Source: Flavimobilis rhizosphaerae (GTDB lineage Bacteria > Actinomycetota > Actinomycetes > Actinomycetales > Cellulomonadaceae). Taken from it: a DNA stretch of 64,000 nt. Position 1 is the stretch's first letter, and each line of letters begins with the position of its first letter. Both the position numbers and the translations under genes were made by a program. Location of the stretch: contig NZ_JACZDF010000003.1 in NCBI RefSeq assembly GCF_014852685.1, positions 186,001-250,000 on the forward strand, in the 5' to 3' direction. This document shows positions 1 through 64,000 of the stretch, piece after piece. The notes under the pieces were generated by a model that worked only from the letters and a program-made list of their open reading frames with translations, made no database searches and was not told the DNA's origin.

Positions 1-1566
1 CAGGAGACCGCGCCCTCAGCTCCTGACGAGGCCTCGGTGGAGCCCGCTCCGGTCGCCGAGGACGAGCCGTTCCCGTCGGCTCCTGTGTGGAGCCCTCCCG
101 CGAGCACCGACGTCACCCCGGCGTGGGACGCACCGGCCGCGCCCGTCGCGGAGCCGCAGTCCCCGACCCCGGCCGACACCCCAGGGCCATTCGACACCAC
201 GGAGCCATTCGACACGACGGCGTCGTTCGACACCGCCGAGCGGCCCGCGGACCTCGCGCTCAGCGCGAACGTCACCCACGTGACGCCCGCCGAGGACCTC
301 GATCCCGTCGCATCGCTCGCGGACACGACGGAACCGGGGGCGTCCGAGGACCTCGCCGACGAGCCCGCCGCGGCTCCGGACGACGCCTGGGCCCAGCCCG
401 CCGAGCCTGCGTCCGCGTGGGCGGCTCCCGAGCCCGTCCGCTGGACCGCGCCCGAGTCCGGCGACGCACCCGAGTCCGACACCGCGCCCGAGTCCGACAC
501 GGCGCCCGACGCCACGGCCGAGACCCGCGCCGACGACCTCGTCGCCGCGGACGACGCCACGGCCGAGGTTGGCACGCCCAGCGACCCGTGGGCCCCTCCT
601 GCCGCCGACGCCCCCGGTGCCGACGTCAACGCCAACGACGACGCGCCCGCTCCCTGGGAGCCAGGCTTCGTGGCTCCCGCAGCCCCGGTGGCCACTCCCG
701 ACTGGGGCTTCAACGCGCCTGCGGAGCCCACCGCCGACGAATGGTCGAGCACCCCGACCGCACCGCTCGCCGAGGCCAGCGCCGCCGAGGCCGGCGCCGC
801 CGGGGCGCTCGCCCCGCACGCGACGACCCCGCTCGAGCCTGCCGCCGGGCCTCACGACGAGGACCTCGTCGACGACTCCCTGCTCGCGTCGACCGAAGAG
901 TCGCCGTGGGCGAGCCTCGACGGCGACGAGCCGATCGCGCTCGACCTCGACTCCGAGGTGCGTGACGCGGAGAGCGCCGACGCCGAGCTGCCGGCATGGC
1001 TCACGGACGCTCAGCCCGAGATGGCGTCGGCCCCCGAGCCGGTCCTCGAGGCACCCGTCGTCGACGAGCCCGCGACCGACACGCTCGCCGCAGACGCTCC
1101 GACGCGCGTCTCCGCGTTCGCGTTCGCCGCCCAGGCTGCGGACACCGACACGAACCTCGACGCCCCGACGGTCCTCATGGACGCGGTCCAGGCACCGGAC
1201 GCCACGGCGGTCGCGCCAGAGCTCGAGCCTGCGGCCGTCTCGGCACCGGTCGACATCACGTCGGCCCCCGTCGCCGCGCCGACGTTCGACGCGCCGACGT
1301 CCGACGCGCCGACGTCCGACGCGCCGACCGCGTCGGTTGACGCGCCGGCCGCGCCGGCCGCACCTGCGGTCGCCGACGAGGCACCGTACGTCGCTCCGGC
1401 CGAGGCTCTCGACTCGCAGGGCTTCCTGCGCCAGCTGACGTTCGCACGTGCGACGTCGACCGGCGCCGCGAAGGACTCGATCACGCTCGTCGGCCCGGAC
1501 GGCCGCGTGTTCTCCGCGGTGGGCGTCCGCAAGACGCCCGAGGGTCTCGTCGTCGACCTCGGCTGA
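1..1566 (+). CDS. Pro/Ala/Asp-rich hypothetical protein, 5' partial
   Basis: The reading frame is already open at base 1 and ends in TGA at 1564-1566, so the N-terminus lies upstream of the window; at least 521 residues are present. Almost the whole visible part is low-complexity Ala/Pro/Asp/Glu/Thr-rich sequence with few hydrophobic stretches. It contains short in-frame tandem repeats: APESDT units near 460-510 and a 15-base unit coding DAPTS near 1285-1330. Only the last 55 residues or so look folded; they contain GFLRQLTFAR and a GPDGRVFSAVGV segment. The acidic disordered body suggests a linker or scaffold region, but I do not recognise a family. The gene is convergent with the membrane protein gene downstream. 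Codon use matches its neighbours. Confidence 0.7.
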   Translation, partial: QETAPSAPDEASVEPAPVAEDEPFPSAPVWSPPASTDVTPAWDAPAAPVAEPQSPTPADTPGPFDTTEPFDTTASFDTAERPADLALSANVTHVTPAEDLDPVASLADTTEPGASEDLADEPAAAPDDAWAQPAEPASAWAAPEPVRWTAPESGDAPESDTAPESDTAPDATAETRADDLVAADDATAEVGTPSDPWAPPAADAPGADVNANDDAPAPWEPGFVAPAAPVATPDWGFNAPAEPTADEWSSTPTAPLAEASAAEAGAAGALAPHATTPLEPAAGPHDEDLVDDSLLASTEESPWASLDGDEPIALDLDSEVRDAESADAELPAWLTDAQPEMASAPEPVLEAPVVDEPATDTLAADAPTRVSAFAFAAQAADTDTNLDAPTVLMDAVQAPDATAVAPELEPAAVSAPVDITSAPVAAPTFDAPTSDAPTSDAPTASVDAPAAPAAPAVADEAPYVAPAEALDSQGFLRQLTFARATSTGAAKDSITLVGPDGRVFSAVGVRKTPEGLVVDLG

Positions 1567-1600
1567 GGTCACCCGCGCCCGCGCCGTCGGACGCACCACG

Positions 1601-1647
1601 CATGCAGGAGGGCGGGCCGGGGAATCCCCGGCCCGCCCTCCTGCATG
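1601..1647. terminator. Perfect 22-bp hairpin between convergent genes
   Basis: Arms 1601-1622 and 1626-1647 are perfect reverse complements with a 3-base AAT loop. The hairpin lies 34 bases after the stop of the gene on the left and 24 bases beyond the stop of the minus-strand gene on the right. That position suits a bidirectional transcription terminator. There is no T-run on either side. Confidence 0.8.
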
Positions 1648-1671
1648 CTGCGGGACACGACCCGCGTGGGA

Positions 1672-2637
1672 TCAACCCACCGGAGCCGCCTTGACCTCCT
1701 CGGGCTGCGTGCCCTCGGGCGCGGGACGCTCCGACGCGACCGCCTGGTACGCGGCGAGGTGCGTGTACAGCTCGTCGCGGAGCGGGTGGCGACGCTTCAC
1801 GACGATCGTGCGGACCTGGTAGACGACGACGGCGATGTTCGCGAGGAGCGAGAGCAGGCTCACCGTGAAGAGCGCGGTCGGGTCGTGCGACGCGTCGACC
1901 GCGAACTTCGAGTCGGAGACGAACGACGGCACAGCCATCGTGAACATCATCCAGAACGCGAGCGTGTGCGCCCGGTGCTGGAGCCAGCCGCCCTTGCGGA
2001 GGAAGAACGCCGGGATGGTGCACGAGATGAGCAGCGCAGCGCCCGCGTAGAACGCGTGGTCGCCGACGCAGTTGTAGACGTACGCGAAGTTCCACAGGTC
2101 GTACGCGATGATCCAGAACCACAGCATGTCGGGCCACACCATGTCCTGGAAGCGGTCCTTGGTGACGAAGATGCCGACCCAGCCGCAGATCGTCACGAGG
2201 TTGAGGATGCCGGCGATGCCGTTCATGTAGTTCCACGGGCCGCCGACCATGAAGACGCCGTCGTGCATGCCCTGGAGCCCGGCGACCTCGAAGTCGCGGA
2301 CGACGGCCTCGGCGATGTTGAGCGCGAGGATCGCGGGCGGGAACCACAGCGCGTACTTGTTCGCCGCGATGCGCTTGTTGTAGCGGATGAGCATGAAGCC
2401 GATGCAGCCGGCGAGCGCCGAGTACACCTTCACCCAGTGGAACCACGTGCCGGTCGAGGAGCCGGCTGCGGCGGTCGTCGGCCACACGAAGATCGTGAGG
2501 ATGATCGGCAGGACGATGAAGATCGCGTAGGCCGCGACCTTCGACCAGCGGACGAGCTCGTTGAGCCCGATGAGCACCCCGAGGACGAGCAGCCACATGA
2601 GGGCCGAGTACCAGGGGATCGAGTCGAACAGGAACAC
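1672..2637 (-). CDS. DUF5692-family multi-pass membrane protein
   Basis: 321 residues with a GTG start; AAGGAG sits 9 bases upstream of it. About eight hydrophobic segments are visible, starting at residues 8-25, and the short loops are rich in Trp and aromatic residues (PWNYMNG, YDLWNFAYVYN). The cytoplasmic-looking tail is Pro/Glu-rich. From memory the pattern matches the DUF5692 family, whose function is unknown. It is the second gene of a minus-strand pair with a TetR regulator 136 bases upstream, so TetR probably controls it. The family name is recognition without a search; an integral membrane protein is certain from the sequence. Confidence 0.75.
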   Translation of the reverse strand: MFLFDSIPWYSALMWLLVLGVLIGLNELVRWSKVAAYAIFIVLPIILTIFVWPTTAAAGSSTGTWFHWVKVYSALAGCIGFMLIRYNKRIAANKYALWFPPAILALNIAEAVVRDFEVAGLQGMHDGVFMVGGPWNYMNGIAGILNLVTICGWVGIFVTKDRFQDMVWPDMLWFWIIAYDLWNFAYVYNCVGDHAFYAGAALLISCTIPAFFLRKGGWLQHRAHTLAFWMMFTMAVPSFVSDSKFAVDASHDPTALFTVSLLSLLANIAVVVYQVRTIVVKRRHPLRDELYTHLAAYQAVASERPAPEGTQPEEVKAAPVG

Positions 2638-2773
2638 CTGTCACCACTCCTTGGGACGAGGCGGCAGGCGTGCCGCCGGGGGGATGGTGCGCCGCCCCTC
2701 GCGCGTCGTGGTCCAGGCGCACCCTGGGTGGACCTCGCGCCCGTCGGCGCCGGCGTTGCCGGCGCGCTGCGTG

Positions 2774-3454
2774 TCAGTCGTCGGTCGCGGCCTCCGGCTG
2801 GGTGCGTGCGTCCGCGGTGAGCGCGACGCTGCCGGAGACAGTCCCGTGCCCGACGCTCGCCTCGGGCTCGAGGCGAAGCGCCTGGCGGACGAGGGAGACG
2901 AGGAGCGCGTCGTCGATGCCCGGCGTGTTGCGGGCGAGCCCGACGAGCCCGTAGACGAGGACGTAGAACGTCTCGCGGACGTGGTCGATGCGGATGCGGT
3001 GCCGTGCGGCGTAGGCGCGGACCGTCGTCTCCTCGAGGCAGTCGACGATCGCGCGGACCGCGCGATCGAGGAACGCGTTGTACATGCCGGTGGCCTCGAC
3101 GCGTTCGAGGTCGGGGCGAATGGGGTCCATCGCGCGCAGGTGGGTGCGGAAGAGTGCGATCGCGGTGACGAGGGAGCCCTCGATGTCGCCGGGCGTGCGG
3201 GCGGCGTCCCAGGCACGGACGGACGTGACGAAGTGGTCGACGTAGCCATCGAGCACAGCGTCGACGAGGGCGTCCTTGCTGGGGAAGTAGTGGTAGACGA
3301 GCGTGCGCGCGACGCCGACGCGGCGGGCGACGTCGGTGAGCGTCGTGCGGGTGAGGCCCTGCTCGGCGAAGAGCTCGCGGGCCGCGGCGACGAGCTCGTC
3401 GGAGCGGACGTCGGGCGCGGTGCGGGGGCTGCGCGGGGTCTTCTCGGTGCTCAC
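2774..3454 (-). CDS. TetR-family transcriptional regulator
   Basis: 226 residues from a GTG start. Residues 15-60 form a typical TetR helix-turn-helix: TTLTDVARRVGVARTLVYHYFPSKDAL has the expected T-DVA-R-GV and YHYF-SK pattern. The remainder is the variable ligand-binding and dimerisation region. It precedes the DUF5692 gene on the same strand. A perfect palindrome overlaps its own promoter, so autorepression is likely. The -10 box ends 7 bases before the GTG, so the mRNA is probably leaderless, which supports this start. The ligand is unknown; the neighbouring membrane protein gives no clear hint. Confidence 0.9.
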   Translation of the reverse strand: MSTEKTPRSPRTAPDVRSDELVAAARELFAEQGLTRTTLTDVARRVGVARTLVYHYFPSKDALVDAVLDGYVDHFVTSVRAWDAARTPGDIEGSLVTAIALFRTHLRAMDPIRPDLERVEATGMYNAFLDRAVRAIVDCLEETTVRAYAARHRIRIDHVRETFYVLVYGLVGLARNTPGIDDALLVSLVRQALRLEPEASVGHGTVSGSVALTADARTQPEAATDD

Positions 3455-3461
3455 GAGCCCG

Positions 3462-3493
3462 ACGCTAGCTTCGCTATTGACGCACCGTCAATA
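3462..3493 (-). promoter_or_regulatory. tetR promoter with palindromic operator
   Basis: On the minus strand, -35 TTGACG (3491-3486), an 18-base spacer and -10 TAGCGT (3467-3462) place the start of transcription at or next to the GTG at 3454. The perfect palindrome TATTGACG-CAC-CGTCAATA (3475-3493) covers the -35 box. This is the usual arrangement for a TetR operator that represses its own gene. Confidence 0.7.
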
Positions 3494-3550
3494 ACATCGT
3501 TGCAGGTGGGGACCTTAGTCCCACCGGCCAGCGCGCGCTTCGCCCCCTCT

Positions 3551-3603
3551 CGACGGATTGACGGGTTCCGCCGATCGGACGGGTGAACCCCGCCAATCCG
3601 TCG
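3551..3603. repeat. Family A palindrome, copy A1
   Basis: The ends are CGACGGATTGACGGGTTC and GAACCCCGCCAATCCGTCG, which pair with one extra base and one mismatch. It lies between two divergent genes (TetR and SRPBCC), so this copy cannot be a simple 3'-end terminator for either. Confidence 0.8.
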
Positions 3604-3716
3604 GGACGGCGCGGACCGCGCGGACGTCGGACGGCGCGGGCACGTCCGTCCCCTGGAGGAACGGGTGAGGACCTCAAGACCTCGTGCCGGACGCAGCGTT
3701 GTGATGCGATAGGGGC

Positions 3717-4376
3717 ATGGTCCGACGTCCCTCCCTCCGTGCGGCGCTCACGACGGGCGCCATCCTCTCGACCCTCGCCGTGCTCCCCGTCCTGCGGACG
3801 TGGGCGATGCAGTGGGGCTCGACCGAGGCAGAGCTCGACGCGACGCTCCCCGGCGACGAGCTCACCCCGGCCGCCGACCACGTCGTCACGCGCGCGGTGA
3901 CGATCGACGCGCCCGCCGACGCCGTGTGGCCGTGGCTCGTCCAGCTCGGCAAGGGCCGCGGCGGCTTCTACTCCTACGACGTCCTCGAGAACCTCGTCGG
4001 CCTCGGCATACGCTCGACAGACCGCATCGAGACACACCTCCAGGACCTCGCCGTCGGGGACCCCGTGCACCTCGCCGAGGACCTCGCGCTGCGCGTCACG
4101 ACGCTCGAGCCGGGGCGCGCGCTCGTGCTGGCCGGACTTCCCGAGGGCCACGACCCGGGTGCCCAGATGCCGTTCCGGTTCACGTGGGCGTTCGTGCTCG
4201 AGGAGCAGCCGGGCGGGACGAGCAGGCTCGTCGTCCGCGAGCGCTACGAGTACGTGCGTCGCAGCGCGGCGCTCGTCGTCGAGCCGGTGACGTTCGCGAG
4301 CTGGCTCATGACGCAGCAGATGCTCCGGGGCATCCGCGCCCGCGCGGAACGCCCGCTCCCGACCCCCGCGAGATAG
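3717..4376 (+). CDS. SRPBCC-family (START-like) lipid-binding protein, membrane-anchored
   Basis: 219 residues. Residues 8-28 form a hydrophobic N-terminal segment. From about residue 55 a polyketide-cyclase/SRPBCC fold is suggested by VTIDAPADAVWPWLVQLGKGRGGFYSYD and, later, a long C-terminal amphipathic helix (TFASWLMTQQMLRGIRARAE). Proteins of this group bind hydrophobic ligands in a helix-grip cavity; the ligand cannot be told from sequence. The TAG stop lies inside the left arm of a family C repeat. The next gene is convergent. Nothing suggests an operon partner. Confidence 0.8.
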   Translation: MVRRPSLRAALTTGAILSTLAVLPVLRTWAMQWGSTEAELDATLPGDELTPAADHVVTRAVTIDAPADAVWPWLVQLGKGRGGFYSYDVLENLVGLGIRSTDRIETHLQDLAVGDPVHLAEDLALRVTTLEPGRALVLAGLPEGHDPGAQMPFRFTWAFVLEEQPGGTSRLVVRERYEYVRRSAALVVEPVTFASWLMTQQMLRGIRARAERPLPTPAR

Positions 4377-4443
4377 CGCTCCCCCGACCAGATAGCGCGA
4401 GACGCACGCTATCTCGTCCCTGGAGCGCTATCTCGCGAGGGGG
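4363..4443. repeat. Family C nested palindrome, copy C1
   Basis: Outer arms 4367-4382 and 4422-4437 pair perfectly over 16 bp (CGCGAGATAGCGCTCC and its complement), with a C-run facing a G-run beyond. Inner arms GATAGCG (4391-4397) and CGCTATC (4407-4413) form a second hairpin inside. The stop codon of the SRPBCC gene (TAG, 4374-4376) is part of the outer arm, and the MFS gene ends 9 bases past the element. It probably also serves as a bidirectional terminator. Confidence 0.85.
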
Positions 4444-4451
4444 ACGGGGGG

Positions 4452-5786
4452 TTAGGGGGTGGGGTGGTGGGCGTCGTACGCGTAGAACTTCGGCCAGCGG
4501 CGGACCAGGAGCCACAGGACCACGACGCAGCTGAGGCCGCCGACGACCGCCGCCATGCCCTCGCCCCACCACGACGCCTGAGCGCCCAGCCACAGATCAC
4601 CGGCCCTCGGACCGCCAGCGACGACGACGATGAAGATCCCCTGCAGCCTCCCCCGCATCTCGTCCGGCGCCGCCGTCTGAAGGATCGACGTCCGGAAGAT
4701 CGCCGAGACGCTGTCCGCCGCCCCGCAGAACGCGAGCAGCACGAGCGCCCCCGCGAGCGCGGGCCACAGCACGTGGTCCGGCGTCGTCCGTCCCGCTCCG
4801 AGCAGCACCGCACCGAAGCCCGCCACCCCCAGACCCCACGCCGTGATCGCCCACACGATGATCGCGCCCTGCCGACGCCTCCGGACGAGCCCGCCCGAGA
4901 GCAGACCCGCGACGATCCCGCCGACCGCGATCGCCGCGGTGAGATACCCCGTCGTCGTCTCCCCGCCGCCGAGGACCACGACGCCGACCGCCGGGAACAG
5001 CACGCGCGGCATCGCCAGCACCATCGCCGACATGTCGACGAGGAACGTCATCCGCACGTTCGGCTGCGTCGCCAGGTAGCGCAGCCCCTCGACGACGGAC
5101 GAGAGGCCGACGCGACGCCGCGCAGCGGCGGGCTCGACGGGCGTCGGGGCGAGGGGCGCCGGGGCATCGCCGTCGTACGCGACCGTCCCCGGACGCAACG
5201 ACGGCAGCCGCAGCAGCGCCCACAGCGCTGCGAGGAAGAGAACAGCGTCGATCGTGTACGCAACCTCGTACCCCCACCGCGCGACGAGCACCGCACCCGC
5301 GACCGGGCCGAGCATGAGCGACGTATTGAACAGGAGCGTCTGCAACGCGTTCGCCGCTGGCAGTCGCGCGGGCCGCACAAGCATCGGGATGATCGCCGAC
5401 CGCGCCGGGTTGTTGATGCCGAAGCCCGCCGACTGCAGCGCGACGAGCGCGTACAGCACCCAGACCTCGTCGACGTGCAGCCACGCCTGGAGCGCGAGCA
5501 GCGCCGTGACGAACCACAGACCCGCCGACGTCGCGAGCGCGACCGTCCGCCGGTCATGCACGTCGACGAGCGCGCCCCCGTACAGACCCGTGACGACGAG
5601 CGGCACGAGCGCCGCGATACCGAGCCCGCCGACCGCGAGCGTCGAGCCCGTGAGCGCGTACACCTCGAGGCCAACGGCGACGACCGTGAGCTGCGTGCCG
5701 AGGCTCGAGAGCCCCAGACCCCACCACATGCGGGCGAACGCGGGCGACTCGCGCAACGGCGAGGTGTCGATGAGGAGGCGTGCCAC
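4452..5786 (-). CDS. MFS transporter, DHA3/enterobactin-exporter-like
   Basis: 444 residues with a GTG start; about 12 hydrophobic segments. Motifs include GLYGGALVDVHDRRTVAL in the loop between TM2 and TM3 (the MFS signature D-DRR) and NPARSAIIPMLV, typical of the EntS/MacAB-like DHA3 branch (drug:H+ antiporter-3). Proteins of this branch export siderophores or drugs by proton antiport at the cytoplasmic membrane. No siderophore genes are nearby, so the substrate is open. It starts 74 bases from the start of the divergent propeller gene and converges with the SRPBCC gene across a family C repeat. Confidence 0.88.
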   Translation of the reverse strand: MARLLIDTSPLRESPAFARMWWGLGLSSLGTQLTVVAVGLEVYALTGSTLAVGGLGIAALVPLVVTGLYGGALVDVHDRRTVALATSAGLWFVTALLALQAWLHVDEVWVLYALVALQSAGFGINNPARSAIIPMLVRPARLPAANALQTLLFNTSLMLGPVAGAVLVARWGYEVAYTIDAVLFLAALWALLRLPSLRPGTVAYDGDAPAPLAPTPVEPAAARRRVGLSSVVEGLRYLATQPNVRMTFLVDMSAMVLAMPRVLFPAVGVVVLGGGETTTGYLTAAIAVGGIVAGLLSGGLVRRRRQGAIIVWAITAWGLGVAGFGAVLLGAGRTTPDHVLWPALAGALVLLAFCGAADSVSAIFRTSILQTAAPDEMRGRLQGIFIVVVAGGPRAGDLWLGAQASWWGEGMAAVVGGLSCVVVLWLLVRRWPKFYAYDAHHPTP

Positions 5787-5860
5787 CGCAGAAGACTACG
5801 CGCGCCCGCCGTGCCCGGCAGAGGCTTCCCGAGGATCACCGCCGATGGGACCATGTTCCC

Positions 5861-7399
5861 GTGTCGATGCCACCGCCCCCGCCCCCGCCGCCAGGCACTC
5901 CGGCCGGTCCTCAGGTTCCCGTCCCTCCCGGTCCGGAGTCTCTGCCGCCCAGCCCGCCTGCAACCGCTGCGGGGACCGCGACGCCTATGGCCGCATGGCA
6001 GGTCGCCGTGGCGGCCGTCGCGGGTCTGGCACTCGTCGGCAGTGCCGCCTGGGCCGGGATCTCAGCGTTCGGCGACCGCGGGGACAACACGCCGTCGGGC
6101 GCACCCACGACGTCTGCCGCTCCGGTCTCCCCGACGACCGATTCCAGCGGGACGCCGGACCCGAGCGCGACGCCGGGTCCCGAGCCCGAACCGGGACCAC
6201 AGACCGTGGGCGTCGACCGCACCGCGACCCCGACCACCTGGCGGCTCGGGGCCCGCGACCTCGCCGGCAAGGACGTCGACGGGGCGGTCTTCAGCGCGTT
6301 GGCGCCCGTCGATCCCCGCGTCCCGCTGCCGAGCCGGACGGTCCTCACTGCGTCGACGGGCGAGGTCACCTACCTCGCGGGCGTCGAGATCGCGACCGGC
6401 AACGTCGCGTGGCGGCGAGAGCCCGACCGCCCGGTCCACAGTTGCTTCCTCATCGACGCCGACCGCGCTGGCTGCAGCAGCTGGGGCGCGGACGGCACCG
6501 CCACCATCTCGCTCCTGTCGCTCGCGGACGGCACCGTGCTCGGCGAGTCACCGGTCGACGCGTACGCCGTCCTCGGGCTCGCGGCTCACCCCGACGGCGT
6601 GCTCGTCGCGGGTCAGAAGGAGTGCGAGGCGCTCCTCGCCGTCGTGCCCGACGCAGGCGGGCCCGCCCTGCGCAGCGAGCTGACGCGCATCGCAGGTGAG
6701 GACGGCTGCGGATCGGACATGATCGGCGGCATCGAAGTCAACGACCGCCTCATCCACGTCGGCACCTACCCGGGCGGCGTCATTGCCGACCGGAACACTC
6801 TCGAGACCCTCGACGTCGCGTTCAGCCACAACGCTCCTCTGCAGCTCGAGGGCGCCGACGGGTGGACGCACGACAACGGTACCTCGGTCATCCTCACGAC
6901 CGGGGCGGTCGACGAGGTGGAGCTCTCGGGGGCCCGCCTCTCGCACCACCTCTGCACGACCGCGCCGAGCTTCGTCGCCGTCGGCACGCAACGCGTGCCG
7001 CTCGACGGCTCGCCGCGGACTACCCTGCCGCCGGCCGCGATCGAGCACGACGGGATCACCGTGGCAGCATGCGACTGGGGCTTCGTCGTCGACTCCCAGT
7101 CGAGCGAGATGACGACGCCGTCGCGCGTCATCGACGCCGCGGGCACCGAGCTGTGGAGCGCCGACCTCCACGGTGCGCAGACGCTCGTCGCCGGTCCCGA
7201 CGCGCTCGTCATGTGGAGCTGGTCGAAGCTCATCGGCGTCTCGACGAAGGACGGCACGGAGCTCTGGTCCGTGGACGTGCCGGACTCTTCCGACCCCGAC
7301 GGCTCGATGGACGCGCCGCGCTTCCTGCCGATCGGCCAGGCGGTCCTCATGCAGGGCGGGTCAACGATCGAGGCACTCGTCTTCCCGGCGGTTCCGTGA
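5861..7399 (+). CDS. Membrane-anchored PQQ-type beta-propeller protein
   Basis: 512 residues from GTG at 5861, with a second candidate ATG at 5867. The order is a Pro-rich cytoplasmic segment (residues 3-25), one transmembrane helix around 45-68 (VAVAAVAGLALVGSAAWAG), a Ser/Thr/Pro linker, then repeated blades with W-R-E, LSLADGTVLGESPV and SKLIGVSTKDGTELWSVD, typical of PQQ/BamB-like propeller repeats. It is probably a surface-exposed binding or scaffold protein; no quinone-binding or catalytic motif is clear. The last bases overlap the start of the AAC(3)-like gene (GTGA), so the two are translationally coupled. Confidence 0.82.
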   Translation: MSMPPPPPPPPGTPAGPQVPVPPGPESLPPSPPATAAGTATPMAAWQVAVAAVAGLALVGSAAWAGISAFGDRGDNTPSGAPTTSAAPVSPTTDSSGTPDPSATPGPEPEPGPQTVGVDRTATPTTWRLGARDLAGKDVDGAVFSALAPVDPRVPLPSRTVLTASTGEVTYLAGVEIATGNVAWRREPDRPVHSCFLIDADRAGCSSWGADGTATISLLSLADGTVLGESPVDAYAVLGLAAHPDGVLVAGQKECEALLAVVPDAGGPALRSELTRIAGEDGCGSDMIGGIEVNDRLIHVGTYPGGVIADRNTLETLDVAFSHNAPLQLEGADGWTHDNGTSVILTTGAVDEVELSGARLSHHLCTTAPSFVAVGTQRVPLDGSPRTTLPPAAIEHDGITVAACDWGFVVDSQSSEMTTPSRVIDAAGTELWSADLHGAQTLVAGPDALVMWSWSKLIGVSTKDGTELWSVDVPDSSDPDGSMDAPRFLPIGQAVLMQGGSTIEALVFPAVP

Positions 7400-8196
7400 C
7401 CGGGCGGGCACGCAGGTCGGCGCCGACCGACCGCGTGCGTCTCGTGGACGACCTGCGCACGCTCGGCCTGCGCCCGGGCGACGACGTGCTCGTGCACTCC
7501 TCGCTGCGCGGGCTCGGTCACGTCGACGGCGGCGCCAGCACGGTCGTCGACGCGCTGCTCGACGCGGTCGGGCCGGACGGCACCGTCCTCTTCCCGACGA
7601 TCACGGCAACCGCCGAGCACGGCCCCGCGCACCCGCCGCGGGTCGCGCTCGCGGAGACGCCCGGCTGGACGGGCGCGATCCCCGAGGCGGCGCGCGTGCG
7701 GCCGGACGCGGTGCGGTCGGTGCACCCCACGCACTCGGTCGTCGCGCTCGGTACGCGGGCGCGCGAGCTCACGGACGGGCACGCGTCGTCGGTGACGCCG
7801 TGCGACGCGTCGAGCCCGTACGGGCGGCTCGCCGACCGCGGCGGGCGCGTCCTCCTGCTCGGTGGCGTCACGCACGCGTCGTCGACGTCGCTCCACGGCG
7901 TCGAGGAACGCGCACGGGTGCCGCACCACCTCCAGGAGGCGCCGACGGACGGGATCGTCGTCCTACCCGACGGCACGGAGGTCGTCGTCCGCGGGTACCT
8001 CCACCTGTGGGGCTGGGACCGCGACTTCGAGCGGGTCGCGGGGCCGCTGCGCGCCGCGGGCGTGCAGCACGACGGACGCGTCGGCGACGGGACGGCAGTG
8101 CTCGTCGAGGCGCGCGGCTACGTCGACGTGCTCGTGCCGCTGCTGCACGCGGACCCGACGTACCTGCTTGCGGAGCACGAGCGGGCGCGGGCGTGA
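7396..8196 (+). CDS. AAC(3)-family N-acetyltransferase
   Basis: 266 residues. It matches the aminoglycoside 3-N-acetyltransferase/FrbF fold: LVHSSLRGLGHVDGG near the start, LDAVGPDGTVLFPT, the conserved VHPTHSVVALG with its catalytic-region His, SPYGRLADRGGRVLLLG and a C-terminal GYVDVLVPLL. Family members acetylate the 3-amino group of aminoglycosides with acetyl-CoA, but many environmental members have other or unknown acceptors. The GTG start overlaps the stop of the propeller gene by 4 bases. A second, divergent member lies at 53843-54667. Whether either confers resistance cannot be judged from sequence. Confidence 0.88.
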   Translation: MTGRARRSAPTDRVRLVDDLRTLGLRPGDDVLVHSSLRGLGHVDGGASTVVDALLDAVGPDGTVLFPTITATAEHGPAHPPRVALAETPGWTGAIPEAARVRPDAVRSVHPTHSVVALGTRARELTDGHASSVTPCDASSPYGRLADRGGRVLLLGGVTHASSTSLHGVEERARVPHHLQEAPTDGIVVLPDGTEVVVRGYLHLWGWDRDFERVAGPLRAAGVQHDGRVGDGTAVLVEARGYVDVLVPLLHADPTYLLAEHERARA

Positions 8197-8249
8197 CCGC
8201 CCTCCCTCACGGGCGCTCACCGCAGTGACCTCACGTCGACTCGTCCATC

Positions 8250-8933
8250 TCAGAGGTGCGGATCGGCACCCGAGCGGGCTGGGTCAGGCGGGGTGGCCAC
8301 CGCCGTCACCTCGAGGAGGAGCGCCTGCTCCGGCCTCATGAGCACCATCGGCAGGCCGACCTCGGTGAGGACGCGACCCGGGAGCTCGACGCCCGCGTCG
8401 AGCCGCTCGGGCGCGAGCCACGGTGGCGGCGCGTCCTGCATGGCGCCCGGCAGGACGTCCTCGCGCGGGACGACCCCGGGAACCTCACCGACCGGCAGGA
8501 CCCGCACCCGGTAGGTGCGGGTCGGGTCGAGCCCGACGAGACGCACGGGCCCGGGCAGCGCCCGACCCCCCTGCGCGAGCTGGACGACGGCGTAGAGCGC
8601 CTCTGAGCCGTCGGCCGCGACGACACCGTGAACGACGGGCTCGCCGTCGAGGATCTCGCCCCGCACTGCGACGCCACCGTGCAGCAGCGAGCGTCGCGCC
8701 TTGTGCTCCGCAACCCACGCGGCAACCATCGCACGCTCGCTCGCATCCGCCGTCGTCAGGGCCCACTCGATGCCGGCGCTGCCGAAGAACGCGGTGACGA
8801 GCCGGAACGCAAGCGACGAGACACGACCCGTGATGTGGGCGCGGCCGGCTCCGAGGTGCCCGCCGAGAATCTCGGGCGGCACGAGCACGCCCGTCCATCG
8901 CTGGATGGCCTGTCGCTCGAGCGGGTCGTTCGT
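8250..8933 (-). pseudogene. Alpha-galactosidase (GH36) remnant, 3' third only
   Basis: Read from about 8933 leftward, the frame gives NDPLERQAIQRWTGVLVPPE, then a glycine-rich stretch, SLAFRLVTAFFGSAGIEWALT and WVAEHKARRSLLHGG. These are the hallmark C-terminal segments of family GH36 alpha-galactosidases. Only about 228 of the usual roughly 700 residues remain; the catalytic aspartates lie in the missing part. Upstream of the NDPLER motif the homology stops abruptly and runs straight into a LacI fragment on the other strand. An internal GTG at 8888 could start a 212-residue protein, but it could not have the enzyme activity. Confidence 0.85.
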
Positions 8934-9126
8934 GGTCGGCGTCGTCGGGTTCGACGACTCATCCTGGGCCCAACGCTGCTACCCGCCGCTGTCGACCGTC
9001 CACCAGCCCGCCGCCGGCCTCGGCGAACGCGCCGCCGAGCTCGTCGTCCGGCAGCTCGCGGGCGAGGACGTGCCGCCCGGCGGCACGATCCTCGAGTCAC
9101 CCGTCGTGTGGCGGGAGTCGGCGTAG
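8932..9126 (+). pseudogene. LacI-family regulator remnant, C-terminal end only
   Basis: The frame ending at 9126 gives VVGFDDSSWAQRCYPPLSTV, then AAELVVRQLAGEDV and a typical LacI C-terminus. These are the last 60 or so residues of a LacI/GalR regulator, including the FDD-S segment and the tail of the effector-binding domain. The DNA-binding head and most of the core are absent. The fragment abuts the alpha-galactosidase fragment head to head, as expected if a deletion removed the 5' halves of a divergent enzyme/regulator pair. It cannot work as a repressor. Confidence 0.85.
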
Positions 9127-9232
9127 GGGTGGGTCCGCGCTTGAGTTATCCACAGATCTGGTGATCGCTGCGCAAGCGTCCGCTTCGACACCTAGGTTCT
9201 GCAGGGCCCGTCGCCGAACCTGAGGACCGCTC

Positions 9233-9634
9233 ATGTCCACGCCCTGCACGCCTGCCCGACTCCACCCCGCCCGCACCGGCGCTGTCCTCCTCGCGGTCGC
9301 GCTCCTCGGCGGCGCCTGCGCGCCTGCCAGCGGCAGCGCGCCGCGCGTCGCCCCTTCCGCACCGTCCGCGACGACCATGCAGGCGATCGCCTCCGAGATC
9401 ATCCCCCTCGACATCTCCGACTGCGTCGACCTCGACCACGACGGCGACGAGCTCGACGTCTGGTGCTCGGAACCCGTCGCCACCGGACGCACACCCTTCG
9501 CGTGCCCCGACGGCACCCCCGGCACGACGCCCACGAAGATCCACACCCGGCCCGCCGGCCAGCGCGCCTGGAGCGAGTGGCGCCTGCACACGGGACCGTG
9601 CGGGGAGGCCATCTCTCCGGCACCGAACGACTGA
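9233..9634 (+). CDS. Small predicted lipoprotein with a DCVDLD domain
   Basis: 133 residues. A lipoprotein signal is visible: a basic N-terminus, a hydrophobic run at 17-27 and the lipobox LGGAC with Cys29. The mature part contains IPLDISDCVDLD, VWCSEPV, ACPDGT and SEWRLHTGPC, that is, four conserved cysteines probably forming two disulphides. The same domain occurs in the larger PKD protein at 10370-11281, so the two are paralogous. Function is unknown. It lies upstream of the DUF6318 gene, 91 bases away, in the same direction. Confidence 0.75.
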   Translation: MSTPCTPARLHPARTGAVLLAVALLGGACAPASGSAPRVAPSAPSATTMQAIASEIIPLDISDCVDLDHDGDELDVWCSEPVATGRTPFACPDGTPGTTPTKIHTRPAGQRAWSEWRLHTGPCGEAISPAPND

Positions 9635-9725
9635 CCGGCACGTTCGTCCACAGGGTGAACGGCCCAGATGCGAACGTCCGATTTCCCACCTACGTTCGTC
9701 ACGCACCGACGATGACGACGCAAGG

Positions 9726-10373
9726 ATGACGATGCGACCGCCCCGCCCCACCGCAGACGCGGCACCTCGACACTGCTCCAGTGCCGTGCAGGCTCGCGCA
9801 CTCACGCAACGCGCTGTCGCGATGCTCGTCGCCAGCGCCACGCTGATCCTCGGATCGTGCACCGACGTCACACCGACGCGAGACTCGGACACTCATCCCG
9901 CGCTCCCAACGACCGTGCCGTCAGCCCTGCCGAGCACGACGGACGCCGCACACACACCCACCCCAGCACCCCCGAACCCCGAAGCCGCATCCCTCGCGGT
10001 CGTGAAGGACTACTTCGTCAGGTACTCGAGAGGCCTCGCAGCTCACGACGGAACGCTGCTGCGCGAGATCTCTACGTCCGCGTGCACGTCATGCGAGTCA
10101 GCTGCTGACGCGATCGAGAGTCTTCGCAGCGAGGGGGCTCGCACCGAGGGTGGCCAGGTCACAGTCCGTGACGCCAGCCTCCGCGGCACATCAGGAACAG
10201 ACCGTTTCGTATGGCGAGTGGAGTACATACAAGACGCCTCCTCCGTCATCGGTGCAGACGGCGCCACCGTCAGGGAAGCAGCGAGCACCACGGGGACGAT
10301 GTTCGTCGAGGCGCTCCGCGTCGATGGTGCATGGTTCGTCAACGGCATCAGCGACAAGGTCGTCGAGAAGTGA
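9726..10373 (+). CDS. DUF6318-type lipoprotein
   Basis: 215 residues; ATG at 9726, or 9732 as a second option. Lipobox LILGSC with Cys45, followed by a Thr/Pro-rich linker. The folded part begins with a conserved-looking VVKDYFVRYSRGL and has a CTSCESA motif, resembling the DUF6318 family of actinobacterial lipoproteins (a SnoaL/NTF2-like alpha+beta fold is possible). Such proteins are exported and often sit with PKD-domain surface proteins, as here. The stop overlaps the GTG of the PKD gene by 4 bases, which indicates one transcript and coupled translation. Confidence 0.75.
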   Translation: MTMRPPRPTADAAPRHCSSAVQARALTQRAVAMLVASATLILGSCTDVTPTRDSDTHPALPTTVPSALPSTTDAAHTPTPAPPNPEAASLAVVKDYFVRYSRGLAAHDGTLLREISTSACTSCESAADAIESLRSEGARTEGGQVTVRDASLRGTSGTDRFVWRVEYIQDASSVIGADGATVREAASTTGTMFVEALRVDGAWFVNGISDKVVEK

Positions 10374-11281
10374 GTCGTGCGATCTGGTGCTGGTGCACGG
10401 CGCTCATCGTCACCGTCTCTGCCATTCTCACGTCTTCCTCAGGCGTCGCCTTCGCCGATGGCGCGGATGGCAAAGATCCGCTGTCCGTCGGAACGACGCT
10501 GACGAACGACGACGTCGGTGTCGAAGCGACAAAGACCGATGCCCCCTCCACCCCAGCCGAGCCCACGTCGGCGCCCACACGGACGGCCACGCCCACCACC
10601 GACCCGAAGGTCGAGATCGTCCCGCTCGACGCCTCCGACTGCGTCGACCTCGACGACACGAGCCGCGCCCTCGACACGTGGTGCTCCGAACCCGTCGTCC
10701 GTGGCGAGGTCGAGATGACGTGCCCCGACGGGAGCGCGCTCCGTGCACCGACGAAGGCGCGGATCTGGACCGAGCCCGACGGCTGGAGCACGTGGCGCCT
10801 CCACACTCCGCCCTGCGTATCGAGCGATCCGGGCACCGACGACATCGCGAACGAGCTCGCCCGCGAGATCGTCACGTTGAAGATCCCCGCCAAGCACGCC
10901 CGCATCGCACCCATCACCGACTGGTTCGCCGTCCAGACGCCCATGACCTACTACACCGACGCGGGCACAGAACAGCTCAATGTCACGGTCCTCGGGACCG
11001 CCGTCGAGCTCGAGCTCACCCCGACGTCCTACGCCTGGGACCCCGGCGACGGCTGCAAGCCCGTCCACGCCACCAAGCCAGGCAAGCGCTACCCGGACCA
11101 GACGACCACGCACACCTACACGAAGGTCGGTACCTACCGCGTCACCCTCACGACCACGTGGCACGGCCGCTTCCGCATCGCCGGCACCACGACGTGGCAC
11201 GACGTCGAGGGCACCGGCACGACCACGCACACGACGGCGCCGTTCGAGACCCGCGAGATCCGCTCGGTCCTCACCAGCTGA
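10370..11281 (+). CDS. Exported PKD-domain protein with a DCVDLD domain
   Basis: 303 residues from the GTG at 10370 that overlaps the previous stop. N-terminal signal peptide (hydrophobic residues 6-24, VAFADG cleavage region), a Thr/Pro linker, then the four-Cys domain shared with the 133-residue lipoprotein (DCVDLDD, WCSEPV, TCPDGS, WRLHTPPC). A C-terminal PKD-like module follows: SYAWDPGDGC, then TTTHTYTKVGTYRVTLTTTW. PKD domains are immunoglobulin-like modules of surface proteins. The role is unknown; with the preceding gene it forms a two-gene envelope operon. It ends 6 bases before a family B palindrome. Confidence 0.82.
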   Translation: MSRAIWCWCTALIVTVSAILTSSSGVAFADGADGKDPLSVGTTLTNDDVGVEATKTDAPSTPAEPTSAPTRTATPTTDPKVEIVPLDASDCVDLDDTSRALDTWCSEPVVRGEVEMTCPDGSALRAPTKARIWTEPDGWSTWRLHTPPCVSSDPGTDDIANELAREIVTLKIPAKHARIAPITDWFAVQTPMTYYTDAGTEQLNVTVLGTAVELELTPTSYAWDPGDGCKPVHATKPGKRYPDQTTTHTYTKVGTYRVTLTTTWHGRFRIAGTTTWHDVEGTGTTTHTTAPFETREIRSVLTS

Positions 11282-11287
11282 CCCCCG

Positions 11288-11332
11288 TCGATAGCCGATC
11301 CACACACATGAAGCGTGCGGATCGGCTATCGA
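11288..11332. repeat. Family B palindrome, copy B1
   Basis: Perfect 14-bp arms, TCGATAGCCGATCC (11288-11301) and its complement (11319-11332), around a 17-base loop. It sits between convergent genes, 6 bases after the PKD gene. Confidence 0.85.
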
Positions 11333-11340
11333 GCGGCCGG

Positions 11341-11420
11341 GTCAGCGGAGCGGCTGGTCAGCAGAGCGGCCCAGTCAGCGGAGCGACTTGGTCAGCGGAG
11401 CGGACCCGTCAGCCGAGCGT
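11341..11420. repeat. Tandem 16-17-bp repeat at the 3' end of the VIT gene
   Basis: The unit GTCAGCGGAGCGGCYYG starts at 11341, 11357, 11374, 11391 and (degenerate) 11408. The last unit contains the stop codon of the minus-strand VIT gene, so the array looks like a multiplied copy of that gene's end spreading downstream. It fills the space between B1 and the gene. Confidence 0.75.
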
Positions 11421-12686
11421 CGTCCCGAACGCCAGGCCCAGAAGGTACGTCACCGCAGCCGCGCCGTAGCCGATGGCGATCTGGCGGAGCGCGCGCGTCC
11501 AGGGCGACGCCCCGGAGAGCACCCCGACGGTCGCCCCGGTGCCGAGCAGGACGATGCCGACGAGCACCGCAGCGACAATCATCGCCGCACCGCCGCTCAG
11601 GCCGAAGAAGTACGGCAGGAGCGGCACGACCGCACCGCTCGCGAAGAGGCAGAAGCTCGAGATCGCCGCACCCCACGCGCTGCCGAGCAGCTCGGCGTCG
11701 GGCCCGACGGTCTCGACGTCGTCGACCGTCGGGTCGTCGAGCGCTGCGTCGACGGTGGCGCTGTCGGCTGCCCGTGAGACATCGGCGATGCTCGCGGCCG
11801 CGCCGGGTGTGACGAGGCCCGAGCCCTCCGCAGCCGCCTCGCCGCCGCGCGCGACGAGCTCCGCCGCGTCGGCGCGCGCGACGAGCGCGAGCGTGCGCCG
11901 CGCCTTGACGTCGGCCGACGCGGGATCGAGGCCCCGCGCCCGGTAGACGAGCGCGAGCTCGTTCGCGTCGACGTCGAGGTGCACGAGCGCCTCGCGCGCG
12001 TGCGGCGACGGCTGCGACGCCTTGGCGAGCTCGACCTGCGAGCGCACGGACACGAACTCGCCGGCGCCCATCGACATGGCGCCCGCGAGCAGTCCCGCGA
12101 CGCCGGTCGCGAGGACCGTGCCCGTGCCGACGCCGGTCGCGCCGATGCCGAGGATGAGCGCGAGGTTCGAGACGAGGCCGTCGTTGAGGCCGAAGACGGC
12201 GGCACGGAAGTTGCCGGACATCTCGATGCGCCCGCGGGTCGCGAGCGAGCGGACGACCTCCTCGTGGATGCGTTCGTCGGCGGCCATCTGCGGGGTCGCG
12301 TCACGGTCGAGCTCGTACGCGGAGCGGGACTCGGCGTGCTGCGCGAGCGCGAGCGTGAACACCGACCCGAACCGGCGCGCGCCGAACCCCAGCAGACGCG
12401 AGTAGGTGGAACGGCGCACGGACGCGGACCGCTCGGGGCCGAGGAGGGTGCGCCAGTGCTCGGCGTGCCGGCCCTCGGCGTCGGCGAGGTCGAGGAGGAT
12501 GTCGCGCTCGGCGCCCGAGCGCGCTGCCGCGAGGTCGCGGTAGATCGCGGCCTCGGCGAGCTCGTCGGCGAGGTGGTGGCGCCAGCGGCGCACGTCACGC
12601 GCCGAAGGTTCGGCGGGCGCAGGGGAATCGGCGGACACCGAGGGTTCCGCGGGCGCGGACGTGGGGTCGGGGAGAGCGTCGGGCAT
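11409..12686 (-). CDS. Ferritin-like domain fused to a VIT1/CCC1 iron/manganese transporter
   Basis: 425 residues. After a 28-residue Pro/Ala/Ser head, residues 30-160 form a rubrerythrin/ferritin-like helical bundle with repeated E-H pairs (HHLADELAEAAIYRDLA, EGRHAEHW, IHEEVVRSL). The rest is a VIT1/CCC1 transporter with the signature FRAAVFGLNDGLVSNLALI, GAMSMGAGEFVSVRSQ, and four or five membrane helices. Family members move Fe(II) or Mn(II) across membranes; ferritin-like/VIT fusions are known in bacteria and are thought to sense or hand over iron. There is no iron-box or partner gene next to it. The start was chosen at the ATG at 12686 because the longer frame upstream lacks family features. 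Confidence 0.9.
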   Translation of the reverse strand: MPDALPDPTSAPAEPSVSADSPAPAEPSARDVRRWRHHLADELAEAAIYRDLAAARSGAERDILLDLADAEGRHAEHWRTLLGPERSASVRRSTYSRLLGFGARRFGSVFTLALAQHAESRSAYELDRDATPQMAADERIHEEVVRSLATRGRIEMSGNFRAAVFGLNDGLVSNLALILGIGATGVGTGTVLATGVAGLLAGAMSMGAGEFVSVRSQVELAKASQPSPHAREALVHLDVDANELALVYRARGLDPASADVKARRTLALVARADAAELVARGGEAAAEGSGLVTPGAAASIADVSRAADSATVDAALDDPTVDDVETVGPDAELLGSAWGAAISSFCLFASGAVVPLLPYFFGLSGGAAMIVAAVLVGIVLLGTGATVGVLSGASPWTRALRQIAIGYGAAAVTYLLGLAFGTTLG

Positions 12687-12842
12687 ACCTCCATCGTCGC
12701 AAGGGCGCCGCTCCCGGCGTCCGTACGCAGAGATGCGGGGGCCCGCACTTCGGGACGCGGCCCTGCGGCGACCGGGCGCGTCCCCGAGGTGCGAGGATGC
12801 TCGCACCCGGGTCGCTGATGCCCCGTCACGGAGGAGAAGCAC

Positions 12843-13913
12843 GTGCCTGACGTCGAGCGCGAGATCACCACGCCCGTCCGTCTCGTCGGCCCGGACGGCC
12901 GGCTCGAGCCGGCGGCGCACGGCTGGAGCCGCACGCCGCTGCACGACACGACGCTGCCGCGCGGCCCACGCTTCTGGGGGCGCAACAAGCGCTGGGAGTA
13001 CTGGGGTCTGGTGACGCCGACGCACGTCGTCGGCCTCACGGTCTCGAACCTCGACTATGCGGCGGTCCACCAGCTGTACGTCCTCGACCGGCGCACCGGC
13101 GGCGAGGTCGACGCGTCGGCCATCCACGCCCTGGGGCGCGGGACGACGCTGCCGGAGTCGCTCGCGCAGGGGCCCTCGCGGGCTGCGGGCCGAGGCTTCG
13201 CGCTCGCGATCGACGACGGTCCGTCGGCGCCCGACGACGACGTCACCGTGTCCGGTCTCGCCGTGCCGCCGGGTGCTCCGCGGCCGGGCCGTTCGACGCG
13301 GCTGCGGGCGCGGACCGCACGGGTCGAGCTCGACGTCGTCGCGGTGCGCGAGCCGGGCTGGGAGACGATGTGCGTCGTCGTGCCGTTCGGACCAGGCCGC
13401 TACCAGTACACGGTCAAGGACGTCGCGATCCCGTTGCGTGGCTCGCTCACGGTCGACGGCGAGCGGCTCGACGTGGGTGACGGCGCGTGGGCGGTGCTCG
13501 ACCACGGGCGCGGGCGGTGGCCGTACTCGCGGACGTGGAACTGGGCGGCGGGTTCGGGTGTCGTCGACGGCGTGCGGACGGGGTTGCAGCTCGGCGGTCG
13601 GTGGACGGTGGGCACGGGGTCGACGGAGAACGCGCTCGTGCTCGACGGGGTGGTCCACAAGATCTCCGAGGAGGTCGCGTGGCGGTACGACACGGAGGAC
13701 TGGCTGCGGCCGTGGCGGGTGCGCGGCGAGCGGGTCGACGTGACGTTCACGCCGTTCCACGCGCGCCGCGCGGTGACGAACCTCGGGGTGCTCGCGGGGG
13801 ACACGACGCAGTGCTTCGGCCGGTGGGCGGGGTGGATGGCGACGGACGCGGGGGAGCGGGTGCGGGTCGACGGACTTGTCGGGTGGGCGGAGCAAGCGAT
13901 GAACCGCTGGTGA
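12843..13913 (+). CDS. DUF2804 domain protein
   Basis: 356 residues, GTG start with a strong GGAGGAGAAG ribosome site just upstream. The sequence has the DUF2804 pattern: RGPRFWGRNKRWEYWGLVT near residue 40 and, in the second half, WAVLDHGRGRWPYSRTWNWAAG, where the D-GRG-WPY-TWNW block is typical. Length is normal for the family. The fold is probably lipocalin-like; the function is not established. It stands alone, divergent from the VIT gene. Confidence 0.87.
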   Translation: MPDVEREITTPVRLVGPDGRLEPAAHGWSRTPLHDTTLPRGPRFWGRNKRWEYWGLVTPTHVVGLTVSNLDYAAVHQLYVLDRRTGGEVDASAIHALGRGTTLPESLAQGPSRAAGRGFALAIDDGPSAPDDDVTVSGLAVPPGAPRPGRSTRLRARTARVELDVVAVREPGWETMCVVVPFGPGRYQYTVKDVAIPLRGSLTVDGERLDVGDGAWAVLDHGRGRWPYSRTWNWAAGSGVVDGVRTGLQLGGRWTVGTGSTENALVLDGVVHKISEEVAWRYDTEDWLRPWRVRGERVDVTFTPFHARRAVTNLGVLAGDTTQCFGRWAGWMATDAGERVRVDGLVGWAEQAMNRW

Positions 13914-14011
13914 GGGCGTCGATCTCGGACGCTTGAGCGCATACGTCCCACGATGCGAGCGAGGACGTTGGTCCCCGTGACGTTTCTGTCCGAAAGGAGG
14001 AAGATCGCTAC

Positions 14012-14086
14012 GTGCGCGTCCTGCGCACCTCTGCCGCGCCCGGACGGCGCGGCACCGCCATGACGACGGCAGGGGGCCGCACGTGA
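14012..14086 (+). CDS. Possible 24-residue leader peptide coupled to the next gene
   Basis: A textbook ribosome site (AAAGGAGG, 13993-14000) precedes a GTG at 14012. The frame codes MRVLRTSAAPG and then 13 more residues, and stops at 14084-14086 in a GTGA overlap with the start of the next membrane protein gene. The next gene has a poor ribosome site of its own (GGGGGC only), so it may be translated by coupling to this short frame. No run of one regulatory amino acid is present, so classical attenuation is not suggested. It may be a real microprotein or only a ribosome-loading device. Confidence 0.45.
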   Translation: MRVLRTSAAPGRRGTAMTTAGGRT

Positions 14087-14520
14087 GCGAGGTACTCGTC
14101 CGTCCACCATCGGGGGCGCAGAGAGCGAGACCCGTCCTCTGGATCGCGGTCGCGGTCCTCGGCCTCGAGGTCGGCGCCGGCCTCGTCGCCGTCTCCGTGC
14201 TCTCGTACCGCGCGGTGACGATCGCCGGGTTCAGCCAGAGCCCCGGAAGCGACGCGCTCAGCCGGACTGCGGTCATCGTCGTCCTGCTCGCGCTCGTCAG
14301 CGCGGCCGGCGCGATGGCGGCGGCGATCCTCCGCCACCGCATCCGTGGCGGGCCGCCCTCGCGCCTGCTCGTCGGTGCGGCCGCGGCGGTTCTCGTCGCG
14401 CACGTGCTCGTTGCGCTCGGGTGCCTCGTCCGCGCGGAGTGGGCGACGGCAACGGCGGTCGCCGTCGCAGGGGTGACCCTCGGCGGCGCGTGGGCGCACT
14501 GCCTGCGCCACCGTCGCTGA
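14083..14520 (+). CDS. Small membrane protein of unknown function
   Basis: 145 residues with four hydrophobic segments: about 20-42 (LWIAVAVLGLEVGAGLVAVS), 65-85, 100-120 and 123-140. The loops are short and Arg-rich. I recognise no family. GTG start overlaps the short upstream frame by 4 bases. It is followed after about 100 bases by the exported HNH nuclease gene, which may share a transcript. Topology is all that can be supported. Confidence 0.65.
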   Translation: MSEVLVRPPSGAQRARPVLWIAVAVLGLEVGAGLVAVSVLSYRAVTIAGFSQSPGSDALSRTAVIVVLLALVSAAGAMAAAILRHRIRGGPPSRLLVGAAAAVLVAHVLVALGCLVRAEWATATAVAVAGVTLGGAWAHCLRHRR

Positions 14521-14616
14521 CAGAACCACCTGCCCACAGGCTGCGCACGGCGACGCTCGTCCACGGATCTCGGCGTCACGGTCGCGCGGGCGGCGGCGAC
14601 GCGCTTGGCTCACGTC

Positions 14617-15360
14617 GTGCCCACCGTCCCGGCCGCCGTCCGGCCTGCTCTCCGCGCTCCACGCCCCGTCGTGCTCGTCGCGGTGTGCGTCGCGCTGCTC
14701 GCGCTCGCTTGGTGGGTCTCGGTGCCGTGGCGCGCACCCGCCCTCACCTACCCCGTGACCGGGGCGGAGCTCGCCGCGGCGCGCGCGTCGCTCGCGGCCC
14801 TGCCGGAGCTCACCGCGGAGCCTCCCGAACCGTACACGCGCACGCGCTTCGGCACCCCGTGGGCGGACCTCGACGGCAACGGCTGCAGCACGCGCGAGGA
14901 CATGCTCGCACGCGACCTGGTGGATGCGGTGAGGGACGACGACGGCTGCACGGTCCTCACCGGCACGCTCACCGACCGGTACACGGGCCAGGTCCTGCCG
15001 TTCCGGAGGGGCCCGACGACGAGCGCGCGCGTGCAGATCGACCACGTCGTGGCTCTCGCCGACGCGTGGCGCACGGGCGCCTGGGCGTGGGACGACGCTC
15101 AGCGCGCCAGGCTCGCAAACGACCCGGCGAACCTCCTCGCGGTCGACGGTCCGACGAACGAGGACAAGGGTGCGCAGGACCCCTCGACGTGGCTGCCGCC
15201 GTACGCGCCGTTCCGGTGCCAGTACGCGGTCCTGCGAGTGCGGGTCCGTGCCGGGTACGGGCTCGCGCTCGTGCCCGGCGAGCGCGAGGCTCTCGGGCGG
15301 GCGCTCGGGACGTGCGACGTCGCGGAGATCACGGTGACGGAGGAGGCGGCGCGGCACTAG
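14617..15360 (+). CDS. Exported HNH-family nuclease (DUF1524-like)
   Basis: 247 residues from GTG 14617; a TTG at 14605 would add four. One N-terminal membrane helix (VVLVAVCVALLALAWWV) directs export. The rest is a GmrSD/DUF1524-type HNH endonuclease: RFGTPWADLDGNGCSTREDML, then QIDHVVALADAWRTGAW with the catalytic D-H, and NLLAVDGPTNEDKGAQDPSTW, with the N-N-K element. Cys pairs suit an extracellular enzyme. Such proteins are common single genes in Actinobacteria and probably degrade external DNA; a role in nutrient scavenging or competition is inference. Confidence 0.88.
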   Translation: MPTVPAAVRPALRAPRPVVLVAVCVALLALAWWVSVPWRAPALTYPVTGAELAAARASLAALPELTAEPPEPYTRTRFGTPWADLDGNGCSTREDMLARDLVDAVRDDDGCTVLTGTLTDRYTGQVLPFRRGPTTSARVQIDHVVALADAWRTGAWAWDDAQRARLANDPANLLAVDGPTNEDKGAQDPSTWLPPYAPFRCQYAVLRVRVRAGYGLALVPGEREALGRALGTCDVAEITVTEEAARH

Positions 15361-15582
15361 AGTTTCCGTCCGTCACACCTTGCGTGGCGCACACCACCGT
15401 CCGCTTTCTGGACTATTCCAGTAGAGATTGGGGCGGGAGCCCGCGCCACGCTACTTTTCCGCCGACGCGCGGGCCCGTCCACCCCGACGGCCAGAGCCTC
15501 ACCGGCCCGCCCGGAACCCGCGCACGCCCCCACCACCCGGAGCAGGGACACCCTGACCGTCACGAAAGGACTCGACACCTCG

Positions 15583-17190
15583 ATGTCCACGACCCGCCGC
15601 CGCACCCGCGGCGCCCTCGCGACGACGCTCGCACTCGGCCTCCTGGCACTCGCCGCCTGCGCCCCGTCCGGCCCCGCCCCGGGCTCCACGACCACGCCCG
15701 CACCCGTGACGACCGACGCGTCGAAGGAGCTCGACCAGCTCACCGTCGGCCTCGCCGCGAGCGCCGAGACCCTCGACGTCTCGACGTCCGGCCTCATGGT
15801 CGCCTACACGATCGCCGCCGTCGCCCAGGAGGGCCTCGTCACGATCGACGACACCGGCGCGATCGTCCCCGCGCTCGCCGAGACGTGGAAGACCGACGAC
15901 AACACTTCGTTCGTCTACACGCTGCGCGACGCGACGTTCTCCGACGGCACGCCCGTGACGACGGACGACGTCGTCGCGTCGATCAACCACTACCGCGACG
16001 CCGAGAAGGCCCCGTCGACGGCCTACTACTGGCCCGCGGTGAAGAGCGTCGAGGCCACGGGCGAGCGCGAGGTGACCATCACCCTCGAGGCACCGTCCGC
16101 GACGTTCGCGTGGACGCCGTCCGCCGCCGCAGGCCTCTTCGTCGCCCCTAAGAAGTGGCTCGAGTCCGCCGGCACGATCGGATCCCCCACCGATCTCCTC
16201 GTCGGCACCGGGCCCTACACCATCACCGAGTTCGTCCCCGGCTCGCACGTCGCCGCCGAGCGCAACGAGAAGTACTGGGGCTCCAAGGGCCGCGCCAAGA
16301 CGCTCCGCCTCGACTTCATCACCGACGACAGCACGCGCCTGCTCGCCTTCCAGGACGGCTCGCTCGACATCGCGTTCAACGTGCCCGTCGACCAGGCCGA
16401 CCAGTGGTCGAAGGTCGAGGGCGCGCGCCTCGAGACCGTCGACGACAACTCGTGGCAGGGCCTCATGTTCAACCCGGCCACCAAGCCGTTCGACGAGCCC
16501 GAGGTCCGCCGCGCCGTCGCGCACGCGATCGACCGCGACGCGATCACGACGGGCCTCCTCAAGGGCAAGGCCACCCCCGCGACCGGCATCACCGCGCCCG
16601 GCCAGCTCGCCATCGGCACGAGCGCGGCCGACGCCGAGGCCGCGGTCGCCCAGCTGCCCGTCGCCGCGTTCGACCTTGACGCCGCACGCGCCGAGCTCGC
16701 GAAGTCGTCGGTCCCCTCGGGCTTCACGACGACCCTCGCGTACCCCGACTCGATTCCGGCCCTCGGCCGCGCCTCGCTCGCGATCGCCGAGCAGCTCAAG
16801 CAGATCGGCATCACGCTCGAGGTCAAGCAGATCCCCGTGAGCGAGTGGTCGAACTCCTTCGGCAACGGCGAGGGCGTCCAGTGGATGAGCTACACGCCGC
16901 CCGTCCCCACCGACTGGCCCACCGACTGGCTGCTGGGCGAGTACAACCCCGAGGGCTTCACCGACACGAAGATCATCGGTCTCCAGGCCGAGTCCGCCGC
17001 CGCGACGACGCCCGCCGAGCGACTCGCGAAGGTCACCGAGGCCACGAAGCTCGCGCTCGAGCAGCAGCTCTTCGCGCCCGTCTACTGGGGCACGTCGACG
17101 ACCGCCGTCGGCAAGCGCGTCGCCACCGAGGGCTTCTCGCAGTACTTCTTCCAGACGCCCTGGCCGACGCGCGTGGTGCCGACCGCCTGA
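15583..17190 (+). CDS. Peptide/nickel-type ABC transporter substrate-binding lipoprotein
   Basis: 535 residues, ATG preceded by AAAGGA. Lipobox LALAAC with Cys26, then a Thr/Pro linker. The mature protein is a family 5 (DppA/OppA) solute-binding protein: the signature FTLRDATFSDGTPVTTDDVV-type block near residue 110 and LMFNPATKPFDEPEVRRAVAHAIDRD near 295. It captures a peptide or related solute outside the membrane for the two permeases and fused ATPase that follow. A 12-bp hairpin separates it from the permease gene and probably sets its higher expression. A 35-base AT-richer stretch at 15400-15435 with CTGGA-CTAT-TCCAG is a candidate promoter region. Confidence 0.93.
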   Translation: MSTTRRRTRGALATTLALGLLALAACAPSGPAPGSTTTPAPVTTDASKELDQLTVGLAASAETLDVSTSGLMVAYTIAAVAQEGLVTIDDTGAIVPALAETWKTDDNTSFVYTLRDATFSDGTPVTTDDVVASINHYRDAEKAPSTAYYWPAVKSVEATGEREVTITLEAPSATFAWTPSAAAGLFVAPKKWLESAGTIGSPTDLLVGTGPYTITEFVPGSHVAAERNEKYWGSKGRAKTLRLDFITDDSTRLLAFQDGSLDIAFNVPVDQADQWSKVEGARLETVDDNSWQGLMFNPATKPFDEPEVRRAVAHAIDRDAITTGLLKGKATPATGITAPGQLAIGTSAADAEAAVAQLPVAAFDLDAARAELAKSSVPSGFTTTLAYPDSIPALGRASLAIAEQLKQIGITLEVKQIPVSEWSNSFGNGEGVQWMSYTPPVPTDWPTDWLLGEYNPEGFTDTKIIGLQAESAAATTPAERLAKVTEATKLALEQQLFAPVYWGTSTTAVGKRVATEGFSQYFFQTPWPTRVVPTA

Positions 17191-17223
17191 CGCACCCGCT
17201 GGACACAGCACGTCACGCACAAT

Positions 17224-17251
17224 GGGGGTGGCCCGCCTGCGGGCCACCCCC
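17224..17251. terminator. Hairpin between binding-protein and permease genes
   Basis: Perfect 12-bp arms 17224-17235 and 17240-17251 with a 4-base loop. Within an operon, at this position after the binding-protein gene, such hairpins usually stabilise the upstream mRNA or partly terminate transcription, giving excess binding protein. Confidence 0.7.
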
Positions 17252-17320
17252 GCCGCGCACCCGGCCCCCGGGATCGCACCCCGCCGCCCTCCACCCTCAC
17301 CGGAGCCGAGAACCGTCACC

Positions 17321-18403
17321 GTGCCCGTCGCCCGCTTCCTGCTGCGCCGCCTCGCAGCGCTGACCGCCCTCCTGGTCGCGCTGTCGTTCATCGTGTTCTC
17401 GCTCCTGCACGTCGCACCGGGCAACCTCGTGAAGAACCTCCTCGGCCCGCGGCCGGCCACCCCGGAGGCCGTCGCGGCGATCCGCGAGCGCTACCACCTC
17501 GACGAGCCGTTCCTCGCGCAGTACGCCCACTGGCTCGGCGGGGTCCTGCGCGGGGACCTCGGCGTCTCGGCGCGTTCGGGCACGGACATCACGACGGTCC
17601 TCGGCGACCGCGTCGGCCTCACGCTCCTCCTCGCGGGCCTCGCGGCACTCCTCGCGATCGGGGTCGGCGTGCCGCTCGGCATCCGTGCGGCGCAACGCAC
17701 CGGCTCGCTCACCGACCGGCTCATCACGGGTTCCGCGGTCGTCGGCGTCTCGGCGCCGGGCTTCGCCGTCGGCCTCCTGCTCCTCTACGTCTTCGCGGTG
17801 ATGCTCGGCTGGTTCCCCATCTACGGCACGGGTGAGCCCGGCCTCGACCGGCTGCGGCACCTCGCGCTGCCGGCCGTCGCGCTCGCGCTCGGCACGGGCG
17901 CGATGGTCGTCAAGGTGACGCGCACCGCCGTCGCGCGCGAGCTCCAGCAGGACTACGTGACGTTTGCGCGCTCGCGCGGCGTGCCGGAGCGCGTCGTGCG
18001 CCGCACGTACCTGCGCAACGCGTCAGTGCCGGTCGTCACGAGCGCAGGGCTTGTCGTCGCGGGGCTCGTCGGCGGGTCGGTGCTCGTCGAGAGCGTCTTC
18101 GCGATCCCGGGGCTCGGTGTCCTCCTCGCCGACTCCATCACGTACAAGGACGTGCCGGTCGTCCAGGCGATCACGCTGCTCGTCGCGGCGACGATCGGCG
18201 TGACGACGGCGCTCGTCGACCTCTACACGGCCGTCGCCGACCCGCGCGTGCGCCGCGCGACCGTCGGGCACGGCCGCGGTCGCGGCGCCGTGGGCGCCGT
18301 CGCCGACCCGACGCTGCCTGACGCGTCCCTGCCGACGTCCGCCCTGCCCGACGGCTCCCTGCCCGGCGGGATGCCCGGACCCGGCGCGGGAGGTGCCGCA
18401 TGA
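17321..18403 (+). CDS. DppB-type ABC permease
   Basis: 360 residues from GTG 17321, where the usual N-terminus ARFLLRRLAALTALLVALSF of this family begins; the longer frame upstream is poor. Six membrane segments. Family markers: FSLLHVAPGNLVKNLLG, an ERYHLDEPFLAQYAHWL segment, and the ATPase-docking EAA loop near RSRGVPERVVRRTYLRNASVP. The C-terminus carries an unusual 40-residue Pro/Gly/Ser-rich tail after the last helix. Overlaps the next permease by ATGA. It transports peptides or a similar solute inward across the cytoplasmic membrane. Confidence 0.92.
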   Translation: MPVARFLLRRLAALTALLVALSFIVFSLLHVAPGNLVKNLLGPRPATPEAVAAIRERYHLDEPFLAQYAHWLGGVLRGDLGVSARSGTDITTVLGDRVGLTLLLAGLAALLAIGVGVPLGIRAAQRTGSLTDRLITGSAVVGVSAPGFAVGLLLLYVFAVMLGWFPIYGTGEPGLDRLRHLALPAVALALGTGAMVVKVTRTAVARELQQDYVTFARSRGVPERVVRRTYLRNASVPVVTSAGLVVAGLVGGSVLVESVFAIPGLGVLLADSITYKDVPVVQAITLLVAATIGVTTALVDLYTAVADPRVRRATVGHGRGRGAVGAVADPTLPDASLPTSALPDGSLPGGMPGPGAGGAA

Positions 18404-19269
18404 CGACGACGCTTCCCACCGAGACCGGCCTTCGCGCGCGCCTCGCCCGCGCAACCCGCCGCCTGCGCCGCGTCCCTGGCACGGTCGCCGTCGCCGCGCT
18501 GCTCCTCCTCGCCGTCGCGGTCCTCGTCATCGTGCCCGTCGCGCCGCACGCGTTCGACCAGGACGTCCTCCTCGGCGCGACTCCCGCCGGGACGCCCGGG
18601 CACCCGCTCGGAACCGACGGCCTCGGGCGCGACGTCCTCGCGCTCACCCTCGCGGGCGCGCGCTCGGCGATCGTCGGACCCGTCGTCGTCGCGCTCGGCT
18701 CGATGCTCCTCGGGATCGTCCTCGGCACGCTCGCCGGGTACCGCGGCGGCTGGATCGACGCGGTCGTCTCCCGGTACGTCGACCTCACGCTCGCGATGCC
18801 CGCGCTGCTCCTCGCGATCGTCGTCGCGGGCGTCGTCGGCGGCGGCTACTGGATCACGGTGCTCGTCCTCGTCGTGCTCTTCTCGCCGAGCGACATCCGC
18901 ATCGTCCGCGGCGCCGTCCTCCAGCACGCGCACCGGCCTTACATCGAATCGACCCGCGTCCTCGGGCTGCCCGCGTGGCGCGTCATGTGGCGGCACCTCC
19001 TGCCGAACGTGCGTCCGCTCGTCCTCACGACGATGCTCCTCAACATCGCGTACGCGCTCGTGTCGATGTCCGGCCTCACCTACCTCGGGCTCGGTGTGAG
19101 CCCCAGTGCCGCCGACTGGGGTCTGCAGCTCTCCGACGGCCGCGACCTGCTGTGGACGAACCCCGCCGCGTCGGTCGTCCCCGGGCTCGCGATCATCCTC
19201 GTCGCCACGGCCGTCAACCTCGTCGGCGACCACCTGTCCGAACGCCTCGACCGCGGGGAGGACGCATGA
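18400..19269 (+). CDS. DppC-type ABC permease
   Basis: 289 residues, ATG overlapping the previous stop. An N-terminal basic segment, then a first helix (AVAALLLLAVAVLVIVPV), the GHPLGTDGLGRDVLALTLAGAR block that marks DppC/OppC proteins, and the EAA loop STRVLGLPAWRVMWRHLLPN. Six membrane segments in all. It forms the second half of the membrane channel with the DppB-type protein. Its stop overlaps the start of the ATPase gene (ATGA). Confidence 0.92.
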   Translation: MTTTLPTETGLRARLARATRRLRRVPGTVAVAALLLLAVAVLVIVPVAPHAFDQDVLLGATPAGTPGHPLGTDGLGRDVLALTLAGARSAIVGPVVVALGSMLLGIVLGTLAGYRGGWIDAVVSRYVDLTLAMPALLLAIVVAGVVGGGYWITVLVLVVLFSPSDIRIVRGAVLQHAHRPYIESTRVLGLPAWRVMWRHLLPNVRPLVLTTMLLNIAYALVSMSGLTYLGLGVSPSAADWGLQLSDGRDLLWTNPAASVVPGLAIILVATAVNLVGDHLSERLDRGEDA

Positions 19270-20945
19270 CCGACGCCGCCCTCACGCTCACGGACCTCCG
19301 CGTCACCGCGGGTGCCCGCACGATCATCGACGGCCTCGACCTCACGGTGCAGCGCGGTCGGACGCTCGGCGTCGTCGGCGAGTCGGGCTCGGGCAAGACC
19401 ATGCTCGTCCGCGCCCTCACGGGACTCCTGCCTGCGGGCGTCGCCGCGACCGGCACGTACGAGCTCACTGGCGCACGCGTCGACCTCACCGGCAGTCCGC
19501 GCGCGTGGGCACGCGTGCGAGGCCGTCGCATCGTCCTCGTGCTCCAGGACCCGTTCACGTCGCTCGACCCCATGCAGCGCTGCGGCACGCAGATCCTCGC
19601 CGGACGCTCCGGGGAGCAGGGGCTCCGCGCTGTGCGCGGGCGACGCGCGGACCGCGACGCCGAGGTCGCCCGGCGCCTCGCCGAGGTCGGCCTGCCCGCG
19701 CACGTCGGCCGTCAGTACCCTCACGAGCTCTCGGGCGGCATGCGGCAGCGCGTCGCGCTCGCCGCAGCACTCGCCGCAGACCCTGACGTCCTCCTCGCCG
19801 ACGAGCCGACGACCGCGCTCGACGTCACGACGCAGCGCGAGATCCTCGACCTCCTCGCGCGCGTCCAGGCGGCGCGCGGCATGACCGTCGTCCTCATCAC
19901 GCACGACCTCGCGCTCGCCCGCGAACGGTGCGACGACCTCGTCGTCGTCCGCGCGGGCGAGATCGTCGAGCGCGGGCCGGCCCGCGAGGTCTTCGAGAAC
20001 CCGCAGCACCCGTACACGCGCCAGCTCCACGACGCCGCTGCGGGGAGGCTCCGCGAGGGTGCGGTCGTCGGCGACGGAGCGCTCCTGCGGGTCGAGGGGC
20101 TGCGCAAGACGTTCCACGGGGCGTCGGCGCCCGCGGTCGACGACGTGTCGCTCACCGTCGCGCCCGGCGAGTGCGTCGGTGTCGTCGGCGAGTCCGGTTC
20201 CGGCAAGACGACGGTCGCGCGCATCGTCGTCGGGCTCGAGACCGCGGACGCGGGACGGGTCGTGTTCGCGGGCGACGGTGGCGCGGCGGGTGCTGAGTGC
20301 GTCGCGTCGCGTGCGTCGGGCACAGGTGCGTCGGGCACGTCGTCGTCGGCAAGCGCCGAACGTCGGCGCGCCGAGCGCCGCCGCGGCCACCGCGGCACGG
20401 GCCGCGACCCGCGCGACGTGCAGATCGTCTTCCAGGACCCGTACTCCGCGCTCAACCCTGCGCTGACGGTCGGCGCGATGCTCGACGAGGCTCTCGCGGT
20501 CGGGCCGCGGACGCGGACCGTCAGCGAGCTGCTGACGATGGTCGGCCTGCCGACGTCCTACGCGCGGCGGCTGCCCGCCCGGCTCTCGGGCGGTGAGCGG
20601 CAGCGTGTCGCGATCGCGCGCGCCCTCGCGCCGGAGCCGCGGCTGCTCGTGTGCGACGAGTCCGTCTCGGCGCTCGACGTCTCGGTGCAGGAGCAGATCC
20701 TCGACCTGCTGGCCGCGCTGCGGCGGGACCTCGGGCTGACGATCCTCTTCATCTCGCACGACCTCACGGTCATGCAGCAGGTGACGGACCGCGTGTATGT
20801 CATGCGGTCGGGGCGGGTCGTCGAGTCCGGTCCGACGTCGCGAGTCCTCGCGGAACCTGAGCACCCGTACACGCGGTCGCTGCTCGCGGCTGTCCCCGGG
20901 GCTCCCATCCCCTCGACGCCCTTACCCCCGCCGTCCGATAGCTGA
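19266..20945 (+). CDS. Double ABC ATPase (DppD-DppF fusion)
   Basis: 559 residues containing two complete ATPase domains. Domain 1: Walker A GESGSGKT at 38-45, signature LSGGMRQRVAL, Walker B VLLADEPTTALD, H-loop ITHD. Domain 2: Walker A GESGSGKTT near residue 305, signature LSGGERQRVAI, LLVCDESVSALD and ISHD. Each ends with the peptide-transporter motif NPQHPYTR / EPEHPYTR. Domain 2 carries a roughly 40-residue Ser/Arg-rich insert between Walker A and the Q-loop, which is unusual. It powers import by the preceding permeases. The final codons and the TGA stop lie in repeat B2. Confidence 0.93.
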   Translation: MTDAALTLTDLRVTAGARTIIDGLDLTVQRGRTLGVVGESGSGKTMLVRALTGLLPAGVAATGTYELTGARVDLTGSPRAWARVRGRRIVLVLQDPFTSLDPMQRCGTQILAGRSGEQGLRAVRGRRADRDAEVARRLAEVGLPAHVGRQYPHELSGGMRQRVALAAALAADPDVLLADEPTTALDVTTQREILDLLARVQAARGMTVVLITHDLALARERCDDLVVVRAGEIVERGPAREVFENPQHPYTRQLHDAAAGRLREGAVVGDGALLRVEGLRKTFHGASAPAVDDVSLTVAPGECVGVVGESGSGKTTVARIVVGLETADAGRVVFAGDGGAAGAECVASRASGTGASGTSSSASAERRRAERRRGHRGTGRDPRDVQIVFQDPYSALNPALTVGAMLDEALAVGPRTRTVSELLTMVGLPTSYARRLPARLSGGERQRVAIARALAPEPRLLVCDESVSALDVSVQEQILDLLAALRRDLGLTILFISHDLTVMQQVTDRVYVMRSGRVVESGPTSRVLAEPEHPYTRSLLAAVPGAPIPSTPLPPPSDS

Positions 20946-20978
20946 TCCGTACACGTCACATGTCCCGATCCGCTATCG
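20936..20978. repeat. Family B palindrome, copy B2
   Basis: Arms CGATAGCTGATC (20936-20947) and GATCCGCTATCG (20967-20978) pair with one mismatch. The left arm supplies the TGA stop (20943-20945) of the double ATPase. Confidence 0.85.
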
Positions 20979-21018
20979 ATCGCCGCGCCCAGCCTCCCGA
21001 TCACCCCGCGTAGTGGTC

Positions 21019-21061
21019 CGATAGCCGATCCACATACCTGAGCCGCCCCGATCGGCTATCG
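21019..21061. repeat. Family B palindrome, copy B3
   Basis: Perfect 12-bp arms CGATAGCCGATC (21019-21030) and its complement (21050-21061). It lies 40 bases after B2 in the same gap. Confidence 0.85.
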
Positions 21062-21088
21062 AGCCACATTCCCGTCCGATCCCTCTCC

Positions 21089-21140
21089 CGACGGATTGAC
21101 GCGTTCCCCCGTTCCATGGGTGGATCGCATCAATCCGCCG
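21089..21140. repeat. Family A palindrome, copy A2
   Basis: Left end CGACGGATTGACGCGTTCCC, right end GATCGCATCAATCCGCCG; inner pairing is imperfect. It follows B3 by 27 bases and ends 25 bases before the TTG start of the amidohydrolase. Confidence 0.75.
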
Positions 21141-21165
21141 AGGAACTTCAGTCCTGGAGATCGCC

Positions 21166-22875
21166 TTGACCAGCCAGACCGCGCCCGACGTCCTCCTCGT
21201 CGGCGGCCACGTCTTCACCGCAACCCCCGGCGACGACGAGCCAGTCGCCGCCGCAGTCGCCCTCACCGGCGAGCGCATCACGGCCGTCGGACCCGACGAC
21301 GAGCTCCGGGCCCTCGCAGGCCCCGCGACGCGCATCGTCGACGTCACCGGCCGCCTCGTGCTGCCCGGCTTCCAGGACACCCACGTCCACCCGATCCTCG
21401 CCTCGGGCATGGACGCGCGGCTCAACGTCCTCGACCAGCCCGACCTCGCCGGCACGCTCGACGCGATCGGTGCGTGGGCGGCCGCACACCCCGAGCTCGA
21501 ATGGGTGACCGGCTGGGGCTGGCAGGCCGACCACTTCGACGGCGGCTTCCCGACGCGGCAGCAGCTCGACGCGCTCGTCCCCGACCGCCCCGCTTTCCTC
21601 CACCGCTCCGACGGTCACGCGTCGTGGGTCAACACGCGCGCGATCGAGCTCGCAGGCCTCGACGACGACGGCTCGGGCCGCCCGCCCGCGGACCCGCCGG
21701 GCGGCTACGTGCAGCGTGGGGCCGACGGCCGCGCGACCGGTGTGCTCATCGAGTGGGCGACGGGCATCGTCGAGAAGCACGTGCCCGACGCGCCGCTCGC
21801 CGACCGCCACGCGCACCTCCTCGCTGGCCAGCGCGCGCTGCTCGCGCAGGGCATCACCGCGTGGCAGGACGCGTCCGTGCGGCCCGCCGAGCAGGAGGTC
21901 TACGAGCTTGCCGACTCCCGCGGCGAGCTCGTCGCAACCGTCGTCGGAGCGCTGCGCTGGGAGCACGAGCGCGGCTTCGAGCAGGTCGCAGAGCTCGTCG
22001 AGCGTCGGGCCTCGATCGAGGCGCGCGCCGCAGCGCGCGGCGTGCCGTCCCGCTTCCGGCCCACGAGCGTGAAGATCATGCACGACGGCGTCGTCGACGG
22101 GTCCCTCACGGCCGCGATGCTCGACCCCTACCTCGACGCCGACGGCACGGTGTCGACGAACCGCGGCGACTCCTACCACGCGACCGAAGACCTCGACCGG
22201 CTCGTCACCGCGCTCATGGCCGAGGGCTTCCAGCCGCACTTCCACGCGATCGGCGACCGCGGCGTGCGCGAGTGCCTCGACGCGGTCGCGCGGGCGCGCG
22301 CGTCGCTCGGCCGTCACGCACCGCACCACGACGCGTCGGGCCGCGACGTGCGGCCGATCGTCTCCCACGTCCAGGTCGTCCACCCCGACGACCGCGCGCG
22401 CGTCGCCGAGCTAGGGACGGTCATCTCTGCGCAGCCCCTGTGGGCGAACTGCGAGGACGTGCAGACCGAGCTGACGATGCCGTTCCTCGGCGAGGAACGC
22501 TCCGCGTGGCAGTACCCGTTCGCGTCGCTCGCGGCCGCCGGCGCGCCGCTCGCAGGCGGCTCGGACTGGCCCGTCTCGACCGCCGACCCGCTCCAAGGCA
22601 TCCACACGGCCGTGACGCGCAGGCTCCACGGCGAGGACCGGAGCCCGCTCTACCCCGAGGAGGCTCTCCCGCTTGCGGAGGCCGTGCAGATGTACACGTA
22701 CGGCTCCGCCGTCGCGAACCACCGGGAGGACGAGTCGGGGCAGGTCGCGCCCGGGCTGCTCGCGGATCTTGCGATCGTCGACCGCAACATCTTCGCGGCG
22801 GCCGCCGACGAGATCGGCGCGGCGCGCGTCGTGGCGACGTGGGTCCGCGGCATCGAGGTCTACCGCGCGGGTTGA
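21166..22875 (+). CDS. YtcJ-like amidohydrolase
   Basis: 569 residues. The TTG start at 21166 is supported by GGAG 7 bases upstream and by the family N-terminus PDVLLVGGHVFTATPGD. Metal-binding DTHVHP lies near residue 70. Further family blocks are WVTGWGWQADHFDGGFPTR, HRSDGHASWVNTRAIELAG and a late GGSDWPVSTADPLQGIH. Amidohydrolase family 3 enzymes of the YtcJ type hydrolyse C-N bonds with one or two metal ions; substrates are seldom known. It stands alone, downstream of three repeats and convergent with a small membrane protein gene across repeat A3. Confidence 0.9.
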   Translation: MTSQTAPDVLLVGGHVFTATPGDDEPVAAAVALTGERITAVGPDDELRALAGPATRIVDVTGRLVLPGFQDTHVHPILASGMDARLNVLDQPDLAGTLDAIGAWAAAHPELEWVTGWGWQADHFDGGFPTRQQLDALVPDRPAFLHRSDGHASWVNTRAIELAGLDDDGSGRPPADPPGGYVQRGADGRATGVLIEWATGIVEKHVPDAPLADRHAHLLAGQRALLAQGITAWQDASVRPAEQEVYELADSRGELVATVVGALRWEHERGFEQVAELVERRASIEARAAARGVPSRFRPTSVKIMHDGVVDGSLTAAMLDPYLDADGTVSTNRGDSYHATEDLDRLVTALMAEGFQPHFHAIGDRGVRECLDAVARARASLGRHAPHHDASGRDVRPIVSHVQVVHPDDRARVAELGTVISAQPLWANCEDVQTELTMPFLGEERSAWQYPFASLAAAGAPLAGGSDWPVSTADPLQGIHTAVTRRLHGEDRSPLYPEEALPLAEAVQMYTYGSAVANHREDESGQVAPGLLADLAIVDRNIFAAAADEIGAARVVATWVRGIEVYRAG

Positions 22876-22887
22876 CCGCCCCCGTCC

Positions 22888-22941
22888 CGACGGATTGAGG
22901 GCTTCCCCCCATTCGATGCGGGGGGTGCCATCAATCCGTCG
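22888..22941. repeat. Family A palindrome, copy A3
   Basis: Ends CGACGGATTGA (22888-22898) and TCAATCCGTCG (22931-22941) pair perfectly; the inner C-run and G-run pair around an ATTCGAT turn. The right arm contains the stop codon of the minus-strand membrane protein (22931-22933). Confidence 0.87.
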
Positions 22942-23527
22942 ACGGGTCGCGGGGCAGCGGCACGTCGGCACCCGCGACGTTCGCCGACGCCGCTAACGGT
23001 CGCGCGCACCACGGCACGCCGACAAACCCCGCGATCGCGGCCACGACAGCCGACACGACCACGGCCGGCGCCAGCTCGGCCGACCACCGCCCCCCGGCCA
23101 TGACCGGCCACACCGCGAGCGCGGCCGCGACGGGCGCCGCAGCGAGCGCGACGCGCGTCGAGAGCCGGACCGCACCCGCTGCGCGCTGCGCGATCCTCTG
23201 CATGACCGGCGTGAGCACCGCCGCGAGGAGCACCCCGACGACGGCACCCACCAACGAGCCGACCCAGAACCCGGCGCCGACGTACCCCGTGCCGAGGCTC
23301 GCCACCGCCCCGGCGAAGCCACCGGACGCGCCTCCGCCGACCGCGCCCAGGGTGAACGTCCGCGCGGCGACGGAGAGCTGGGCGTCACGGACCGGGTCGA
23401 CCGCGGGCCCCCCGGTGAGCACCGGCTCGGTGAGCACGCCACGCTCAGCCTCGCGCCGCGCGCGGGCCTCCGCGCGACGGTCGCGGGCCGTCGGCCTCAG
23501 GATGGAAGTGCGCGCATCGTCCGTCAT
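22931..23527 (-). CDS. Small membrane protein of unknown function
   Basis: 198 residues from ATG 23527, preferred over a start 14 codons upstream because the nearest convincing N-terminus is MTDDARTSILRPTARDRR. The head is basic and cytoplasmic. Four hydrophobic segments follow: about 65-85 (Gly-rich, GGASGGFAGAVASLGTG), 88-108, 130-150 and 155-178. No family recognised. Its last residues and TGA stop come from repeat A3, so the C-terminus RDPSTD is repeat-encoded. Confidence 0.65.
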   Translation of the reverse strand: MTDDARTSILRPTARDRRAEARARREAERGVLTEPVLTGGPAVDPVRDAQLSVAARTFTLGAVGGGASGGFAGAVASLGTGYVGAGFWVGSLVGAVVGVLLAAVLTPVMQRIAQRAAGAVRLSTRVALAAAPVAAALAVWPVMAGGRWSAELAPAVVVSAVVAAIAGFVGVPWCARPLAASANVAGADVPLPRDPSTD

Positions 23528-23601
23528 ACCCCCATCCAAGCAGCGGAATCCGTCGCCGTCACCGTGCATTCCCTCTCACGGCCGCGTGGCAGGATCGGGG
23601 C

Positions 23602-24234
23602 GTGCCCTACGCCGTCATCGACACGGAGACCACAGGTTTCTCGCCCGCCAAGGGCGACCGCATGCTCGAGATCGCCGTCGTCCGGCTCGACGACGCGGGC
23701 GAGGTGCTCGACACGTGGGAGACGCTGCTCGACCCGGGTCGCAGCGTCGGCGCGACGCACGTCCACGGGATCACGGCGGCGGACGTCGTCGGCGCGCCCG
23801 TCTTCCGTGAGGTCGCGGCGCACGTCGCGGGGCTGCTCGCGGGGCACGTCGTCGTCGGGCACAACGTCGACTTCGACCTGCGGTTCCTCTCCGCGGAGCT
23901 CGCGGCAGCGAGCGTGCCGTTCACGCTCGCCGGCAAGCTGTGCACGCAGCGGCTCGCGGCCGACTACCTGCCGGGGCCGAAGCGCACGCTCGCGGTGTGC
24001 TGCGAGCAGGCGGGGATCGTCAACGACCATGCGCACTCGGCGCTCGGGGACACGCTCGCAACGGCCGAGCTCTTCGCGTTCTACCTGCGGCACCACGGCG
24101 GCTCGCCGCCGTGGGCGGCGGCGGTCACTCGGGCTGCCCACGCCCTGCCGGGGACGGACCTCTTCGCGGCGCTCACGGCGCCTCCGCTCCCCCGCACCCA
24201 CACTCGCACCCGCACGCACTCTGCCGCGAGATAG
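23602..24234 (+). CDS. DEDDh 3'-5' exonuclease (DnaQ/epsilon-like)
   Basis: 210 residues. All exonuclease motifs are visible: Exo I VIDTETTGF (Asp, Glu) near residue 5, Exo II GHNVDFDLRFL near 92, Exo III HSALGDTLATAELF (His, Asp) near 147. It would remove nucleotides from DNA or RNA 3' ends with two metal ions. Compared with PolC/DnaQ proteins it lacks a polymerase-binding tail; instead it ends in a short Thr/Arg/His stretch of THTRTRTHS type. The TAG stop is inside the outer arm of repeat C2. It is a stand-alone gene, divergent from the membrane protein. Confidence 0.9.
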   Translation: MPYAVIDTETTGFSPAKGDRMLEIAVVRLDDAGEVLDTWETLLDPGRSVGATHVHGITAADVVGAPVFREVAAHVAGLLAGHVVVGHNVDFDLRFLSAELAAASVPFTLAGKLCTQRLAADYLPGPKRTLAVCCEQAGIVNDHAHSALGDTLATAELFAFYLRHHGGSPPWAAAVTRAAHALPGTDLFAALTAPPLPRTHTRTRTHSAAR

Positions 24235-24296
24235 GGGTTTCACGCCGAGATAGCGTCTGTCGAGCGCTATCTCGGCGGTAGACCGCTATCTCGCGG
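24224..24296. repeat. Family C nested palindrome, copy C2
   Basis: Outer arms CCGCGAGATAG (24224-24234) and CTATCTCGCGG (24286-24296) and inner arms CGCCGAGATAGCG (24243-24255) and its complement (24265-24277) are all perfect. The exonuclease stop TAG (24232-24234) is in the outer arm. The convergent peptidase gene ends 13 bases further on. Confidence 0.87.
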
Positions 24297-24309
24297 ACGG
24301 GTGGACGCA

Positions 24310-24798
24310 TCAGGGTTGGTACGTCCAGTGCCAGGGCTCCTCCGCGATGGTCTCCGCGAAGCCGTGGTCGGCCGCGTGCTCGCGCATCCACTCGACCTCT
24401 TCCCAGTCGAGCGTGAGGTCGACGCTCAGACCCAGCCCGTGCTCCGACGTCCCCGGCGCGGCGGCACGTCCACCCTCGGAGAGCAGACCGAACTCCTCGA
24501 CCATCGCCACCTGCGCGTCGTAGTCGCGATACGCGGAGTTGACGGTCCACCTGACGTCGGCCTTCTTCGCGGCCTTCTCGAGCGTGCGGAACGCGGCGGC
24601 GGCGTCCTTGCGCAGCTCGTAGCCACCGCCGATCGACGTGAGTTCGTCGGCCGTGAGGCGTCCGTTCTTGTCGGAGCGGCGGGCGAGCTCGGTCGTGGGG
24701 ACGTCGGCCTCCGCGGTCGCGGAGCGCACGAGGTGGGTTCCGCCGACGGCGACGACGAGCAGGACGATGACCGCGAGGACGCGGCGGACGAGGTGCAT
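24310..24798 (-). CDS. VanY-type D,D-carboxypeptidase, membrane-anchored
   Basis: 162 residues. N-terminal membrane helix (VLAVIVLLVVAVGGTHLV), then a peptidase M15B/VanY domain: VRWTVNSAYRDYDAQVAM, the zinc ligands in GTSEHGLGLSVDLT (His, Asp) and the C-terminal EEPWHWTYQP with its His. The catalytic Glu and all three zinc ligands are present. It would trim the terminal D-alanine of peptidoglycan stems outside the membrane. No vancomycin-resistance genes adjoin it, so housekeeping wall remodelling is more likely. Start at 24798 chosen for the signal anchor. Confidence 0.88.
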   Translation of the reverse strand: MHLVRRVLAVIVLLVVAVGGTHLVRSATAEADVPTTELARRSDKNGRLTADELTSIGGGYELRKDAAAAFRTLEKAAKKADVRWTVNSAYRDYDAQVAMVEEFGLLSEGGRAAAPGTSEHGLGLSVDLTLDWEEVEWMREHAADHGFAETIAEEPWHWTYQP

Positions 24799-25041
24799 GC
24801 GGAAACCGTAGCGTGGGTGAGAACTCGGACAGATCCCCCCGTGGTATGACTGCGACGCGTGACCGTCCACCTCGGTCGCAGCGAATCGACGACCCGGCAG
24901 GACCGAGCTGTCGCTCGGCCGGCCGCCGTTCCACGCGGGGGCGTGCGTCAGATCAGGTGGGATCGGGTGCGGCGCCGGATCCGCTCGACCCGACGAACCA
25001 GAGGACGGGAAACGCTTGTGCGGCGGGGATCGCAGCCATGG

Positions 25042-28000
25042 TCAGACCCCGGCGACGACGTCGAGCGTCGAGGATCCGTCGGGGCGGCGCCGCACGGAGA
25101 TGCGGTCGGCGATCGCCTGCTTCATCGCGTCGACGTGGGAGACGACGCCGACGGTGCGCCCGCCGGCCTGGAGGTGGCTGAGCTCGGTCATGACGAGCTC
25201 GAGAGTGTCGGGGTCGAGCGATCCGAAGCCTTCGTCGACGAAGAGCGTGCCGAGGTCGATGCCTCCGGCCTCCGCGGTGACGACGTCGGCGAGGCCGAGC
25301 GCGAGGCACAGCGACACGTAGAACGTCTCGCCGCCGGAGAGGGTAGTGGGCTCGCGGTCGTCCTCGGTCGAGTGGTCGCGGACGCGCAGCGCGAGGCCGA
25401 GGCGGCGGCCACCGCCCTTCTCCTTGGCGTCGGAGCGGCGCAGCTCGTAGCGGCCGGACGACATCTGGCGGAGCCGGTCGTTGGCGGCGTCGAGCACCTC
25501 GTCGAAGCGGCGCGCGAGGACGTACGTCGAGAGGGTGAGTGCGGCGGCGTTGTCGGACGTCGACGCGTCGGCGAGGTTGGCCATGCGGATGACGGGAGCC
25601 GTCGACGCGTGGATGCCCGCGGCGGCGGTGACGGCCGCGACGACGTCGGCGGCGCCGCTGCGGGCGCGGGTGAGCGCGTCGTCCGCGGTGGCGGCCGCGG
25701 CGACGGCTGCGTCGCGTCGTTCGCGGGTTTCGTCGAGGGCGGCTTCTGCGGCCTCGAGCGCGGCGGTCGCGGTCGGGGTGTCGACGTCGGCGGGGAGCGC
25801 CGCGATCTCGGGCTCGGCGAGGGCCGCGCGTTCCGCGGCGACCTGCTGCTCGTAGAGCGTCGTCGACGACTCGAGGGCCTGGACCGATGTGCGGTCGAGG
25901 ACGGCGGCACGGGCTTCGTCGGCGCTGCTGAGCTCGGCCTCGGCGAGCGCGTCGGCGAGCGCGGTCCGCGCGGCATCGAGCGCTTCCGTGGCGAGCCGTG
26001 CAGCGGTCCGGGCGGCGGCGACCGCTGCGAGGAGCCGCTCCTGCTCGACGAGGTCGTCGTGGACGGCTGCGAGCGTCGGCGGTTCAGCGTCCGGTGCGGC
26101 GTGCTCGGCCCGTGCCGCGGCCACCTTGTCCGTGTCGGCGACGAGGGTCGCACGCTCGGCGTCGATCGAGGCCTCGGCGGTGGTCGTGGCATCGCGCGCG
26201 GCGTCGACCGTGGTGCGCAGCGCGGCGGTCGCGGCGTCGTGGGCGGCGATCTCCTGCGCGAGGGTCTCGACGTCGTGCGCGGCGGCGGTCGCAGCGGCGA
26301 GGGCGAGGGCCGCCGCGTCGACGGCGGCGTCCGCGGCGGTGGCGTCGAGTCCGCCGGTGCGCTCGACGAGCGCCGCGCGCTCGGCGTCGAGCGCGGAGCG
26401 TGCGTCGCGTGCCTCCTGGGCCTGCGCCTCAGCAGCGGCGCGGGCGTCGGCTGCGGCTTCGACCTGCTCGGGCGAGACGTGGTCGTCCCCGAGGGGCGCG
26501 GGGGCGGGGTGCTCGGTCGATCCGCACACGACGCACGGCTCGCCGTCGACGAGGTCGCGCGCGAGCTCGCCGGCGATCCCGTCGATCCGTGCGAGGCGCA
26601 GCGCTGCTTCGCGCTCGACGGCACTCGTGGCGGTCGCGAGGCGGTTGCTGAGGACGGTGTCGGCCTCGGCGATGCGCTGGTCGTGGCGGGCGAGTGCGTC
26701 GACCGCGCGTCGGACGGCGAGCGCTGCGGTGTGGTCGGCCTCGCGTTGCGGGACGAGCGCGGCGCCCTGCTGCGCCTCGCCGAGGCGTTTCGCGAGCGCG
26801 GCCCGCTCGGTGGGGCGTGCAGCGAGCGCCGCGGCGTCGGCCTCGGCGGTCGCTCGCTGGCGTGCGACGGCGGCGACGCGCTTCTCGAGCGTTGCTGCTC
26901 GCTCCGTGAGGCCCGCCTCGAGGTCGACGAGGTGCTCGAGCTTCGTGGCGGCGGTGCTGCGCGCGGCAGCGAGCACTGCGGCGTCAGCGTCGGGGGCGGC
27001 GAGGAGCGCGGCGACAACGGGGTGCTCGCGTGCGCTCGCGAGGACGTCGTCGTGCGCGTGCGCCGCGGCGACGTGCGCGGTCGTGGTCTTCTCGACGTCG
27101 TCGAGCCGGGCGACGACGCCCGCGGCACGTCGTGCGGCGGCGAGTCGCGCGACGTCGTGGGCCTGCTGCTCGGCTCGCGCCTCGAGCTCGGTGAGGCGCC
27201 CGGCCGCGGACTCGCGCCGTGTGACGAGGGCGAGCGAGGACCGTGCGAGACGGGCGACGCCCTCGCGCTCGGCGTGCGCTGCTGTGGCAGTGTCGCGGGC
27301 ATCGAGCGCGAGGCTGTGCTCGGTCTCGAGGCGGGAGAGGTGCGCGGTGACGAGCGCGACGAGCGCCTCGGAGGAGTCGGGGGCGGCGGCGAGCGCGCGC
27401 AGCTCGTCGGCGGCGGCCTCGTCGAGGCTGCTCGCGAACGCTGCGGCGGCGAGCGCGATCTGGGCGTCGGAGTCCTTGCGGGAGGCGAGCGCGGTCTTGC
27501 GGGCGTCGACGAGTCTGCTCTGGACGCGCTGGTAGATCTCGGTGCCGAAGACCTTCTGGAGGAGCGTCGAGCGGTCCTCGGGCCTGGCGCGGAGGAAGCT
27601 CGCGAACTCGCCCTGCGGCAGGACGATCGTCTGGACGAGCTGCTCGCGGGTGAGTCCGACGATGCGCGTCATCTCGGTGCCGACCTCGTCCGCGCGGCCG
27701 GAGAGGAACGTGCCGGGCGTCTGGTCGCCGAGGTCGCGGCCGAGGTCGAGCGCGTCCAGGTCGGTGGTCGACAGCTCCCAGAGCTTGGCGGTCGCCTGCT
27801 GACGCGTCGTGCCCGTGCCGCGCTGCTTGGGACGGTCGTAGGCGGGGCTGCGGCGCACGCGGTAGATGCCCGCGCCGGTCTCGAGGACGAGGTCGACGTA
27901 CGACTCGGTGCCGGGCCCGACGTGCGTCGAGCGCAGCCTGTCGTCGCTCGCAGCGTCGGCGGCGACCTTGCCGTAGAGGGCGTAGACGATCGCGTCGATG

Positions 28001-28131
28001 ATCGTCGATTTGCCAGCGCCCGTCGGGCCTTCGAGCAGGTAGAGGCCGCTCGCGCCAAGGCGAGCGAAGTCGATCGTGTGACGCTCGGGGTAGGGGCCGA
28101 CCGCCTGGAACGTGAGGGTGTGCAGGCGCAT
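25042..28131 (-). CDS. sbcC: SbcC exonuclease subunit (Rad50-like ATPase)
   Basis: 1029 residues. Walker A GPTGAGKST at 35-43, two long Ala/Glu-rich coiled coils, a zinc hook CVVC near residue 531 at their tip, and the C-terminal ABC part with TLSGGETFYVSLCLALGLAD and LGTLFVDEGFGSLD. Together with SbcD it forms the Mre11/Rad50-type complex that cleaves DNA hairpins and protein-blocked ends. The ATG overlaps the sbcD stop by one base (TGATG), so the pair is coupled. The many palindromes in this window would be natural substrates when extruded, which is inference. Confidence 0.96.
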   Translation of the reverse strand: MRLHTLTFQAVGPYPERHTIDFARLGASGLYLLEGPTGAGKSTIIDAIVYALYGKVAADAASDDRLRSTHVGPGTESYVDLVLETGAGIYRVRRSPAYDRPKQRGTGTTRQQATAKLWELSTTDLDALDLGRDLGDQTPGTFLSGRADEVGTEMTRIVGLTREQLVQTIVLPQGEFASFLRARPEDRSTLLQKVFGTEIYQRVQSRLVDARKTALASRKDSDAQIALAAAAFASSLDEAAADELRALAAAPDSSEALVALVTAHLSRLETEHSLALDARDTATAAHAEREGVARLARSSLALVTRRESAAGRLTELEARAEQQAHDVARLAAARRAAGVVARLDDVEKTTTAHVAAAHAHDDVLASAREHPVVAALLAAPDADAAVLAAARSTAATKLEHLVDLEAGLTERAATLEKRVAAVARQRATAEADAAALAARPTERAALAKRLGEAQQGAALVPQREADHTAALAVRRAVDALARHDQRIAEADTVLSNRLATATSAVEREAALRLARIDGIAGELARDLVDGEPCVVCGSTEHPAPAPLGDDHVSPEQVEAAADARAAAEAQAQEARDARSALDAERAALVERTGGLDATAADAAVDAAALALAAATAAAHDVETLAQEIAAHDAATAALRTTVDAARDATTTAEASIDAERATLVADTDKVAAARAEHAAPDAEPPTLAAVHDDLVEQERLLAAVAAARTAARLATEALDAARTALADALAEAELSSADEARAAVLDRTSVQALESSTTLYEQQVAAERAALAEPEIAALPADVDTPTATAALEAAEAALDETRERRDAAVAAAATADDALTRARSGAADVVAAVTAAAGIHASTAPVIRMANLADASTSDNAAALTLSTYVLARRFDEVLDAANDRLRQMSSGRYELRRSDAKEKGGGRRLGLALRVRDHSTEDDREPTTLSGGETFYVSLCLALGLADVVTAEAGGIDLGTLFVDEGFGSLDPDTLELVMTELSHLQAGGRTVGVVSHVDAMKQAIADRISVRRRPDGSSTLDVVAGV

Positions 28132-29330
28132 CAGGCGCTCACCTCCGTGCGCTGCGCGGCCTCGAGGGCGTCGCGGAGGACGGCTTGCTCGGCGTCGTCG
28201 GGCGCACCGCCGCGGACGTGCTCGACGAAGCCGCAGCACACGTCGAACGGGTCGGAGGCGGCGGTGACGGTGCGCGGGCCGGAGGCCGAGCCGCGGTCGG
28301 GCGGGTCGTGGAGGATGACGAGCGCGTGCGGCATGACGTCCTTGACGCGTGCGACGAGGTGCTCGGGGCGTTGCTCGTCGGTGACGGTGACGCGCACCCA
28401 GTCTGCGGCGTGCGCCGCACCGAGCGCGCCCGTGACCTCGTGGAACGTGCCGCGCACGTCGGCGAGCCGGCGCGGGACGGGCGCGGGCAGGAGCTCGGGC
28501 TCACCGACGACGCCGTCCGGGCCGAGCTCGACGAGGACGGTCGACTTGCGGTGGTCCTTCTCGGAGAAGGAGTACGCGAGGGGCGACCCTGAGTAGCGCG
28601 CGACGGTGCGCGTGCCGTCCGGCCCGTCGGCGACGGGGACGCGCTGCGGTCCGTGGAGGTGGCCGAGGGCGACGTAGTCGACGCCGCGCAGCACGCCGGC
28701 GGGCACGCTGTCGACACCGCCGACGCGGATGTCCCGCTCCGACTCGCTCGCCTCGCCGCCGACGACGAACGTGTGGGCGGCGAGCACGGCAGGGACACGC
28801 GCAGGATCGGCGACGCGCCGCGCGTCGAGGTCCGCGCGCACCCGGGCGGTCGCGGCGGCCGTCACGGCCTCGTGCGACCGGGCGAGGGGCTCCCCACCGG
28901 GCTCGGCGAGCCGATGACGGGCGTCGTCGGGGTCGAGGTACGGCAGGGCGTACACGTACGCGCCGACGCCGCCGTCGCGGTCCCGCAGGACGACGGGCGT
29001 CCCGACGTCCGCGACCGACGCGCGCACATGGAGGCCGTCGCGCATGAGCTCGGCCCCGAAGCCGAGGCGCGTCGCCGAGTCGTGATTGCCCGGCGTGAGC
29101 ACCACCTGGGTCACCTCGGCAAGGCGCCGCAGCACGTCAGACAACATGCGGACGGCCTCGACGGGCGGAATCGCGCGGTCGTAGACGTCACCCGCGACGA
29201 CGACCGCGTCAACCTCACGCTCACCCACGATCCCGACGAGGTGGTCGAGGAACTCGGCCTGGTGCCCGAGCAGGTCAACGCCGTGCAGCGTGCGCCCGAG
29301 GTGCCAGTCGGAGGTGTGGAGGATCCGCAT
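28131..29330 (-). CDS. sbcD: SbcD nuclease subunit (Mre11-like)
   Basis: 399 residues. Phosphoesterase motifs in order: TSDWHLGRTLHG, VVAGDVYDRAIPPVEA, TPGNHDSATRLG, and later AHTFVVGG and ALGHLHGPQRV. These hold the two Mn(II) ions. The C-terminal capping domain of the family follows. It supplies the endonuclease and 3'-5' exonuclease activity of SbcCD. Starts at ATG 29330; the gene upstream is divergent, with two strong hairpins in the gap. Confidence 0.96.
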   Translation of the reverse strand: MRILHTSDWHLGRTLHGVDLLGHQAEFLDHLVGIVGEREVDAVVVAGDVYDRAIPPVEAVRMLSDVLRRLAEVTQVVLTPGNHDSATRLGFGAELMRDGLHVRASVADVGTPVVLRDRDGGVGAYVYALPYLDPDDARHRLAEPGGEPLARSHEAVTAAATARVRADLDARRVADPARVPAVLAAHTFVVGGEASESERDIRVGGVDSVPAGVLRGVDYVALGHLHGPQRVPVADGPDGTRTVARYSGSPLAYSFSEKDHRKSTVLVELGPDGVVGEPELLPAPVPRRLADVRGTFHEVTGALGAAHAADWVRVTVTDEQRPEHLVARVKDVMPHALVILHDPPDRGSASGPRTVTAASDPFDVCCGFVEHVRGGAPDDAEQAVLRDALEAAQRTEVSA

Positions 29331-29393
29331 GCGCCGCACGCTACCCCGAGCCCCCGACATTCCCGGAGGCACCCCACGCCTCACCGCAAGATC

Positions 29394-29428
29394 CGAGCAG
29401 ATGGCTACTGGCAGCAACCATCTGCTCG
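29394..29428. other. 11-bp hairpin upstream of sbcD and the NYN gene
   Basis: Arms CGAGCAGATGG (29394-29404) and CCATCTGCTCG (29418-29428) are perfect, loop 13 bases. It lies in a divergent promoter gap, so an operator or 5'-UTR structure is as likely as a terminator. Confidence 0.6.
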
Positions 29429-29432
29429 AGCT

Positions 29433-29465
29433 CGCGCGCGGGGGACGTGTGGTCCCCCGCGCGCG
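29433..29465. other. 14-bp GC-rich hairpin upstream of the NYN gene
   Basis: Arms 29433-29446 and 29452-29465 (CGCGCGCGGGGGAC and its complement) are perfect around a GTGTG loop, 35 bases before the NYN start. It could shape the 5'-UTR or insulate the divergent transcripts. Confidence 0.6.
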
Positions 29466-29499
29466 ATAGCCTGCACCCAGCCGACCAAGGGAGCAGAAG

Positions 29500-30321
29500 A
29501 TGGCAGCGCCGAACGGCTCGCAGAGGCGACTTGCAGTCCTCGTCGACGCGGACAACGCGCCGGCCGCGATCATCGAGGGGCTCCTCGAGGAGGTCGCGCG
29601 CTACGGCGTCGCGACGGTCAAGCGCATCTATGGGGACTGGACCTCCCAGCAGATGAACTCCTGGAAGCGCGTCCTGCTCGCCCAGTCCCTCCAGCCCGTC
29701 CAGCAGTTCGCGTACACGACCGGCAAGAACGCGACGGACTCAGCACTCATCATCGACGCGATGGACCTGCTCCACACCGGTGATCTCGACGGGTTCTGCA
29801 TCGTGTCGTCGGACAGCGACTTCACGCGGCTCGCGTCGCGGCTGCGCGAGAGCGGCAAGAAGGTCTACGGCTTCGGCGAGGAGAAGACGCCGAGTTCGTT
29901 CGTCGCGGCGTGCGACCAGTTCATCTATACGGGCGTGCTTCGCCGCCCTGCGGCTGATCCCACCCCGGTGCCCACGGGACCTTCCAAGGGAGCGAGCCCG
30001 GTGACCACCCCGAAGAAGCCCCAGCCGGTGCCGTTCAGGTTCATCTGCCAGGCGATCGACGACATCTCCGGGGACGACGAATGGGCGCTGCTCAGCCAGT
30101 TGGGATCGCACCTCACAAAGCTCCGGCCCGGCTTTGATCCCCGCCTCTACGGCTTCGCCAAGCTCAGCACGCTGCTCGCGGCACAGCCTGATCTCGAGGT
30201 CACGCAGGCAGTCGTCGGCAACGGCGCGACCGCCGTGGTGCGCATCCGCCCCTCTGCAACTCCGGCTCTTTCGTCCGCTGCGAGGTCAACGGCCGGCACG
30301 CGGGCGACGGCGACCTCTTAG
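29500..30321 (+). CDS. NYN-domain RNase with C-terminal OST-HTH/LOTUS domain
   Basis: 273 residues. Residues 10-150 form a NYN (PIN-like, LabA/DUF88) domain with the acidic metal residues LVDADN, DSALIIDAMDLL and VSSDSDF. After a Pro-rich linker, residues 185-245 look like a LOTUS/OST-HTH domain (PFRFICQAIDDISGDDEWALLSQLGSHL). NYN proteins cut RNA, and LOTUS domains bind RNA, so RNA turnover or quality control is the likely role; the target is unknown. A GGGAGCAGAAG ribosome site fixes the start. Its stop overlaps the convergent ABC-F stop (TTAG shared), leaving no space for a terminator. Confidence 0.88.
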   Translation: MAAPNGSQRRLAVLVDADNAPAAIIEGLLEEVARYGVATVKRIYGDWTSQQMNSWKRVLLAQSLQPVQQFAYTTGKNATDSALIIDAMDLLHTGDLDGFCIVSSDSDFTRLASRLRESGKKVYGFGEEKTPSSFVAACDQFIYTGVLRRPAADPTPVPTGPSKGASPVTTPKKPQPVPFRFICQAIDDISGDDEWALLSQLGSHLTKLRPGFDPRLYGFAKLSTLLAAQPDLEVTQAVVGNGATAVVRIRPSATPALSSAARSTAGTRATATS

Positions 30322-31994
30322 AGCTCCAGCACCTCGCCCGCCCACCCCGCACGCCACCACCGGTCGTGTGTCGCGACGACGACGGTCCCGGGCCAGCCGT
30401 CGAGCGCGTGCCGCAGCTCGTCGACCAGGCGCAGCGAGAGGTGGTTCGTCGGCTCGTCGAGCAGCAGCAGGCTCGCGCCCTGGTGGACAACCATCGCGAG
30501 CACGGCACGTCGGCGCTGGCCGACGGACAGCTCCGCGAGCGGCCGGTCGAGGTCCCGCTCGGCGAGCAGCCCGTGCGGATCGACGGCGTCGGGGTCGTCG
30601 CCCCGCACTCGGGCGAGGGCCCCGAGCACCTCGCGGGGTGTCCGCCGGTCGTCCGCGAGCCCGACCTCCTGCTCGAGCAGCGCGACGCCGCCCGGTGCGA
30701 CCTCGACGACGCCGGACGTCGGCGCGAGGTCCCCCGCGAGCACGTGAAGCAGCGTCGACTTGCCCGACGCGTTCGTCCCGGTGACGAGCAGCCGGCCGCC
30801 CTGCGGCACGACGAGGTCGAGCGGCGCGAGCCGTCCCGCGACGCTCACCCTGTCGAGGCGGAGGGCTTCGCCTCGTGCGAGGCGCTCCGTTCCCGCCGCG
30901 GACGGCAGCGCGGCAGGGTCGGAGCCCGGGCCGCGGAAGACGGCTCCGTTCGGCACGGCGTCCACGTCCGTGGGGCCGGCCCGGAACCGCAGCGGCTCCG
31001 GCGGCCTCGCGGTCCCCGAGGTCATCAGGTCGTCGAGCCGTCTGCGCGCGTCCTTGACCCTCCGGGCGACCTGCTGCTCGACGCGGTCTCCCTGGCCGCC
31101 GTATGCGAAGCGGTTGCGGTCCGACATCGCGCGTCCGGGGGCGACGCGGCGTGTCGTCCCACCGTCCTCGGCGAGCGCGTCGCGCAGTCGCGCGATCTCG
31201 TCCTGCTCGGCGTCGTACCGCACGGCCTGGGCCGCGAGCGCGGCCCGACGCCGCAGGAGGTGGTCGCTGAGCGTCCCGCCGACCGCGGGACCGTCGTCGT
31301 CGAGGTCGAGCACCGCAGTCCCGACGGTGTCGAGGAGCAGCCTGTCGTGGCTCGCGACGACGACGGCGCCCGGGTAGGTGAGCAGCTCGGCCGTGAGGTG
31401 GTCGGCCGCTGTGTCGTCGAGGTGGTTCGTCGGCTCGTCGAGGAGGAGCAGCGCTGGTCGTCGGACGAGCAGCGCGGCGAGGTCGAGCCGTCTGCGCTCG
31501 CCGCCCGAGAGGTCGCTCAGCGGCCGTGCACGGTCGAGATCGGCGACTCCGAGGCCGGAGAGCATCCGTCCGAGGCGTGCGTCGACGTCCCACACGCCGG
31601 CGGCCTCGGCCGCGGCGAGCGCGCGGTCGTAGCGTCCTGTCGCGGACGCGTCCCCGTGGGCGAGCGCGGCCGCCGAGTCCTCGAGCTGGTGCTCGAGGGA
31701 GCGGACGTGCTCGACGGCCTCGTCGAGGAGCTGCCCGACGGTGCGCGGGTCGGCGGGGTCGGTGTCCTGCGTAAGCAGACCGCGGTCGGAGGGGAGCTCG
31801 AGGGCGCCTCCGTCAGGCTCCTCGAGCCCCGCCAGGAGACGCAGGAGGGTCGACTTGCCGGAGCCGTTCTCGCCGACGAGGGCGAGCCTCTGGCCTGCGG
31901 TGATGTCGAGATCGAGGCCGTGGAGGACGTGTCGGTCACCGAAGGTGCGCACGAGGTCGCGCGCACGGGCCGAGGAGTGGAGGGGGTGGGGCAT
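30318..31994 (-). CDS. ABC-F family ribosome-associated ATPase
   Basis: 558 residues, two ABC domains and no membrane segments. Domain 1: GENGSGKSTLLRLL, signature LSGGERRRLDLA, LLLLDEPTNHLD. Domain 2: GTNASGKSTLLHVL, signature LSVGQRRRAVLA, LLLLDEPTNHLS. The charged linker between them (residues about 240-330) is the P-site interaction motif of ABC-F proteins. Members act on the ribosome, either in antibiotic protection or translation factors; the exact subgroup cannot be told here. Close match to actinobacterial antibiotic-resistance ABC-F proteins in overall build. It ends by overlapping the NYN gene stop. Confidence 0.93.
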   Translation of the reverse strand: MPHPLHSSARARDLVRTFGDRHVLHGLDLDITAGQRLALVGENGSGKSTLLRLLAGLEEPDGGALELPSDRGLLTQDTDPADPRTVGQLLDEAVEHVRSLEHQLEDSAAALAHGDASATGRYDRALAAAEAAGVWDVDARLGRMLSGLGVADLDRARPLSDLSGGERRRLDLAALLVRRPALLLLDEPTNHLDDTAADHLTAELLTYPGAVVVASHDRLLLDTVGTAVLDLDDDGPAVGGTLSDHLLRRRAALAAQAVRYDAEQDEIARLRDALAEDGGTTRRVAPGRAMSDRNRFAYGGQGDRVEQQVARRVKDARRRLDDLMTSGTARPPEPLRFRAGPTDVDAVPNGAVFRGPGSDPAALPSAAGTERLARGEALRLDRVSVAGRLAPLDLVVPQGGRLLVTGTNASGKSTLLHVLAGDLAPTSGVVEVAPGGVALLEQEVGLADDRRTPREVLGALARVRGDDPDAVDPHGLLAERDLDRPLAELSVGQRRRAVLAMVVHQGASLLLLDEPTNHLSLRLVDELRHALDGWPGTVVVATHDRWWRAGWAGEVLEL

Positions 31995-32114
31995 GGGTCA
32001 CCTGCCGGATGTGGTGCGGGGCGCGCGGGAGCGCGCTCGGGCCGGGGCAGGTCATGCTCACATGCTGCCGAGGCTAGGTGGACCTGCGGAGAGTGACCAG
32101 TCCTTTTCCGGGCC

Positions 32115-32591
32115 TCAGAGCGGCTCGGTGACGTCGGCGACCGTCGCGTCGAGCACGCGCACCAGGTCGGCGCCGTCGACGGTCGCTGCCGTGCCGTGCG
32201 CGCCTGCGCCGATCGACACCTGCCCGACGACCCGCGTGTCGGCGACGACGGGCCAGGCGGTCGTCGCACCGAACGGGGTGATCGTGCCGCGCTCGTAGCC
32301 AGTGACCTCGAACGCCGTCGCGGCGTCGGGCATCGACATGCGCGAGACGCCGAGGAGCTCGCGCAACTTGGGCCAGGAGATCTGACGGTCGCCAGGCACG
32401 AGGACGAGCAGGAAGTCGCCCTCGCCGCGTCTCACAACGAGCGTCTTGATGATGCCCGACGGTTCCACGCCGCGTGCTGCGGCGGCCTCGGCGAGCGAGG
32501 ACACGCGCCCGTGCGTCGTCAACGTGAACGGGATCCCGGACGCTTCGAGAGCTGCGCGGGCGCGGGAGGCGCCGTCGGGGGAAGTCATCAT
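32115..32591 (-). CDS. YbaK/EbsC aminoacyl-tRNA deacylase-type protein
   Basis: 158 residues from the first of two adjacent ATGs; the first overlaps the upstream stop (ATGA). YbaK/ProX fold: ASGIPFTLTTHGRVSSLAEA, GIIKTLVVRRGEGDFLLVLVPGDRQI with the conserved Lys, ELLGVSRMSMPDAATAFEVTGYERGTITPFG. This family removes wrongly attached amino acids, mostly Cys or Ala from tRNA-Pro or similar. It is the second gene of a probable three-gene minus-strand run with a membrane protein and a SanA/YdcF protein. Confidence 0.9.
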   Translation of the reverse strand: MMTSPDGASRARAALEASGIPFTLTTHGRVSSLAEAAAARGVEPSGIIKTLVVRRGEGDFLLVLVPGDRQISWPKLRELLGVSRMSMPDAATAFEVTGYERGTITPFGATTAWPVVADTRVVGQVSIGAGAHGTAATVDGADLVRVLDATVADVTEPL

Positions 32592-33283
32592 GCGTCGGAT
32601 CCTCGACGATCGAGGTCCGGGTCCCGCCCGCCCGCGGGTGTGCTGGCTGTGCGCCCGGCGCGCGCGCTCGTGCCTGTCCCGTCGGCGCGAGAGGCCCGCG
32701 GGAGGCGCGGAAACTCCGCGAGCTGCACCCGACGCGCCCTCACGAACAGCACCGCGAGCACGATGAGCGCCGCCAACGCCAGCATGACGACGATCTGCCC
32801 GTACATGACGGTCCCGCCCGACGCGACCCACAGGTCGAGGTTCGACGGCGGCTCAACGGGCAGCAACGACCCGTCCGACGCGGTCGCGGTCGGCGTCGGC
32901 GTCCCGAGGATCTCGCCGCGCGTCGCGGCCTCCTGGGCTGCAGCGGTCCCGGGCGCGAGCAGCATCGCGACACCCCACGGCAGCCCGACGGCCCAGACGA
33001 CGGCGAGCACGAGGTAGCGCATCGGCACGAAGCGCCGGTTCATGCGCAGCGGCGACGCGTCGGACGTGAACCCGCGCAGCGCGATGGTCACGCCAACGGC
33101 GTAGACGACGACGAACGCGAGCAGCCAGCCGCGCGTGAGCTCGGACTCCTCGTCCTTCACCCACACGACGAGCGCGAGCAGCGGCAGCACGAGGAGCAAG
33201 AGCCCGACGGTTGCGTCGCCCGGCGCGGGCGGCGTGCAGCGCTGCCCCGTGCGGGCGTGCGTGGCGGGGCGGTCGACGCTCAT
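32588..33283 (-). CDS. Membrane protein of unknown function
   Basis: 231 residues. Hydrophobic segments at about 25-42 (VGLLLLVLPLLALVVWV), 52-70 and 88-112, then an extracytoplasmic-looking stretch with Thr/Pro residues, and a last helix at 160-182 (IVVMLALAALIVLAVLFV) followed by a basic, disordered tail. No family recognised. It overlaps the YbaK-type gene by 4 bases and follows the SanA/YdcF gene by 9 bases, so all three probably share one transcript. Confidence 0.7.
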   Translation of the reverse strand: MSVDRPATHARTGQRCTPPAPGDATVGLLLLVLPLLALVVWVKDEESELTRGWLLAFVVVYAVGVTIALRGFTSDASPLRMNRRFVPMRYLVLAVVWAVGLPWGVAMLLAPGTAAAQEAATRGEILGTPTPTATASDGSLLPVEPPSNLDLWVASGGTVMYGQIVVMLALAALIVLAVLFVRARRVQLAEFPRLPRASRADGTGTSARAGRTASTPAGGRDPDLDRRGSDA

Positions 33284-33292
33284 GCGCCGAGA

Positions 33293-33991
33293 CTACCGAG
33301 CGCCGAGGACGTCGGCGACGCCCGGCTCGTCGGACCAGGGTCGCGCCGGCTCGCGCCCGACGAGGGCGTCGACCGCGGCCTTCCACGACGCGAGGAGGTC
33401 GCGCACCTTCCACGCGGCGAGCTTCGACGGTTCGACCGATGCCGACGACACCGCGACCCCGACGGCGTCGATCCCCGCGGCCCGGGCGGAGAACACGGCG
33501 CGCGGCAGGTGGTAGTCCTGCGTGACGACGATCGCGTCCTCGACGCCGAAGACGGTGCGCGCCCGCACGGCGGAGTCGTGCGTGTCGAGCCCCGCGAAGT
33601 CCTGGAGGACGACGCCCTCCGGCACGCCAGCACGCACGAGGTAGTCCTTCATGGCCGTCGGCTCGTCGTACCCGACGGTCGAGGAGTCGCCCGAGACGAG
33701 CACGCCGCGCACGACGCCCCGCTCATAGAGGTCGACGGCCGCGTCGAGCCGCCGCCCGAGGTACGTCGACGGCGTCCCGTCGGGCCGCAGCCCCGCGCCG
33801 AGGACGAGCGCGACGGTCCGCGGGGGTGCGTCGGCAAGGTCGACGACGTGCTGCCGCCCGCTCACCTGCACGACGGCGACGGGTGTGACGACGCCGACGA
33901 CGCCGACGCACGCGGCGACGAGGAGCGCCCGGCGCAGACGGCGGCGCGGTCGCGCCTCAGGGACCTCGACGAGCTCAATCAGGGACGTCAT
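33293..33991 (-). CDS. SanA/YdcF-family (DUF218) envelope protein
   Basis: 232 residues from ATG 33991, chosen because AGGA lies 9 bases upstream; an ATG at 34000 has no room for a ribosome site. One N-terminal membrane helix (LLVAACVGVVGVVTPVAVV), then the DUF218 domain: VALVLGAGLRPDGTPSTYLG, GVLVSGDSSTVGYDEPTAM, TVFGVEDAIVVTQDYHLPRAVF. SanA of enteric bacteria affects envelope permeability to vancomycin; the biochemical role is unclear. First gene of a three-gene run; divergent from a coiled-coil lipoprotein gene. Confidence 0.9.
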   Translation of the reverse strand: MTSLIELVEVPEARPRRRLRRALLVAACVGVVGVVTPVAVVQVSGRQHVVDLADAPPRTVALVLGAGLRPDGTPSTYLGRRLDAAVDLYERGVVRGVLVSGDSSTVGYDEPTAMKDYLVRAGVPEGVVLQDFAGLDTHDSAVRARTVFGVEDAIVVTQDYHLPRAVFSARAAGIDAVGVAVSSASVEPSKLAAWKVRDLLASWKAAVDALVGREPARPWSDEPGVADVLGAR

Positions 33992-34133
33992 GCGCACCAT
34001 CCTGCCCGGTCCGCGTCCGGAACACGCGGGTACGGACCTCCCTGCGCAGGATCTCCGCAGGTGTGCCGCTCTGGTGTCGGTGGCTCCGACTAGGCTCGGT
34101 GATGCCTCGCCGCCCATTCCTCACGGAGGACCC

Positions 34134-34607
34134 ATGACAGCCCGTCGCCTCATCGCTCTCGCCGTCGCCGCGCTGCTCGGGGCGTCCGTGCTTGCTGGCT
34201 GCTCGAACGACGGGTCGTTCTCGCTGCCGTCGGGCGACCAGCTCAAGCAGATGGTCGACTCGGGCACGCAGCGCGCGAAGGAGCTCAGTGCGAAGGCCGA
34301 CGTGGCCCGCGCAAGCCTCGAGGGTCTCACCGGAGACCTCAAAGGCACCGCCGAGAAGGCGTTGAGCGGCGCGCAGGGCGCCGCCGACCAGGCCCGCGCC
34401 GCGCTCGAGTCCGCGCTGTCCGCGAAGGGCGACGCGGAGGCGAAGGTCACCGACGCTCGAGAGTCGCTCGACAAGGCGAAGGCTGACCTCGACGCGGCCC
34501 GTGAGCGTCTGGAGAAGGACGACTCGGCGGCCGGGAAGGCAGCGAACGACGCGCTCGCGAAGGTCGAGACCGAGCTCGAGAACCTCCTCGGGAACCTCAA
34601 GGGCTGA
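34134..34607 (+). CDS. Coiled-coil lipoprotein
   Basis: 157 residues, ATG after GGAGGA. Lipobox VLAGC with Cys23. From about residue 40 to the end the sequence is an almost continuous Ala/Glu/Lys/Asp helix with heptad spacing (AKELSAKADVARASL, ESLDKAKADLDAARERLEKD), so a long surface coiled coil is expected. No family name can be assigned. It sits between the divergent SanA/YdcF gene and hrpA; co-transcription with hrpA is possible, with a gap of 51 bases. Confidence 0.78.
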   Translation: MTARRLIALAVAALLGASVLAGCSNDGSFSLPSGDQLKQMVDSGTQRAKELSAKADVARASLEGLTGDLKGTAEKALSGAQGAADQARAALESALSAKGDAEAKVTDARESLDKAKADLDAARERLEKDDSAAGKAANDALAKVETELENLLGNLKG

Positions 34608-34658
34608 CGCCCTGGGACGCTCCCGGAGAATCGAGGTTGCGCCACCCTGGGAGAATGG

Positions 34659-37600
34659 GTGCCCGTGAGCACACCGTCCGGATCCAGCGAGCCCGAGGGG
34701 CGTCCCCGTCGGGGTCGCGGCGGACGCGGCCGCGGCCCGGCACAGGGGTCCTCGCAGGGCTCGACGCAGGGCTCGACGCAGCGTTCGTCGCAGGCAGGCG
34801 GCAAGGGTCGCGGCCGCGGCCGTCGTGACACGTTCGACCGGGAGACGCTCGACGCCCGCGCGCTCGCGCGTGCGGCGCGTGCCGCGGAGATCCGTGCGCG
34901 CGTCGACGTCCCCGCGATCACGTACCCGGAGAACCTCCCGGTCTCGGGCCAGCGCAGCGAGATCGCGGACGCGATCCGCGACCACCAGGTCGTCATCGTC
35001 GCGGGCGCGACGGGCTCGGGCAAGACGACGCAGCTGCCGAAGATCCTCCTCGACCTCGGCCGCGGCCGGGCGGGGCAGATCGGCCACACGCAGCCGCGCA
35101 GGCTCGCGGCGCGCACGGTCGCGGAACGCATCGCGGAGGAGATCGGAGACGAGCACACGGGGCCCGACGGGCAGGTGCGGCGGGGTCGCACGGGCGGCGT
35201 CGTCGGCTACCAGGTGCGGTTCACGGACGAGAGCTCGGACCGCACGCTCGTCAAGGTCATGACCGACGGCATCCTCCTCGCCCAGATTCAGCGCGACCCG
35301 CTGCTGCGCGCGTACGACACGCTCGTCATCGACGAGGCGCACGAGCGTTCGCTCAACATCGACTTCCTCCTCGGCTATCTCACGCAGCTGCTGCCGCAGC
35401 GGCCGGACCTCAAGCTCGTCATCACGTCGGCGACGATCGACTCCGAGCGGTTCGCGGAGCACTTCGCGTCCGTGGCGGCCGACGGCACTCGGGTGTCGGC
35501 GCCCGTCATCGAGGTGTCGGGCCGCACGTACCCGGTCGAGATCCGCTACCGACCGCTCGTCGAGGACCTGCCTGATCCGGCGGAGGACAAGGGCACGCCG
35601 ACGGGCGCGGTCGGCGGCGGCAAGGCCGCGAAGAAGAAGCGTCCGGCCAGGGCCGTCGAGCGCGACCTCATGACGGGGATCTGCGAGGCGGTCGACGAGC
35701 TCTTCGCGGAGGGCCCGGGCGACATCCTCGTGTTCCTCTCGGGCGAGCGTGAGATCCGCGACGCGGCCGACGCGTTGCGCGGGCACCTCGGCGACCGTGT
35801 CGACGGGCGCGGCACGCCGCTGTCCGTCGAGGTCGTGCCGCTCTACGCGCGCCTCTCGGCGGCCGAGCAGCACCGGGTGTTCGAGCCGCACGGCGGGCGT
35901 CGCATCGTCCTCGCGACGAACGTCGCGGAGACGTCCCTCACGGTGCCAGGCATCCGCTACGTCATCGACCCCGGCACTGCGCGCATCTCGCGCTACTCCA
36001 AGGCGACGAAGGTCCAGCGGCTACCGATCGAGCCCGTGAGCCAGGCGAGCGCCAACCAGCGATCGGGGCGATGCGGGCGCGTGGCCGACGGCATCGCGAT
36101 CCGCCTGTACTCCGAGTCCGACTTCGAGGGGCGCCCCGAGTTCACCGACCCGGAGATCCTGCGGACGTCGCTCGCGAGCGTCATCCTCCAGATGATCTCG
36201 TCGGGCGTCGCGAACGGACCCGACGACGTCGCAGGCTTCCCGTTCGTCGACCCGCCCGACGTCCGCGCGGTGCGCGACGGCGTCAACCTCCTCACGGAGC
36301 TCGGGGCGCTCGCCGACGGCGCCTCGCTCACCGCGACCGGTCGCACGCTCTCGCGCCTGCCGATGGACCCGCGGCTCGGCCGCATGATCATCGAGGGCGC
36401 GCGCCGCGGCGTGGGCCGCGAGGTCCTCATCGTCACGGCGGTCCTCTCGATCCAGGACCCGCGCGAGCGCCCGACGGAGCAGCGCCAGCACGCCGACCAG
36501 CTGCACGCGCGGTTCGCGGACCCGACGTCGGACTTCCTCACATACCTCAACCTCTGGGAGTACCTCAAGGAGCAGCGGCGCGCCCTGTCGTCGTCGGCGT
36601 TCCGCCGCCTGTGCAAGGCGGAGTTCATCAACTTCCTGCGCGTGCGCGAATGGCAGGACCTCGTCGGGCAGCTCAAGGACATGGCCGAGCAGCTCGATCT
36701 CGAGATCAAGCCTGCGTCGCGTGCGGTCGTCGCGGACGGCTCGGGCAGGGGCGTCGTGCGTCGTTCCGCGCCGGGGGCGCGGGCGCTGTCCGTCGCCGAG
36801 GCGATGGCGGAGGCCGCCGAGAAGACGGGCGAGGCCCCTGAGGCCGAGACGCACCGCTACCGCTGGGACGGTGACACGATCCATCGTGCGCTGCTCGCGG
36901 GCATGCTCTCGCAGATCGGCATGCAGCAGGTCACCGAGGTCGGGGCGCAGCGGCCGGGCAGGCCTGCGCGCGAGGACCGTCGGGCTGCGCGGCAGGCGCG
37001 CAACGAGTACGTGGGGGCCCGCAACGCACACTTCGCGATCTTCCCGGGCTCGCCGCTGTCGAAGAAGCCGCCGGCGTGGATCATGGCGGGCGAGCTCGTC
37101 GAGACGAGCCGCCTGTGGGCGCGCGAGGTCGCACGGATCGAGCCCGAGTGGGCCGAGGAGATCGGCGCGCACCTCGTCAAGCACGTGTACTCCGAGCCGC
37201 ACTGGTCCTCGAAGCAGGGGGCGGCGCAGGCCTTCGAGAAGGTGCTGCTCCACGGCCTGCCGATCGTCGCGCAGCGCAAGGTCCTCTTCTCCCGTGTCGA
37301 TCCGGAGGGGGCGCGGGAGATGTTCCTCCGCAAGGCGCTCGTCGAGGGGGAGTGGAGCACGCGCCACGAGTTCTTCGCGCGCAACCGGGAGCTGCTCGAC
37401 GAGGCCGAGCAGCTCGAGGCGCGCACGCGTCGTCGTGACCTCGTCGTCGACGACGACACGCTCTTCGCGTTCTACGACGCGCGCGTGCCCGCGGACGTCG
37501 TGTCGGCGCGGCACTTCGACCGCTGGTGGAAGGACGCGCGCCGCACGGACCCGGAGCTGCTGACGTTCACTCCCGAGTTGCTCGTGCCGGAGGCCGGGGA

Positions 37601-39311
37601 CGTCGATCTCGCGGACTATCCGGACACGTGGGAGCAGGGCGACCTGCGTCTCCCGCTCACGTACGAGCTCTCTCCCGGCCAGCAGACCGACGGGGTGACG
37701 GTGCACGTGCCGCTCGCGGTGCTCGACCGTGTGGTGCCCGACGGCTTCGACTGGCTCGTCCCCGGCATGTGGACGGAGCTCGCGACGGCGACGATCCGCG
37801 CGCTGCCGAAGCCGGTGCGCGTGCAGCTCGTGCCCGCGCCGGACGTCGCGCGGGATGTCGTCGCGTGGCTGCGCGCCCACGAGGCGTCGTGGGCGGACCT
37901 CACGCGCGCGGGCGACATGGCGCCGTCGTTCCACGAGGCGTTCGCGCGCGCGGTGCGCGCGCTGCGGGACGTCGTCGTGCCTGACGACGCGTGGGGCGCG
38001 ACGACGCTGCCGGACCATCTGCGCATGCAGTTCCGCGTCGTCGACTCACGCGGGACCATCGTCGACGAGGGCGCCGACCTGCTCGCGCTGCAGCGCCGGC
38101 TGCGGTCGCGCACGCAGGCGGAGGTGCGGACCGCGGTCCGCACGGCCCTGGCCGACGCGCTCCGCGAAGCGGGCGCCCCGGCACCCTCCGGCTCCGCCTC
38201 CCCCTCCGCTCCGACTCGTAGGTCTGGAGCACCATCGAACGATGCTGGAGACCTTCCAGTCGACCCGCCTGATCCGACTCGAAGGTCCGGAGCACCATCG
38301 AACGGTGCTGGAGACCTACCAGTCGAGGAGGCGGGCGTGCTGCTCGCCGAGCAGGAGCGGCTCACTACGTGGCCGACGCTCACCTCACCCACCGGCGAGC
38401 CCGTCCCGGGCGACGCGCTGCCCGACGAGGTCGTCACGCGACTCGGCGCCGGCCCGTCGGCCACGACCGTCCGCGGATACCCCGCGCTCGTCGTCGAGCT
38501 CGCGCCCGCGGGAGCGAAGGGCGGCCGCAACGTCGAGTCCGTCGCCCTGCGCATCCTCGCGGATCGTCGCCGTCAGGCCCCGGACCACGCGGCGGGCGTG
38601 CGTGCGCTGCTCCTCGCGGAGACCGGCCTGCAGACGCAGCGTGTGACGACCCGGTGGACGGGTCAGCAGGCGCTCACACTCGCGTCGAGCCCGTACCGGA
38701 GCACCGACGCCCTCGTCGGCGACGTGCAGAAGGCCGCGATCGCCGCGCTGACGTCGGGCAGCGAGCCGGGCGTCCCCGAGGCGTCGACGATCCGCTCGCG
38801 TGAGGCCTACGAGGGCGCGCGCGGCGTCGTCCGCGAGCGCCTCGAGGAGCGGGTCCACCAGATCGTCGGGCACGTCGTCGCGGCCCTGGCCGCGGCGCGC
38901 GAGCTCGACACGCAGGTGCGCACGTCGACAAGCCTCGCACTGCTCAACACGCTCACGGACGTGCGCGACGACGCGGCGCGGCTCGTCTTCGACGGCTTCG
39001 TCACCGCGACGCCGCCCGAGCGGCTGCGCCACCTGCCGCGCTACCTGCGCGCGGCCTCGCACCGCCTGACGAAGGCCGAGCAGAACCCCAACCGGGACGC
39101 CGAGCTCGCGTGGAGGATCCGCGACGTCGAGGACGTCTACGACCGTGCCCGCGCCGCATACGCGGCGGGCAAGCCCGACGACGCCCGCCTCGCAGCGCTC
39201 GAGGAGGCGCGCTGGATGCTCGAGGAGCTGCGCGTGTCGTTCTTCGCGCAGCAGCTCGGCACGGACGGCACCGTCTCGGAGAAGCGGGTCCGGGCGCTGC
39301 TCGCTGGCTGA
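34659..39311 (+). CDS. hrpA: HrpA-type DEAH-box ATP-dependent RNA helicase
   Basis: 1550 residues from GTG 34659 (GGGAG 5 bases upstream); GTG 34665 is an alternative. An Arg/Gly/Gln-rich head (RGRGGRGRGP, QGSTQGSTQ repeats) precedes the helicase core: GATGSGKTTQLP near 115, DEAHERSLNIDFLLGYL near 225, TSATIDSERFA, NVAETSLTVPGIRYVIDPG and QRSGRCGRV. HA2, OB-fold and DUF3418 regions follow. E. coli HrpA has 1300 residues; the extra length is in the head and in a repeated insert at residues 1186-1227. HrpA rescues collided ribosomes in E. coli; the same role here is inference from the family. Confidence 0.94.
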   Translation: MPVSTPSGSSEPEGRPRRGRGGRGRGPAQGSSQGSTQGSTQRSSQAGGKGRGRGRRDTFDRETLDARALARAARAAEIRARVDVPAITYPENLPVSGQRSEIADAIRDHQVVIVAGATGSGKTTQLPKILLDLGRGRAGQIGHTQPRRLAARTVAERIAEEIGDEHTGPDGQVRRGRTGGVVGYQVRFTDESSDRTLVKVMTDGILLAQIQRDPLLRAYDTLVIDEAHERSLNIDFLLGYLTQLLPQRPDLKLVITSATIDSERFAEHFASVAADGTRVSAPVIEVSGRTYPVEIRYRPLVEDLPDPAEDKGTPTGAVGGGKAAKKKRPARAVERDLMTGICEAVDELFAEGPGDILVFLSGEREIRDAADALRGHLGDRVDGRGTPLSVEVVPLYARLSAAEQHRVFEPHGGRRIVLATNVAETSLTVPGIRYVIDPGTARISRYSKATKVQRLPIEPVSQASANQRSGRCGRVADGIAIRLYSESDFEGRPEFTDPEILRTSLASVILQMISSGVANGPDDVAGFPFVDPPDVRAVRDGVNLLTELGALADGASLTATGRTLSRLPMDPRLGRMIIEGARRGVGREVLIVTAVLSIQDPRERPTEQRQHADQLHARFADPTSDFLTYLNLWEYLKEQRRALSSSAFRRLCKAEFINFLRVREWQDLVGQLKDMAEQLDLEIKPASRAVVADGSGRGVVRRSAPGARALSVAEAMAEAAEKTGEAPEAETHRYRWDGDTIHRALLAGMLSQIGMQQVTEVGAQRPGRPAREDRRAARQARNEYVGARNAHFAIFPGSPLSKKPPAWIMAGELVETSRLWAREVARIEPEWAEEIGAHLVKHVYSEPHWSSKQGAAQAFEKVLLHGLPIVAQRKVLFSRVDPEGAREMFLRKALVEGEWSTRHEFFARNRELLDEAEQLEARTRRRDLVVDDDTLFAFYDARVPADVVSARHFDRWWKDARRTDPELLTFTPELLVPEAGDVDLADYPDTWEQGDLRLPLTYELSPGQQTDGVTVHVPLAVLDRVVPDGFDWLVPGMWTELATATIRALPKPVRVQLVPAPDVARDVVAWLRAHEASWADLTRAGDMAPSFHEAFARAVRALRDVVVPDDAWGATTLPDHLRMQFRVVDSRGTIVDEGADLLALQRRLRSRTQAEVRTAVRTALADALREAGAPAPSGSASPSAPTRRSGAPSNDAGDLPVDPPDPTRRSGAPSNGAGDLPVEEAGVLLAEQERLTTWPTLTSPTGEPVPGDALPDEVVTRLGAGPSATTVRGYPALVVELAPAGAKGGRNVESVALRILADRRRQAPDHAAGVRALLLAETGLQTQRVTTRWTGQQALTLASSPYRSTDALVGDVQKAAIAALTSGSEPGVPEASTIRSREAYEGARGVVRERLEERVHQIVGHVVAALAAARELDTQVRTSTSLALLNTLTDVRDDAARLVFDGFVTATPPERLRHLPRYLRAASHRLTKAEQNPNRDAELAWRIRDVEDVYDRARAAYAAGKPDDARLAALEEARWMLEELRVSFFAQQLGTDGTVSEKRVRALLAG
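38213..38324 (+). repeat. In-frame palindromic duplication inside hrpA (structure D)
   Basis: Two copies of a 48-base segment start at 38214 and 38277, 63 bases (21 codons) apart, each coding TRRSGAPSN-AGDLPV. Each copy is itself a hairpin (GACT/AGTC outside, AGGTCY/AGACCT, AGCA/TGCT inside). The arms also cross-pair: GTAGGTC of copy 1 matches GACCTAC of copy 2, and GACCTTC of copy 1 matches GAAGGTC of copy 2. This is the same nested four-arm plan as family C. The reading frame stays open through it. Confidence 0.85.
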
Positions 39312-39499
39312 GGCCTGCCCTCGGCCAGACCCGAGTGGCGGGCCTGCCGCGCGGCAGCGCGGCGCCGTGGCGTGCGCAAATACGACGCCGAAACGTTCCG
39401 TTGTGGAATCCCCTACTCCCCAGGCCGGAATCCCTCCGCTAGCGTCATCTAGGTCAGACCCGACCGCTACGGGAGATAGCGGAAAAACAGGGAGAGAGT

Positions 39500-40126
39500 A
39501 TGAAGAAGTCGCTCGCAACGATCGCCGCGACCGTCGTGCTCACGCTCTGGCTCGCCGTCTCGCTCACGGCGTGCACCGGACCGAAGACGCCCGATCCGAC
39601 GGCGGCATACACTCCGCCGGCATGGATGGCGCAGAAGGTCGAGCTCGCCGAACGACAAGCGGTCGTCATGGAGAGGTGCCTGAGAGACGCGGGTCTGGAC
39701 GACGAGGTCTCTGTCGATGCGGGAACCGTCGGAGCCTCGGGTCGGCACGAGACCGAGGCCCTGAGCCCCGAGGAGCAGAAGGCCCGGGTCGAGGCGCGCG
39801 TGGCCATCGCCTCGCGTTGCTCCGAGGAGGCTCAGGCGGCGCACCCGTCTCCGCCCGAGACTCGCGAGCAGGACTACGTCAAGATGACCCAGACCGCCGA
39901 ATGCATCCGCGCCAGCGGCTACCCGGAGATCGGTCAGCCGCCGAGCAGGGACACGTGGATCGACACCTATGACGATCCCGGCTCCTTCCCCTGGTCGGGC
40001 TACGGCGAGCTCTACCGCCTCCACCCTGACATCACAGAGAGGGCGTGGTCCTCGCTCCGCGCGGTCTGCGCGGAGGGTGGCGTCAGCTTCTCACTGAGTC
40101 TCGACGACCGCAGGGGTGCGCAGTGA
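39500..40126 (+). CDS. Lipoprotein, first of a tandem paralogous pair
   Basis: 208 residues, ATG with GGGAGAGAG upstream. Lipobox VSLTAC with Cys25. After a short Thr/Pro linker come PPAWMAQKVELAERQAVVM, CLRDAG, a Gln/Glu-rich middle, MTQTAECIRASGYPEIGQPPS and ELYRLHPDITERAWSSLRAVC. The same blocks in the same order occur in the next gene, so the two arose by tandem duplication. Conserved Cys residues may form disulphides. Function unknown. It opens a same-strand envelope cluster that includes an ABC exporter-like set. Base composition is a little less GC-rich than neighbours. Confidence 0.75.
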   Translation: MKKSLATIAATVVLTLWLAVSLTACTGPKTPDPTAAYTPPAWMAQKVELAERQAVVMERCLRDAGLDDEVSVDAGTVGASGRHETEALSPEEQKARVEARVAIASRCSEEAQAAHPSPPETREQDYVKMTQTAECIRASGYPEIGQPPSRDTWIDTYDDPGSFPWSGYGELYRLHPDITERAWSSLRAVCAEGGVSFSLSLDDRRGAQ

Positions 40127-40785
40127 CGTCGCGGGCCCGTCGTCGTGGGCGCACCCCCGCCCACCACCCTCACGGAGATCCTCACTCATCCGCCCCACCG
40201 CGTCCAAACCTCCTCGGCGCCGCGCTGCTCACCACCACGTTCCTTACCGCGTGCACCGTCGCGCCGGCTCCCGACCCCACCCCGACCGCGGCCTACGCTC
40301 CGCCAGCCTGGATGGCACAGGCGCAGGAGAGCGCTGAGCGCCAGGCCGTCCTCATGCGTTCGTGCCTCGAGGACGCGGGCGTCAATCTCCAGGTCTTCGC
40401 CGACGGGGGGGAGCTCTCGATGTCCGGCGACTCTGGCACCAGCGACGCGACGGACAAAGAGATCCAGGCGCGCGCCACGTCTGAGTCGCGAACCGTGGAA
40501 CGGTGCCTCAAGGAGCTCCAGTCCACGTTCCCCGTCACCGAGGAGTCGAACGAGGTCCGCTACGACAAGATGGCGCAGACCGCAGAGTGTGTGCGCGCCA
40601 ACGGTTACCCGGAGGTCGGCCAGCCGCCGAGCAAGGACACGTGGGTCGAGACCTACGACGACGGCGACCCCTGGAGCCCCTACCGGGAGCTCTACCGCCT
40701 CCACCCGGATATCACCGAAGACGCGTGGCGGAGCCTCCGCGCGATCTGCGCCCAAGGCGGCGTCAGCTACAGCCTGATCTTCTAG
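40123..40785 (+). CDS. Lipoprotein, second of a tandem paralogous pair
   Basis: 220 residues from the GTG that overlaps the previous stop (GTGA). The head is long and His/Pro/Arg-rich before a hydrophobic run (LLGAALLTTTFLTAC, lipobox Cys44). The mature part repeats the plan of its neighbour: PPAWMAQAQESAERQAVLM, CLEDAG, MAQTAECVRANGYPEVGQPP, ELYRLHPDITEDAWRSLRAIC. Expression must be tied to the first copy. Retention of two diverged copies side by side suggests that they act as a pair, but no function is known. Confidence 0.75.
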   Translation: MTSRARRRGRTPAHHPHGDPHSSAPPRPNLLGAALLTTTFLTACTVAPAPDPTPTAAYAPPAWMAQAQESAERQAVLMRSCLEDAGVNLQVFADGGELSMSGDSGTSDATDKEIQARATSESRTVERCLKELQSTFPVTEESNEVRYDKMAQTAECVRANGYPEVGQPPSKDTWVETYDDGDPWSPYRELYRLHPDITEDAWRSLRAICAQGGVSYSLIF

Positions 40786-40910
40786 TGCCTGGCGGCCCCC
40801 GCTCGGAGGTCGCGCGAGCGCCACACGCACCCGGCCGGCAGCCACCCCACGACCGACACCTCCCTCACCGTGTCGTTCGGCATCGAGCTCGACATGGACA
40901 AGGAGACGCC

Positions 40911-41975
40911 GTGAAGTCAGGAACCCGCGCTACGGCCGCGTGGATCGGGGCCGTCGTCCTCGCTGCCGGTCTGGGCGCCTGGGCGGGACGTGCCACGTTC
41001 ACGCCCCCGTCGACCGACGCGACCCTCGCTGCGCCCGTGCTCCACACCGTGACGGAGGAGACGGTGGGCCGTGTCCAGGAGTTCCCCGTGTCCGCGACGT
41101 GGTCGACGACGCCGCTCGTCGTCGGCGCGGCCTCAGGGACCGTGACGTCGGTCAAGGTGAAGCCGGGCGCGACGGTCGACGCGGGTGACGTGCTCTACAC
41201 GGTCGACCTGCGCCCGACGGTCGTCGCTCAGGGCGCCATCCCCGCGTTCCGCGAGCTCGCCTCCGGGGCACGCGGCGCGGACGTGCGCCAGCTCGAGACG
41301 ATGCTCGACGCCACGGGTCACCTCGCGGCAGGCCGCGTCGACGACGTGTTCGACGCGGCGACGACAGCCGCCGTCCGCGCGTGGCAGAAGGCCGCCGGCT
41401 ACCCCGTCGACGGCGTCGTCCACCTCGGTGACGTGGCGTTCGCCAAGTCGCTGCCGACGCGCGTCGTGCTCGACAAGGAGGTGCGGGTCGGCTGGCCGGC
41501 GCCGACCGGGGCGAGCGTCGCGTCCGCACTCACCGAGGCACCGACGTTCACGATCCGCCTCACGGCGGACCAGCAGGACCTCGTCCCGACGTCGGGCGCC
41601 GTCACCGTGACAGGACCGAAGGACGCGCAGTGGAAGGGCGTCATCGCGGGCTCGAAGATCACCGACCAGGGCGAGCTGCTGCTCACACTCGAGGCCGCCG
41701 ACGGCGGTCCGCTGTGCGGGAAGGCATGCGCGGACGTACCGGCGGACCAGGATGCGGCGATCTACTCCGCGAAGATCGTCGTCGTTCCCGAGGAGACCGG
41801 ACCCGCGGTCCCCGCAGCCGCGCTGCAGTCGGACGCGTCCGGCTCGACGTTCGTCGAGGCGCCCGACGGGACGCGCATGCCCGTGACGGTGCGCGCACAG
41901 TCGCGCGGCCTCGCCGTCGTCGACGGTGTCGCTGCCGGCACGCAGGTACGGCTCGTCGCGTCGGCGTCGTCGTGA
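40911..41975 (+). CDS. Efflux adaptor with a peptidoglycan-binding domain
   Basis: 354 residues, GTG with a strong AAGGAG 5 bases upstream. One N-terminal membrane anchor (AAWIGAVVLAAGLGAWAG). A biotinyl-lipoyl-like hairpin region (GTVTSVKVKPGATVDAGDVLYTVD) is interrupted by a peptidoglycan-binding type 1 domain (RGADVRQLETMLDATGHL, DDVFDAATTAAVRAWQ). Later beta-barrel-like strands and a C-terminal RGLAVVDGVAAGTQVRL resemble MacA/HlyD adaptors. It should link the ABC permease encoded next to the wall. The three genes overlap, so they form one unit. Confidence 0.88.
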   Translation: MKSGTRATAAWIGAVVLAAGLGAWAGRATFTPPSTDATLAAPVLHTVTEETVGRVQEFPVSATWSTTPLVVGAASGTVTSVKVKPGATVDAGDVLYTVDLRPTVVAQGAIPAFRELASGARGADVRQLETMLDATGHLAAGRVDDVFDAATTAAVRAWQKAAGYPVDGVVHLGDVAFAKSLPTRVVLDKEVRVGWPAPTGASVASALTEAPTFTIRLTADQQDLVPTSGAVTVTGPKDAQWKGVIAGSKITDQGELLLTLEAADGGPLCGKACADVPADQDAAIYSAKIVVVPEETGPAVPAAALQSDASGSTFVEAPDGTRMPVTVRAQSRGLAVVDGVAAGTQVRLVASASS

Positions 41976-42619
41976 CGGCCGTCCTCGAGGCCCGTGACCT
42001 CACGTTCGCGTACCGTCGCGGCGCGCCGCCCGTCATCGACGGGCTCACGCACGCGTTCGCGCCAGGAGCGCTCACGACCGTGACGGGCCCGTCGGGCTCC
42101 GGCAAGTCGACGCTGCTGTACGTGCTCGCGCTCATGCTGCGTCCGACGTCGGGCCAGGTGAGGTGGGACGATGACGACGCGTCCGCGCTGCCCGACGCCG
42201 CCCGAGCGCGCCTGCGCGCGGGCCATGCGGGCTTTGTCTTCCAGGACGCGGTGCTCGACCCGGCACGCACGATCCTCGACAACGTGCGCGAGGCTGCGCT
42301 CTTCGCGGGAATGCCCGACGACGACGCCCGTGAGCGCGCGCTCGAGCTGTGCGACCGCTTCGGGGTTGGCCACCGGGTCGATCACCGGCCGGGTGAGATC
42401 TCAGGAGGCCAGGCGCAGCGCGTCGCCCTGTGCCGCGCGCTGCTCACGAGGCCGCGGGTTGTCTTCGGTGACGAGCCGACGGGCAACCTCGACGGCGCGT
42501 CGGCCCGGATCGTGTGGGACGCGTTGCGTGCGCATGCGCGGGCGGGTGCGACGGTCGTCGTCGCGACGCACGACGAACGTCTCGCTGACGAGTCGGACGA
42601 GCGGGTGGTGCTCTCGTGA
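41972..42619 (+). CDS. MacB/LolD-type ABC ATPase
   Basis: 215 residues from a GTG overlapping the adaptor stop. Walker A GPSGSGKSTLL near residue 37, Q-loop FVFQDAVLDPARTI, signature ISGGQAQRVALCRALL, Walker B VVFGDEPTGNLD, H-loop VATHDERLAD. The FQ-x-x-L-P-type loop and NLD ending are typical of the LolD/MacB group, which drives mechanotransmission rather than transport through a channel. It works with the adaptor before it and the FtsX-like permease after it (start overlaps the stop here, GTGA). Confidence 0.93.
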   Translation: MTAVLEARDLTFAYRRGAPPVIDGLTHAFAPGALTTVTGPSGSGKSTLLYVLALMLRPTSGQVRWDDDDASALPDAARARLRAGHAGFVFQDAVLDPARTILDNVREAALFAGMPDDDARERALELCDRFGVGHRVDHRPGEISGGQAQRVALCRALLTRPRVVFGDEPTGNLDGASARIVWDALRAHARAGATVVVATHDERLADESDERVVLS

Positions 42620-43788
42620 CCCAGACGCGCGATCCGGAGATCGACACGGCGAGAGCGACGGCGCCGATATGGCCCGGCCGGCCCCACGCCCGTCATCTCG
42701 TGCGCGACGGCGTCCGGACGGCGCTCGTCCAGCGGGTGTCGTCGATCGCGGGGGCGTTCATCGTCGCGATCATCTGCGTCGTCGTCCTCGCGACCGCGGG
42801 CCGCAGCGCGGCGAACGAGCGTGCGATCCTCTCGCAGGTCGACTCGGTCGGCACACGGCTCCTCACGCTCGTCGACGACAAGGGTGAGGCGGGCGTCACG
42901 GCGGACGGCGTGCTCGCCCTCGCGGGGGTCGACGCCGTCGACGAGGCGTTCGGGCTCGGCTCCGCCGTCGACGTGCGGTCGGTCGCGACGCCCGACGGCG
43001 GGGCTGCGGCTCGACGCGCGCTCGTCGGGTCGCTGCCGGAGGACCTCACTCTCGTCTCGGGCCGTGCGCCTCGCCCTGGTGAGGCCGTCGTCGGCGTGAC
43101 CGCGGCCCGCGCGCTTGGGCTCGCCGACGGGCTCGGCGCGGTCGCGCTGCCGCGCTCGGGCGCGGACGAGACGCCCGTCGTCGGCGTCGTCCACGGGACG
43201 GGGCCACTCGCGAACCTTGACGAGCTCGTCCTCGCGCGGCCCCCGGCCGGTGCCGCGCCCGTGCCGGTGCGGTTCGTCTACGTGACGGCCCGGAGCGTCG
43301 GCGACGTGCCGTCGCTCACGACGCTCCTGCCCGAGCTCGTGCGCGCGGAAAACACGTCCTCGCTCGCGGTGGAGGCACCGAGCGGCGCGATCGCACTGCG
43401 CGACGCGATCTCAGGGCAGCTCGGCGCGTCGTCGCGGCAGATGATGGCGCTCGTCCTGGGTGTCGGGCTCGTCATCGTGTCCGTCTCGACGTACGGGGCC
43501 GTCGCGGGGCGGCGGCGCGACTTCGGGCGGCGGCGCGCGCTCGGCGCGTCGCGGTCGGCGATCGTCGTGCTCGTCCTCGTGCAGACTGCGGTCGTCGCGT
43601 GCTCCGGTGCGGCGCTCGGCGTCGGGGTGGGCCTGTGGGCGACGTGGTCGGCGGCAGGCTCCCTGCCGTCGGTCTCGTTCGTCACGGGGGTGGGGGTGCT
43701 CGCGGTGCTCGTCGCGCTCGCCGGGGCGGTGCCGCCCGCGCTGGCGGCGGCGCTGCGCGACCCGGTGCGGATCCTGCGCGTCCCCTGA
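42616..43788 (+). CDS. FtsX/MacB-like ABC permease
   Basis: 390 residues from a GTG that overlaps the ATPase stop. One helix near the N-terminus (about 45-65, IAGAFIVAIICVVVLATAG), a large extracytoplasmic domain, and three helices at the C-terminus (around 280-300, 320-345 and 355-380). This 1+3 arrangement with RRRDFGRRRALGASRSAIV between helices is that of the MacB/FtsX family. With the preceding genes it forms a tripartite exporter-like complex. The substrate may be an antimicrobial peptide, an antibiotic or lipoproteins; the sequence does not decide. Confidence 0.9.
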   Translation: MTQTRDPEIDTARATAPIWPGRPHARHLVRDGVRTALVQRVSSIAGAFIVAIICVVVLATAGRSAANERAILSQVDSVGTRLLTLVDDKGEAGVTADGVLALAGVDAVDEAFGLGSAVDVRSVATPDGGAAARRALVGSLPEDLTLVSGRAPRPGEAVVGVTAARALGLADGLGAVALPRSGADETPVVGVVHGTGPLANLDELVLARPPAGAAPVPVRFVYVTARSVGDVPSLTTLLPELVRAENTSSLAVEAPSGAIALRDAISGQLGASSRQMMALVLGVGLVIVSVSTYGAVAGRRRDFGRRRALGASRSAIVVLVLVQTAVVACSGAALGVGVGLWATWSAAGSLPSVSFVTGVGVLAVLVALAGAVPPALAAALRDPVRILRVP

Positions 43789-43873
43789 CCCACGGCGGTT
43801 GGACGAGTGGCGCAAGTCACTGGCCCGTCACGACACAGACATAGCGAGAGCCACGTCGTCGCAGGAGGCCCGC

Positions 43874-44314
43874 ATGCGCACCCGCCGGATCGTCGCCGCC
43901 ACAGCGGCCGCGCTCGCTCTTGCGGGGTGCGCGGCCACCGAGGCGTACATCGACTACGTGTCACCCTCGATCTCGTCGGCACCGACAGCCGCGCCGGGTG
44001 CGACGATCACCGTGACGGGCGCCGAGTTCATCGCCGACAGGCGCGACCGGGTGAGGTACGACGTCTTCGGCCGCGAGCACCCCGAGGACCGCTCTCATCC
44101 CGCGGAAGGCATCGAGGTCGTCCTCGTCGTCGGGGAGGTCCGGACGACGCTCGTGACCGTCGACGCCGCCGCCGACGGCACCTGGACCGCGACCGTCGTC
44201 GTCCCGGCGACCGCGCCCCCGGGTATGGCGACGCTCGAGGCCGACGCCGACGGCCTCGCCGTTCCGGCGACCACGTCGCTCACGCTCGTGGCCGCGTCCG
44301 GGGAGGCGTCGTGA
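43874..44314 (+). CDS. Small lipoprotein with IPT/TIG-like fold
   Basis: 146 residues, ATG with GGAGG upstream. Lipobox LALAGC with Cys19. The mature part has the beat of an IPT/TIG immunoglobulin-like domain: APGATITVTGAEFIAD, VLVVGEVRTTLVTVD, ADGTWTATVVVPATAPPGMATLEA. It shares this plan with the gene that follows. Both probably display on the outside and may be part of the exporter locus. The stop overlaps the next start (GTGA). Function unknown. Confidence 0.78.
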   Translation: MRTRRIVAATAAALALAGCAATEAYIDYVSPSISSAPTAAPGATITVTGAEFIADRRDRVRYDVFGREHPEDRSHPAEGIEVVLVVGEVRTTLVTVDAAADGTWTATVVVPATAPPGMATLEADADGLAVPATTSLTLVAASGEAS

Positions 44315-44745
44315 ACCGGCGCGGGGGTGCGACGCTCGCCGCTGCCGCGCTCCTTGTCCTGGGGGCGTGCGCGAGCCCGACGGCCGCCGACGAGCCGCGA
44401 ATCGCCGCCTCGTGCGTCGGGCCCCAGGTCCGGCTCGACGGCGCGACGACCGCCGACGTCGCCCCCGGCGACGTCATCACGGTCACCGGGGCACTCTTCT
44501 ACTCGACGTGCGACGACGTCGGTCCCGGCTTCGGCCCCCGCACCCCGTATGGTGCGCTGACGCTCACGGCGGTCGTCGCCGGTGCCCGGTTTGAGGTCGG
44601 CACCATCACTCCCGACGCCGAGGGTTCGTGGACCGTGGACTGGCGGGTCCCCGAGGGCGCGTTCGGCAGCGCGACGGTCGAGGCGAACGACGGTCGGTGG
44701 ATCATCAGCCTCGACACGAGCGGCGCGCAGCTCGTCGACGGCTGA
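44311..44745 (+). CDS. Small lipoprotein with IPT/TIG-like fold, second copy
   Basis: 144 residues from a GTG overlapping the previous stop. Lipobox VLGAC with Cys20. Mature part: VAPGDVITVTGALFYSTCDD, LTAVVAGARFEVGTI, PDAEGSWTVDWRVPEGAFGSATVEA. It matches the plan of the upstream neighbour (PG-x-ITVTGA, D-GTWT, P-x-x-G-ATVEA) with a Cys pair added. It is the last gene of the cluster and converges with the DUF1648 gene 18 bases away. Confidence 0.78.
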   Translation: MNRRGGATLAAAALLVLGACASPTAADEPRIAASCVGPQVRLDGATTADVAPGDVITVTGALFYSTCDDVGPGFGPRTPYGALTLTAVVAGARFEVGTITPDAEGSWTVDWRVPEGAFGSATVEANDGRWIISLDTSGAQLVDG

Positions 44746-44763
44746 CCTGGGTGCGGCGGCAGC

Positions 44764-45735
44764 TCAGCGCTCCCGTCCAGCGAGCGTCGCGAGGAGCGCC
44801 GCGCCTGTGGCGGCGTCGTCGACCGTGACGACGATGCGGCGTCCGCCGGTCGCGCGCACCTCGATGGCCTCGCCCTTGCGGAGGACCATGCCGATGCTGC
44901 CGTCGAGGGCGGTGCGGATGCCCCAGCCGCCGAACTCGCCCATGGGGTCGACGCGGACGACGTCGACGTCCTCGATCTCGTCGAGCGGCACGGTGATCCG
45001 CGGCCACGGGAACGCGGTGCGGGCCATGAGGCCGCGCGCGTCGATGACGACGGTTGCGCTGAGCAGCATGAGCAGCGGCGTGAGCCCGACGCCGAGGATG
45101 AGCCCGATCCACCAGTCGGTCGCGATGCCCAGGCCCACGGCGGCGACGGCAATCGCGGCGATGATGAGCCACGCGTGCCCCTGGCGGGTCGTGCGGACCC
45201 AGGTCGCGCGCGTGTCGACGTCGAGCGGAAGCGTCGTCGTCGTGGCCGGGAGAGCCGAGTGGGCGGGGCGGTGGGGGTCGCGTGGGACGACGCTCGCGGC
45301 GGCGATGCCGGCCGCGAACGCGACGGCGAGCGTGACGACGACGCCCCCGCCGATGCCGGTCGCGTCGCGTGCGTCGGTGAGTCCGCGCTGGGCGTCGAAG
45401 GTGACGACGAGTATCCCGCCGAGGAAGATCGCGAGCCATACGGCGATGCCGGCGACGAAGCGTCGGGTCATGGCGGCTTGCCCGGCGAACGTGCCGAGCG
45501 CCCACATGGCGAGGGAGAAGAGGACGACGATGGTGGAGAACGTCACGAGCATCCCCGCCGCGGAGCCGACCTGGTCGACGCCGTCGTTGCTCCAGTGCGT
45601 CGCGACCTCGGCGGGCAGCTCGTCGCGCCAGCTGAGGACGAGGACGAGCGCGGCGGCGAGGACGAGGAGCGGGACGACGAGCGTGAGGAGTGCCGTGATC
45701 CCGCGGTGCGGGACGTTCCGGGTGGTGGTGGTCAT
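44764..45735 (-). CDS. DUF1648-domain membrane protein
   Basis: 323 residues. The N-terminal half has DUF1648 features: a first helix, then LPAEVATHWSNDGVDQVGS, and paired helices at about 60-80 and 85-105. Further helices lie at 125-150 and at about 190-235. The C-terminal third is soluble (PHR-like beta strands, IEDVDVVRVDPMGEFGGWG, GSIGMVLRKGEAIEVRATGG) and resembles a bacterial PH-type domain. Proteins of this type are usually paired with a short GntR regulator, as here: the start overlaps the gntR stop (ATGA). Likely envelope-stress or autoregulatory role, not established. Confidence 0.85.
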   Translation of the reverse strand: MTTTTRNVPHRGITALLTLVVPLLVLAAALVLVLSWRDELPAEVATHWSNDGVDQVGSAAGMLVTFSTIVVLFSLAMWALGTFAGQAAMTRRFVAGIAVWLAIFLGGILVVTFDAQRGLTDARDATGIGGGVVVTLAVAFAAGIAAASVVPRDPHRPAHSALPATTTTLPLDVDTRATWVRTTRQGHAWLIIAAIAVAAVGLGIATDWWIGLILGVGLTPLLMLLSATVVIDARGLMARTAFPWPRITVPLDEIEDVDVVRVDPMGEFGGWGIRTALDGSIGMVLRKGEAIEVRATGGRRIVVTVDDAATGAALLATLAGRER

Positions 45736-46094
45736 CGCAGGGCTTCCTTGACGAGGGCGGTGGTGGTGCGGGGGTCGAGGCCGAGCCGGCGGGACTCGGC
45801 GACGAGGGTGTCGATCGCGGCGCGGAGGCCCGCGTCGCGGAGCCCGGCGTCGTCGGCGCGCGCGGCGACGGTGGCTCCGCGGCCGCGGCGGAGCTCGACG
45901 AGGCCTTCGTCGCGGAGCTCCTGGTAGGCGCGCAGGACGGTGTGGAGGTTGATGTCGAGGCTTGCGGCGACGTCGCGGGCGGGGGCGAGGCGGTCGCCCG
46001 CGGAGAGCGTCCCTGCGGCGATGGCGGCGCGCAGCTGTGCGGCGAGCTGCTCGAAGAGCGGCTCGGGCGCGGCGGGGTCGATCGTGAGAAGCAC
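45732..46094 (-). CDS. YtrA-subfamily GntR transcriptional regulator
   Basis: 120 residues from GTG 46094. Winged helix typical of GntR: PLFEQLAAQLRAAIAAGTLSAGDRLAPARDVAASLDINLHTVLRAYQELRDEGLVELRRGRG. The short C-terminal two-helix tail marks the YtrA group, which dimerises without a ligand domain. A longer frame starts at TTG 46121, but that would put the operator and -10 box inside the gene; the GTG lies 7 bases after the -10 box, so a leaderless start there is preferred. It probably represses itself and the coupled DUF1648 gene. Confidence 0.87.
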   Translation of the reverse strand: MLLTIDPAAPEPLFEQLAAQLRAAIAAGTLSAGDRLAPARDVAASLDINLHTVLRAYQELRDEGLVELRRGRGATVAARADDAGLRDAGLRAAIDTLVAESRRLGLDPRTTTALVKEALR

Positions 46095-46100
46095 GACCCC

Positions 46101-46131
46101 ATCGTACTTGTTCCCATACAACTAGAACAAG
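46101..46131 (-). promoter_or_regulatory. gntR promoter and operator
   Basis: On the minus strand, -35 TTGTTC (46130-46125), an 18-base spacer and -10 TACGAT (46106-46101). The inverted repeat CTTGTTC (46107-46113) and GAACAAG (46125-46131) spans the promoter core, as expected for a YtrA-type operator. The stretch is clearly AT-richer than its surroundings. Confidence 0.65.
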
Positions 46132-46133
46132 CG

Positions 46134-46186
46134 CCGACGGATTGATGGCTTCCCCCATTCGATGGGGGAAGCCATCAATCCGTCGG
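46134..46186. repeat. Family A palindrome, copy A4 (perfect)
   Basis: 25-bp arms 46134-46158 and 46162-46186 are exact reverse complements with a 3-base TCG turn. It starts 3 bases from the gntR operator and ends 41 bases after the MerR stop (minus strand), so it could terminate merR and insulate gntR. Confidence 0.9.
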
Positions 46187-46227
46187 GAAGCACGTTCCTC
46201 GCGCGGCACCGTCGGGAGACGGCCCTC

Positions 46228-47037
46228 CTACCGCGGCACCACCGGAGCCGAGATCTCCAGGACCGGACCACCCAGGCCGCGCCCCCATGTCGGCAGGTAC
46301 GACTCCCGGTTGTCGCCGACGACCGCCAGCGACCCGTCCCCCGCCGCGAGCGCCACATGATCGTGGACCGCGACGATGAACGACTGGTCCGCCGCCCGGT
46401 CCTGGTCGAGCACCACGACGATCTCCCGGCCGGCCTCCTCGGCGACGAGAGCCATCCCCGGTGGCGGAGCGCATGGCGCCGCGACCGGCACCCGCACGGT
46501 GAGGCGCGCGGCCGAGTGCTCCGTCGCGCGCTCGTGGTACTGCACCGACGGCACGCCCGCGAGCGTCGCCCCCGTCTCCGTGAGCGCGACGAACAACCGG
46601 TTGGTGAGCGCCGGGATGAGCCCCGCGAGCTCGCCGAGCGTCGCCGAGCCACCGAGAGTGAGAAGTAGCCGCGCCGGCACGTCCCGCACCTCGTGGGGGA
46701 CGTCGAGCGCAGGCTGCCCCGCGAGCACGGACCGCACATACCCGGCGGCCGCGAGCCGCCCCTCGAGCGACGCCCGAACGGCACCCCACAGCTCGTCGAA
46801 CTCCGCGACAGGATCAGCGGAGTCGAGAACCGTCGCGACGTCGGCGAGCGACACGTCGAGCGCCCGCAGCAGCGTGATGGTGCGCCCACGCACGACCTGC
46901 TCGGGCCCGTACGCGCGCGGCGCACCCTCGCCCGTGCGCGTCGCGTCGAGCAGCCCGCGATCCGTCCAGAGCCGCACGGCCTTCTCGGAGACACCGAGCG
47001 TGCGCGCGAGCGTTCCGACCGTCAACGTCGTCGTCAT
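46228..47037 (-). CDS. MerR-family regulator with GyrI-like effector domain
   Basis: 269 residues. MerR winged helix at the N-terminus: TVGTLARTLGVSEKAVRLWTDRGLLDATRTGEG, then PRAYGPEQVVRGRTITLLRALDVSLADVATVL. The rest is a GyrI/AraC effector-binding-like domain (PSVQYHERATEHSAARLTVR, and later IVVVLDQDRAADQSFIV). Members bind small hydrophobic molecules and twist their promoter. A perfect palindrome lies in a 19-base spacer of its own promoter, which is typical of MerR. The ATG is 7 bases after the -10 box, so the mRNA is likely leaderless. No target gene next to it apart from itself. Confidence 0.9.
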   Translation of the reverse strand: MTTTLTVGTLARTLGVSEKAVRLWTDRGLLDATRTGEGAPRAYGPEQVVRGRTITLLRALDVSLADVATVLDSADPVAEFDELWGAVRASLEGRLAAAGYVRSVLAGQPALDVPHEVRDVPARLLLTLGGSATLGELAGLIPALTNRLFVALTETGATLAGVPSVQYHERATEHSAARLTVRVPVAAPCAPPPGMALVAEEAGREIVVVLDQDRAADQSFIVAVHDHVALAAGDGSLAVVGDNRESYLPTWGRGLGGPVLEISAPVVPR

Positions 47038-47044
47038 GCGCACG

Positions 47045-47075
47045 ACGCTAGACCCTGCCCCAGGGGCAGGCGCAA
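47045..47075 (-). promoter_or_regulatory. merR promoter with 19-base spacer and palindromic operator
   Basis: On the minus strand, -35 TTGCGC (47075-47070) and -10 TAGCGT (47050-47045) are 19 bases apart, the overlong spacer that MerR proteins correct by distorting DNA. The palindrome CCTGCCCC-A-GGGGCAGG (47054-47070) fills the spacer. The ATG at 47037 follows the -10 box by 7 bases. Confidence 0.78.
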
Positions 47076-47090
47076 GCGTGCGCAGCCCTC

Positions 47091-47465
47091 TCAGAGCGTG
47101 TGGTCGGCGATGAGACGGTTGAGGTTGCGGATGTCGACACCGCGCGCGAACTCGAGACGCACCACGCCGAGCCCGCTGAACCACAGGTCCATCTCGGAGT
47201 CGAGGTCGAACGTCCCGGCAGTCTCGACCGAGAACGCCTGGATCCGTGCGTACGGGAGCGACGTGTAGTCGATCTTCTTGCCGGTGATGCCCTGGACGTT
47301 GACGGCGATGAGTCGCTTGCTCGTGAAGACGACGAAGTCCCGCATGCCCTTGAACGCGAGGTAGATCTGCTCACCGTGGGTGAGGTGCTCGCCCACCTTC
47401 TCGTGCGCAGCAGCGACGTCCCACTGCGAGAGCTTGACGTAGCTGGCATTCGTGAAGTCGATCAT
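47091..47465 (-). CDS. Bacterial PH-domain protein (YvbH/DUF1696-like)
   Basis: 124 residues, the usual length. Family pattern: a N-terminal helix with VGEHLTHGEQIYLAFKGMRDFVVFTSKRLIAVNVQGITGKK, then DYTSLPYARIQAFSVETAGTFDLDSEMDLWFSG and the final IRNLNRLIADHTL. No membrane segments, so cytoplasmic. PH folds of this kind assemble into rings or act as scaffolds; the function is unknown. Start at ATG 47465. It lies upstream of merR on the same strand. Confidence 0.9.
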   Translation of the reverse strand: MIDFTNASYVKLSQWDVAAAHEKVGEHLTHGEQIYLAFKGMRDFVVFTSKRLIAVNVQGITGKKIDYTSLPYARIQAFSVETAGTFDLDSEMDLWFSGLGVVRLEFARGVDIRNLNRLIADHTL

Positions 47466-47576
47466 GTGTCCTCGTCCCTCGTCTCGCGCCCGGAGTCCCG
47501 GACGTCCCCGACATTAGCGGACGGCACCGACAACCACGGTTCGCGCTTCGTCGCTGCCGAGGGGCAGAGTGGGGGC

Positions 47577-49715
47577 ATGACCTCCGACGCGCCCAGCACC
47601 CCGTTCGAGCACCTCGACGACGTCGTCGCGCTGCCTCGTCTCAGCGGGCTCGCGCTCTCCCCGGACGGGCGCAGGCTCGTCACGGGTGTGGCGACGCTCC
47701 ACCCGGACGGCGACCGGTACGTCACCTCGCTGTGGGAGGTGGACGCGCGCGGCGAGGCCGCGCCGCGCCGCCTGACGCGCGGCGCGAAGGGTGAGAGTCA
47801 GCCCGCGTTCACGCCAGACGGTGACCTGCTGTTCGTCGCGACCCGGCCCGGTGGTGACGACGACGAGAAGGCCCGCCTGTGGCTGCTCCCGGCCGGCGGG
47901 GGCGAGGCGCGCACGCTCGCGTCCCACCCCGGTGGGATCGACGGTGTCTCCGTCGCGCGCGGCAGCGGGACGGTGCTCGTCGGGGCGTCGGCGCACGTGC
48001 GCTCGAGCGACGTCGCGGACGACGCCGCGCGGCGCAAGGTCCGTGACGACGCCAAGGTCACCGCGATCCTCCACGACGGCTACCCGATCCGCTTCTGGGA
48101 CCACGATCTTGGTCCGTCGATGCCGCGGATCTACGCCCTCGACGGGTCGGCCGCGGAGACGCCGGCCGCGGACCCGTCGGGCACGTCCGGTACCGATGCG
48201 TCGGGCGCCGACGTCCCCGCCCCGCACCCCGCGACCGTCGTCGACGACCTGGCACCCGCCGTCCTCCGCGACCTCACGCCGGACGCAGGTCCGGCGCTCG
48301 ACGGCGCCGCCTGGGACCTCGCTCCCGACGGCACGTGGCTCGTCACCGAGTGGGTGCGGCCCGAGGGCCGCGCGAACCTCGGCACGGGCCTCGTCCGGGT
48401 CGACATCGCGACCGGGGAGCGCACGGACCTGCTCGTGCCCGACGCGACGCACGACCACCACGCGCCGCGCGTGAGCCCCGACGGCGCGCACCTCGTGTGG
48501 GTGCGCAGCGAGCGGTCGACGCCGCACGCCGGGCCGCGCGACGAGCTGTGGCTGCTCGAGCTTGCGACGGGTGCGCAGCGTCGGCTCGGCGCGGACTGGG
48601 ACGGCTGGCCGGGGCAGGTCGTGTGGCTGCCCGACGGGTCGGGGCTCGTCATGACGGCCGACTGGCAGGGGCGCGGACCTGTGTTCCGCGTCGACGTCAC
48701 CACGGGCACCGTCGTGCGCCTCACGGACGAGGGCGTGTTCACGGACGTCGTCGTCGCGCCGGACGGCTCCGCAGTGTTCGCGCTGCGCTCGTCGTGGGAG
48801 CACCCGGCCGAGCCGGTGCGCATCGCGCTCGACGTCACCGAGGGCGGGTTCGCGCAGGTCACCGACCTGCGGGGCCCGGCGCAGCGCCCCGCGCTGCCGG
48901 GCACGCTCACCGAGGTGACGACGACGGCCACCGACGGCACGCCCCTGCGGGCATGGCTCGCACTGCCCGACGGGGCGTCGGCCGACGCGCAGGCGCCGCT
49001 CGTCCTGTGGATCCACGGCGGGCCGCTCGGCTCGTGGAACGCCTGGTCGTGGCGGTGGAACCCGTGGCTGCTCGTCTCCCAGGGATGGGCCGTCCTCATG
49101 CCCGACCCCGCACTGTCGAAGGGCTACGGGCAGGCGATGGTCGATCGCGGCTGGGGGCGCTGGGGCGCCGAGCCGTTCACTGACCTTCTTGCGCTCACCG
49201 ACGCGGCCGAGGCTCGCGCCGACGTCGACGAGACGCGCACGGCCGCGATGGGCGGGTCCTTCGGCGGGTACATGGCGAACTGGGTCGCCGGGCACACGGA
49301 CCGCTTCCGGGCGATCGTCTCGCACGCGGGACTGTGGTCGCTCGAGCTGTTCCTGCCGACGACCGACCACGCGTCGTACTGGGCGCGGGAGATGACCCCG
49401 GAGATGCGTGCGGCGTGGTCGCCGCACCGGTCGGTCGGCGAGATCCGCACGCCCATGCTCGTCGTCCACGGCGACAAGGACTACCGGGTGCCGGTCGGCG
49501 AGGGGCTCTCGCTCTGGTACTCGCTGCTCAGCGCGTCGGGCCTGCCGCAAGCCGACGACGGTACGACGGCCCACCGGTTCCTGTACTTCCCCGACGAGAA
49601 CCACTGGATCCTCAAGCCGCAGCACGCGAAGGTCTGGTACGCGACGGTGCGCGGGTTCCTCGCGGAGCACGTGCTCGACGAGGCCCCCGCTGACCCGCCG
49701 GCAACGCTCGGCTGA
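47577..49715 (+). CDS. S9 prolyl-oligopeptidase-family peptidase
   Basis: 712 residues from ATG 47577. The first 430 residues form a TolB/WD40-like propeller (LALSPDGRRLV, PAFTPDGDLLFVA, VSPDGAHLVWV repeats). The C-terminal alpha/beta hydrolase domain has the oxyanion segment LWIHGGPLGSWNAWSW, nucleophile GGSFGGY (Ser561), Asp in HGDKDYRVPV and His in DENHWIL. This is the acylaminoacyl-peptidase/dipeptidyl-peptidase branch that cleaves oligopeptides. No signal peptide, so cytoplasmic. A Ser/Asp/Thr-rich insert of about 25 residues interrupts a propeller blade near 200. Its stop is inside repeat A5. Confidence 0.93.
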   Translation: MTSDAPSTPFEHLDDVVALPRLSGLALSPDGRRLVTGVATLHPDGDRYVTSLWEVDARGEAAPRRLTRGAKGESQPAFTPDGDLLFVATRPGGDDDEKARLWLLPAGGGEARTLASHPGGIDGVSVARGSGTVLVGASAHVRSSDVADDAARRKVRDDAKVTAILHDGYPIRFWDHDLGPSMPRIYALDGSAAETPAADPSGTSGTDASGADVPAPHPATVVDDLAPAVLRDLTPDAGPALDGAAWDLAPDGTWLVTEWVRPEGRANLGTGLVRVDIATGERTDLLVPDATHDHHAPRVSPDGAHLVWVRSERSTPHAGPRDELWLLELATGAQRRLGADWDGWPGQVVWLPDGSGLVMTADWQGRGPVFRVDVTTGTVVRLTDEGVFTDVVVAPDGSAVFALRSSWEHPAEPVRIALDVTEGGFAQVTDLRGPAQRPALPGTLTEVTTTATDGTPLRAWLALPDGASADAQAPLVLWIHGGPLGSWNAWSWRWNPWLLVSQGWAVLMPDPALSKGYGQAMVDRGWGRWGAEPFTDLLALTDAAEARADVDETRTAAMGGSFGGYMANWVAGHTDRFRAIVSHAGLWSLELFLPTTDHASYWAREMTPEMRAAWSPHRSVGEIRTPMLVVHGDKDYRVPVGEGLSLWYSLLSASGLPQADDGTTAHRFLYFPDENHWILKPQHAKVWYATVRGFLAEHVLDEAPADPPATLG

Positions 49716-49768
49716 CGGATTGACGCTCTCCTCCCGCCGGTTGGGCGGGATGCGTCGATCCGTCAGCC
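49710..49768. repeat. Family A palindrome, copy A5
   Basis: Ends GGCTGACGGATTGACGC (49710-49726) and GCGTCGATCCGTCAGCC (49752-49768) pair with one mismatch; inner CCCGCC and GGCGGG pair too. The peptidase stop TGA (49713-49715) is in the left arm. Confidence 0.87.
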
Positions 49769-49781
49769 GGGCAGGCTCGCT

Positions 49782-49824
49782 CGATAGCCGATCGGTGCAC
49801 GTCACGTGCACCGATCGGCTATCG
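49782..49824. repeat. Family B palindrome, copy B4 (perfect)
   Basis: 19-bp arms 49782-49800 and 49806-49824 are exact reverse complements with a 5-base loop (GTCAC). It follows A5 by 13 bases, between convergent genes. Confidence 0.9.
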
Positions 49825-49939
49825 GCACTCGCGGGGGGGCGCTGGGGAGCAGCTCAGCCCAACAAGACGACGCGGGCGCCGCGTCGCATCGTGCAGCTTC
49901 TCACCGGTCGTCAGTGAACGTGAACACGCGTGAGGCGCA

Positions 49940-50854
49940 TCAGGGCGAGGGGAGCGTCACCGTGTGCGACATGGCCTTAGCAGCCTTGCGCGCTTCCTTG
50001 CCGCTGAACTCCGTAACGACAGGCTTCTTTTCAAGAGCTTCAGAGACGACGACGAGCCGCCAGTCCTTCTCCTTCTTCGCGGCCTTGAGCTCGTTGGCGC
50101 TGAGGATGACAGCCGAACTCGCCGTCCGCCTGCCAATCTTGCCCTTGACCTCGACGAGGATCGTCTCCTTGACGCCGCCCTCCTTGCGCTTGAGCTTGAG
50201 GTCATAGCCGAGGCCACGCTCGCTCTGGACGTCATCCACGACCTTGAAGCCGAGCTTCCTGTAGTGCTTCTTCGCCGCCGCGACCGCGCGCTTCTCGACG
50301 ATCGCCTTGAGCCCGCTGCCGGAGTGACGGGACCGCACCGCTGCGGTCCCGTCGTACAGCGACTCGTGGCCGGCTAGCGCAAGGAGCGAGTCGAGCTCAG
50401 ACTTCGTGAGATAGGCGGGCGAGACCTGGGGCTTCGCGACCGGCTCGGACGCGGCGAGCACCTCATCCTCGCGCGACTGCTCGAGCGTCACGGGCACCTC
50501 CCAGAATGTCAGCCCGACCCCCAGCCATGTCGTACGGCTCTGAGCTCGCTCGGAGTCGGCCCACGCGTCCGGATCAGCCTGGATCCCCGTGACCACACCG
50601 TCGGTGATGACCCCCGCGCCCCAGAACCCCGCATCGACGGTTCGCGACCCGCGCCCGACGTAGAAGATGACCGGGTCGTCCTCCCGCATCTCGTCGAGGC
50701 GGTACGACGTGCTGTTCGTCAAGCTCCAGTAGTCGTCCAGACCGCCCTTGGCGAGGAGTTCCTGAGGCTTGCTGAACTCCGGGTTGCACTTGATGACCCA
50801 TGCTCCAAAGTCGGGCAGGCGACGTACAGGCTGCTCGGTGCTCGCGTTCGACAT
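49940..50854 (-). CDS. EVE-domain/NOV_C (DUF3883) nuclease-like protein
   Basis: 304 residues. Residues 12-125 have EVE/PUA-like traits: AWVIKCNPEFSKPQELL, YWSLTNSTSYRLDEMREDDPVIFYVG, GFWGAGVITDG, an aromatic-cage-style domain that reads modified bases. Residues 180-290 match NOV_C/DUF3883, a PD-(D/E)xK-like fold: KKHYRKLGFKVVDDVQSERGLGYDLKLKR, then ILVEVKGK, giving the D...E-x-K set, and ILSANELKAAKKEKDWRLVVV. Together they suggest a single-protein, type IV-like cutter of modified DNA; that is inference. The gene is visibly less GC-rich than all neighbours and sits between clusters of family A and B repeats, so recent acquisition is plausible. Confidence 0.82.
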   Translation of the reverse strand: MSNASTEQPVRRLPDFGAWVIKCNPEFSKPQELLAKGGLDDYWSLTNSTSYRLDEMREDDPVIFYVGRGSRTVDAGFWGAGVITDGVVTGIQADPDAWADSERAQSRTTWLGVGLTFWEVPVTLEQSREDEVLAASEPVAKPQVSPAYLTKSELDSLLALAGHESLYDGTAAVRSRHSGSGLKAIVEKRAVAAAKKHYRKLGFKVVDDVQSERGLGYDLKLKRKEGGVKETILVEVKGKIGRRTASSAVILSANELKAAKKEKDWRLVVVSEALEKKPVVTEFSGKEARKAAKAMSHTVTLPSP

Positions 50855-50935
50855 GGTCTGAGACTAGCCGTCCGTGGGGCCGTCGTCGGGGGACCGTCGG
50901 GCCCTGGTCGCAGGCGGCGCCGTGAGGCGCCTCCT

Positions 50936-50978
50936 CGATAGCCGATCCATACACCCTTGACGTCCGGATGGGCTATCG
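50936..50978. repeat. Family B palindrome, copy B5
   Basis: Arms CGATAGCCGATCC (50936-50948) and GGATGGGCTATCG (50966-50978) pair with one mismatch. First element of the B-A-B-A-B-B cluster upstream of the EVE/NOV_C gene. Confidence 0.82.
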
Positions 50979-50990
50979 ACGGCCTGGTCG

Positions 50991-51046
50991 CTCACGGATT
51001 GAGGCGTCCCCCCGTCGGACGGGTGGGACGCGTCGAGATCCACGAG
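50991..51046. repeat. Family A palindrome, copy A6 (degenerate)
   Basis: Left end CTCACGGATTGAGGCGTCCC, right end GGGACGCGTCGAGATCCACGAG. Pairing is interrupted near the outer end, so this is the most decayed A copy; the inner CCCGTC and GACGGG still pair. Confidence 0.7.
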
Positions 51047-51113
51047 ATGCGCGACGGTGTCCTGTCCCCGGCGGACCTCCCTGTCCCGGCGGCGACCGCC
51101 TGACCCTGCATGC

Positions 51114-51156
51114 CGATAGCCGATCGGACCACCACAGGTGTCCCGATCCGCTATCG
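51114..51156. repeat. Family B palindrome, copy B6
   Basis: Left arm CGATAGCCGATCGGAC, right arm GTCCCGATCCGCTATCG; the outer CGATAGC/GCTATCG and inner GGAC/GTCC pair, with a small bulge between them. Confidence 0.78.
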
Positions 51157-51180
51157 AGCGGGCTCGGCACCCTCTCCTGC

Positions 51181-51232
51181 CGACGGATTGACGTGTGCCC
51201 CCATTGAACGGGGGGGCACACGTCAATCCGTG
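51181..51232. repeat. Family A palindrome, copy A7
   Basis: Left GACGGATTGACGTGTGCCCC and right GGGGCACACGTCAATCCGTG pair over 19 bp, failing only at the outermost base. The inner stem (CGTGTG/CACACG) differs from other A copies but is fully paired. Confidence 0.88.
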
Positions 51233-51284
51233 CACGAGGAGCGTCCCGATCCGCGGCCCCGGACCGGGGGCTCCGCTCCGGGGC

Positions 51285-51333
51285 GCTCGATAGCCGATCC
51301 GTACACATGCTGCGTCCCGATCCGCTATCGAGC
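51285..51333. repeat. Family B palindrome, copy B7, nested in a larger palindrome
   Basis: Arms GCTCGATAGCCGATC and GATCCGCTATCGAGC pair with one mismatch. Outside it, GCTCCGGGGC (51275-51284) and GCCCCGGAGC (51343-51352) add a further 10-bp stem, so the whole structure covers 51275-51352. Confidence 0.85.
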
Positions 51334-51360
51334 GGGCCACCCGCCCCGGAGCGAAGTCCA

Positions 51361-51401
51361 GATAGCCGATCCGTGCGTGTGATGTGCACCGATCGGCTAT
51401 C
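51361..51401. repeat. Family B palindrome, copy B8
   Basis: Arms GATAGCCGATCCGTGC (51361-51376) and GCACCGATCGGCTATC (51386-51401) pair with one mismatch. Last element of the cluster. Confidence 0.83.
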
Positions 51402-51559
51402 GACCTACGAGGCCGCGCGTGGGGTGCCCTCCTCAGGGCGCAGCTACCGGACCATCTATCGCTCCGCTGGCCGCAACGTTGGCGGCAGCGCCGCCCGGAC
51501 CGCTGGTCGGAGCGGCTGCCGCCCCATCTCACGGAGCTGGCTGCGGAGCGCAGGGTCCG
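51402..51559. other. Remainder of the long intergenic gap; no gene seen
   Basis: The gap 50855-51559 has no credible coding frame on either strand. Its first two thirds hold six repeats (B5, A6, B6, A7, B7, B8). In this last part I see only a 9-bp hairpin, GGCGGCAGC (51481-51489) with GCTGCCGCC (51515-51523), which could terminate transcription beyond the APC permease gene. Confidence 0.5.
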
Positions 51560-53095
51560 TCAGACGCCTGGGTCGCGGACGCCGTCAACCGACGGGTCGG
51601 GCGCGGCCAGCAGCGAGTGTCGCCGCGAGTAGGAGAGGTAGACGACGGCCCCGACCGCGATCCATGCGAGGAACCGCAGCCACGTGAGGACAGTGAGGTT
51701 CGTGGTCAACCAGATGCACGCGAGGCCGGCCGCCACGGGCAGCACGGGCGACCACGGCACACGGAAGCCCCGCGTGAGGTCGGGGCGGGACCGCCGCAGC
51801 AGCGGCACCCCGAAGCACACGAGGATGAACGCCGAGAGCGTCCCGATGTTGATCATCTCCTCGAGGAACCCGACGTCCGCGAGACCGGCGATCCCGGCGA
51901 CGACGACGCCGATGCCGATCTGCAGGGCGACGGGCGTGCGCGTGCGCGCGTGCGTGACGGACATGCCGCGCGGCAGGAGGCCGTCGCGGCTCATCGCGAA
52001 GACGATGCGTGCGAGCCCGAGGAGCAGCACCATGACGACGCTCGTGAGCCCGACGAGGATGCCGATGGAGATGACCTTCCCGGCCCAGTCGGCGCCGACG
52101 AGCACGAACGCGCTGGTGAGCGACGGCTTCTCAACCGCTGCGAGTTCCGTGTAGGGCACCATGCCGGTGACGACGACGGTGACAAGGATGTACAGCACGG
52201 TGACGAGCGCGAGCCCGCCCAGCACGCCGCGCGGGATCGTGCGCTGCGGGTCGCGGGCTTCCTCTGCCGTCGTCGCGACGACGTCGAAGCCGATGAACGC
52301 AAAGAAGACGAGTGCTGCACCCGAGAGGATGCCGAGCGCCCCGTACATCGACGGCTCCTGTCCGGTGAGGAACGCGACGAGCGGCTGGTGAAGGCCGGAC
52401 TTCCCCTCGGTGGGTTGCGACGGGGGCACGAACGGCGTGAAGTTCTCCGCCTTGACGTAGAGGAACCCGACGACGATGACGAAGAGCGTGATGCCCACCT
52501 TGAGGATCGTCAGAACGGAGTTGACGCGCGTCGAGAGCTTGGTGCCGAGGACGAGCAGCACGGTGAAGAAACCGACGACGAGGACGGGCGCCCAGTCGAG
52601 TGTGAGCGGCCCGAGGTCGACGCTCAGGGGGATATCGACCCCGAAGAGCGTGAACGCGTCGCCGACGTACACGCCCCAGAATTTCGCGATGACGGCGGCG
52701 GCGAGCAGCATCTCGAGGATGAGGTCCCAGCCGATGAACCAGGCGACGCCCTCGCCGAACGTCGCGTACGAGAACGTGTAGGCGGATCCTGCGATCGGCA
52801 GGGTTGACGCGAACTCGGCGTAGCACATGATGGCGAGCCCGCAGACGACGGCGGCGATGACGAACGAGACGATGACGGCGGGCCCGGCGTGGTGCGCGGC
52901 AGCGGAGGCCCCGACAGAGAAGATGCCAGCGCCGACGGCGACAGAGACACCGAGGACGGCAAGGTCCCACGCGGTGAGGTTCCGCTTGAGGGAGCGCGTC
53001 TCGTCGTGGCTTGTGGCGATCGCTTGCTCGACGCTCTTGCGTCGCGCGAGGCTGCGGAGGAACGTCGCTGCGGGTCGCGAGTCGTGGCTGGGCAT
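51560..53095 (-). CDS. APC-family cationic/branched amino acid permease
   Basis: 511 residues from ATG 53095; a frame start 23 codons upstream looks spurious. About 12-14 membrane helices. APC markers: NLTAWDLAVLGVSVAVGAGIFSVGASAA in helix 1, CYAEFASTLPIAGSAYTFSYATFGEGVAW, GFDVVATTAEEARDPQRTIPRG in helix 6, which is typical of the CAT/YfnA subgroup. It should take up amino acids by proton symport or exchange. It is transcribed alone, divergent from thymidine kinase. Confidence 0.93.
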   Translation of the reverse strand: MPSHDSRPAATFLRSLARRKSVEQAIATSHDETRSLKRNLTAWDLAVLGVSVAVGAGIFSVGASAAAHHAGPAVIVSFVIAAVVCGLAIMCYAEFASTLPIAGSAYTFSYATFGEGVAWFIGWDLILEMLLAAAVIAKFWGVYVGDAFTLFGVDIPLSVDLGPLTLDWAPVLVVGFFTVLLVLGTKLSTRVNSVLTILKVGITLFVIVVGFLYVKAENFTPFVPPSQPTEGKSGLHQPLVAFLTGQEPSMYGALGILSGAALVFFAFIGFDVVATTAEEARDPQRTIPRGVLGGLALVTVLYILVTVVVTGMVPYTELAAVEKPSLTSAFVLVGADWAGKVISIGILVGLTSVVMVLLLGLARIVFAMSRDGLLPRGMSVTHARTRTPVALQIGIGVVVAGIAGLADVGFLEEMINIGTLSAFILVCFGVPLLRRSRPDLTRGFRVPWSPVLPVAAGLACIWLTTNLTVLTWLRFLAWIAVGAVVYLSYSRRHSLLAAPDPSVDGVRDPGV

Positions 53096-53228
53096 ACTGC
53101 CTCCTTCGGGCGCAGGAACCATCTTTGCTGCCGCGTGCCCCGAGCGCGAGGGCTGCGCGCACATCCGTGGGCACCAGCATGCGGAGGGGCGCTGTGATCA
53201 GGTGTGCTCCGATGGGAGAATCGAGCCC

Positions 53229-53837
53229 ATGGCCAAGCTGTACTTCCGCTACGGAGCGATGAACTCCGGCAAGTCGACGTCGCTCCTCCAGGCCGCGCAC
53301 AACTATGAGGAGCGCGAGCACCGGATCCTCCTGGCGAAGCCGGGGGTCGACACGAAGGCTGGGCGTCAGATCCACTCGCGTCTGGGTGTCGTGCGGGAGG
53401 TCGACTACCTCGTGGGTGCGGACGACGACGCGTACGGGCTGTTCCAGCAGCACCGGTCGGCGGTGCAGCTCGCGAGCGGGCGTGACGTCTCGTGCCTGCT
53501 CATCGACGAGGCGCAGTTCCTCTCGACGCAGCAGGTCGACGACCTGCTGCGGATCGCGGTCCTCGACGGCATCCCGGTGATCTGCTACGGCATCCGGACG
53601 GACTTCCGCACGGAGGCGTTCCCTGGGTCGCGCCGCCTGCTCGAGATCTCCCACTCTCTCGAGGAGCTCAAGACGATCTGTCGCTGCGGGCGCAAAGCGA
53701 TCTTCACGACGCGTCGGATCGACGGTCGGGCGATCTTCGACGGCGCGCAGGTCGCGATCGACGGGGGTGCGGAGGTCACGTACGAGGCCGTGTGCGCGGC
53801 GTGCTACCTCGCGGAGTCGGGCGGGCGGCTGCCCTGA
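53229..53837 (+). CDS. tdk: Thymidine kinase (type II)
   Basis: 202 residues, ATG 53229. P-loop YGAMNSGKSTSLLQ near residue 8, catalytic Glu in LLIDEAQFLS, and the zinc-binding lasso domain with CRCGRKA and CAACY (four cysteines). TK1-type enzymes phosphorylate thymidine with ATP for the dTTP salvage route. Length is normal. Five bases separate its stop from the stop of the convergent AAC(3)-like gene. Confidence 0.95.
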   Translation: MAKLYFRYGAMNSGKSTSLLQAAHNYEEREHRILLAKPGVDTKAGRQIHSRLGVVREVDYLVGADDDAYGLFQQHRSAVQLASGRDVSCLLIDEAQFLSTQQVDDLLRIAVLDGIPVICYGIRTDFRTEAFPGSRRLLEISHSLEELKTICRCGRKAIFTTRRIDGRAIFDGAQVAIDGGAEVTYEAVCAACYLAESGGRLP

Positions 53838-53842
53838 CCCGC

Positions 53843-54667
53843 CTACCGTCCTCGAGGTTGCGCGGCGAGGACGGAGCCGCCGCGATGCTCGGCGAACCAG
53901 TTCGTGGCGTAGGCGACGAGCTCGCGCACGGGGACGACGACGACCTCGGCCGCCCCGAGGCGCGCCGAGGCGACGAGCGCAGGGTGAGCGGCACGGAACC
54001 CGGCACCGCAGGCGCCGAAGTCCTCGTCGGCCGGGACGACCTCGCGCCACGTGACCCAGCGGCGCTCGCCGTCTACGGTCATCGGCGCGCCCTGGTCGAC
54101 GACGGTGCGTCCGGGCCAGTCGGTGCGGTTCTCGGCGAGGTGGAGCGCTGTGCAGCTGTCGAACCCGGTACCGAGCAGGCAGACGAGCGCATCAAGGTCC
54201 TCGAGGGCCCGCATCGGTGACCGTTCACCGGCCGCGTCGTCGAGGTCGTGGACGGCGGTGACGCGCGACGCGTGGGGTCCGAGGGCCGCGACGGAGCGCT
54301 GCGGGTGCCCGGATCTCAGGACGCCGGGCCAGGTGCGGAAGAGCTCGGCGACGGCACCCATGGTGCGCGTGGGTGTGCGTGCCGGGTCATACGGGGGCAG
54401 GTGGTCGCGCAGCAGCGGGTACCACTCGGGGTCGATGTCGGGGAGGCGCAGGAACGCAGGGTCGCACAGCTGCCAGGACTGGGCGGGCATGACGGTGGTG
54501 CCGTCGGGTCCGACGGCGTCGAGGATGCCGCGGAGCAGCCCGTCCTCGGCGCCGACGACGTGCCCGAGTCGGGACATCGCTGTGTGGACCATGACGGTGC
54601 GGCCGGCGACGCCGAGCTCGCGGAGGGTTGCTGCGACGTCTGCCGAGGTGAGCGGGGTGGTGAGCAC
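53843..54667 (-). CDS. AAC(3)-family N-acetyltransferase, second copy
   Basis: 274 residues from GTG 54667; the longer frame upstream adds an unlikely Arg-rich head. Pattern: VMVHTAMSRLGHVVGAEDGLL, ILDAVGPDGTTVMPAQSW, TMGAVAELFRTWPGVLRSGHPQRSVAALG, ALVCLLGTGFDSCTALHLAE, and CGAGFRAAHPALVASARLG. It shares the fold of the gene at 7396 but is clearly diverged, and has the longer form typical of AAC(3) enzymes. Same acetyl-CoA chemistry expected; the acceptor is unknown. Separated from the ROK kinase gene upstream by a terminator-like hairpin. Confidence 0.9.
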   Translation of the reverse strand: MLTTPLTSADVAATLRELGVAGRTVMVHTAMSRLGHVVGAEDGLLRGILDAVGPDGTTVMPAQSWQLCDPAFLRLPDIDPEWYPLLRDHLPPYDPARTPTRTMGAVAELFRTWPGVLRSGHPQRSVAALGPHASRVTAVHDLDDAAGERSPMRALEDLDALVCLLGTGFDSCTALHLAENRTDWPGRTVVDQGAPMTVDGERRWVTWREVVPADEDFGACGAGFRAAHPALVASARLGAAEVVVVPVRELVAYATNWFAEHRGGSVLAAQPRGR

Positions 54668-54785
54668 GCACCTAGTGTGCCCGCCGCGGCTCCGCTCCAC
54701 ATCCCCCGATGTGTGCCGGCACCGGTACGGCGCCCGCCTGTCCGGGACCGTGCGGCCCTGCTGGCCCTCACCGCGGCCACGCGAT

Positions 54786-54825
54786 CGGTCCGGGGCCGCT
54801 GATGAGGTTCAGCGACCCCGGACCG
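54786..54825 (-). terminator. Hairpin after the GlcNAc operon
   Basis: Arms CGGTCCGGGG (54786-54795) and CCCCGGACCG (54816-54825) plus an inner GCTG/CAGC, with a small CC/GA internal loop. It lies 54 bases past the ROK kinase stop on the minus strand, so it probably ends the operon transcript. Confidence 0.72.
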
Positions 54826-54879
54826 GAGCAGCGGCCTGGATGTGGCACGCGGGGTGCGCAGGTGTCGGCGCAGACAGCG

Positions 54880-55785
54880 TCAGTCGTCCGAGAGGCGCTT
54901 CCACGTGGCGAGCGCAGCGCCGATGACGCCGGCACGCTGACCGAGCTCGGCGACGACGATCTCGGGGACCGTCGCGACCCTCACGGTTGCCTCGAGCTTC
55001 GCGCGAAGCGGTCCGACGAGCTTGTCGCCTGCGGCGGCGAGACCGCCGCCGAGGACGATCCGCTCGGTGCCGAGGAGCGTGATGGCGCCGAGGATGCCGA
55101 GGGCGAGCGCCGTGATGGCTTCGTCCCACACCGCGTCGGCGAGCGGGTCGGATCCGAGGGCCTGAACGACCTCGAGCGACGTCGCGGCGTCGCGACCCGT
55201 GGCTGCGGCGTAGGCGATCCCGATGGACGACGCCGAGCAGTACCGTTCGAGGCAGCCGCGCTGCCCGCACGGGCACTCGATGCCGTTCTCGCGGATGACG
55301 ACGTGCCCGAGCTCGCCCGCCTGGTTGGTACCGCCGCCGACGGCGACGCCGCCGACGGTGAGCGACGCAGCGATCCCAGTGCCGATGAACACTGCGAGCA
55401 TGTCGTCGACGCCGCGGCCCGCCCCGAGCTCGCGCTCGGCGAGGCCGGCACAGTTGACGTCGTGGTGAAGCAGGACGGGAATCCCGAGGCGGTGCCCGAG
55501 GATGTCCGCGACCGCGGTGTCCCGCCAGCCGAGGTTGCCAGCGAGGAGGACGACCCCTGTGCGGGAGTCGACGACGCCCGGGACGGCGAGGCCGACGGCC
55601 TCGACGGGTCGGTCGCCCGCCTCGACGAGGAGCGCACGGCAGACGCGTTCGATCGCGTCGAGCGTGGCGTCCCCGTCCGAGCCCGCGGTGGGCTCGTGCG
55701 ACGCGGCGTGCACCGTTCCCGCGGGGTCGACGAGCTCCCCGCGGATGTTGGTGCCGCCCACGTCGAGGGCGATGACAAGGCTCAC
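54880..55785 (-). CDS. ROK-family sugar kinase (probable N-acetylglucosamine/glucosamine kinase)
   Basis: 301 residues from a GTG overlapping the nagB stop (GTGA). ROK kinase motifs: ALDVGGTNIRGELVD (phosphate 1), HHDVNCAGLAERELG (catalytic Asp), GGTNQAGELGHVVIRENGIECPCGQRGCLERY with the zinc-binding Cys/His set. No DNA-binding head, so it is a kinase, not a regulator. Its place directly after nagB suggests that it phosphorylates GlcNAc or glucosamine entering by the ABC importer; the sugar is inferred from context. No nagA deacetylase gene is in the window. Confidence 0.9.
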   Translation of the reverse strand: MSLVIALDVGGTNIRGELVDPAGTVHAASHEPTAGSDGDATLDAIERVCRALLVEAGDRPVEAVGLAVPGVVDSRTGVVLLAGNLGWRDTAVADILGHRLGIPVLLHHDVNCAGLAERELGAGRGVDDMLAVFIGTGIAASLTVGGVAVGGGTNQAGELGHVVIRENGIECPCGQRGCLERYCSASSIGIAYAAATGRDAATSLEVVQALGSDPLADAVWDEAITALALGILGAITLLGTERIVLGGGLAAAGDKLVGPLRAKLEATVRVATVPEIVVAELGQRAGVIGAALATWKRLSDD

Positions 55786-56564
55786 AGCGCCTGCCACTCC
55801 GGCTTGTTCGCGAAGACGTAGCGGTAACGCTCGGCGTTCGCCAGGTCGGCTGCGGCGTCCTCGTCGACGAGCAGCGTGACGTGCGGGTGCATCTGGGCGA
55901 TCGAACCGGGGCAGCTCGCGGTGACGGGGCCCTCGGCCGCTGCTGCGACGGCAGCGGCCTTGCCGGCACCGGTCGCGACGATGAGGAGGTGACGTGCCTC
56001 CATGACGGTCCCGAGGCCCTGCGTCAGGGCGTAGCGCGGCACGTCGTCGATCGAGTCGAAGAAGCGCGCGTTGTCGGAGCGGGTCTGCTCGGTGAGCGTG
56101 ACGATCCGGGTGCGCGACGCGAGCGACGATCCGGGCTCGTTGAACGCGAGGTGCCCGTTGGTGCCGATGCCGAGGATCTGCAGGTCGACGCCGCCGGCAG
56201 CCTTGATGGACTCGTCGTACGCACGACCGGCGGCGGGGATGTCGTCGGCGGCGCCGTCGGGGCTGTGGACTGCGGTGTCGGCGATGTCGAGGTGGCTCGT
56301 GAAGACGCGCCGGATGAACTGATGGTACGACTCGGGGTGCCCGACGGGCAGGCCGATGTACTCGTCGAGGCAGAATGCTTCGGCCGCGGCGAAGGAGAGG
56401 CCTTCCTCGCGGTGGCGGCGGATGAGCTCGGTGTAGACGGGGAGCGGCGAGGATCCGGTCGCGAGGCCGAGCACGGGGTGTGCGTTCTCGCGGACGGTGC
56501 GCTCGAAGATGTCGGCCCCGACCTTCCCGACGACGTCGGCGGACGGCAGGATCACGATCTCCAT
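55782..56564 (-). CDS. nagB: Glucosamine-6-phosphate deaminase
   Basis: 260 residues, the usual length. Family blocks: LGLATGSSPLPVYTELIRRH, AEAFCLDEYIGLPVGHPESYH with the catalytic Asp, LGIGTNGHLAFNEPGSSL with the Asp/His/Glu region. It turns glucosamine-6-phosphate into fructose-6-phosphate and ammonia, joining amino-sugar use to glycolysis. ATG 56564. It lies between the importer permease gene and the ROK kinase; a strong hairpin precedes it. Confidence 0.96.
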   Translation of the reverse strand: MEIVILPSADVVGKVGADIFERTVRENAHPVLGLATGSSPLPVYTELIRRHREEGLSFAAAEAFCLDEYIGLPVGHPESYHQFIRRVFTSHLDIADTAVHSPDGAADDIPAAGRAYDESIKAAGGVDLQILGIGTNGHLAFNEPGSSLASRTRIVTLTEQTRSDNARFFDSIDDVPRYALTQGLGTVMEARHLLIVATGAGKAAAVAAAAEGPVTASCPGSIAQMHPHVTLLVDEDAAADLANAERYRYVFANKPEWQAL

Positions 56565-56585
56565 GGGGGTGCCTTTCTCAGGGGT

Positions 56586-56616
56586 GGGTGCGCCCGGCGT
56601 CACGCCGGGCGCACCC
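56586..56616. terminator. Hairpin between permease gene and nagB
   Basis: Perfect 14-bp arms GGGTGCGCCCGGCG (56586-56599) and its complement (56603-56616), TCA loop. Within the operon it can lower or stabilise transcript segments differentially. Confidence 0.7.
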
Positions 56617-56629
56617 GTGGATGCTGCTG

Positions 56630-57448
56630 TCAGCCCTTGACCGCGCCGGAGACCATTCCGTCGGTCATCTTGTTCTGCACGAACAGGAAGAAGACGATGA
56701 CAGGGATGGCGACCATGATCGCGCCAGCCATGACGCCGGGCCAGTCGATCGCGGCGTTGCTCGCCGAGGTCAGACCCTGGAGCCAGAGCGGGACGGTGCG
56801 GTTGGACGGGCTCATGATGACGGTTGCGAGAGTGAACTCGTTCCACGCCTGGAGGAAGGCGTAGACGCCCGACGCGACGAGGCCCGGCGCGAGGAGTGGG
56901 AACGTCACGATGAAGAACGCCTTGGTGCGGCTGCAGCCGTCGATCATCGCGGCGTGCTCGAGGTCGACCGGGATGCCTTCGACGAACCCGCGGAGCATCC
57001 ACACCGTGAACGGGAGGACCGCCGCGATGTAGAGGATCGAGAGGCCGATCATCGTGTTGAGCAGGCCCCAGCCCTGAAGCATCTTGTACTGGGAGATGAA
57101 GAGACCCTCGGCGGGGATCATCTGGACGATGAGCACGGTGATGACGAGCGCCTTGCGGCCGCGCCACGTGAAGCGGCTCACGGCGATCGCTGCGAGGAAG
57201 GCGAAGAGCAGCGCGACGACGACCGTGATGAGGGTGACGATGAGGCTGAGCTTCATCGAGTTGAGGAAGCGCTCATTGAAGACTCGTCCGAACGAGGAGA
57301 AGTCTCCGCCGAACGGCAGCCACGTGGGGTTCTTGCCGCGGACCTCGTCCGCGGGCAGGAGTGCGGAGTTCACCATCCAGTAGACGGGGAAGACCCAGAC
57401 GAGCGCGACGAGGCCGCCGAGGATGTTGGGGAGAAGACCCTTGCGCAC
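56630..57448 (-). CDS. Sugar ABC permease, MalG/DasC type
   Basis: 272 residues, six membrane helices. Typical MalG-like sequence: GGLVALVWVFPVYWMVNSAL, LFISQYKMLQGWGLLNTMIGL, the docking EAA loop AAMIDGCSRTKAFFIVTFPLLAPGL, and C-terminal VKG. Its start is one base after the stop of the partner permease. It forms the importer channel with that protein; by operon content the substrate is N-acetylglucosamine or chitobiose, like DasABC of Streptomyces. Confidence 0.93.
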   Translation of the reverse strand: MRKGLLPNILGGLVALVWVFPVYWMVNSALLPADEVRGKNPTWLPFGGDFSSFGRVFNERFLNSMKLSLIVTLITVVVALLFAFLAAIAVSRFTWRGRKALVITVLIVQMIPAEGLFISQYKMLQGWGLLNTMIGLSILYIAAVLPFTVWMLRGFVEGIPVDLEHAAMIDGCSRTKAFFIVTFPLLAPGLVASGVYAFLQAWNEFTLATVIMSPSNRTVPLWLQGLTSASNAAIDWPGVMAGAIMVAIPVIVFFLFVQNKMTDGMVSGAVKG

Positions 57449-57449
57449 G

Positions 57450-58418
57450 TCACACCTCCTTCGCGAGCTTGCGGACGTAGAAGAAGGTCAGGCCGAGCGT
57501 GAGGGCGAGCATGAAGATCGCGACGGCTGCGGCCTTGCCGAAGTCGCCCTGGCCGAGACCGAGGTTGTAGATGTACGTGCCGAGGAGGTTGGTCTCGCTC
57601 GCGACGCCACCTGCCTGCTGGAGGTAGTAGATCTGCGCGAAGACGCGCAGGTCCCAGATGACCTGGAGCAGGGAGACGACCATGACGACGGGCATGATCG
57701 TGGGGAGCTTGATGTGGAGGAACCTCTCCCAGGCGTTGGCGCCGTCGAGCTCGGCGGCCTCGAGCTGCTCGCCGGAGACCTGCGTGAGGGCGGCGTTGAG
57801 CGAGAAGGCGACGAACGGCACCGACATCCACACGACGACGATGACGGCGATCGTGAGGAAGGAGACCGGCTCGATGAGCCACGAGTGGCCCTTGAACTGG
57901 TCGAGGCCAATCTTCACGAGGAGCCAGTTGATGACGCCGTAGTTCGTGTCGAAGAGCCACTGCCAGATGGTCATCGATGCGATGACGGGCATGGCCCACG
58001 CGATGAGAAGCACCGACTGGACGACGACGCGGAGCCATCTGACGAGCTTCGTCATGAGCACGGCGACAGCCATGCCGACGACCATCGTGAGCCCTGCTGC
58101 GGCGACGCAGAAGAGGAGCGATCGGGTGATGACGGCCCAGACGGCGGGGTCGGCGAAGATCGCCTTGTAGTTGTCGAGCCCGATCCACTCGGGCGCCTTG
58201 CCGAACTGCTGCTCGAGCCCGTACTTCTGGAAGGACATGACGAACTGGCGCACGAGCGGGTAGCCGAGGGCGATGACCATCGTGGCGATGACAGGCAGGA
58301 CGAGCAGGTACGGCGCGATCGCGGTGGCGCGTCGGGCGCCACTCGCGGTCGGGGCCGGGCGTCGCCCGGCCGCTGCTGCGCGCCGGCTCTGCGGGGCGCG
58401 CGCAAGAACGTCACTCAT
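57450..58418 (-). CDS. Sugar ABC permease, MalF/DasB type
   Basis: 322 residues. A basic Ala/Arg-rich head, then six membrane helices. EAA loop AAELDGANAWERFLHIKLPTIMP near residue 225; NYKAIFADPAVWAVITRSLLF and GVINWLLVKIG segments are typical of MalF-like permeases. The ATG at 58418 is 77 bases from the binding-protein stop, and that gap holds a 14-bp hairpin. No ATPase gene is in this operon, as is usual where a shared MsiK-type ATPase serves several sugar importers. Confidence 0.93.
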   Translation of the reverse strand: MSDVLARAPQSRRAAAAGRRPAPTASGARRATAIAPYLLVLPVIATMVIALGYPLVRQFVMSFQKYGLEQQFGKAPEWIGLDNYKAIFADPAVWAVITRSLLFCVAAAGLTMVVGMAVAVLMTKLVRWLRVVVQSVLLIAWAMPVIASMTIWQWLFDTNYGVINWLLVKIGLDQFKGHSWLIEPVSFLTIAVIVVVWMSVPFVAFSLNAALTQVSGEQLEAAELDGANAWERFLHIKLPTIMPVVMVVSLLQVIWDLRVFAQIYYLQQAGGVASETNLLGTYIYNLGLGQGDFGKAAAVAIFMLALTLGLTFFYVRKLAKEV

Positions 58419-58447
58419 GAGGACACTTCAATCTTCCCGGGACGGGG

Positions 58448-58481
58448 CAGGGGCGCCGGCCGGTGGTGGCCGGCGCCCCTG
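58448..58481. terminator. Hairpin between binding-protein and permease genes
   Basis: Perfect 14-bp arms CAGGGGCGCCGGCC (58448-58461) and its complement (58468-58481) around GGTGGT. Same position as in maltose-type operons, where it raises binding-protein over permease levels. Confidence 0.75.
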
Positions 58482-58495
58482 TCACGGTGCTGTCG

Positions 58496-59758
58496 TCAGT
58501 TGAGCATCTCGCCGAGACGCGCGTCGGCGTCCTTCGCGATGGCAACGATGTCGCCGCCAGCGGCGATCTTTCCGAAGGTCTCCTCCATGAGCTTCGCGGC
58601 CTCGACGGAGGCCCAGCCGGGCGAGCCCGGGGTCAGCTTGGAGTTCTCGGCCGAGGCGATGGCGGCCTTGGCGAAGGCGTCGTCACCCATGAGCGAGTTG
58701 AACTCGGAGACGGCCGGACCCATGCCGTTCTTGGCGAGCTGGGTCTGGAACTCCTCGGAGTAGATGATCTTGAGGAGCTCGGTCGCGAGGTCCTGGTTGG
58801 CCGACTTCGCCGAGATGGCGAGGTTCGAGCCACCGGCGAGACCGGCCGCGTACGTGCCCGCCTCGACGCCGGGGACGGCGAACGGAGCGAACTTCACGTC
58901 CTCCTTGACGGACCAGCGAGCCCAGCCCGGAGCGACGAACATTGCGGAGTCACCCTCGTTGAAGGGGACCCACGGCTCCTCGTCGAGGCCGTCCTTCGGC
59001 GCGTGCGTGCCGTTGGTGAAGATGTCCTGGACCTGGGCGAGGGCCTTCTGCGACTCGGGGCTGGAGAGCGCGCCGACCCACTTGCCGCCGTCGACCTTGG
59101 CGATCTCGCCGCCGTTGGCGAACAGCCAGAAGAGGCCGTTGCGCCAGTCCTGGCCGGGGAGCCAGAGGCCCGAGCGGTCGTCCGTCGTGAGCTTCTTCGC
59201 GGCCTCGTTGAGCTCGGCGAGCGTCGTGGGAACCTTGACGCCCTCCTTCTCGAAGACCTCCGTGTTGTAGAAGACGTAGCGCGAGCCCCAGTAGTACGGG
59301 ACGGCGTAGAGCTTGCCGTCGTACGAGCCGGCCTCGACGAACGACTTGGGGCCGACCTTGTCCCCACCGAGGTCGGGGAGGAGCGCGGTGAGGTCGCTGA
59401 ACGCGCCGACCGAGGTGAAGGTCGGAGCCTGCGTGTTGCCGATCTCGACGAGGTCAGGGGTCTGCTCGGCGTTGGGGAGCGCCGTCTGGAGACGCGGGAC
59501 GAGCTCCGACCACTCGATCTGCTCGATCTTGAGGGTGGCGCCGCCCGTCTTCTCCTTGAACGTGTCGGCAAGCCACTTGCGCATGTCGTCGTTCGTGTCC
59601 GTGCCAGCAACCCAGAACGTGATGGAACGCTCGGACGCGGGCGCGGTGGGCTTGGGCGCCGCGGTGGTGGGCTTGTCGCTGGAACCGCCGTCGGTGGAGC
59701 ACGCGGTGAGCGCGAGCGCGGCCACCGCGCCGAGCGCGGCAATCTTGTGGATCTTCAT
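58496..59758 (-). CDS. Sugar-binding lipoprotein of the importer (family 1 SBP)
   Basis: 420 residues. Lipobox LALTAC with Cys20, then a Ser/Thr/Pro linker. Body: ITFWVAGTDTNDDMRKWLAD, LKIEQIEWSELVPRLQTAL, PDLVEIGNTQAPTFTSVGA, LYAVPYYWGSRYVFYNTEVFEKEG, which is typical of MalE/NgcE/DasA-like binding proteins. AAGGGA lies upstream of the ATG, after a short hairpin (59774-59791). It should catch GlcNAc or chitobiose outside the cell. Follows the ROK regulator gene by 69 bases on the same strand. Confidence 0.94.
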   Translation of the reverse strand: MKIHKIAALGAVAALALTACSTDGGSSDKPTTAAPKPTAPASERSITFWVAGTDTNDDMRKWLADTFKEKTGGATLKIEQIEWSELVPRLQTALPNAEQTPDLVEIGNTQAPTFTSVGAFSDLTALLPDLGGDKVGPKSFVEAGSYDGKLYAVPYYWGSRYVFYNTEVFEKEGVKVPTTLAELNEAAKKLTTDDRSGLWLPGQDWRNGLFWLFANGGEIAKVDGGKWVGALSSPESQKALAQVQDIFTNGTHAPKDGLDEEPWVPFNEGDSAMFVAPGWARWSVKEDVKFAPFAVPGVEAGTYAAGLAGGSNLAISAKSANQDLATELLKIIYSEEFQTQLAKNGMGPAVSEFNSLMGDDAFAKAAIASAENSKLTPGSPGWASVEAAKLMEETFGKIAAGGDIVAIAKDADARLGEMLN

Positions 59759-59827
59759 CGATCTATCCCTTCGGCGGTCGGCTCCGACCGCTGACGTGGT
59801 GATGCGTGGACAGGTACTGCTGTTCCG

Positions 59828-60985
59828 TCAGGAGAGCCCGAGCTCTCCGTCGAGGACGAGTGCGGCTGCGCCGTGGAGGACGCCGTCGCGACCCAGCGCG
59901 GACATGCGAACAGTGACCTGCTCGTCCGCGAAGGGGCGTGTGAGGGCCAGGACCGTGGACTCGGTCGCCTGGCGGAAGGGGCCGTCGATGAGCTCGGACG
60001 GGCCGGAGAGCACGACGTCGCGGAGGCCGAGGGCCTGGACGACGGGTGCGAGGACGGTGCCGAGCTGACGCCCGGCGGAGGAGAGCTCGCTCGCAGCCTG
60101 CGCCTCGGAGAGGCCTGCGACGCGTGCGCGGAGGCGTGGCACGGCGACGAGGGGTTCGAGGCAGCCGTGGCGGCCGCAGGTGCAGGGGTCGCCGTCGGGG
60201 ACGACGGTGACGTGGCCGATCTCGCCTGCGGTGCCGTAGGGGCCGCGGAGGAGGTTGCCGTCGAGGAGGATGCCGGCGCCGACGCCTCGTCCGATCTCGA
60301 CGAGGAGGAGGCCTGCGCCACCGCCCTTGATGAAGGTGTCCTCGGCGAGGGCGGCGCTGTCGGCGTCGTTGGCGACGTGGACGGGAACGCCGAGGGCGTC
60401 GCGCAGGTGCTGGCCGAGCGCGAGGCGCTCCCAGCGGAGGTTGGGGGCGTTGCGCACCTCGCCGTCGACGGAGACGATGCCGGGGGTTCCGACGCCGAGG
60501 CCGAGGACCTTCCCGGGCGCGTCGAGGAGGAGGCGGCGCGCGAGCTCGACGGTGCGGTCGACGGCGTCGTCGCCGCGGTCGTCGCCGAGGGCGACCTGGT
60601 GGGTGACGACGACGGTGCCCTCGAGGTCGACGACGGAGCCACGGAGGTCGTGGTCGCCGGAGAGGTCGAGGCAGGCGATGTAGGCGCCGGTCGGGTTGAC
60701 CCCGACGAGCGTCGCGGGCTTGCCCATGTGGGTTCCGGGGCGGACTCCGAGCTCGATGACGAGATTGTCGGCGATGAGTCCTGCGACGACGTCCGAGATC
60801 GTGACGCGCGCAAGCTTCGTGAGTCGGGCGAGGTCGGCTCGCGATTGGGGGCCGTCGTCGACAAGATGCTGCAGGACGAGGGTACGGTGGTGCAGGCGGG
60901 TATCTGAGGGCAGGATCTTTCCTGCCGGCGCAGCGACGCGCTGGGTTGCCTGTCGCGCGTCTCGTGACGATGTCGTCCTTGCCAT
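59828..60985 (-). CDS. ROK-family transcriptional repressor (NagC-like)
   Basis: 385 residues from ATG 60985. Residues 30-95 form a winged helix (HHRTLVLQHLVDDGPQSRADLARLTKLARVTISDVVAGLI). The rest is a ROK sugar-binding domain with GTAGEIGHVTVVPDGDPCTCGRHGCLEPL, the zinc set CxCGxxGC. It likely binds an amino sugar or its phosphate and controls both this operon and the divergent hexosaminidase gene. An inverted repeat overlaps the -10 box, and the ATG follows that box by 7 bases, so the mRNA is probably leaderless and self-regulated. Confidence 0.93.
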   Translation of the reverse strand: MARTTSSRDARQATQRVAAPAGKILPSDTRLHHRTLVLQHLVDDGPQSRADLARLTKLARVTISDVVAGLIADNLVIELGVRPGTHMGKPATLVGVNPTGAYIACLDLSGDHDLRGSVVDLEGTVVVTHQVALGDDRGDDAVDRTVELARRLLLDAPGKVLGLGVGTPGIVSVDGEVRNAPNLRWERLALGQHLRDALGVPVHVANDADSAALAEDTFIKGGGAGLLLVEIGRGVGAGILLDGNLLRGPYGTAGEIGHVTVVPDGDPCTCGRHGCLEPLVAVPRLRARVAGLSEAQAASELSSAGRQLGTVLAPVVQALGLRDVVLSGPSELIDGPFRQATESTVLALTRPFADEQVTVRMSALGRDGVLHGAAALVLDGELGLS

Positions 60986-60987
60986 GA

Positions 60988-61022
60988 AAGTAAGTACACC
61001 TTACTTACTATCTATGGTCAAC
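60988..61022 (-). promoter_or_regulatory. ROK operon promoter and operator
   Basis: Minus strand: -35 TTGACC (61022-61017), 18-base spacer, -10 TGTACT (60998-60993). The operator AAGTAAG-TACAC-CTTACTT (60988-61006) covers the -10 box. The same AT-rich gap must hold the promoter of the divergent GH20 gene, so one operator may control both directions. Confidence 0.7.
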
Positions 61023-61054
61023 CCCCGAGCCCCGCCGTTACCAAGTCGCAACGG

Positions 61055-62491
61055 ATGAAGGATTCCATCTTGAGCAACCGTCCAGCCCTCCTCCCCGCAC
61101 CCCGTCGAAACGTTCTGACCGGCGCGTCCCGCACGATCACCGCGGACGAGGTCATCGCCCTCGCGGACGCCCTCCGCCCCTGGGCGCCGCACGCCGCCCG
61201 TCGCGCCACGGAGCTCTCCGCCACGCTCGCCTCCGGAGCGGGTGCTGGCGACGTCACCGCATCGACCGACACCACGCTCGATGTCGAGGGCTATCACCTC
61301 GCCGTCACCGACGACGCGCTCACGCTCTCGGCTGCCGACGCCCCCGGCGCCTACTGGGCTGTCACGACCCTCGCCCAGCTCGTCGACGCGGACGCCAGCA
61401 CCGTGACGCTCGGCGAGATCGACGACGCCCCCACCTACCCGCACCGCGGCCTCCTCCTCGACGTCGCCCGCCACTTCTACGGCCCCGAGCACCTCCGCCG
61501 CCTCGTCGACCTCATCTCGGAACTGCGCCTCAACAGCCTCCACCTCCACCTCACCGACGACCAGGGATGGCGGCTCGAGATCCCGTCGCGCCCGCTGCTC
61601 ACCGAGCTCGGCGCGACGACCGACTGCTCCGAGGGACCAGGCGGCTTCCTCACGCTCGCCGAGTACGTCGAGTTGCAGGAGTACGCGGCGGCACGGCACG
61701 TCGAGATCGTCCCCGAGATTGACCTTCCAGGGCACACGCACGCCCTGCTCGTCGCCTACCCCGAGGCATCGCAGGACGGCGCCACCCGCGAGCCCTACAC
61801 CGGCACCGAGGTCGGGTTCAGCACGGTCGACCTCACGTCCGACGCCTCGTGGGACCTCGTCACCGACATCGTCCGGACCGTCGCCGAGCACACGCTCGGC
61901 GACCGCATCCACCTGGGCGGCGACGAGTGCCTGACGCTCGACGCGCAGGACTACGGCGTCTACGTCACGCGCCTCGCCGCGCTCGGCGTGTCGACCGGCA
62001 AGCACCTGACGATGTGGCAGGAGGCGCTCCACGGCGACCTGCCCACCGGGTCGTGGCTGCAGTACTGGACGCACCGGGTCGACCGGGAGAAGTTCGCGGG
62101 ACGCGTCGAGGAGCTCGACCTCAGGGTCGTCTCGTCGCCCGCGCCCAAGGCGTACCTCGACATGTTCCACGACGAGCACCAGGTCGTCGGGCAGGACTGG
62201 GCGGGGTACATCGACCTCCGCACCGCGTACGACTGGGACCCCGTCGCCGAGCTTCCGGGCGTACCCGCCGAGCGCGTCATCGGCGTCGAGACGGCACTGT
62301 GGACGGAAACCGTGCGGAACTGGGGCGACGTCACCTACCAGCTCCTGCCGCGCATCGCAGCCGAGGCGTCGGTCGCGTGGGGATCGCCGCGCGACTTCGA
62401 CGCGTTCGAGCAGGACGTCACCGTGCACGTCGCGCGCTGGGAGGCGGCCGGCGAGGTCGTCCACCGCCCCGGGGACCGTCGGGGAGCCTGA
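61055..62491 (+). CDS. Beta-N-acetylhexosaminidase (GH20)
   Basis: 478 residues from ATG 61055; TTG 61070 is an alternative. A N-terminal alpha/beta domain is followed by the GH20 barrel: PHRGLLLDVARHFYG, LRLNSLHLHLTDDQGWRLEI, EIVPEIDLPGHTHALL, and LGGDEC with the catalytic Asp290-Glu291 pair. The C-terminal GVETALWTETVRN block carries a substrate-binding Trp. No signal peptide is visible, so it should act inside on imported chitobiose, releasing GlcNAc for the kinase and NagB. It is divergent from the ROK operon and shares the operator region. Confidence 0.95.
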   Translation: MKDSILSNRPALLPAPRRNVLTGASRTITADEVIALADALRPWAPHAARRATELSATLASGAGAGDVTASTDTTLDVEGYHLAVTDDALTLSAADAPGAYWAVTTLAQLVDADASTVTLGEIDDAPTYPHRGLLLDVARHFYGPEHLRRLVDLISELRLNSLHLHLTDDQGWRLEIPSRPLLTELGATTDCSEGPGGFLTLAEYVELQEYAAARHVEIVPEIDLPGHTHALLVAYPEASQDGATREPYTGTEVGFSTVDLTSDASWDLVTDIVRTVAEHTLGDRIHLGGDECLTLDAQDYGVYVTRLAALGVSTGKHLTMWQEALHGDLPTGSWLQYWTHRVDREKFAGRVEELDLRVVSSPAPKAYLDMFHDEHQVVGQDWAGYIDLRTAYDWDPVAELPGVPAERVIGVETALWTETVRNWGDVTYQLLPRIAAEASVAWGSPRDFDAFEQDVTVHVARWEAAGEVVHRPGDRRGA

Positions 62492-62496
62492 CGACG

Positions 62497-62532
62497 GCTC
62501 GCGTGGGCGGCGTGCGCGCCGCCCACGCGAGC
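62497..62532 (+). terminator. Terminator hairpin after the hexosaminidase gene
   Basis: Perfect 16-bp arms 62497-62512 and 62517-62532 with a TGCG loop, 5 bases after the stop. No T-run follows, as usual in this GC-rich DNA. Confidence 0.82.
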
Positions 62533-62573
62533 ACGGGGTGCCGCGATGCCCGACGATCTGCAAGGATCGCCCC

Positions 62574-63116
62574 ATGTCGATCGACCGGACCCTGGGTGAC
62601 GACGAGCGCGTCGTCCTGCAGACCCGCCCGCACATCAAGATGGTCTTCGTGCCCTTCCTCGTCCTGCTGCTCGCCGCGGCGGGCGTCGTTGCGGCCCTCC
62701 TGCTGCTGCCGGACAACGACTCCAAGACGTGGCTCATGCTCGCGATCGGGGTGGTCGCACTCGTCGTCATCGTCGTGTGGACGCTCGTGCCGTACCTGCA
62801 GTGGCGTACGACGTCGTACACGTTCACGACGCGTCGTCTCATTACGCGCTCGGGGATCCTCACGAAGACGGGCCGCGACATCCCGCTGTTCCGCATCAAC
62901 GACTTCACGTACGAGCGGGATCTGCTCGACCAGATGCTCGGCTGCGGGACGATCGTCGTCTCGGACGCGACGGAGAAGGCGGGCGTGCTGCTCTACGACG
63001 TGCCGCGCGTCGCCGAGGTGAAGAAGCAGCTCTCCGAGCTGCTGTTCAAGGCCGACGACGGCTCGGACGACGGCGAGTTCCCGCCGACGGACCCGCGCAA
63101 CGGCCGCCGCCGCTGA
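62574..63116 (+). CDS. Membrane PH-domain protein (DUF304/bPH_2)
   Basis: 180 residues from ATG 62574, preceded by AAGGAT; the 12 codons upstream in frame lack a ribosome site. Two membrane helices (about 25-45, VFVPFLVLLLAAAGVVAALLLL, and 55-75), then a bPH_2 domain: TTSYTFTTRRLITRSGILTKTGRDIPLFRINDFTYE, CGTIVVSDATEKAGVLLYDVPRVAEVKKQL. The C-terminus is acidic and disordered. Function unknown; widely found in Actinobacteria. It stands between the terminator and the metF promoter. Confidence 0.9.
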   Translation: MSIDRTLGDDERVVLQTRPHIKMVFVPFLVLLLAAAGVVAALLLLPDNDSKTWLMLAIGVVALVVIVVWTLVPYLQWRTTSYTFTTRRLITRSGILTKTGRDIPLFRINDFTYERDLLDQMLGCGTIVVSDATEKAGVLLYDVPRVAEVKKQLSELLFKADDGSDDGEFPPTDPRNGRRR

Positions 63117-63153
63117 CCGCCTGCCGGACCGCCGTCTCGCCATCCGGGACGGC

Positions 63154-63183
63154 TTGGGTGGGGGTCCGACGCACCCCTAGGCT
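63154..63183 (+). promoter_or_regulatory. Promoter of the riboswitch-metF transcript
   Basis: -35 TTGGGT (63154-63159), 18-base spacer, -10 TAGGCT (63178-63183). Transcription would start near 63190, exactly where the riboswitch aptamer begins. Confidence 0.65.
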
Positions 63184-63190
63184 CGCACCA

Positions 63191-63289
63191 CCATCCAGAG
63201 CGGCCGAGAGTCCTGGCTCGTCGACGCCGCAGCAACCCGCCCAAGAGGAAGCCTCCTGAGGGAACGGGTGCTCACGCCAGGTCCGATGG
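63191..63289 (+). promoter_or_regulatory. SAM-I (S-box) riboswitch
   Basis: The aptamer begins CCATCCAGAGCGG and ends with GATGG; CCATC (63191-63195) and GATGG (63285-63289) form P1. AGAGCGGC pairs with GACGCCGC to form P2, followed by the SAM-I core AGCAACC and GAACGGGTGC. SAM-I binds S-adenosylmethionine. The 3' strand of P1 also belongs to a competing GGTCC-GAT-GGACC hairpin (63280-63292), and GGAGG of the metF ribosome site follows at 63301-63305, so control may act on translation or elongation. metF should be off when SAM is plentiful. Confidence 0.85.
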
Positions 63290-63312
63290 ACCGACCCTGC
63301 GGAGGCTGACCC

Positions 63313-64000
63313 ATGAGCATCACCAGCACCGGCGGCGCGCCCGCGCGCCCGACCGTCTCCTTCGAGCTCATGCCCCCGCGCAACCCCGACGCGGCCCCGA
63401 AGTTCTGGGCGACCGCCCGCGCGCTCCTCGCCGCACGCCCCGACTTCGTCTCCGTCACCTACGGCGCCGCCGGCACCGACCGCGCCACGACACGCCAGGT
63501 CGTCCAGACGATCGCCCGCGAGACTCCCGTCCTGCCCATCGCACACCTCACGTGCGTCGCCGCGACGCGCGAGCACGTCACCGAGGTCGTCCGCGAGTTC
63601 CTCGACGCAGGCATCCGCTCGTTCCTCGCGCTGCGCGGCGACCCGCCCGTCGGGCAACCCGACTGGACCCCGAGCCCGGGCGGCGTCAACTCCTCCGAGG
63701 ACCTCATCCGCCTGCTCCAGCAGGTCGAGGCCGTGCGCTGCGGCGAGTCGCCCGCGAGCGCGCTCCGCGGCGCGACCCGCCCCCTGACGATCGCGGTCGC
63801 GACGTTCCCCGGCGGCAACCTCGCCGCTGGCACGACGCCCGCGCAGGAGGTCGAGCGCCTGCTCGTCAAGCAGGAGGCGGGAGCGACGTTCGCGATCACC
63901 CAGCTCTTCTACGAGGCATCGACGTACGTCGACTTCGTCGAGCGCGCCCGCGCCGCGGGCGTCACCATCCCCATCCTCGCCGGCATCCTGCCGACAACCG
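63313..64000 (+). CDS. metF: Methylenetetrahydrofolate reductase, 3' partial
   Basis: At least 229 residues; the frame runs off the window. ATG 63313 after GGAGG. Family blocks: TVSFELMPPRNPDAAPKFW with the Glu that donates the proton, PDFVSVTYGAAGTDRATTRQ, PVLPIAHLTCVAATREHV, FLALRGDPPVGQPDW, TIAVATFPGGN and EAGATFAITQLFYEASTYVDF. It reduces 5,10-methylene- to 5-methyl-tetrahydrofolate with FAD, feeding methionine synthesis. Control by the SAM-I riboswitch upstream fits that role. Confidence 0.95.
   Translation, partial: MSITSTGGAPARPTVSFELMPPRNPDAAPKFWATARALLAARPDFVSVTYGAAGTDRATTRQVVQTIARETPVLPIAHLTCVAATREHVTEVVREFLDAGIRSFLALRGDPPVGQPDWTPSPGGVNSSEDLIRLLQQVEAVRCGESPASALRGATRPLTIAVATFPGGNLAAGTTPAQEVERLLVKQEAGATFAITQLFYEASTYVDFVERARAAGVTIPILAGILPTT

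Follow-up and report, generated by a model that had tools for sequence, protein, structure and literature searches.

Helically phased, origin-biased 41-bp palindromes around an EVE/NOV_C gene of Flavimobilis rhizosphaerae: putative sites of a chromosome-organising protein

The 41-bp palindrome found on both sides of an EVE/NOV_C gene in F. rhizosphaerae, here called repeat B, may constitute the binding sites of a putative chromosome-organising or nucleoid-occlusion-like protein. We put this role forward tentatively, from the spacing, conservation and chromosomal placement of the repeat. It shares the window, i.e. the whole stretch of 64,000 nucleotides that was analysed, with a second palindrome, repeat A. 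The features are listed below; repeats carry no strand.

49715..49763, repeat A copy A5, 49-bp palindrome ACGGATTGACG...CGTCGATCCGT
49783..49823, repeat B copy B4, perfect 41-bp dyad GATAGCCGATCGG...CCGATCGGCTATC
49940..50854, minus strand, gene for a 304-aa EVE + NOV_C protein (Pfam domains), dN/dS 0.17
50937..50977, repeat B copy B5, pattern match
50994..51042, repeat A copy A6, right arm decayed
51115..51155, repeat B copy B6, pattern match
51183..51231, repeat A copy A7, perfect arms of 20 bp
51289..51329, repeat B copy B7, pattern match
51361..51401, repeat B copy B8, 72 bp from B7
11290..11330, repeat B copy away from the EVE/NOV_C locus, stop codon 9 bp before
20937..20977, repeat B copy away from the EVE/NOV_C locus
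21020..21060, repeat B copy away from the EVE/NOV_C locus, 83 bp from the B at 20937
3553..3601, repeat A copy
21091..21138, repeat A copy
22890..22939, repeat A copy
46137..46183, repeat A copy

A sequence-only reading of the window had described the repeats and the gene at this locus, and both exist where it placed them: A5, A7 and B4 to B8 were recovered by pattern, A6 is a decayed copy and the gene carries the Pfam domains. The crowding is also real, with 8 of the 15 A/B copies of the window inside 1.7 kb, an arrangement that random points reproduced in 0 of 20,000 trials; a shuffled-window control gave expectations of 0 B and 0.05 A. The two families had also been said to alternate, but strict alternation was rejected: over both genomes that carry the repeats, neighbouring pairs (76 BB, 29 AB or BA, 1 AA) occurred about as often as composition alone yields. 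The gene had further been described as lower in GC content than all its neighbours. At 65.2% it does lie under both immediate ones (74.5% and 68.5%), but not under the gene at 47091-47465 (62.4%).

About 80 copies of repeat B were read, every one exactly 41 bp long, in some 30 intergenic clusters of which the EVE/NOV_C locus is one. Exact matches to GATAGCCGATC numbered 106 genome-wide, against 0 for the reversed control. The sites are dyad-symmetric, with the half-site YCGATAGCSGATCSGnRCRYG, and an Rfam search gave no match. The two arms vary nearly independently: the two C/G positions carry mismatches in about 40% of copies, with C-C, G-G or similar at a core-flanking pair, and B did not show the compensatory stem changes of a hairpin. 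Because its arms behave in this way, unlike those of A, B looks like a double-stranded protein-binding site rather than a hairpin. In repeat A the arms covary strongly at positions 11, 12, 14, 17 and 19, and unbiased samples revealed no origin bias; we take A to be a separate hairpin-type element, often interleaved with B.

Most B copies are grouped in arrays of two to five, and the spacing between them is quantised in steps of about 10.3 bp. The modes, at 61.9, 72.2, 82.3 and 92.6 bp, correspond to whole helical turns, and 70 of 74 spacings lie at most 1.6 bp from a mode (Rayleigh 0.85, equalled or exceeded by 0 of 2000 random sets). Spacing in the sister genome is similarly phased. Across 23 pairs of orthologous B copies, 9 of 460 core positions differ (2%), whereas spacers of the same length differ at 108 of 290 (37%; p=4e-40); most spacer lengths are unchanged.

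This conservation also bears on whether B might be a neutral passenger of REP/BIME type that a RAYT or another transposase has spread. Tens of copies of a clustered intergenic palindrome with a second palindrome mixed in would suit such an element. However, the core has been kept at old orthologous sites while the spacers diverged, and the copies are diverse rather than recent, none being identical and common to both species. Moreover, the genome contained 0 Y1 transposase domains in a search that was positive in 5 control genomes. We consider this origin quite unlikely.

Placement relative to genes was equally uneven. B occupies convergent gaps in 18 of 33 cases, as against 50 of 351 other gaps (OR 7.2, p=5e-7), a bias seen again in the sister genome, and its median distance past the stop codon is about 65 bp. 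At the few divergent-promoter B sites, a search for a regulator met ordinary genes. Along the chromosome, dnaA, at 3.306 Mb in G004, marks the replication origin, and a parS-like cluster lies about 7-10 kb from it. Of the 28 B clusters in the sister genome, 19 lie at most 450 kb from the origin, where 7.5 are expected (p=5e-5), and the largest B-free gap, of 779 kb, is centred at 1.57 Mb, close to the origin antipode at 1.63 Mb. A 400-kb terminus sample contained 0 B, yet A occurs there, and its convergent gaps are comparable in number to those elsewhere (10.8 vs 11.5-13.0 per 100 kb). Since the sister species share ancestry, the origin bias counts as one observation rather than two.

The strong preference for convergent gene ends raises the alternative that B and A together are bidirectional terminators or mRNA 3'-end stabilisers, acting as RNA hairpins. 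The covarying arms of A agree with this, and B copies can be folded as RNA (mean -27 kcal/mol). On the other hand, the arms of B barely covary, and no U-tract terminator-like stem-loop was found in 49500-51700. Nor would terminators, which are needed in every region, be expected to be phased, to have a fixed length of 41 bp or to be missing from the terminus. We regard a terminator function as unlikely.

In the chromosome-organising reading that we favour, each B would be bound as double-stranded DNA by a putative dimeric or higher-order protein, and the phased spacing would set neighbouring complexes on the same helix face, where they could cooperate. An origin-rich, terminus-free layout would let B mark positions along the chromosome, like Noc or SlmA sites, and gene ends may be the location where B complexes least disturb promoters. 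Several points do not sit easily with a positional mark. Noc sites are 14 bp, and Noc and SlmA sites are short and single, unlike 41-bp arrays. B retains a small excess of matching between its arms (z=2.6), and its placement right behind stop codons would fit terminators too. Furthermore, some B arrays (L009, L012) have no counterpart at the orthologous site, so an individual array is dispensable.

Gaps with B were also sites of gene turnover. Content differed by more than 600 bp between the species in 8 of 27 orthologous gaps with B, compared with 12 of 208 without (p=5e-4; p=0.007 when restricted to non-operonic gaps). One such difference has its breakpoints inside B itself. The sequence-only reading had offered a permissive landing site as one role of the repeats, and this turnover lends support to it. 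At locus L020, 2.45 kb with a 475-aa gene stand between two identical B copies, whereas in the sister species a single B is present and the flanks are contiguous. As B arrays recur and each alone is dispensable, exchange at B copies may let genes enter and leave. The same event and the raised turnover, together with the five adjacent B-gap pairs (B-bracketed genes) of the sampled genome, could point to site-specific recombination at B, with a cassette system placing genes between its copies. Yet the majority of arrays are gene-free and phased in spacing, an event of the L020 type can be explained by ordinary homologous exchange between repeats, no recombinase was tied to B by analyses that did not extend to integrase families, and the origin bias would be left unexplained. 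A cassette system therefore appears very unlikely to us.

The EVE/NOV_C gene is most likely an acquired passenger in such a repeat-flanked slot, gained, we propose, before the split of the two sister species. Its product matched the EVE domain PF01878 (2.6e-5, 24.7 bits, Pfam cut-off 23) and the NOV_C domain PF13020 (3.8e-12, 46.5 bits, exceeding the cut-off), and Mrr_cat under the cut-off only. D218, E235 and K237, also present in the sister-species orthologue (n=1), form a D...EVK candidate PD-(D/E)XK active site. A PDB sequence search returned chance antibody matches only, and an AlphaFold model from two sequences (pLDDT 37) was set aside as too poor. EVE-nuclease fusions are known as modification-dependent restriction enzymes (PMC7641849, PMC7897488), and the protein is most likely a DNA nuclease of this kind, in which EVE would read a modified base and NOV_C would cut.

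The first reading had offered, as its other option, a functional link between this protein and the palindromes, for example by recognising or processing them; spreading them would be a further form of it. Of 222 genomes of the family, the same 2 have both the gene and repeat B, and the sole full-length orthologue found, that of the sister species, is A/B-flanked too; no orthologue lacking the repeats was encountered. However, the two carriers are sisters, with an APC permease 96% identical between them and 68-70% identical in the other four, so this shared occurrence counts as a single event. Beyond the two species, 396 genomes of the order gave partial-length matches only, plasmids and phages held no relatives, and genome contigs gave no match to search patterns that were overly specific. 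B does not behave as a hairpin to be processed. Equally dense or denser clusters, such as ABBABBA at L010 and ABBBBAA at L048 within about 520 bp, lack the EVE/NOV_C gene, and other B-bracketed genes are mostly ordinary (MFS, oxidoreductase, GH3/sugar ABC, two-component and similar). EVE domains recognise single modified bases (PMC7641849), and this one is probably not a reader of a 41-bp motif. We find the proposed link highly improbable. Palindromes on both sides of a defence-like gene do not by themselves imply a functional tie to it; the repeats mark points of gene entry and exit.

Among known systems, the protein resembles EVE-HNH enzymes of the VcaM4I type in fusing an EVE reader to a predicted nuclease domain, which here is NOV_C instead of HNH as far as its sequence predicts. 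It differs from EVE-nuclease enzymes in that the one full-length relative recovered belongs to the sister species.

Repeat B itself was found neither in about 85,000 species genomes nor in viral contigs, sets from which its own or very near records were possibly left out, and plasmids and phages held no A-B array DNA. The palindrome GAGTCCGTCAGTC of another genus member was rejected as a B counterpart, having only a handful of copies. With REP/BIME elements and their RAYT (TnpA-REP), B shares intergenic clustering, an admixed second palindrome and gene-end bias, but its genome is devoid of the Y1 (HUH) transposase, its arms hardly covary, and its length is fixed, its spacing phased and its distribution origin-biased. 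Like parS, the target of ParB, it is a palindromic chromosomal site concentrated at the origin; normal parS-like sites, however, lie separately beside dnaA, whereas B extends over most of the chromosome except the terminus.

The closer likeness is to Noc and SlmA, which also use tens of dispersed palindromic double-stranded sites, unevenly spread along the chromosome; in B, with about 80 copies, recognition as double-stranded DNA is our reading. Division is delayed when arrays of such sites are added to the terminus (PMC4726725), and SlmA sites increase in abundance towards the origin (PMC4117426). The known palindromic site systems with depletion at the terminus belong to E. coli, B. subtilis and S. 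aureus (PMC4726725); the canonical Z-ring regulators that E. coli has are described as lacking in Actinobacteria (PMC7118173). B might be the DNA half of a new actinobacterial chromosome-marking system, in which a clade-specific protein would link replication to division, segregation or the folding of the nucleoid; we see this as possible but doubtful. With its conserved, phased and origin-biased sites, the motif is a ready bait for such a protein. B shares depletion at the terminus and enrichment near the origin with the Noc and SlmA sites, and differs from them in its 41 bp, in its helically phased arrays at gene ends and in its actinobacterial host.

The repeat cluster around the 304-residue EVE/NOV_C gene on the minus strand was confirmed: eight of the 15 copies of the palindrome families A and B lie within 49715-51401, in the local order A-B-gene-B-A-B-A-B-B. 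The two families, and the two clusters with which this one was compared, are as follows.

Repeat A, about 49 bp: ACGGATTGACG...CGTCAATCCGT
Repeat B, exactly 41 bp: GATAGCSGATC-N19-GATCSGCTATC
Cluster L010, contig C11 of the same genome (G000): A-B-B-A-B-B-A, seven elements in about 520 bp
Cluster L048, sister genome (G004): A-B-B-B-B-A-A, seven elements in about 520 bp

A shuffled-window control contained no B and 0.05 copies of A. Across the 3.06-Mb genome the half-motif GATAGCCGATC gave 106 matches against none for its reversed control, and CGGATTGANG gave 65 against one; a RAYT-type Y1 transposase was not found there. The functional link between gene and palindromes proposed by the sequence-only reading was not supported, since A/B clusters equally dense or denser, L010 and L048, occur between other genes. 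Nor is the alternation of A and B, noted around this gene, a property of the repeat system: adjacent pairs BB:AB:AA numbered 76:29:1 (n=106, two genomes), close to the 77:27:2 that we estimate from composition only. Half-B motifs also occur in direct tandem, six in one orientation with a period of ~41 bp, a GC-rich repeat unit and one full B adjoining (L005:12650-12900, about 125.6-125.9 kb of C11); L007 and L053 seem to hold half-site arrays too. At L015:4956-5604 a tmRNA gene is directly followed by a B-B-B array.

Strict copies of B number 42 in G000 and 38 in G004, the only two of six genus genomes, and of 222 family genomes, to carry it. A search of the genomes of about 85,000 other species, and of viral contigs, gave no B, nor was array DNA present in plasmids or phages, collections from which very near records were possibly excluded. 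The full-length EVE/NOV_C orthologue (88% identical) was likewise confined, among the family genomes, to G000 and G004, and when 396 genomes were sampled across the order the remaining matches were partial. One EVE-domain relative (L086, G283:C2:360379-360837) is broken by two in-frame TAG codons. The APC permeases of G000 and G004 are 96% identical, as against 68-70% for the other four genus members, and the two are sister species; the apparent co-occurrence of gene and B thus counts as a single event. Another genus member, G003, has two copies of a different 50-bp palindrome (CGAGTCCGTCAGTC...) adjoining its APC permease (L036:517-763) and only a handful genome-wide.

Both EVE and NOV_C domains exceeded Pfam cut-offs. 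The gene's GC content, said to be below that of all its neighbours, is indeed low: at 65.2% it ranks near the 3rd percentile among the 433 genes sampled. It is not the lowest in the area, however, as another gene at a distance of 2.5 kb has a lower value. D218, E235 and K237 are retained in the single orthologue, and dN/dS is 0.17. Proteins in which EVE is fused to a nuclease, PD-(D/E)XK or another, have been described (PMC7641849, PMC7897488), and the protein is best read as a predicted modification-dependent nuclease.

Like others, this gene lies in a slot with B on both sides. In G000 it stands there alone; in G004 the slot also contains an ABC pair, a two-component pair and a PemK-like gene, the last scoring below the Pfam cut-off. 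At L003/L057 the B arrays of the sister enclose a GH3 and sugar ABC block, while the corresponding site in G000 consists of repeats only, and B also brackets MFS, AbiEi/DUF559 and oxidoreductase genes; the cargo is generic. The AbiEi/DUF559 gene (L007:6253-7302), whose product pairs an AbiEi antitoxin-like domain with DUF559, lies between two B arrays in a slot common to both species. Orthologous gaps differed by >600 bp between the species in 8/27 cases with B and 12/208 without (p=5e-4), or 8/26 and 12/128 in non-operonic gaps alone (p=0.007), counts which may include gene-calling artefacts (e.g. L004). Gene calls came from a home-made program based on codon usage, and loci, control samples excepted, were selected around repeats. 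At L020, 2.45 kb with a 475-residue gene lie between two identical B copies, whereas the sister has a single B with both flanks contiguous, so that the exchange falls within B. A further ~4.5 kb with five predicted genes in G000 (window 39311-43874), absent from the sister species, lies at a site without B.

The arms of B vary almost independently: in 76 copies, Watson-Crick matches numbered 42 at position 12 (40.1 expected by shuffling) and 37 at position 17 (34.5 expected). Pooling both species (144 copies) gave a weak excess (z=2.6), with mismatches at the two C/G positions in about 40% of copies. B therefore reads as a dyad that would be recognised as double-stranded DNA, not as a hairpin. 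In 49-mers collected without a palindrome filter the arms of A clearly covary (position 11, 18 against 9.5 expected; position 14, 18 against 10.4), and A reads as a putative hairpin.

B arrays are helically phased. Start-to-start distances have modes at 61.9, 72.2, 82.3 and 92.6 bp, similar in the sister genome; 70 of the 74 distances below 112 bp fall within 1.6 bp of a mode, and the Rayleigh R of 0.85 near 10.5 bp was reached by 0/2000 random sets. Between 23 orthologous B pairs, core positions differed by 2.0%, semi-conserved ones by 17%, variable ones by 29% and same-length spacers by 37% (against core, p=4e-40). Spacer lengths (e.g. 19, 29, 39) were mostly preserved, with two of ten spacer-bearing clusters changed. 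Cores kept while spacers diverge at the same sites argue for B being under selection, and probably functional rather than recently spread.

B favours convergent gaps (18/33 B gaps against 50/351 others, OR 7.2, p=5e-7; sister genome, OR 5.7, p=1e-4), at a median of about 65 bp from the stop codon. In the single-contig G004, dnaA lies at 3.306 Mb, with four parS-like sites, distinct from B, within 3.1 kb beside it (L129:12851-15979). When all strict B half-sites of G004 were mapped, 19 of 28 clusters lay <450 kb from the origin (7.5 expected, p=5e-5), at a mean distance of 494 kb (838 kb expected); this bias is that of one chromosome, whose ancestry G000 shares. The largest B-free gap (779 kb, centre 1.57 Mb) is almost exactly opposite the origin. 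The 400 kb of terminus sampled held no B, though convergent gaps were as dense there as on the origin side (10.8 per 100 kb, against 11.5-13.0) and four A elements were present; A, with four in 340 kb of origin side, had no origin bias in these unbiased samples.

In chromosomal layout the closest likeness to B is that of the Noc and SlmA sites, palindromes present in tens of copies and spread unevenly along the chromosome (PMC4726725, PMC4117426). The resemblance is confined to distribution and membership is not claimed.
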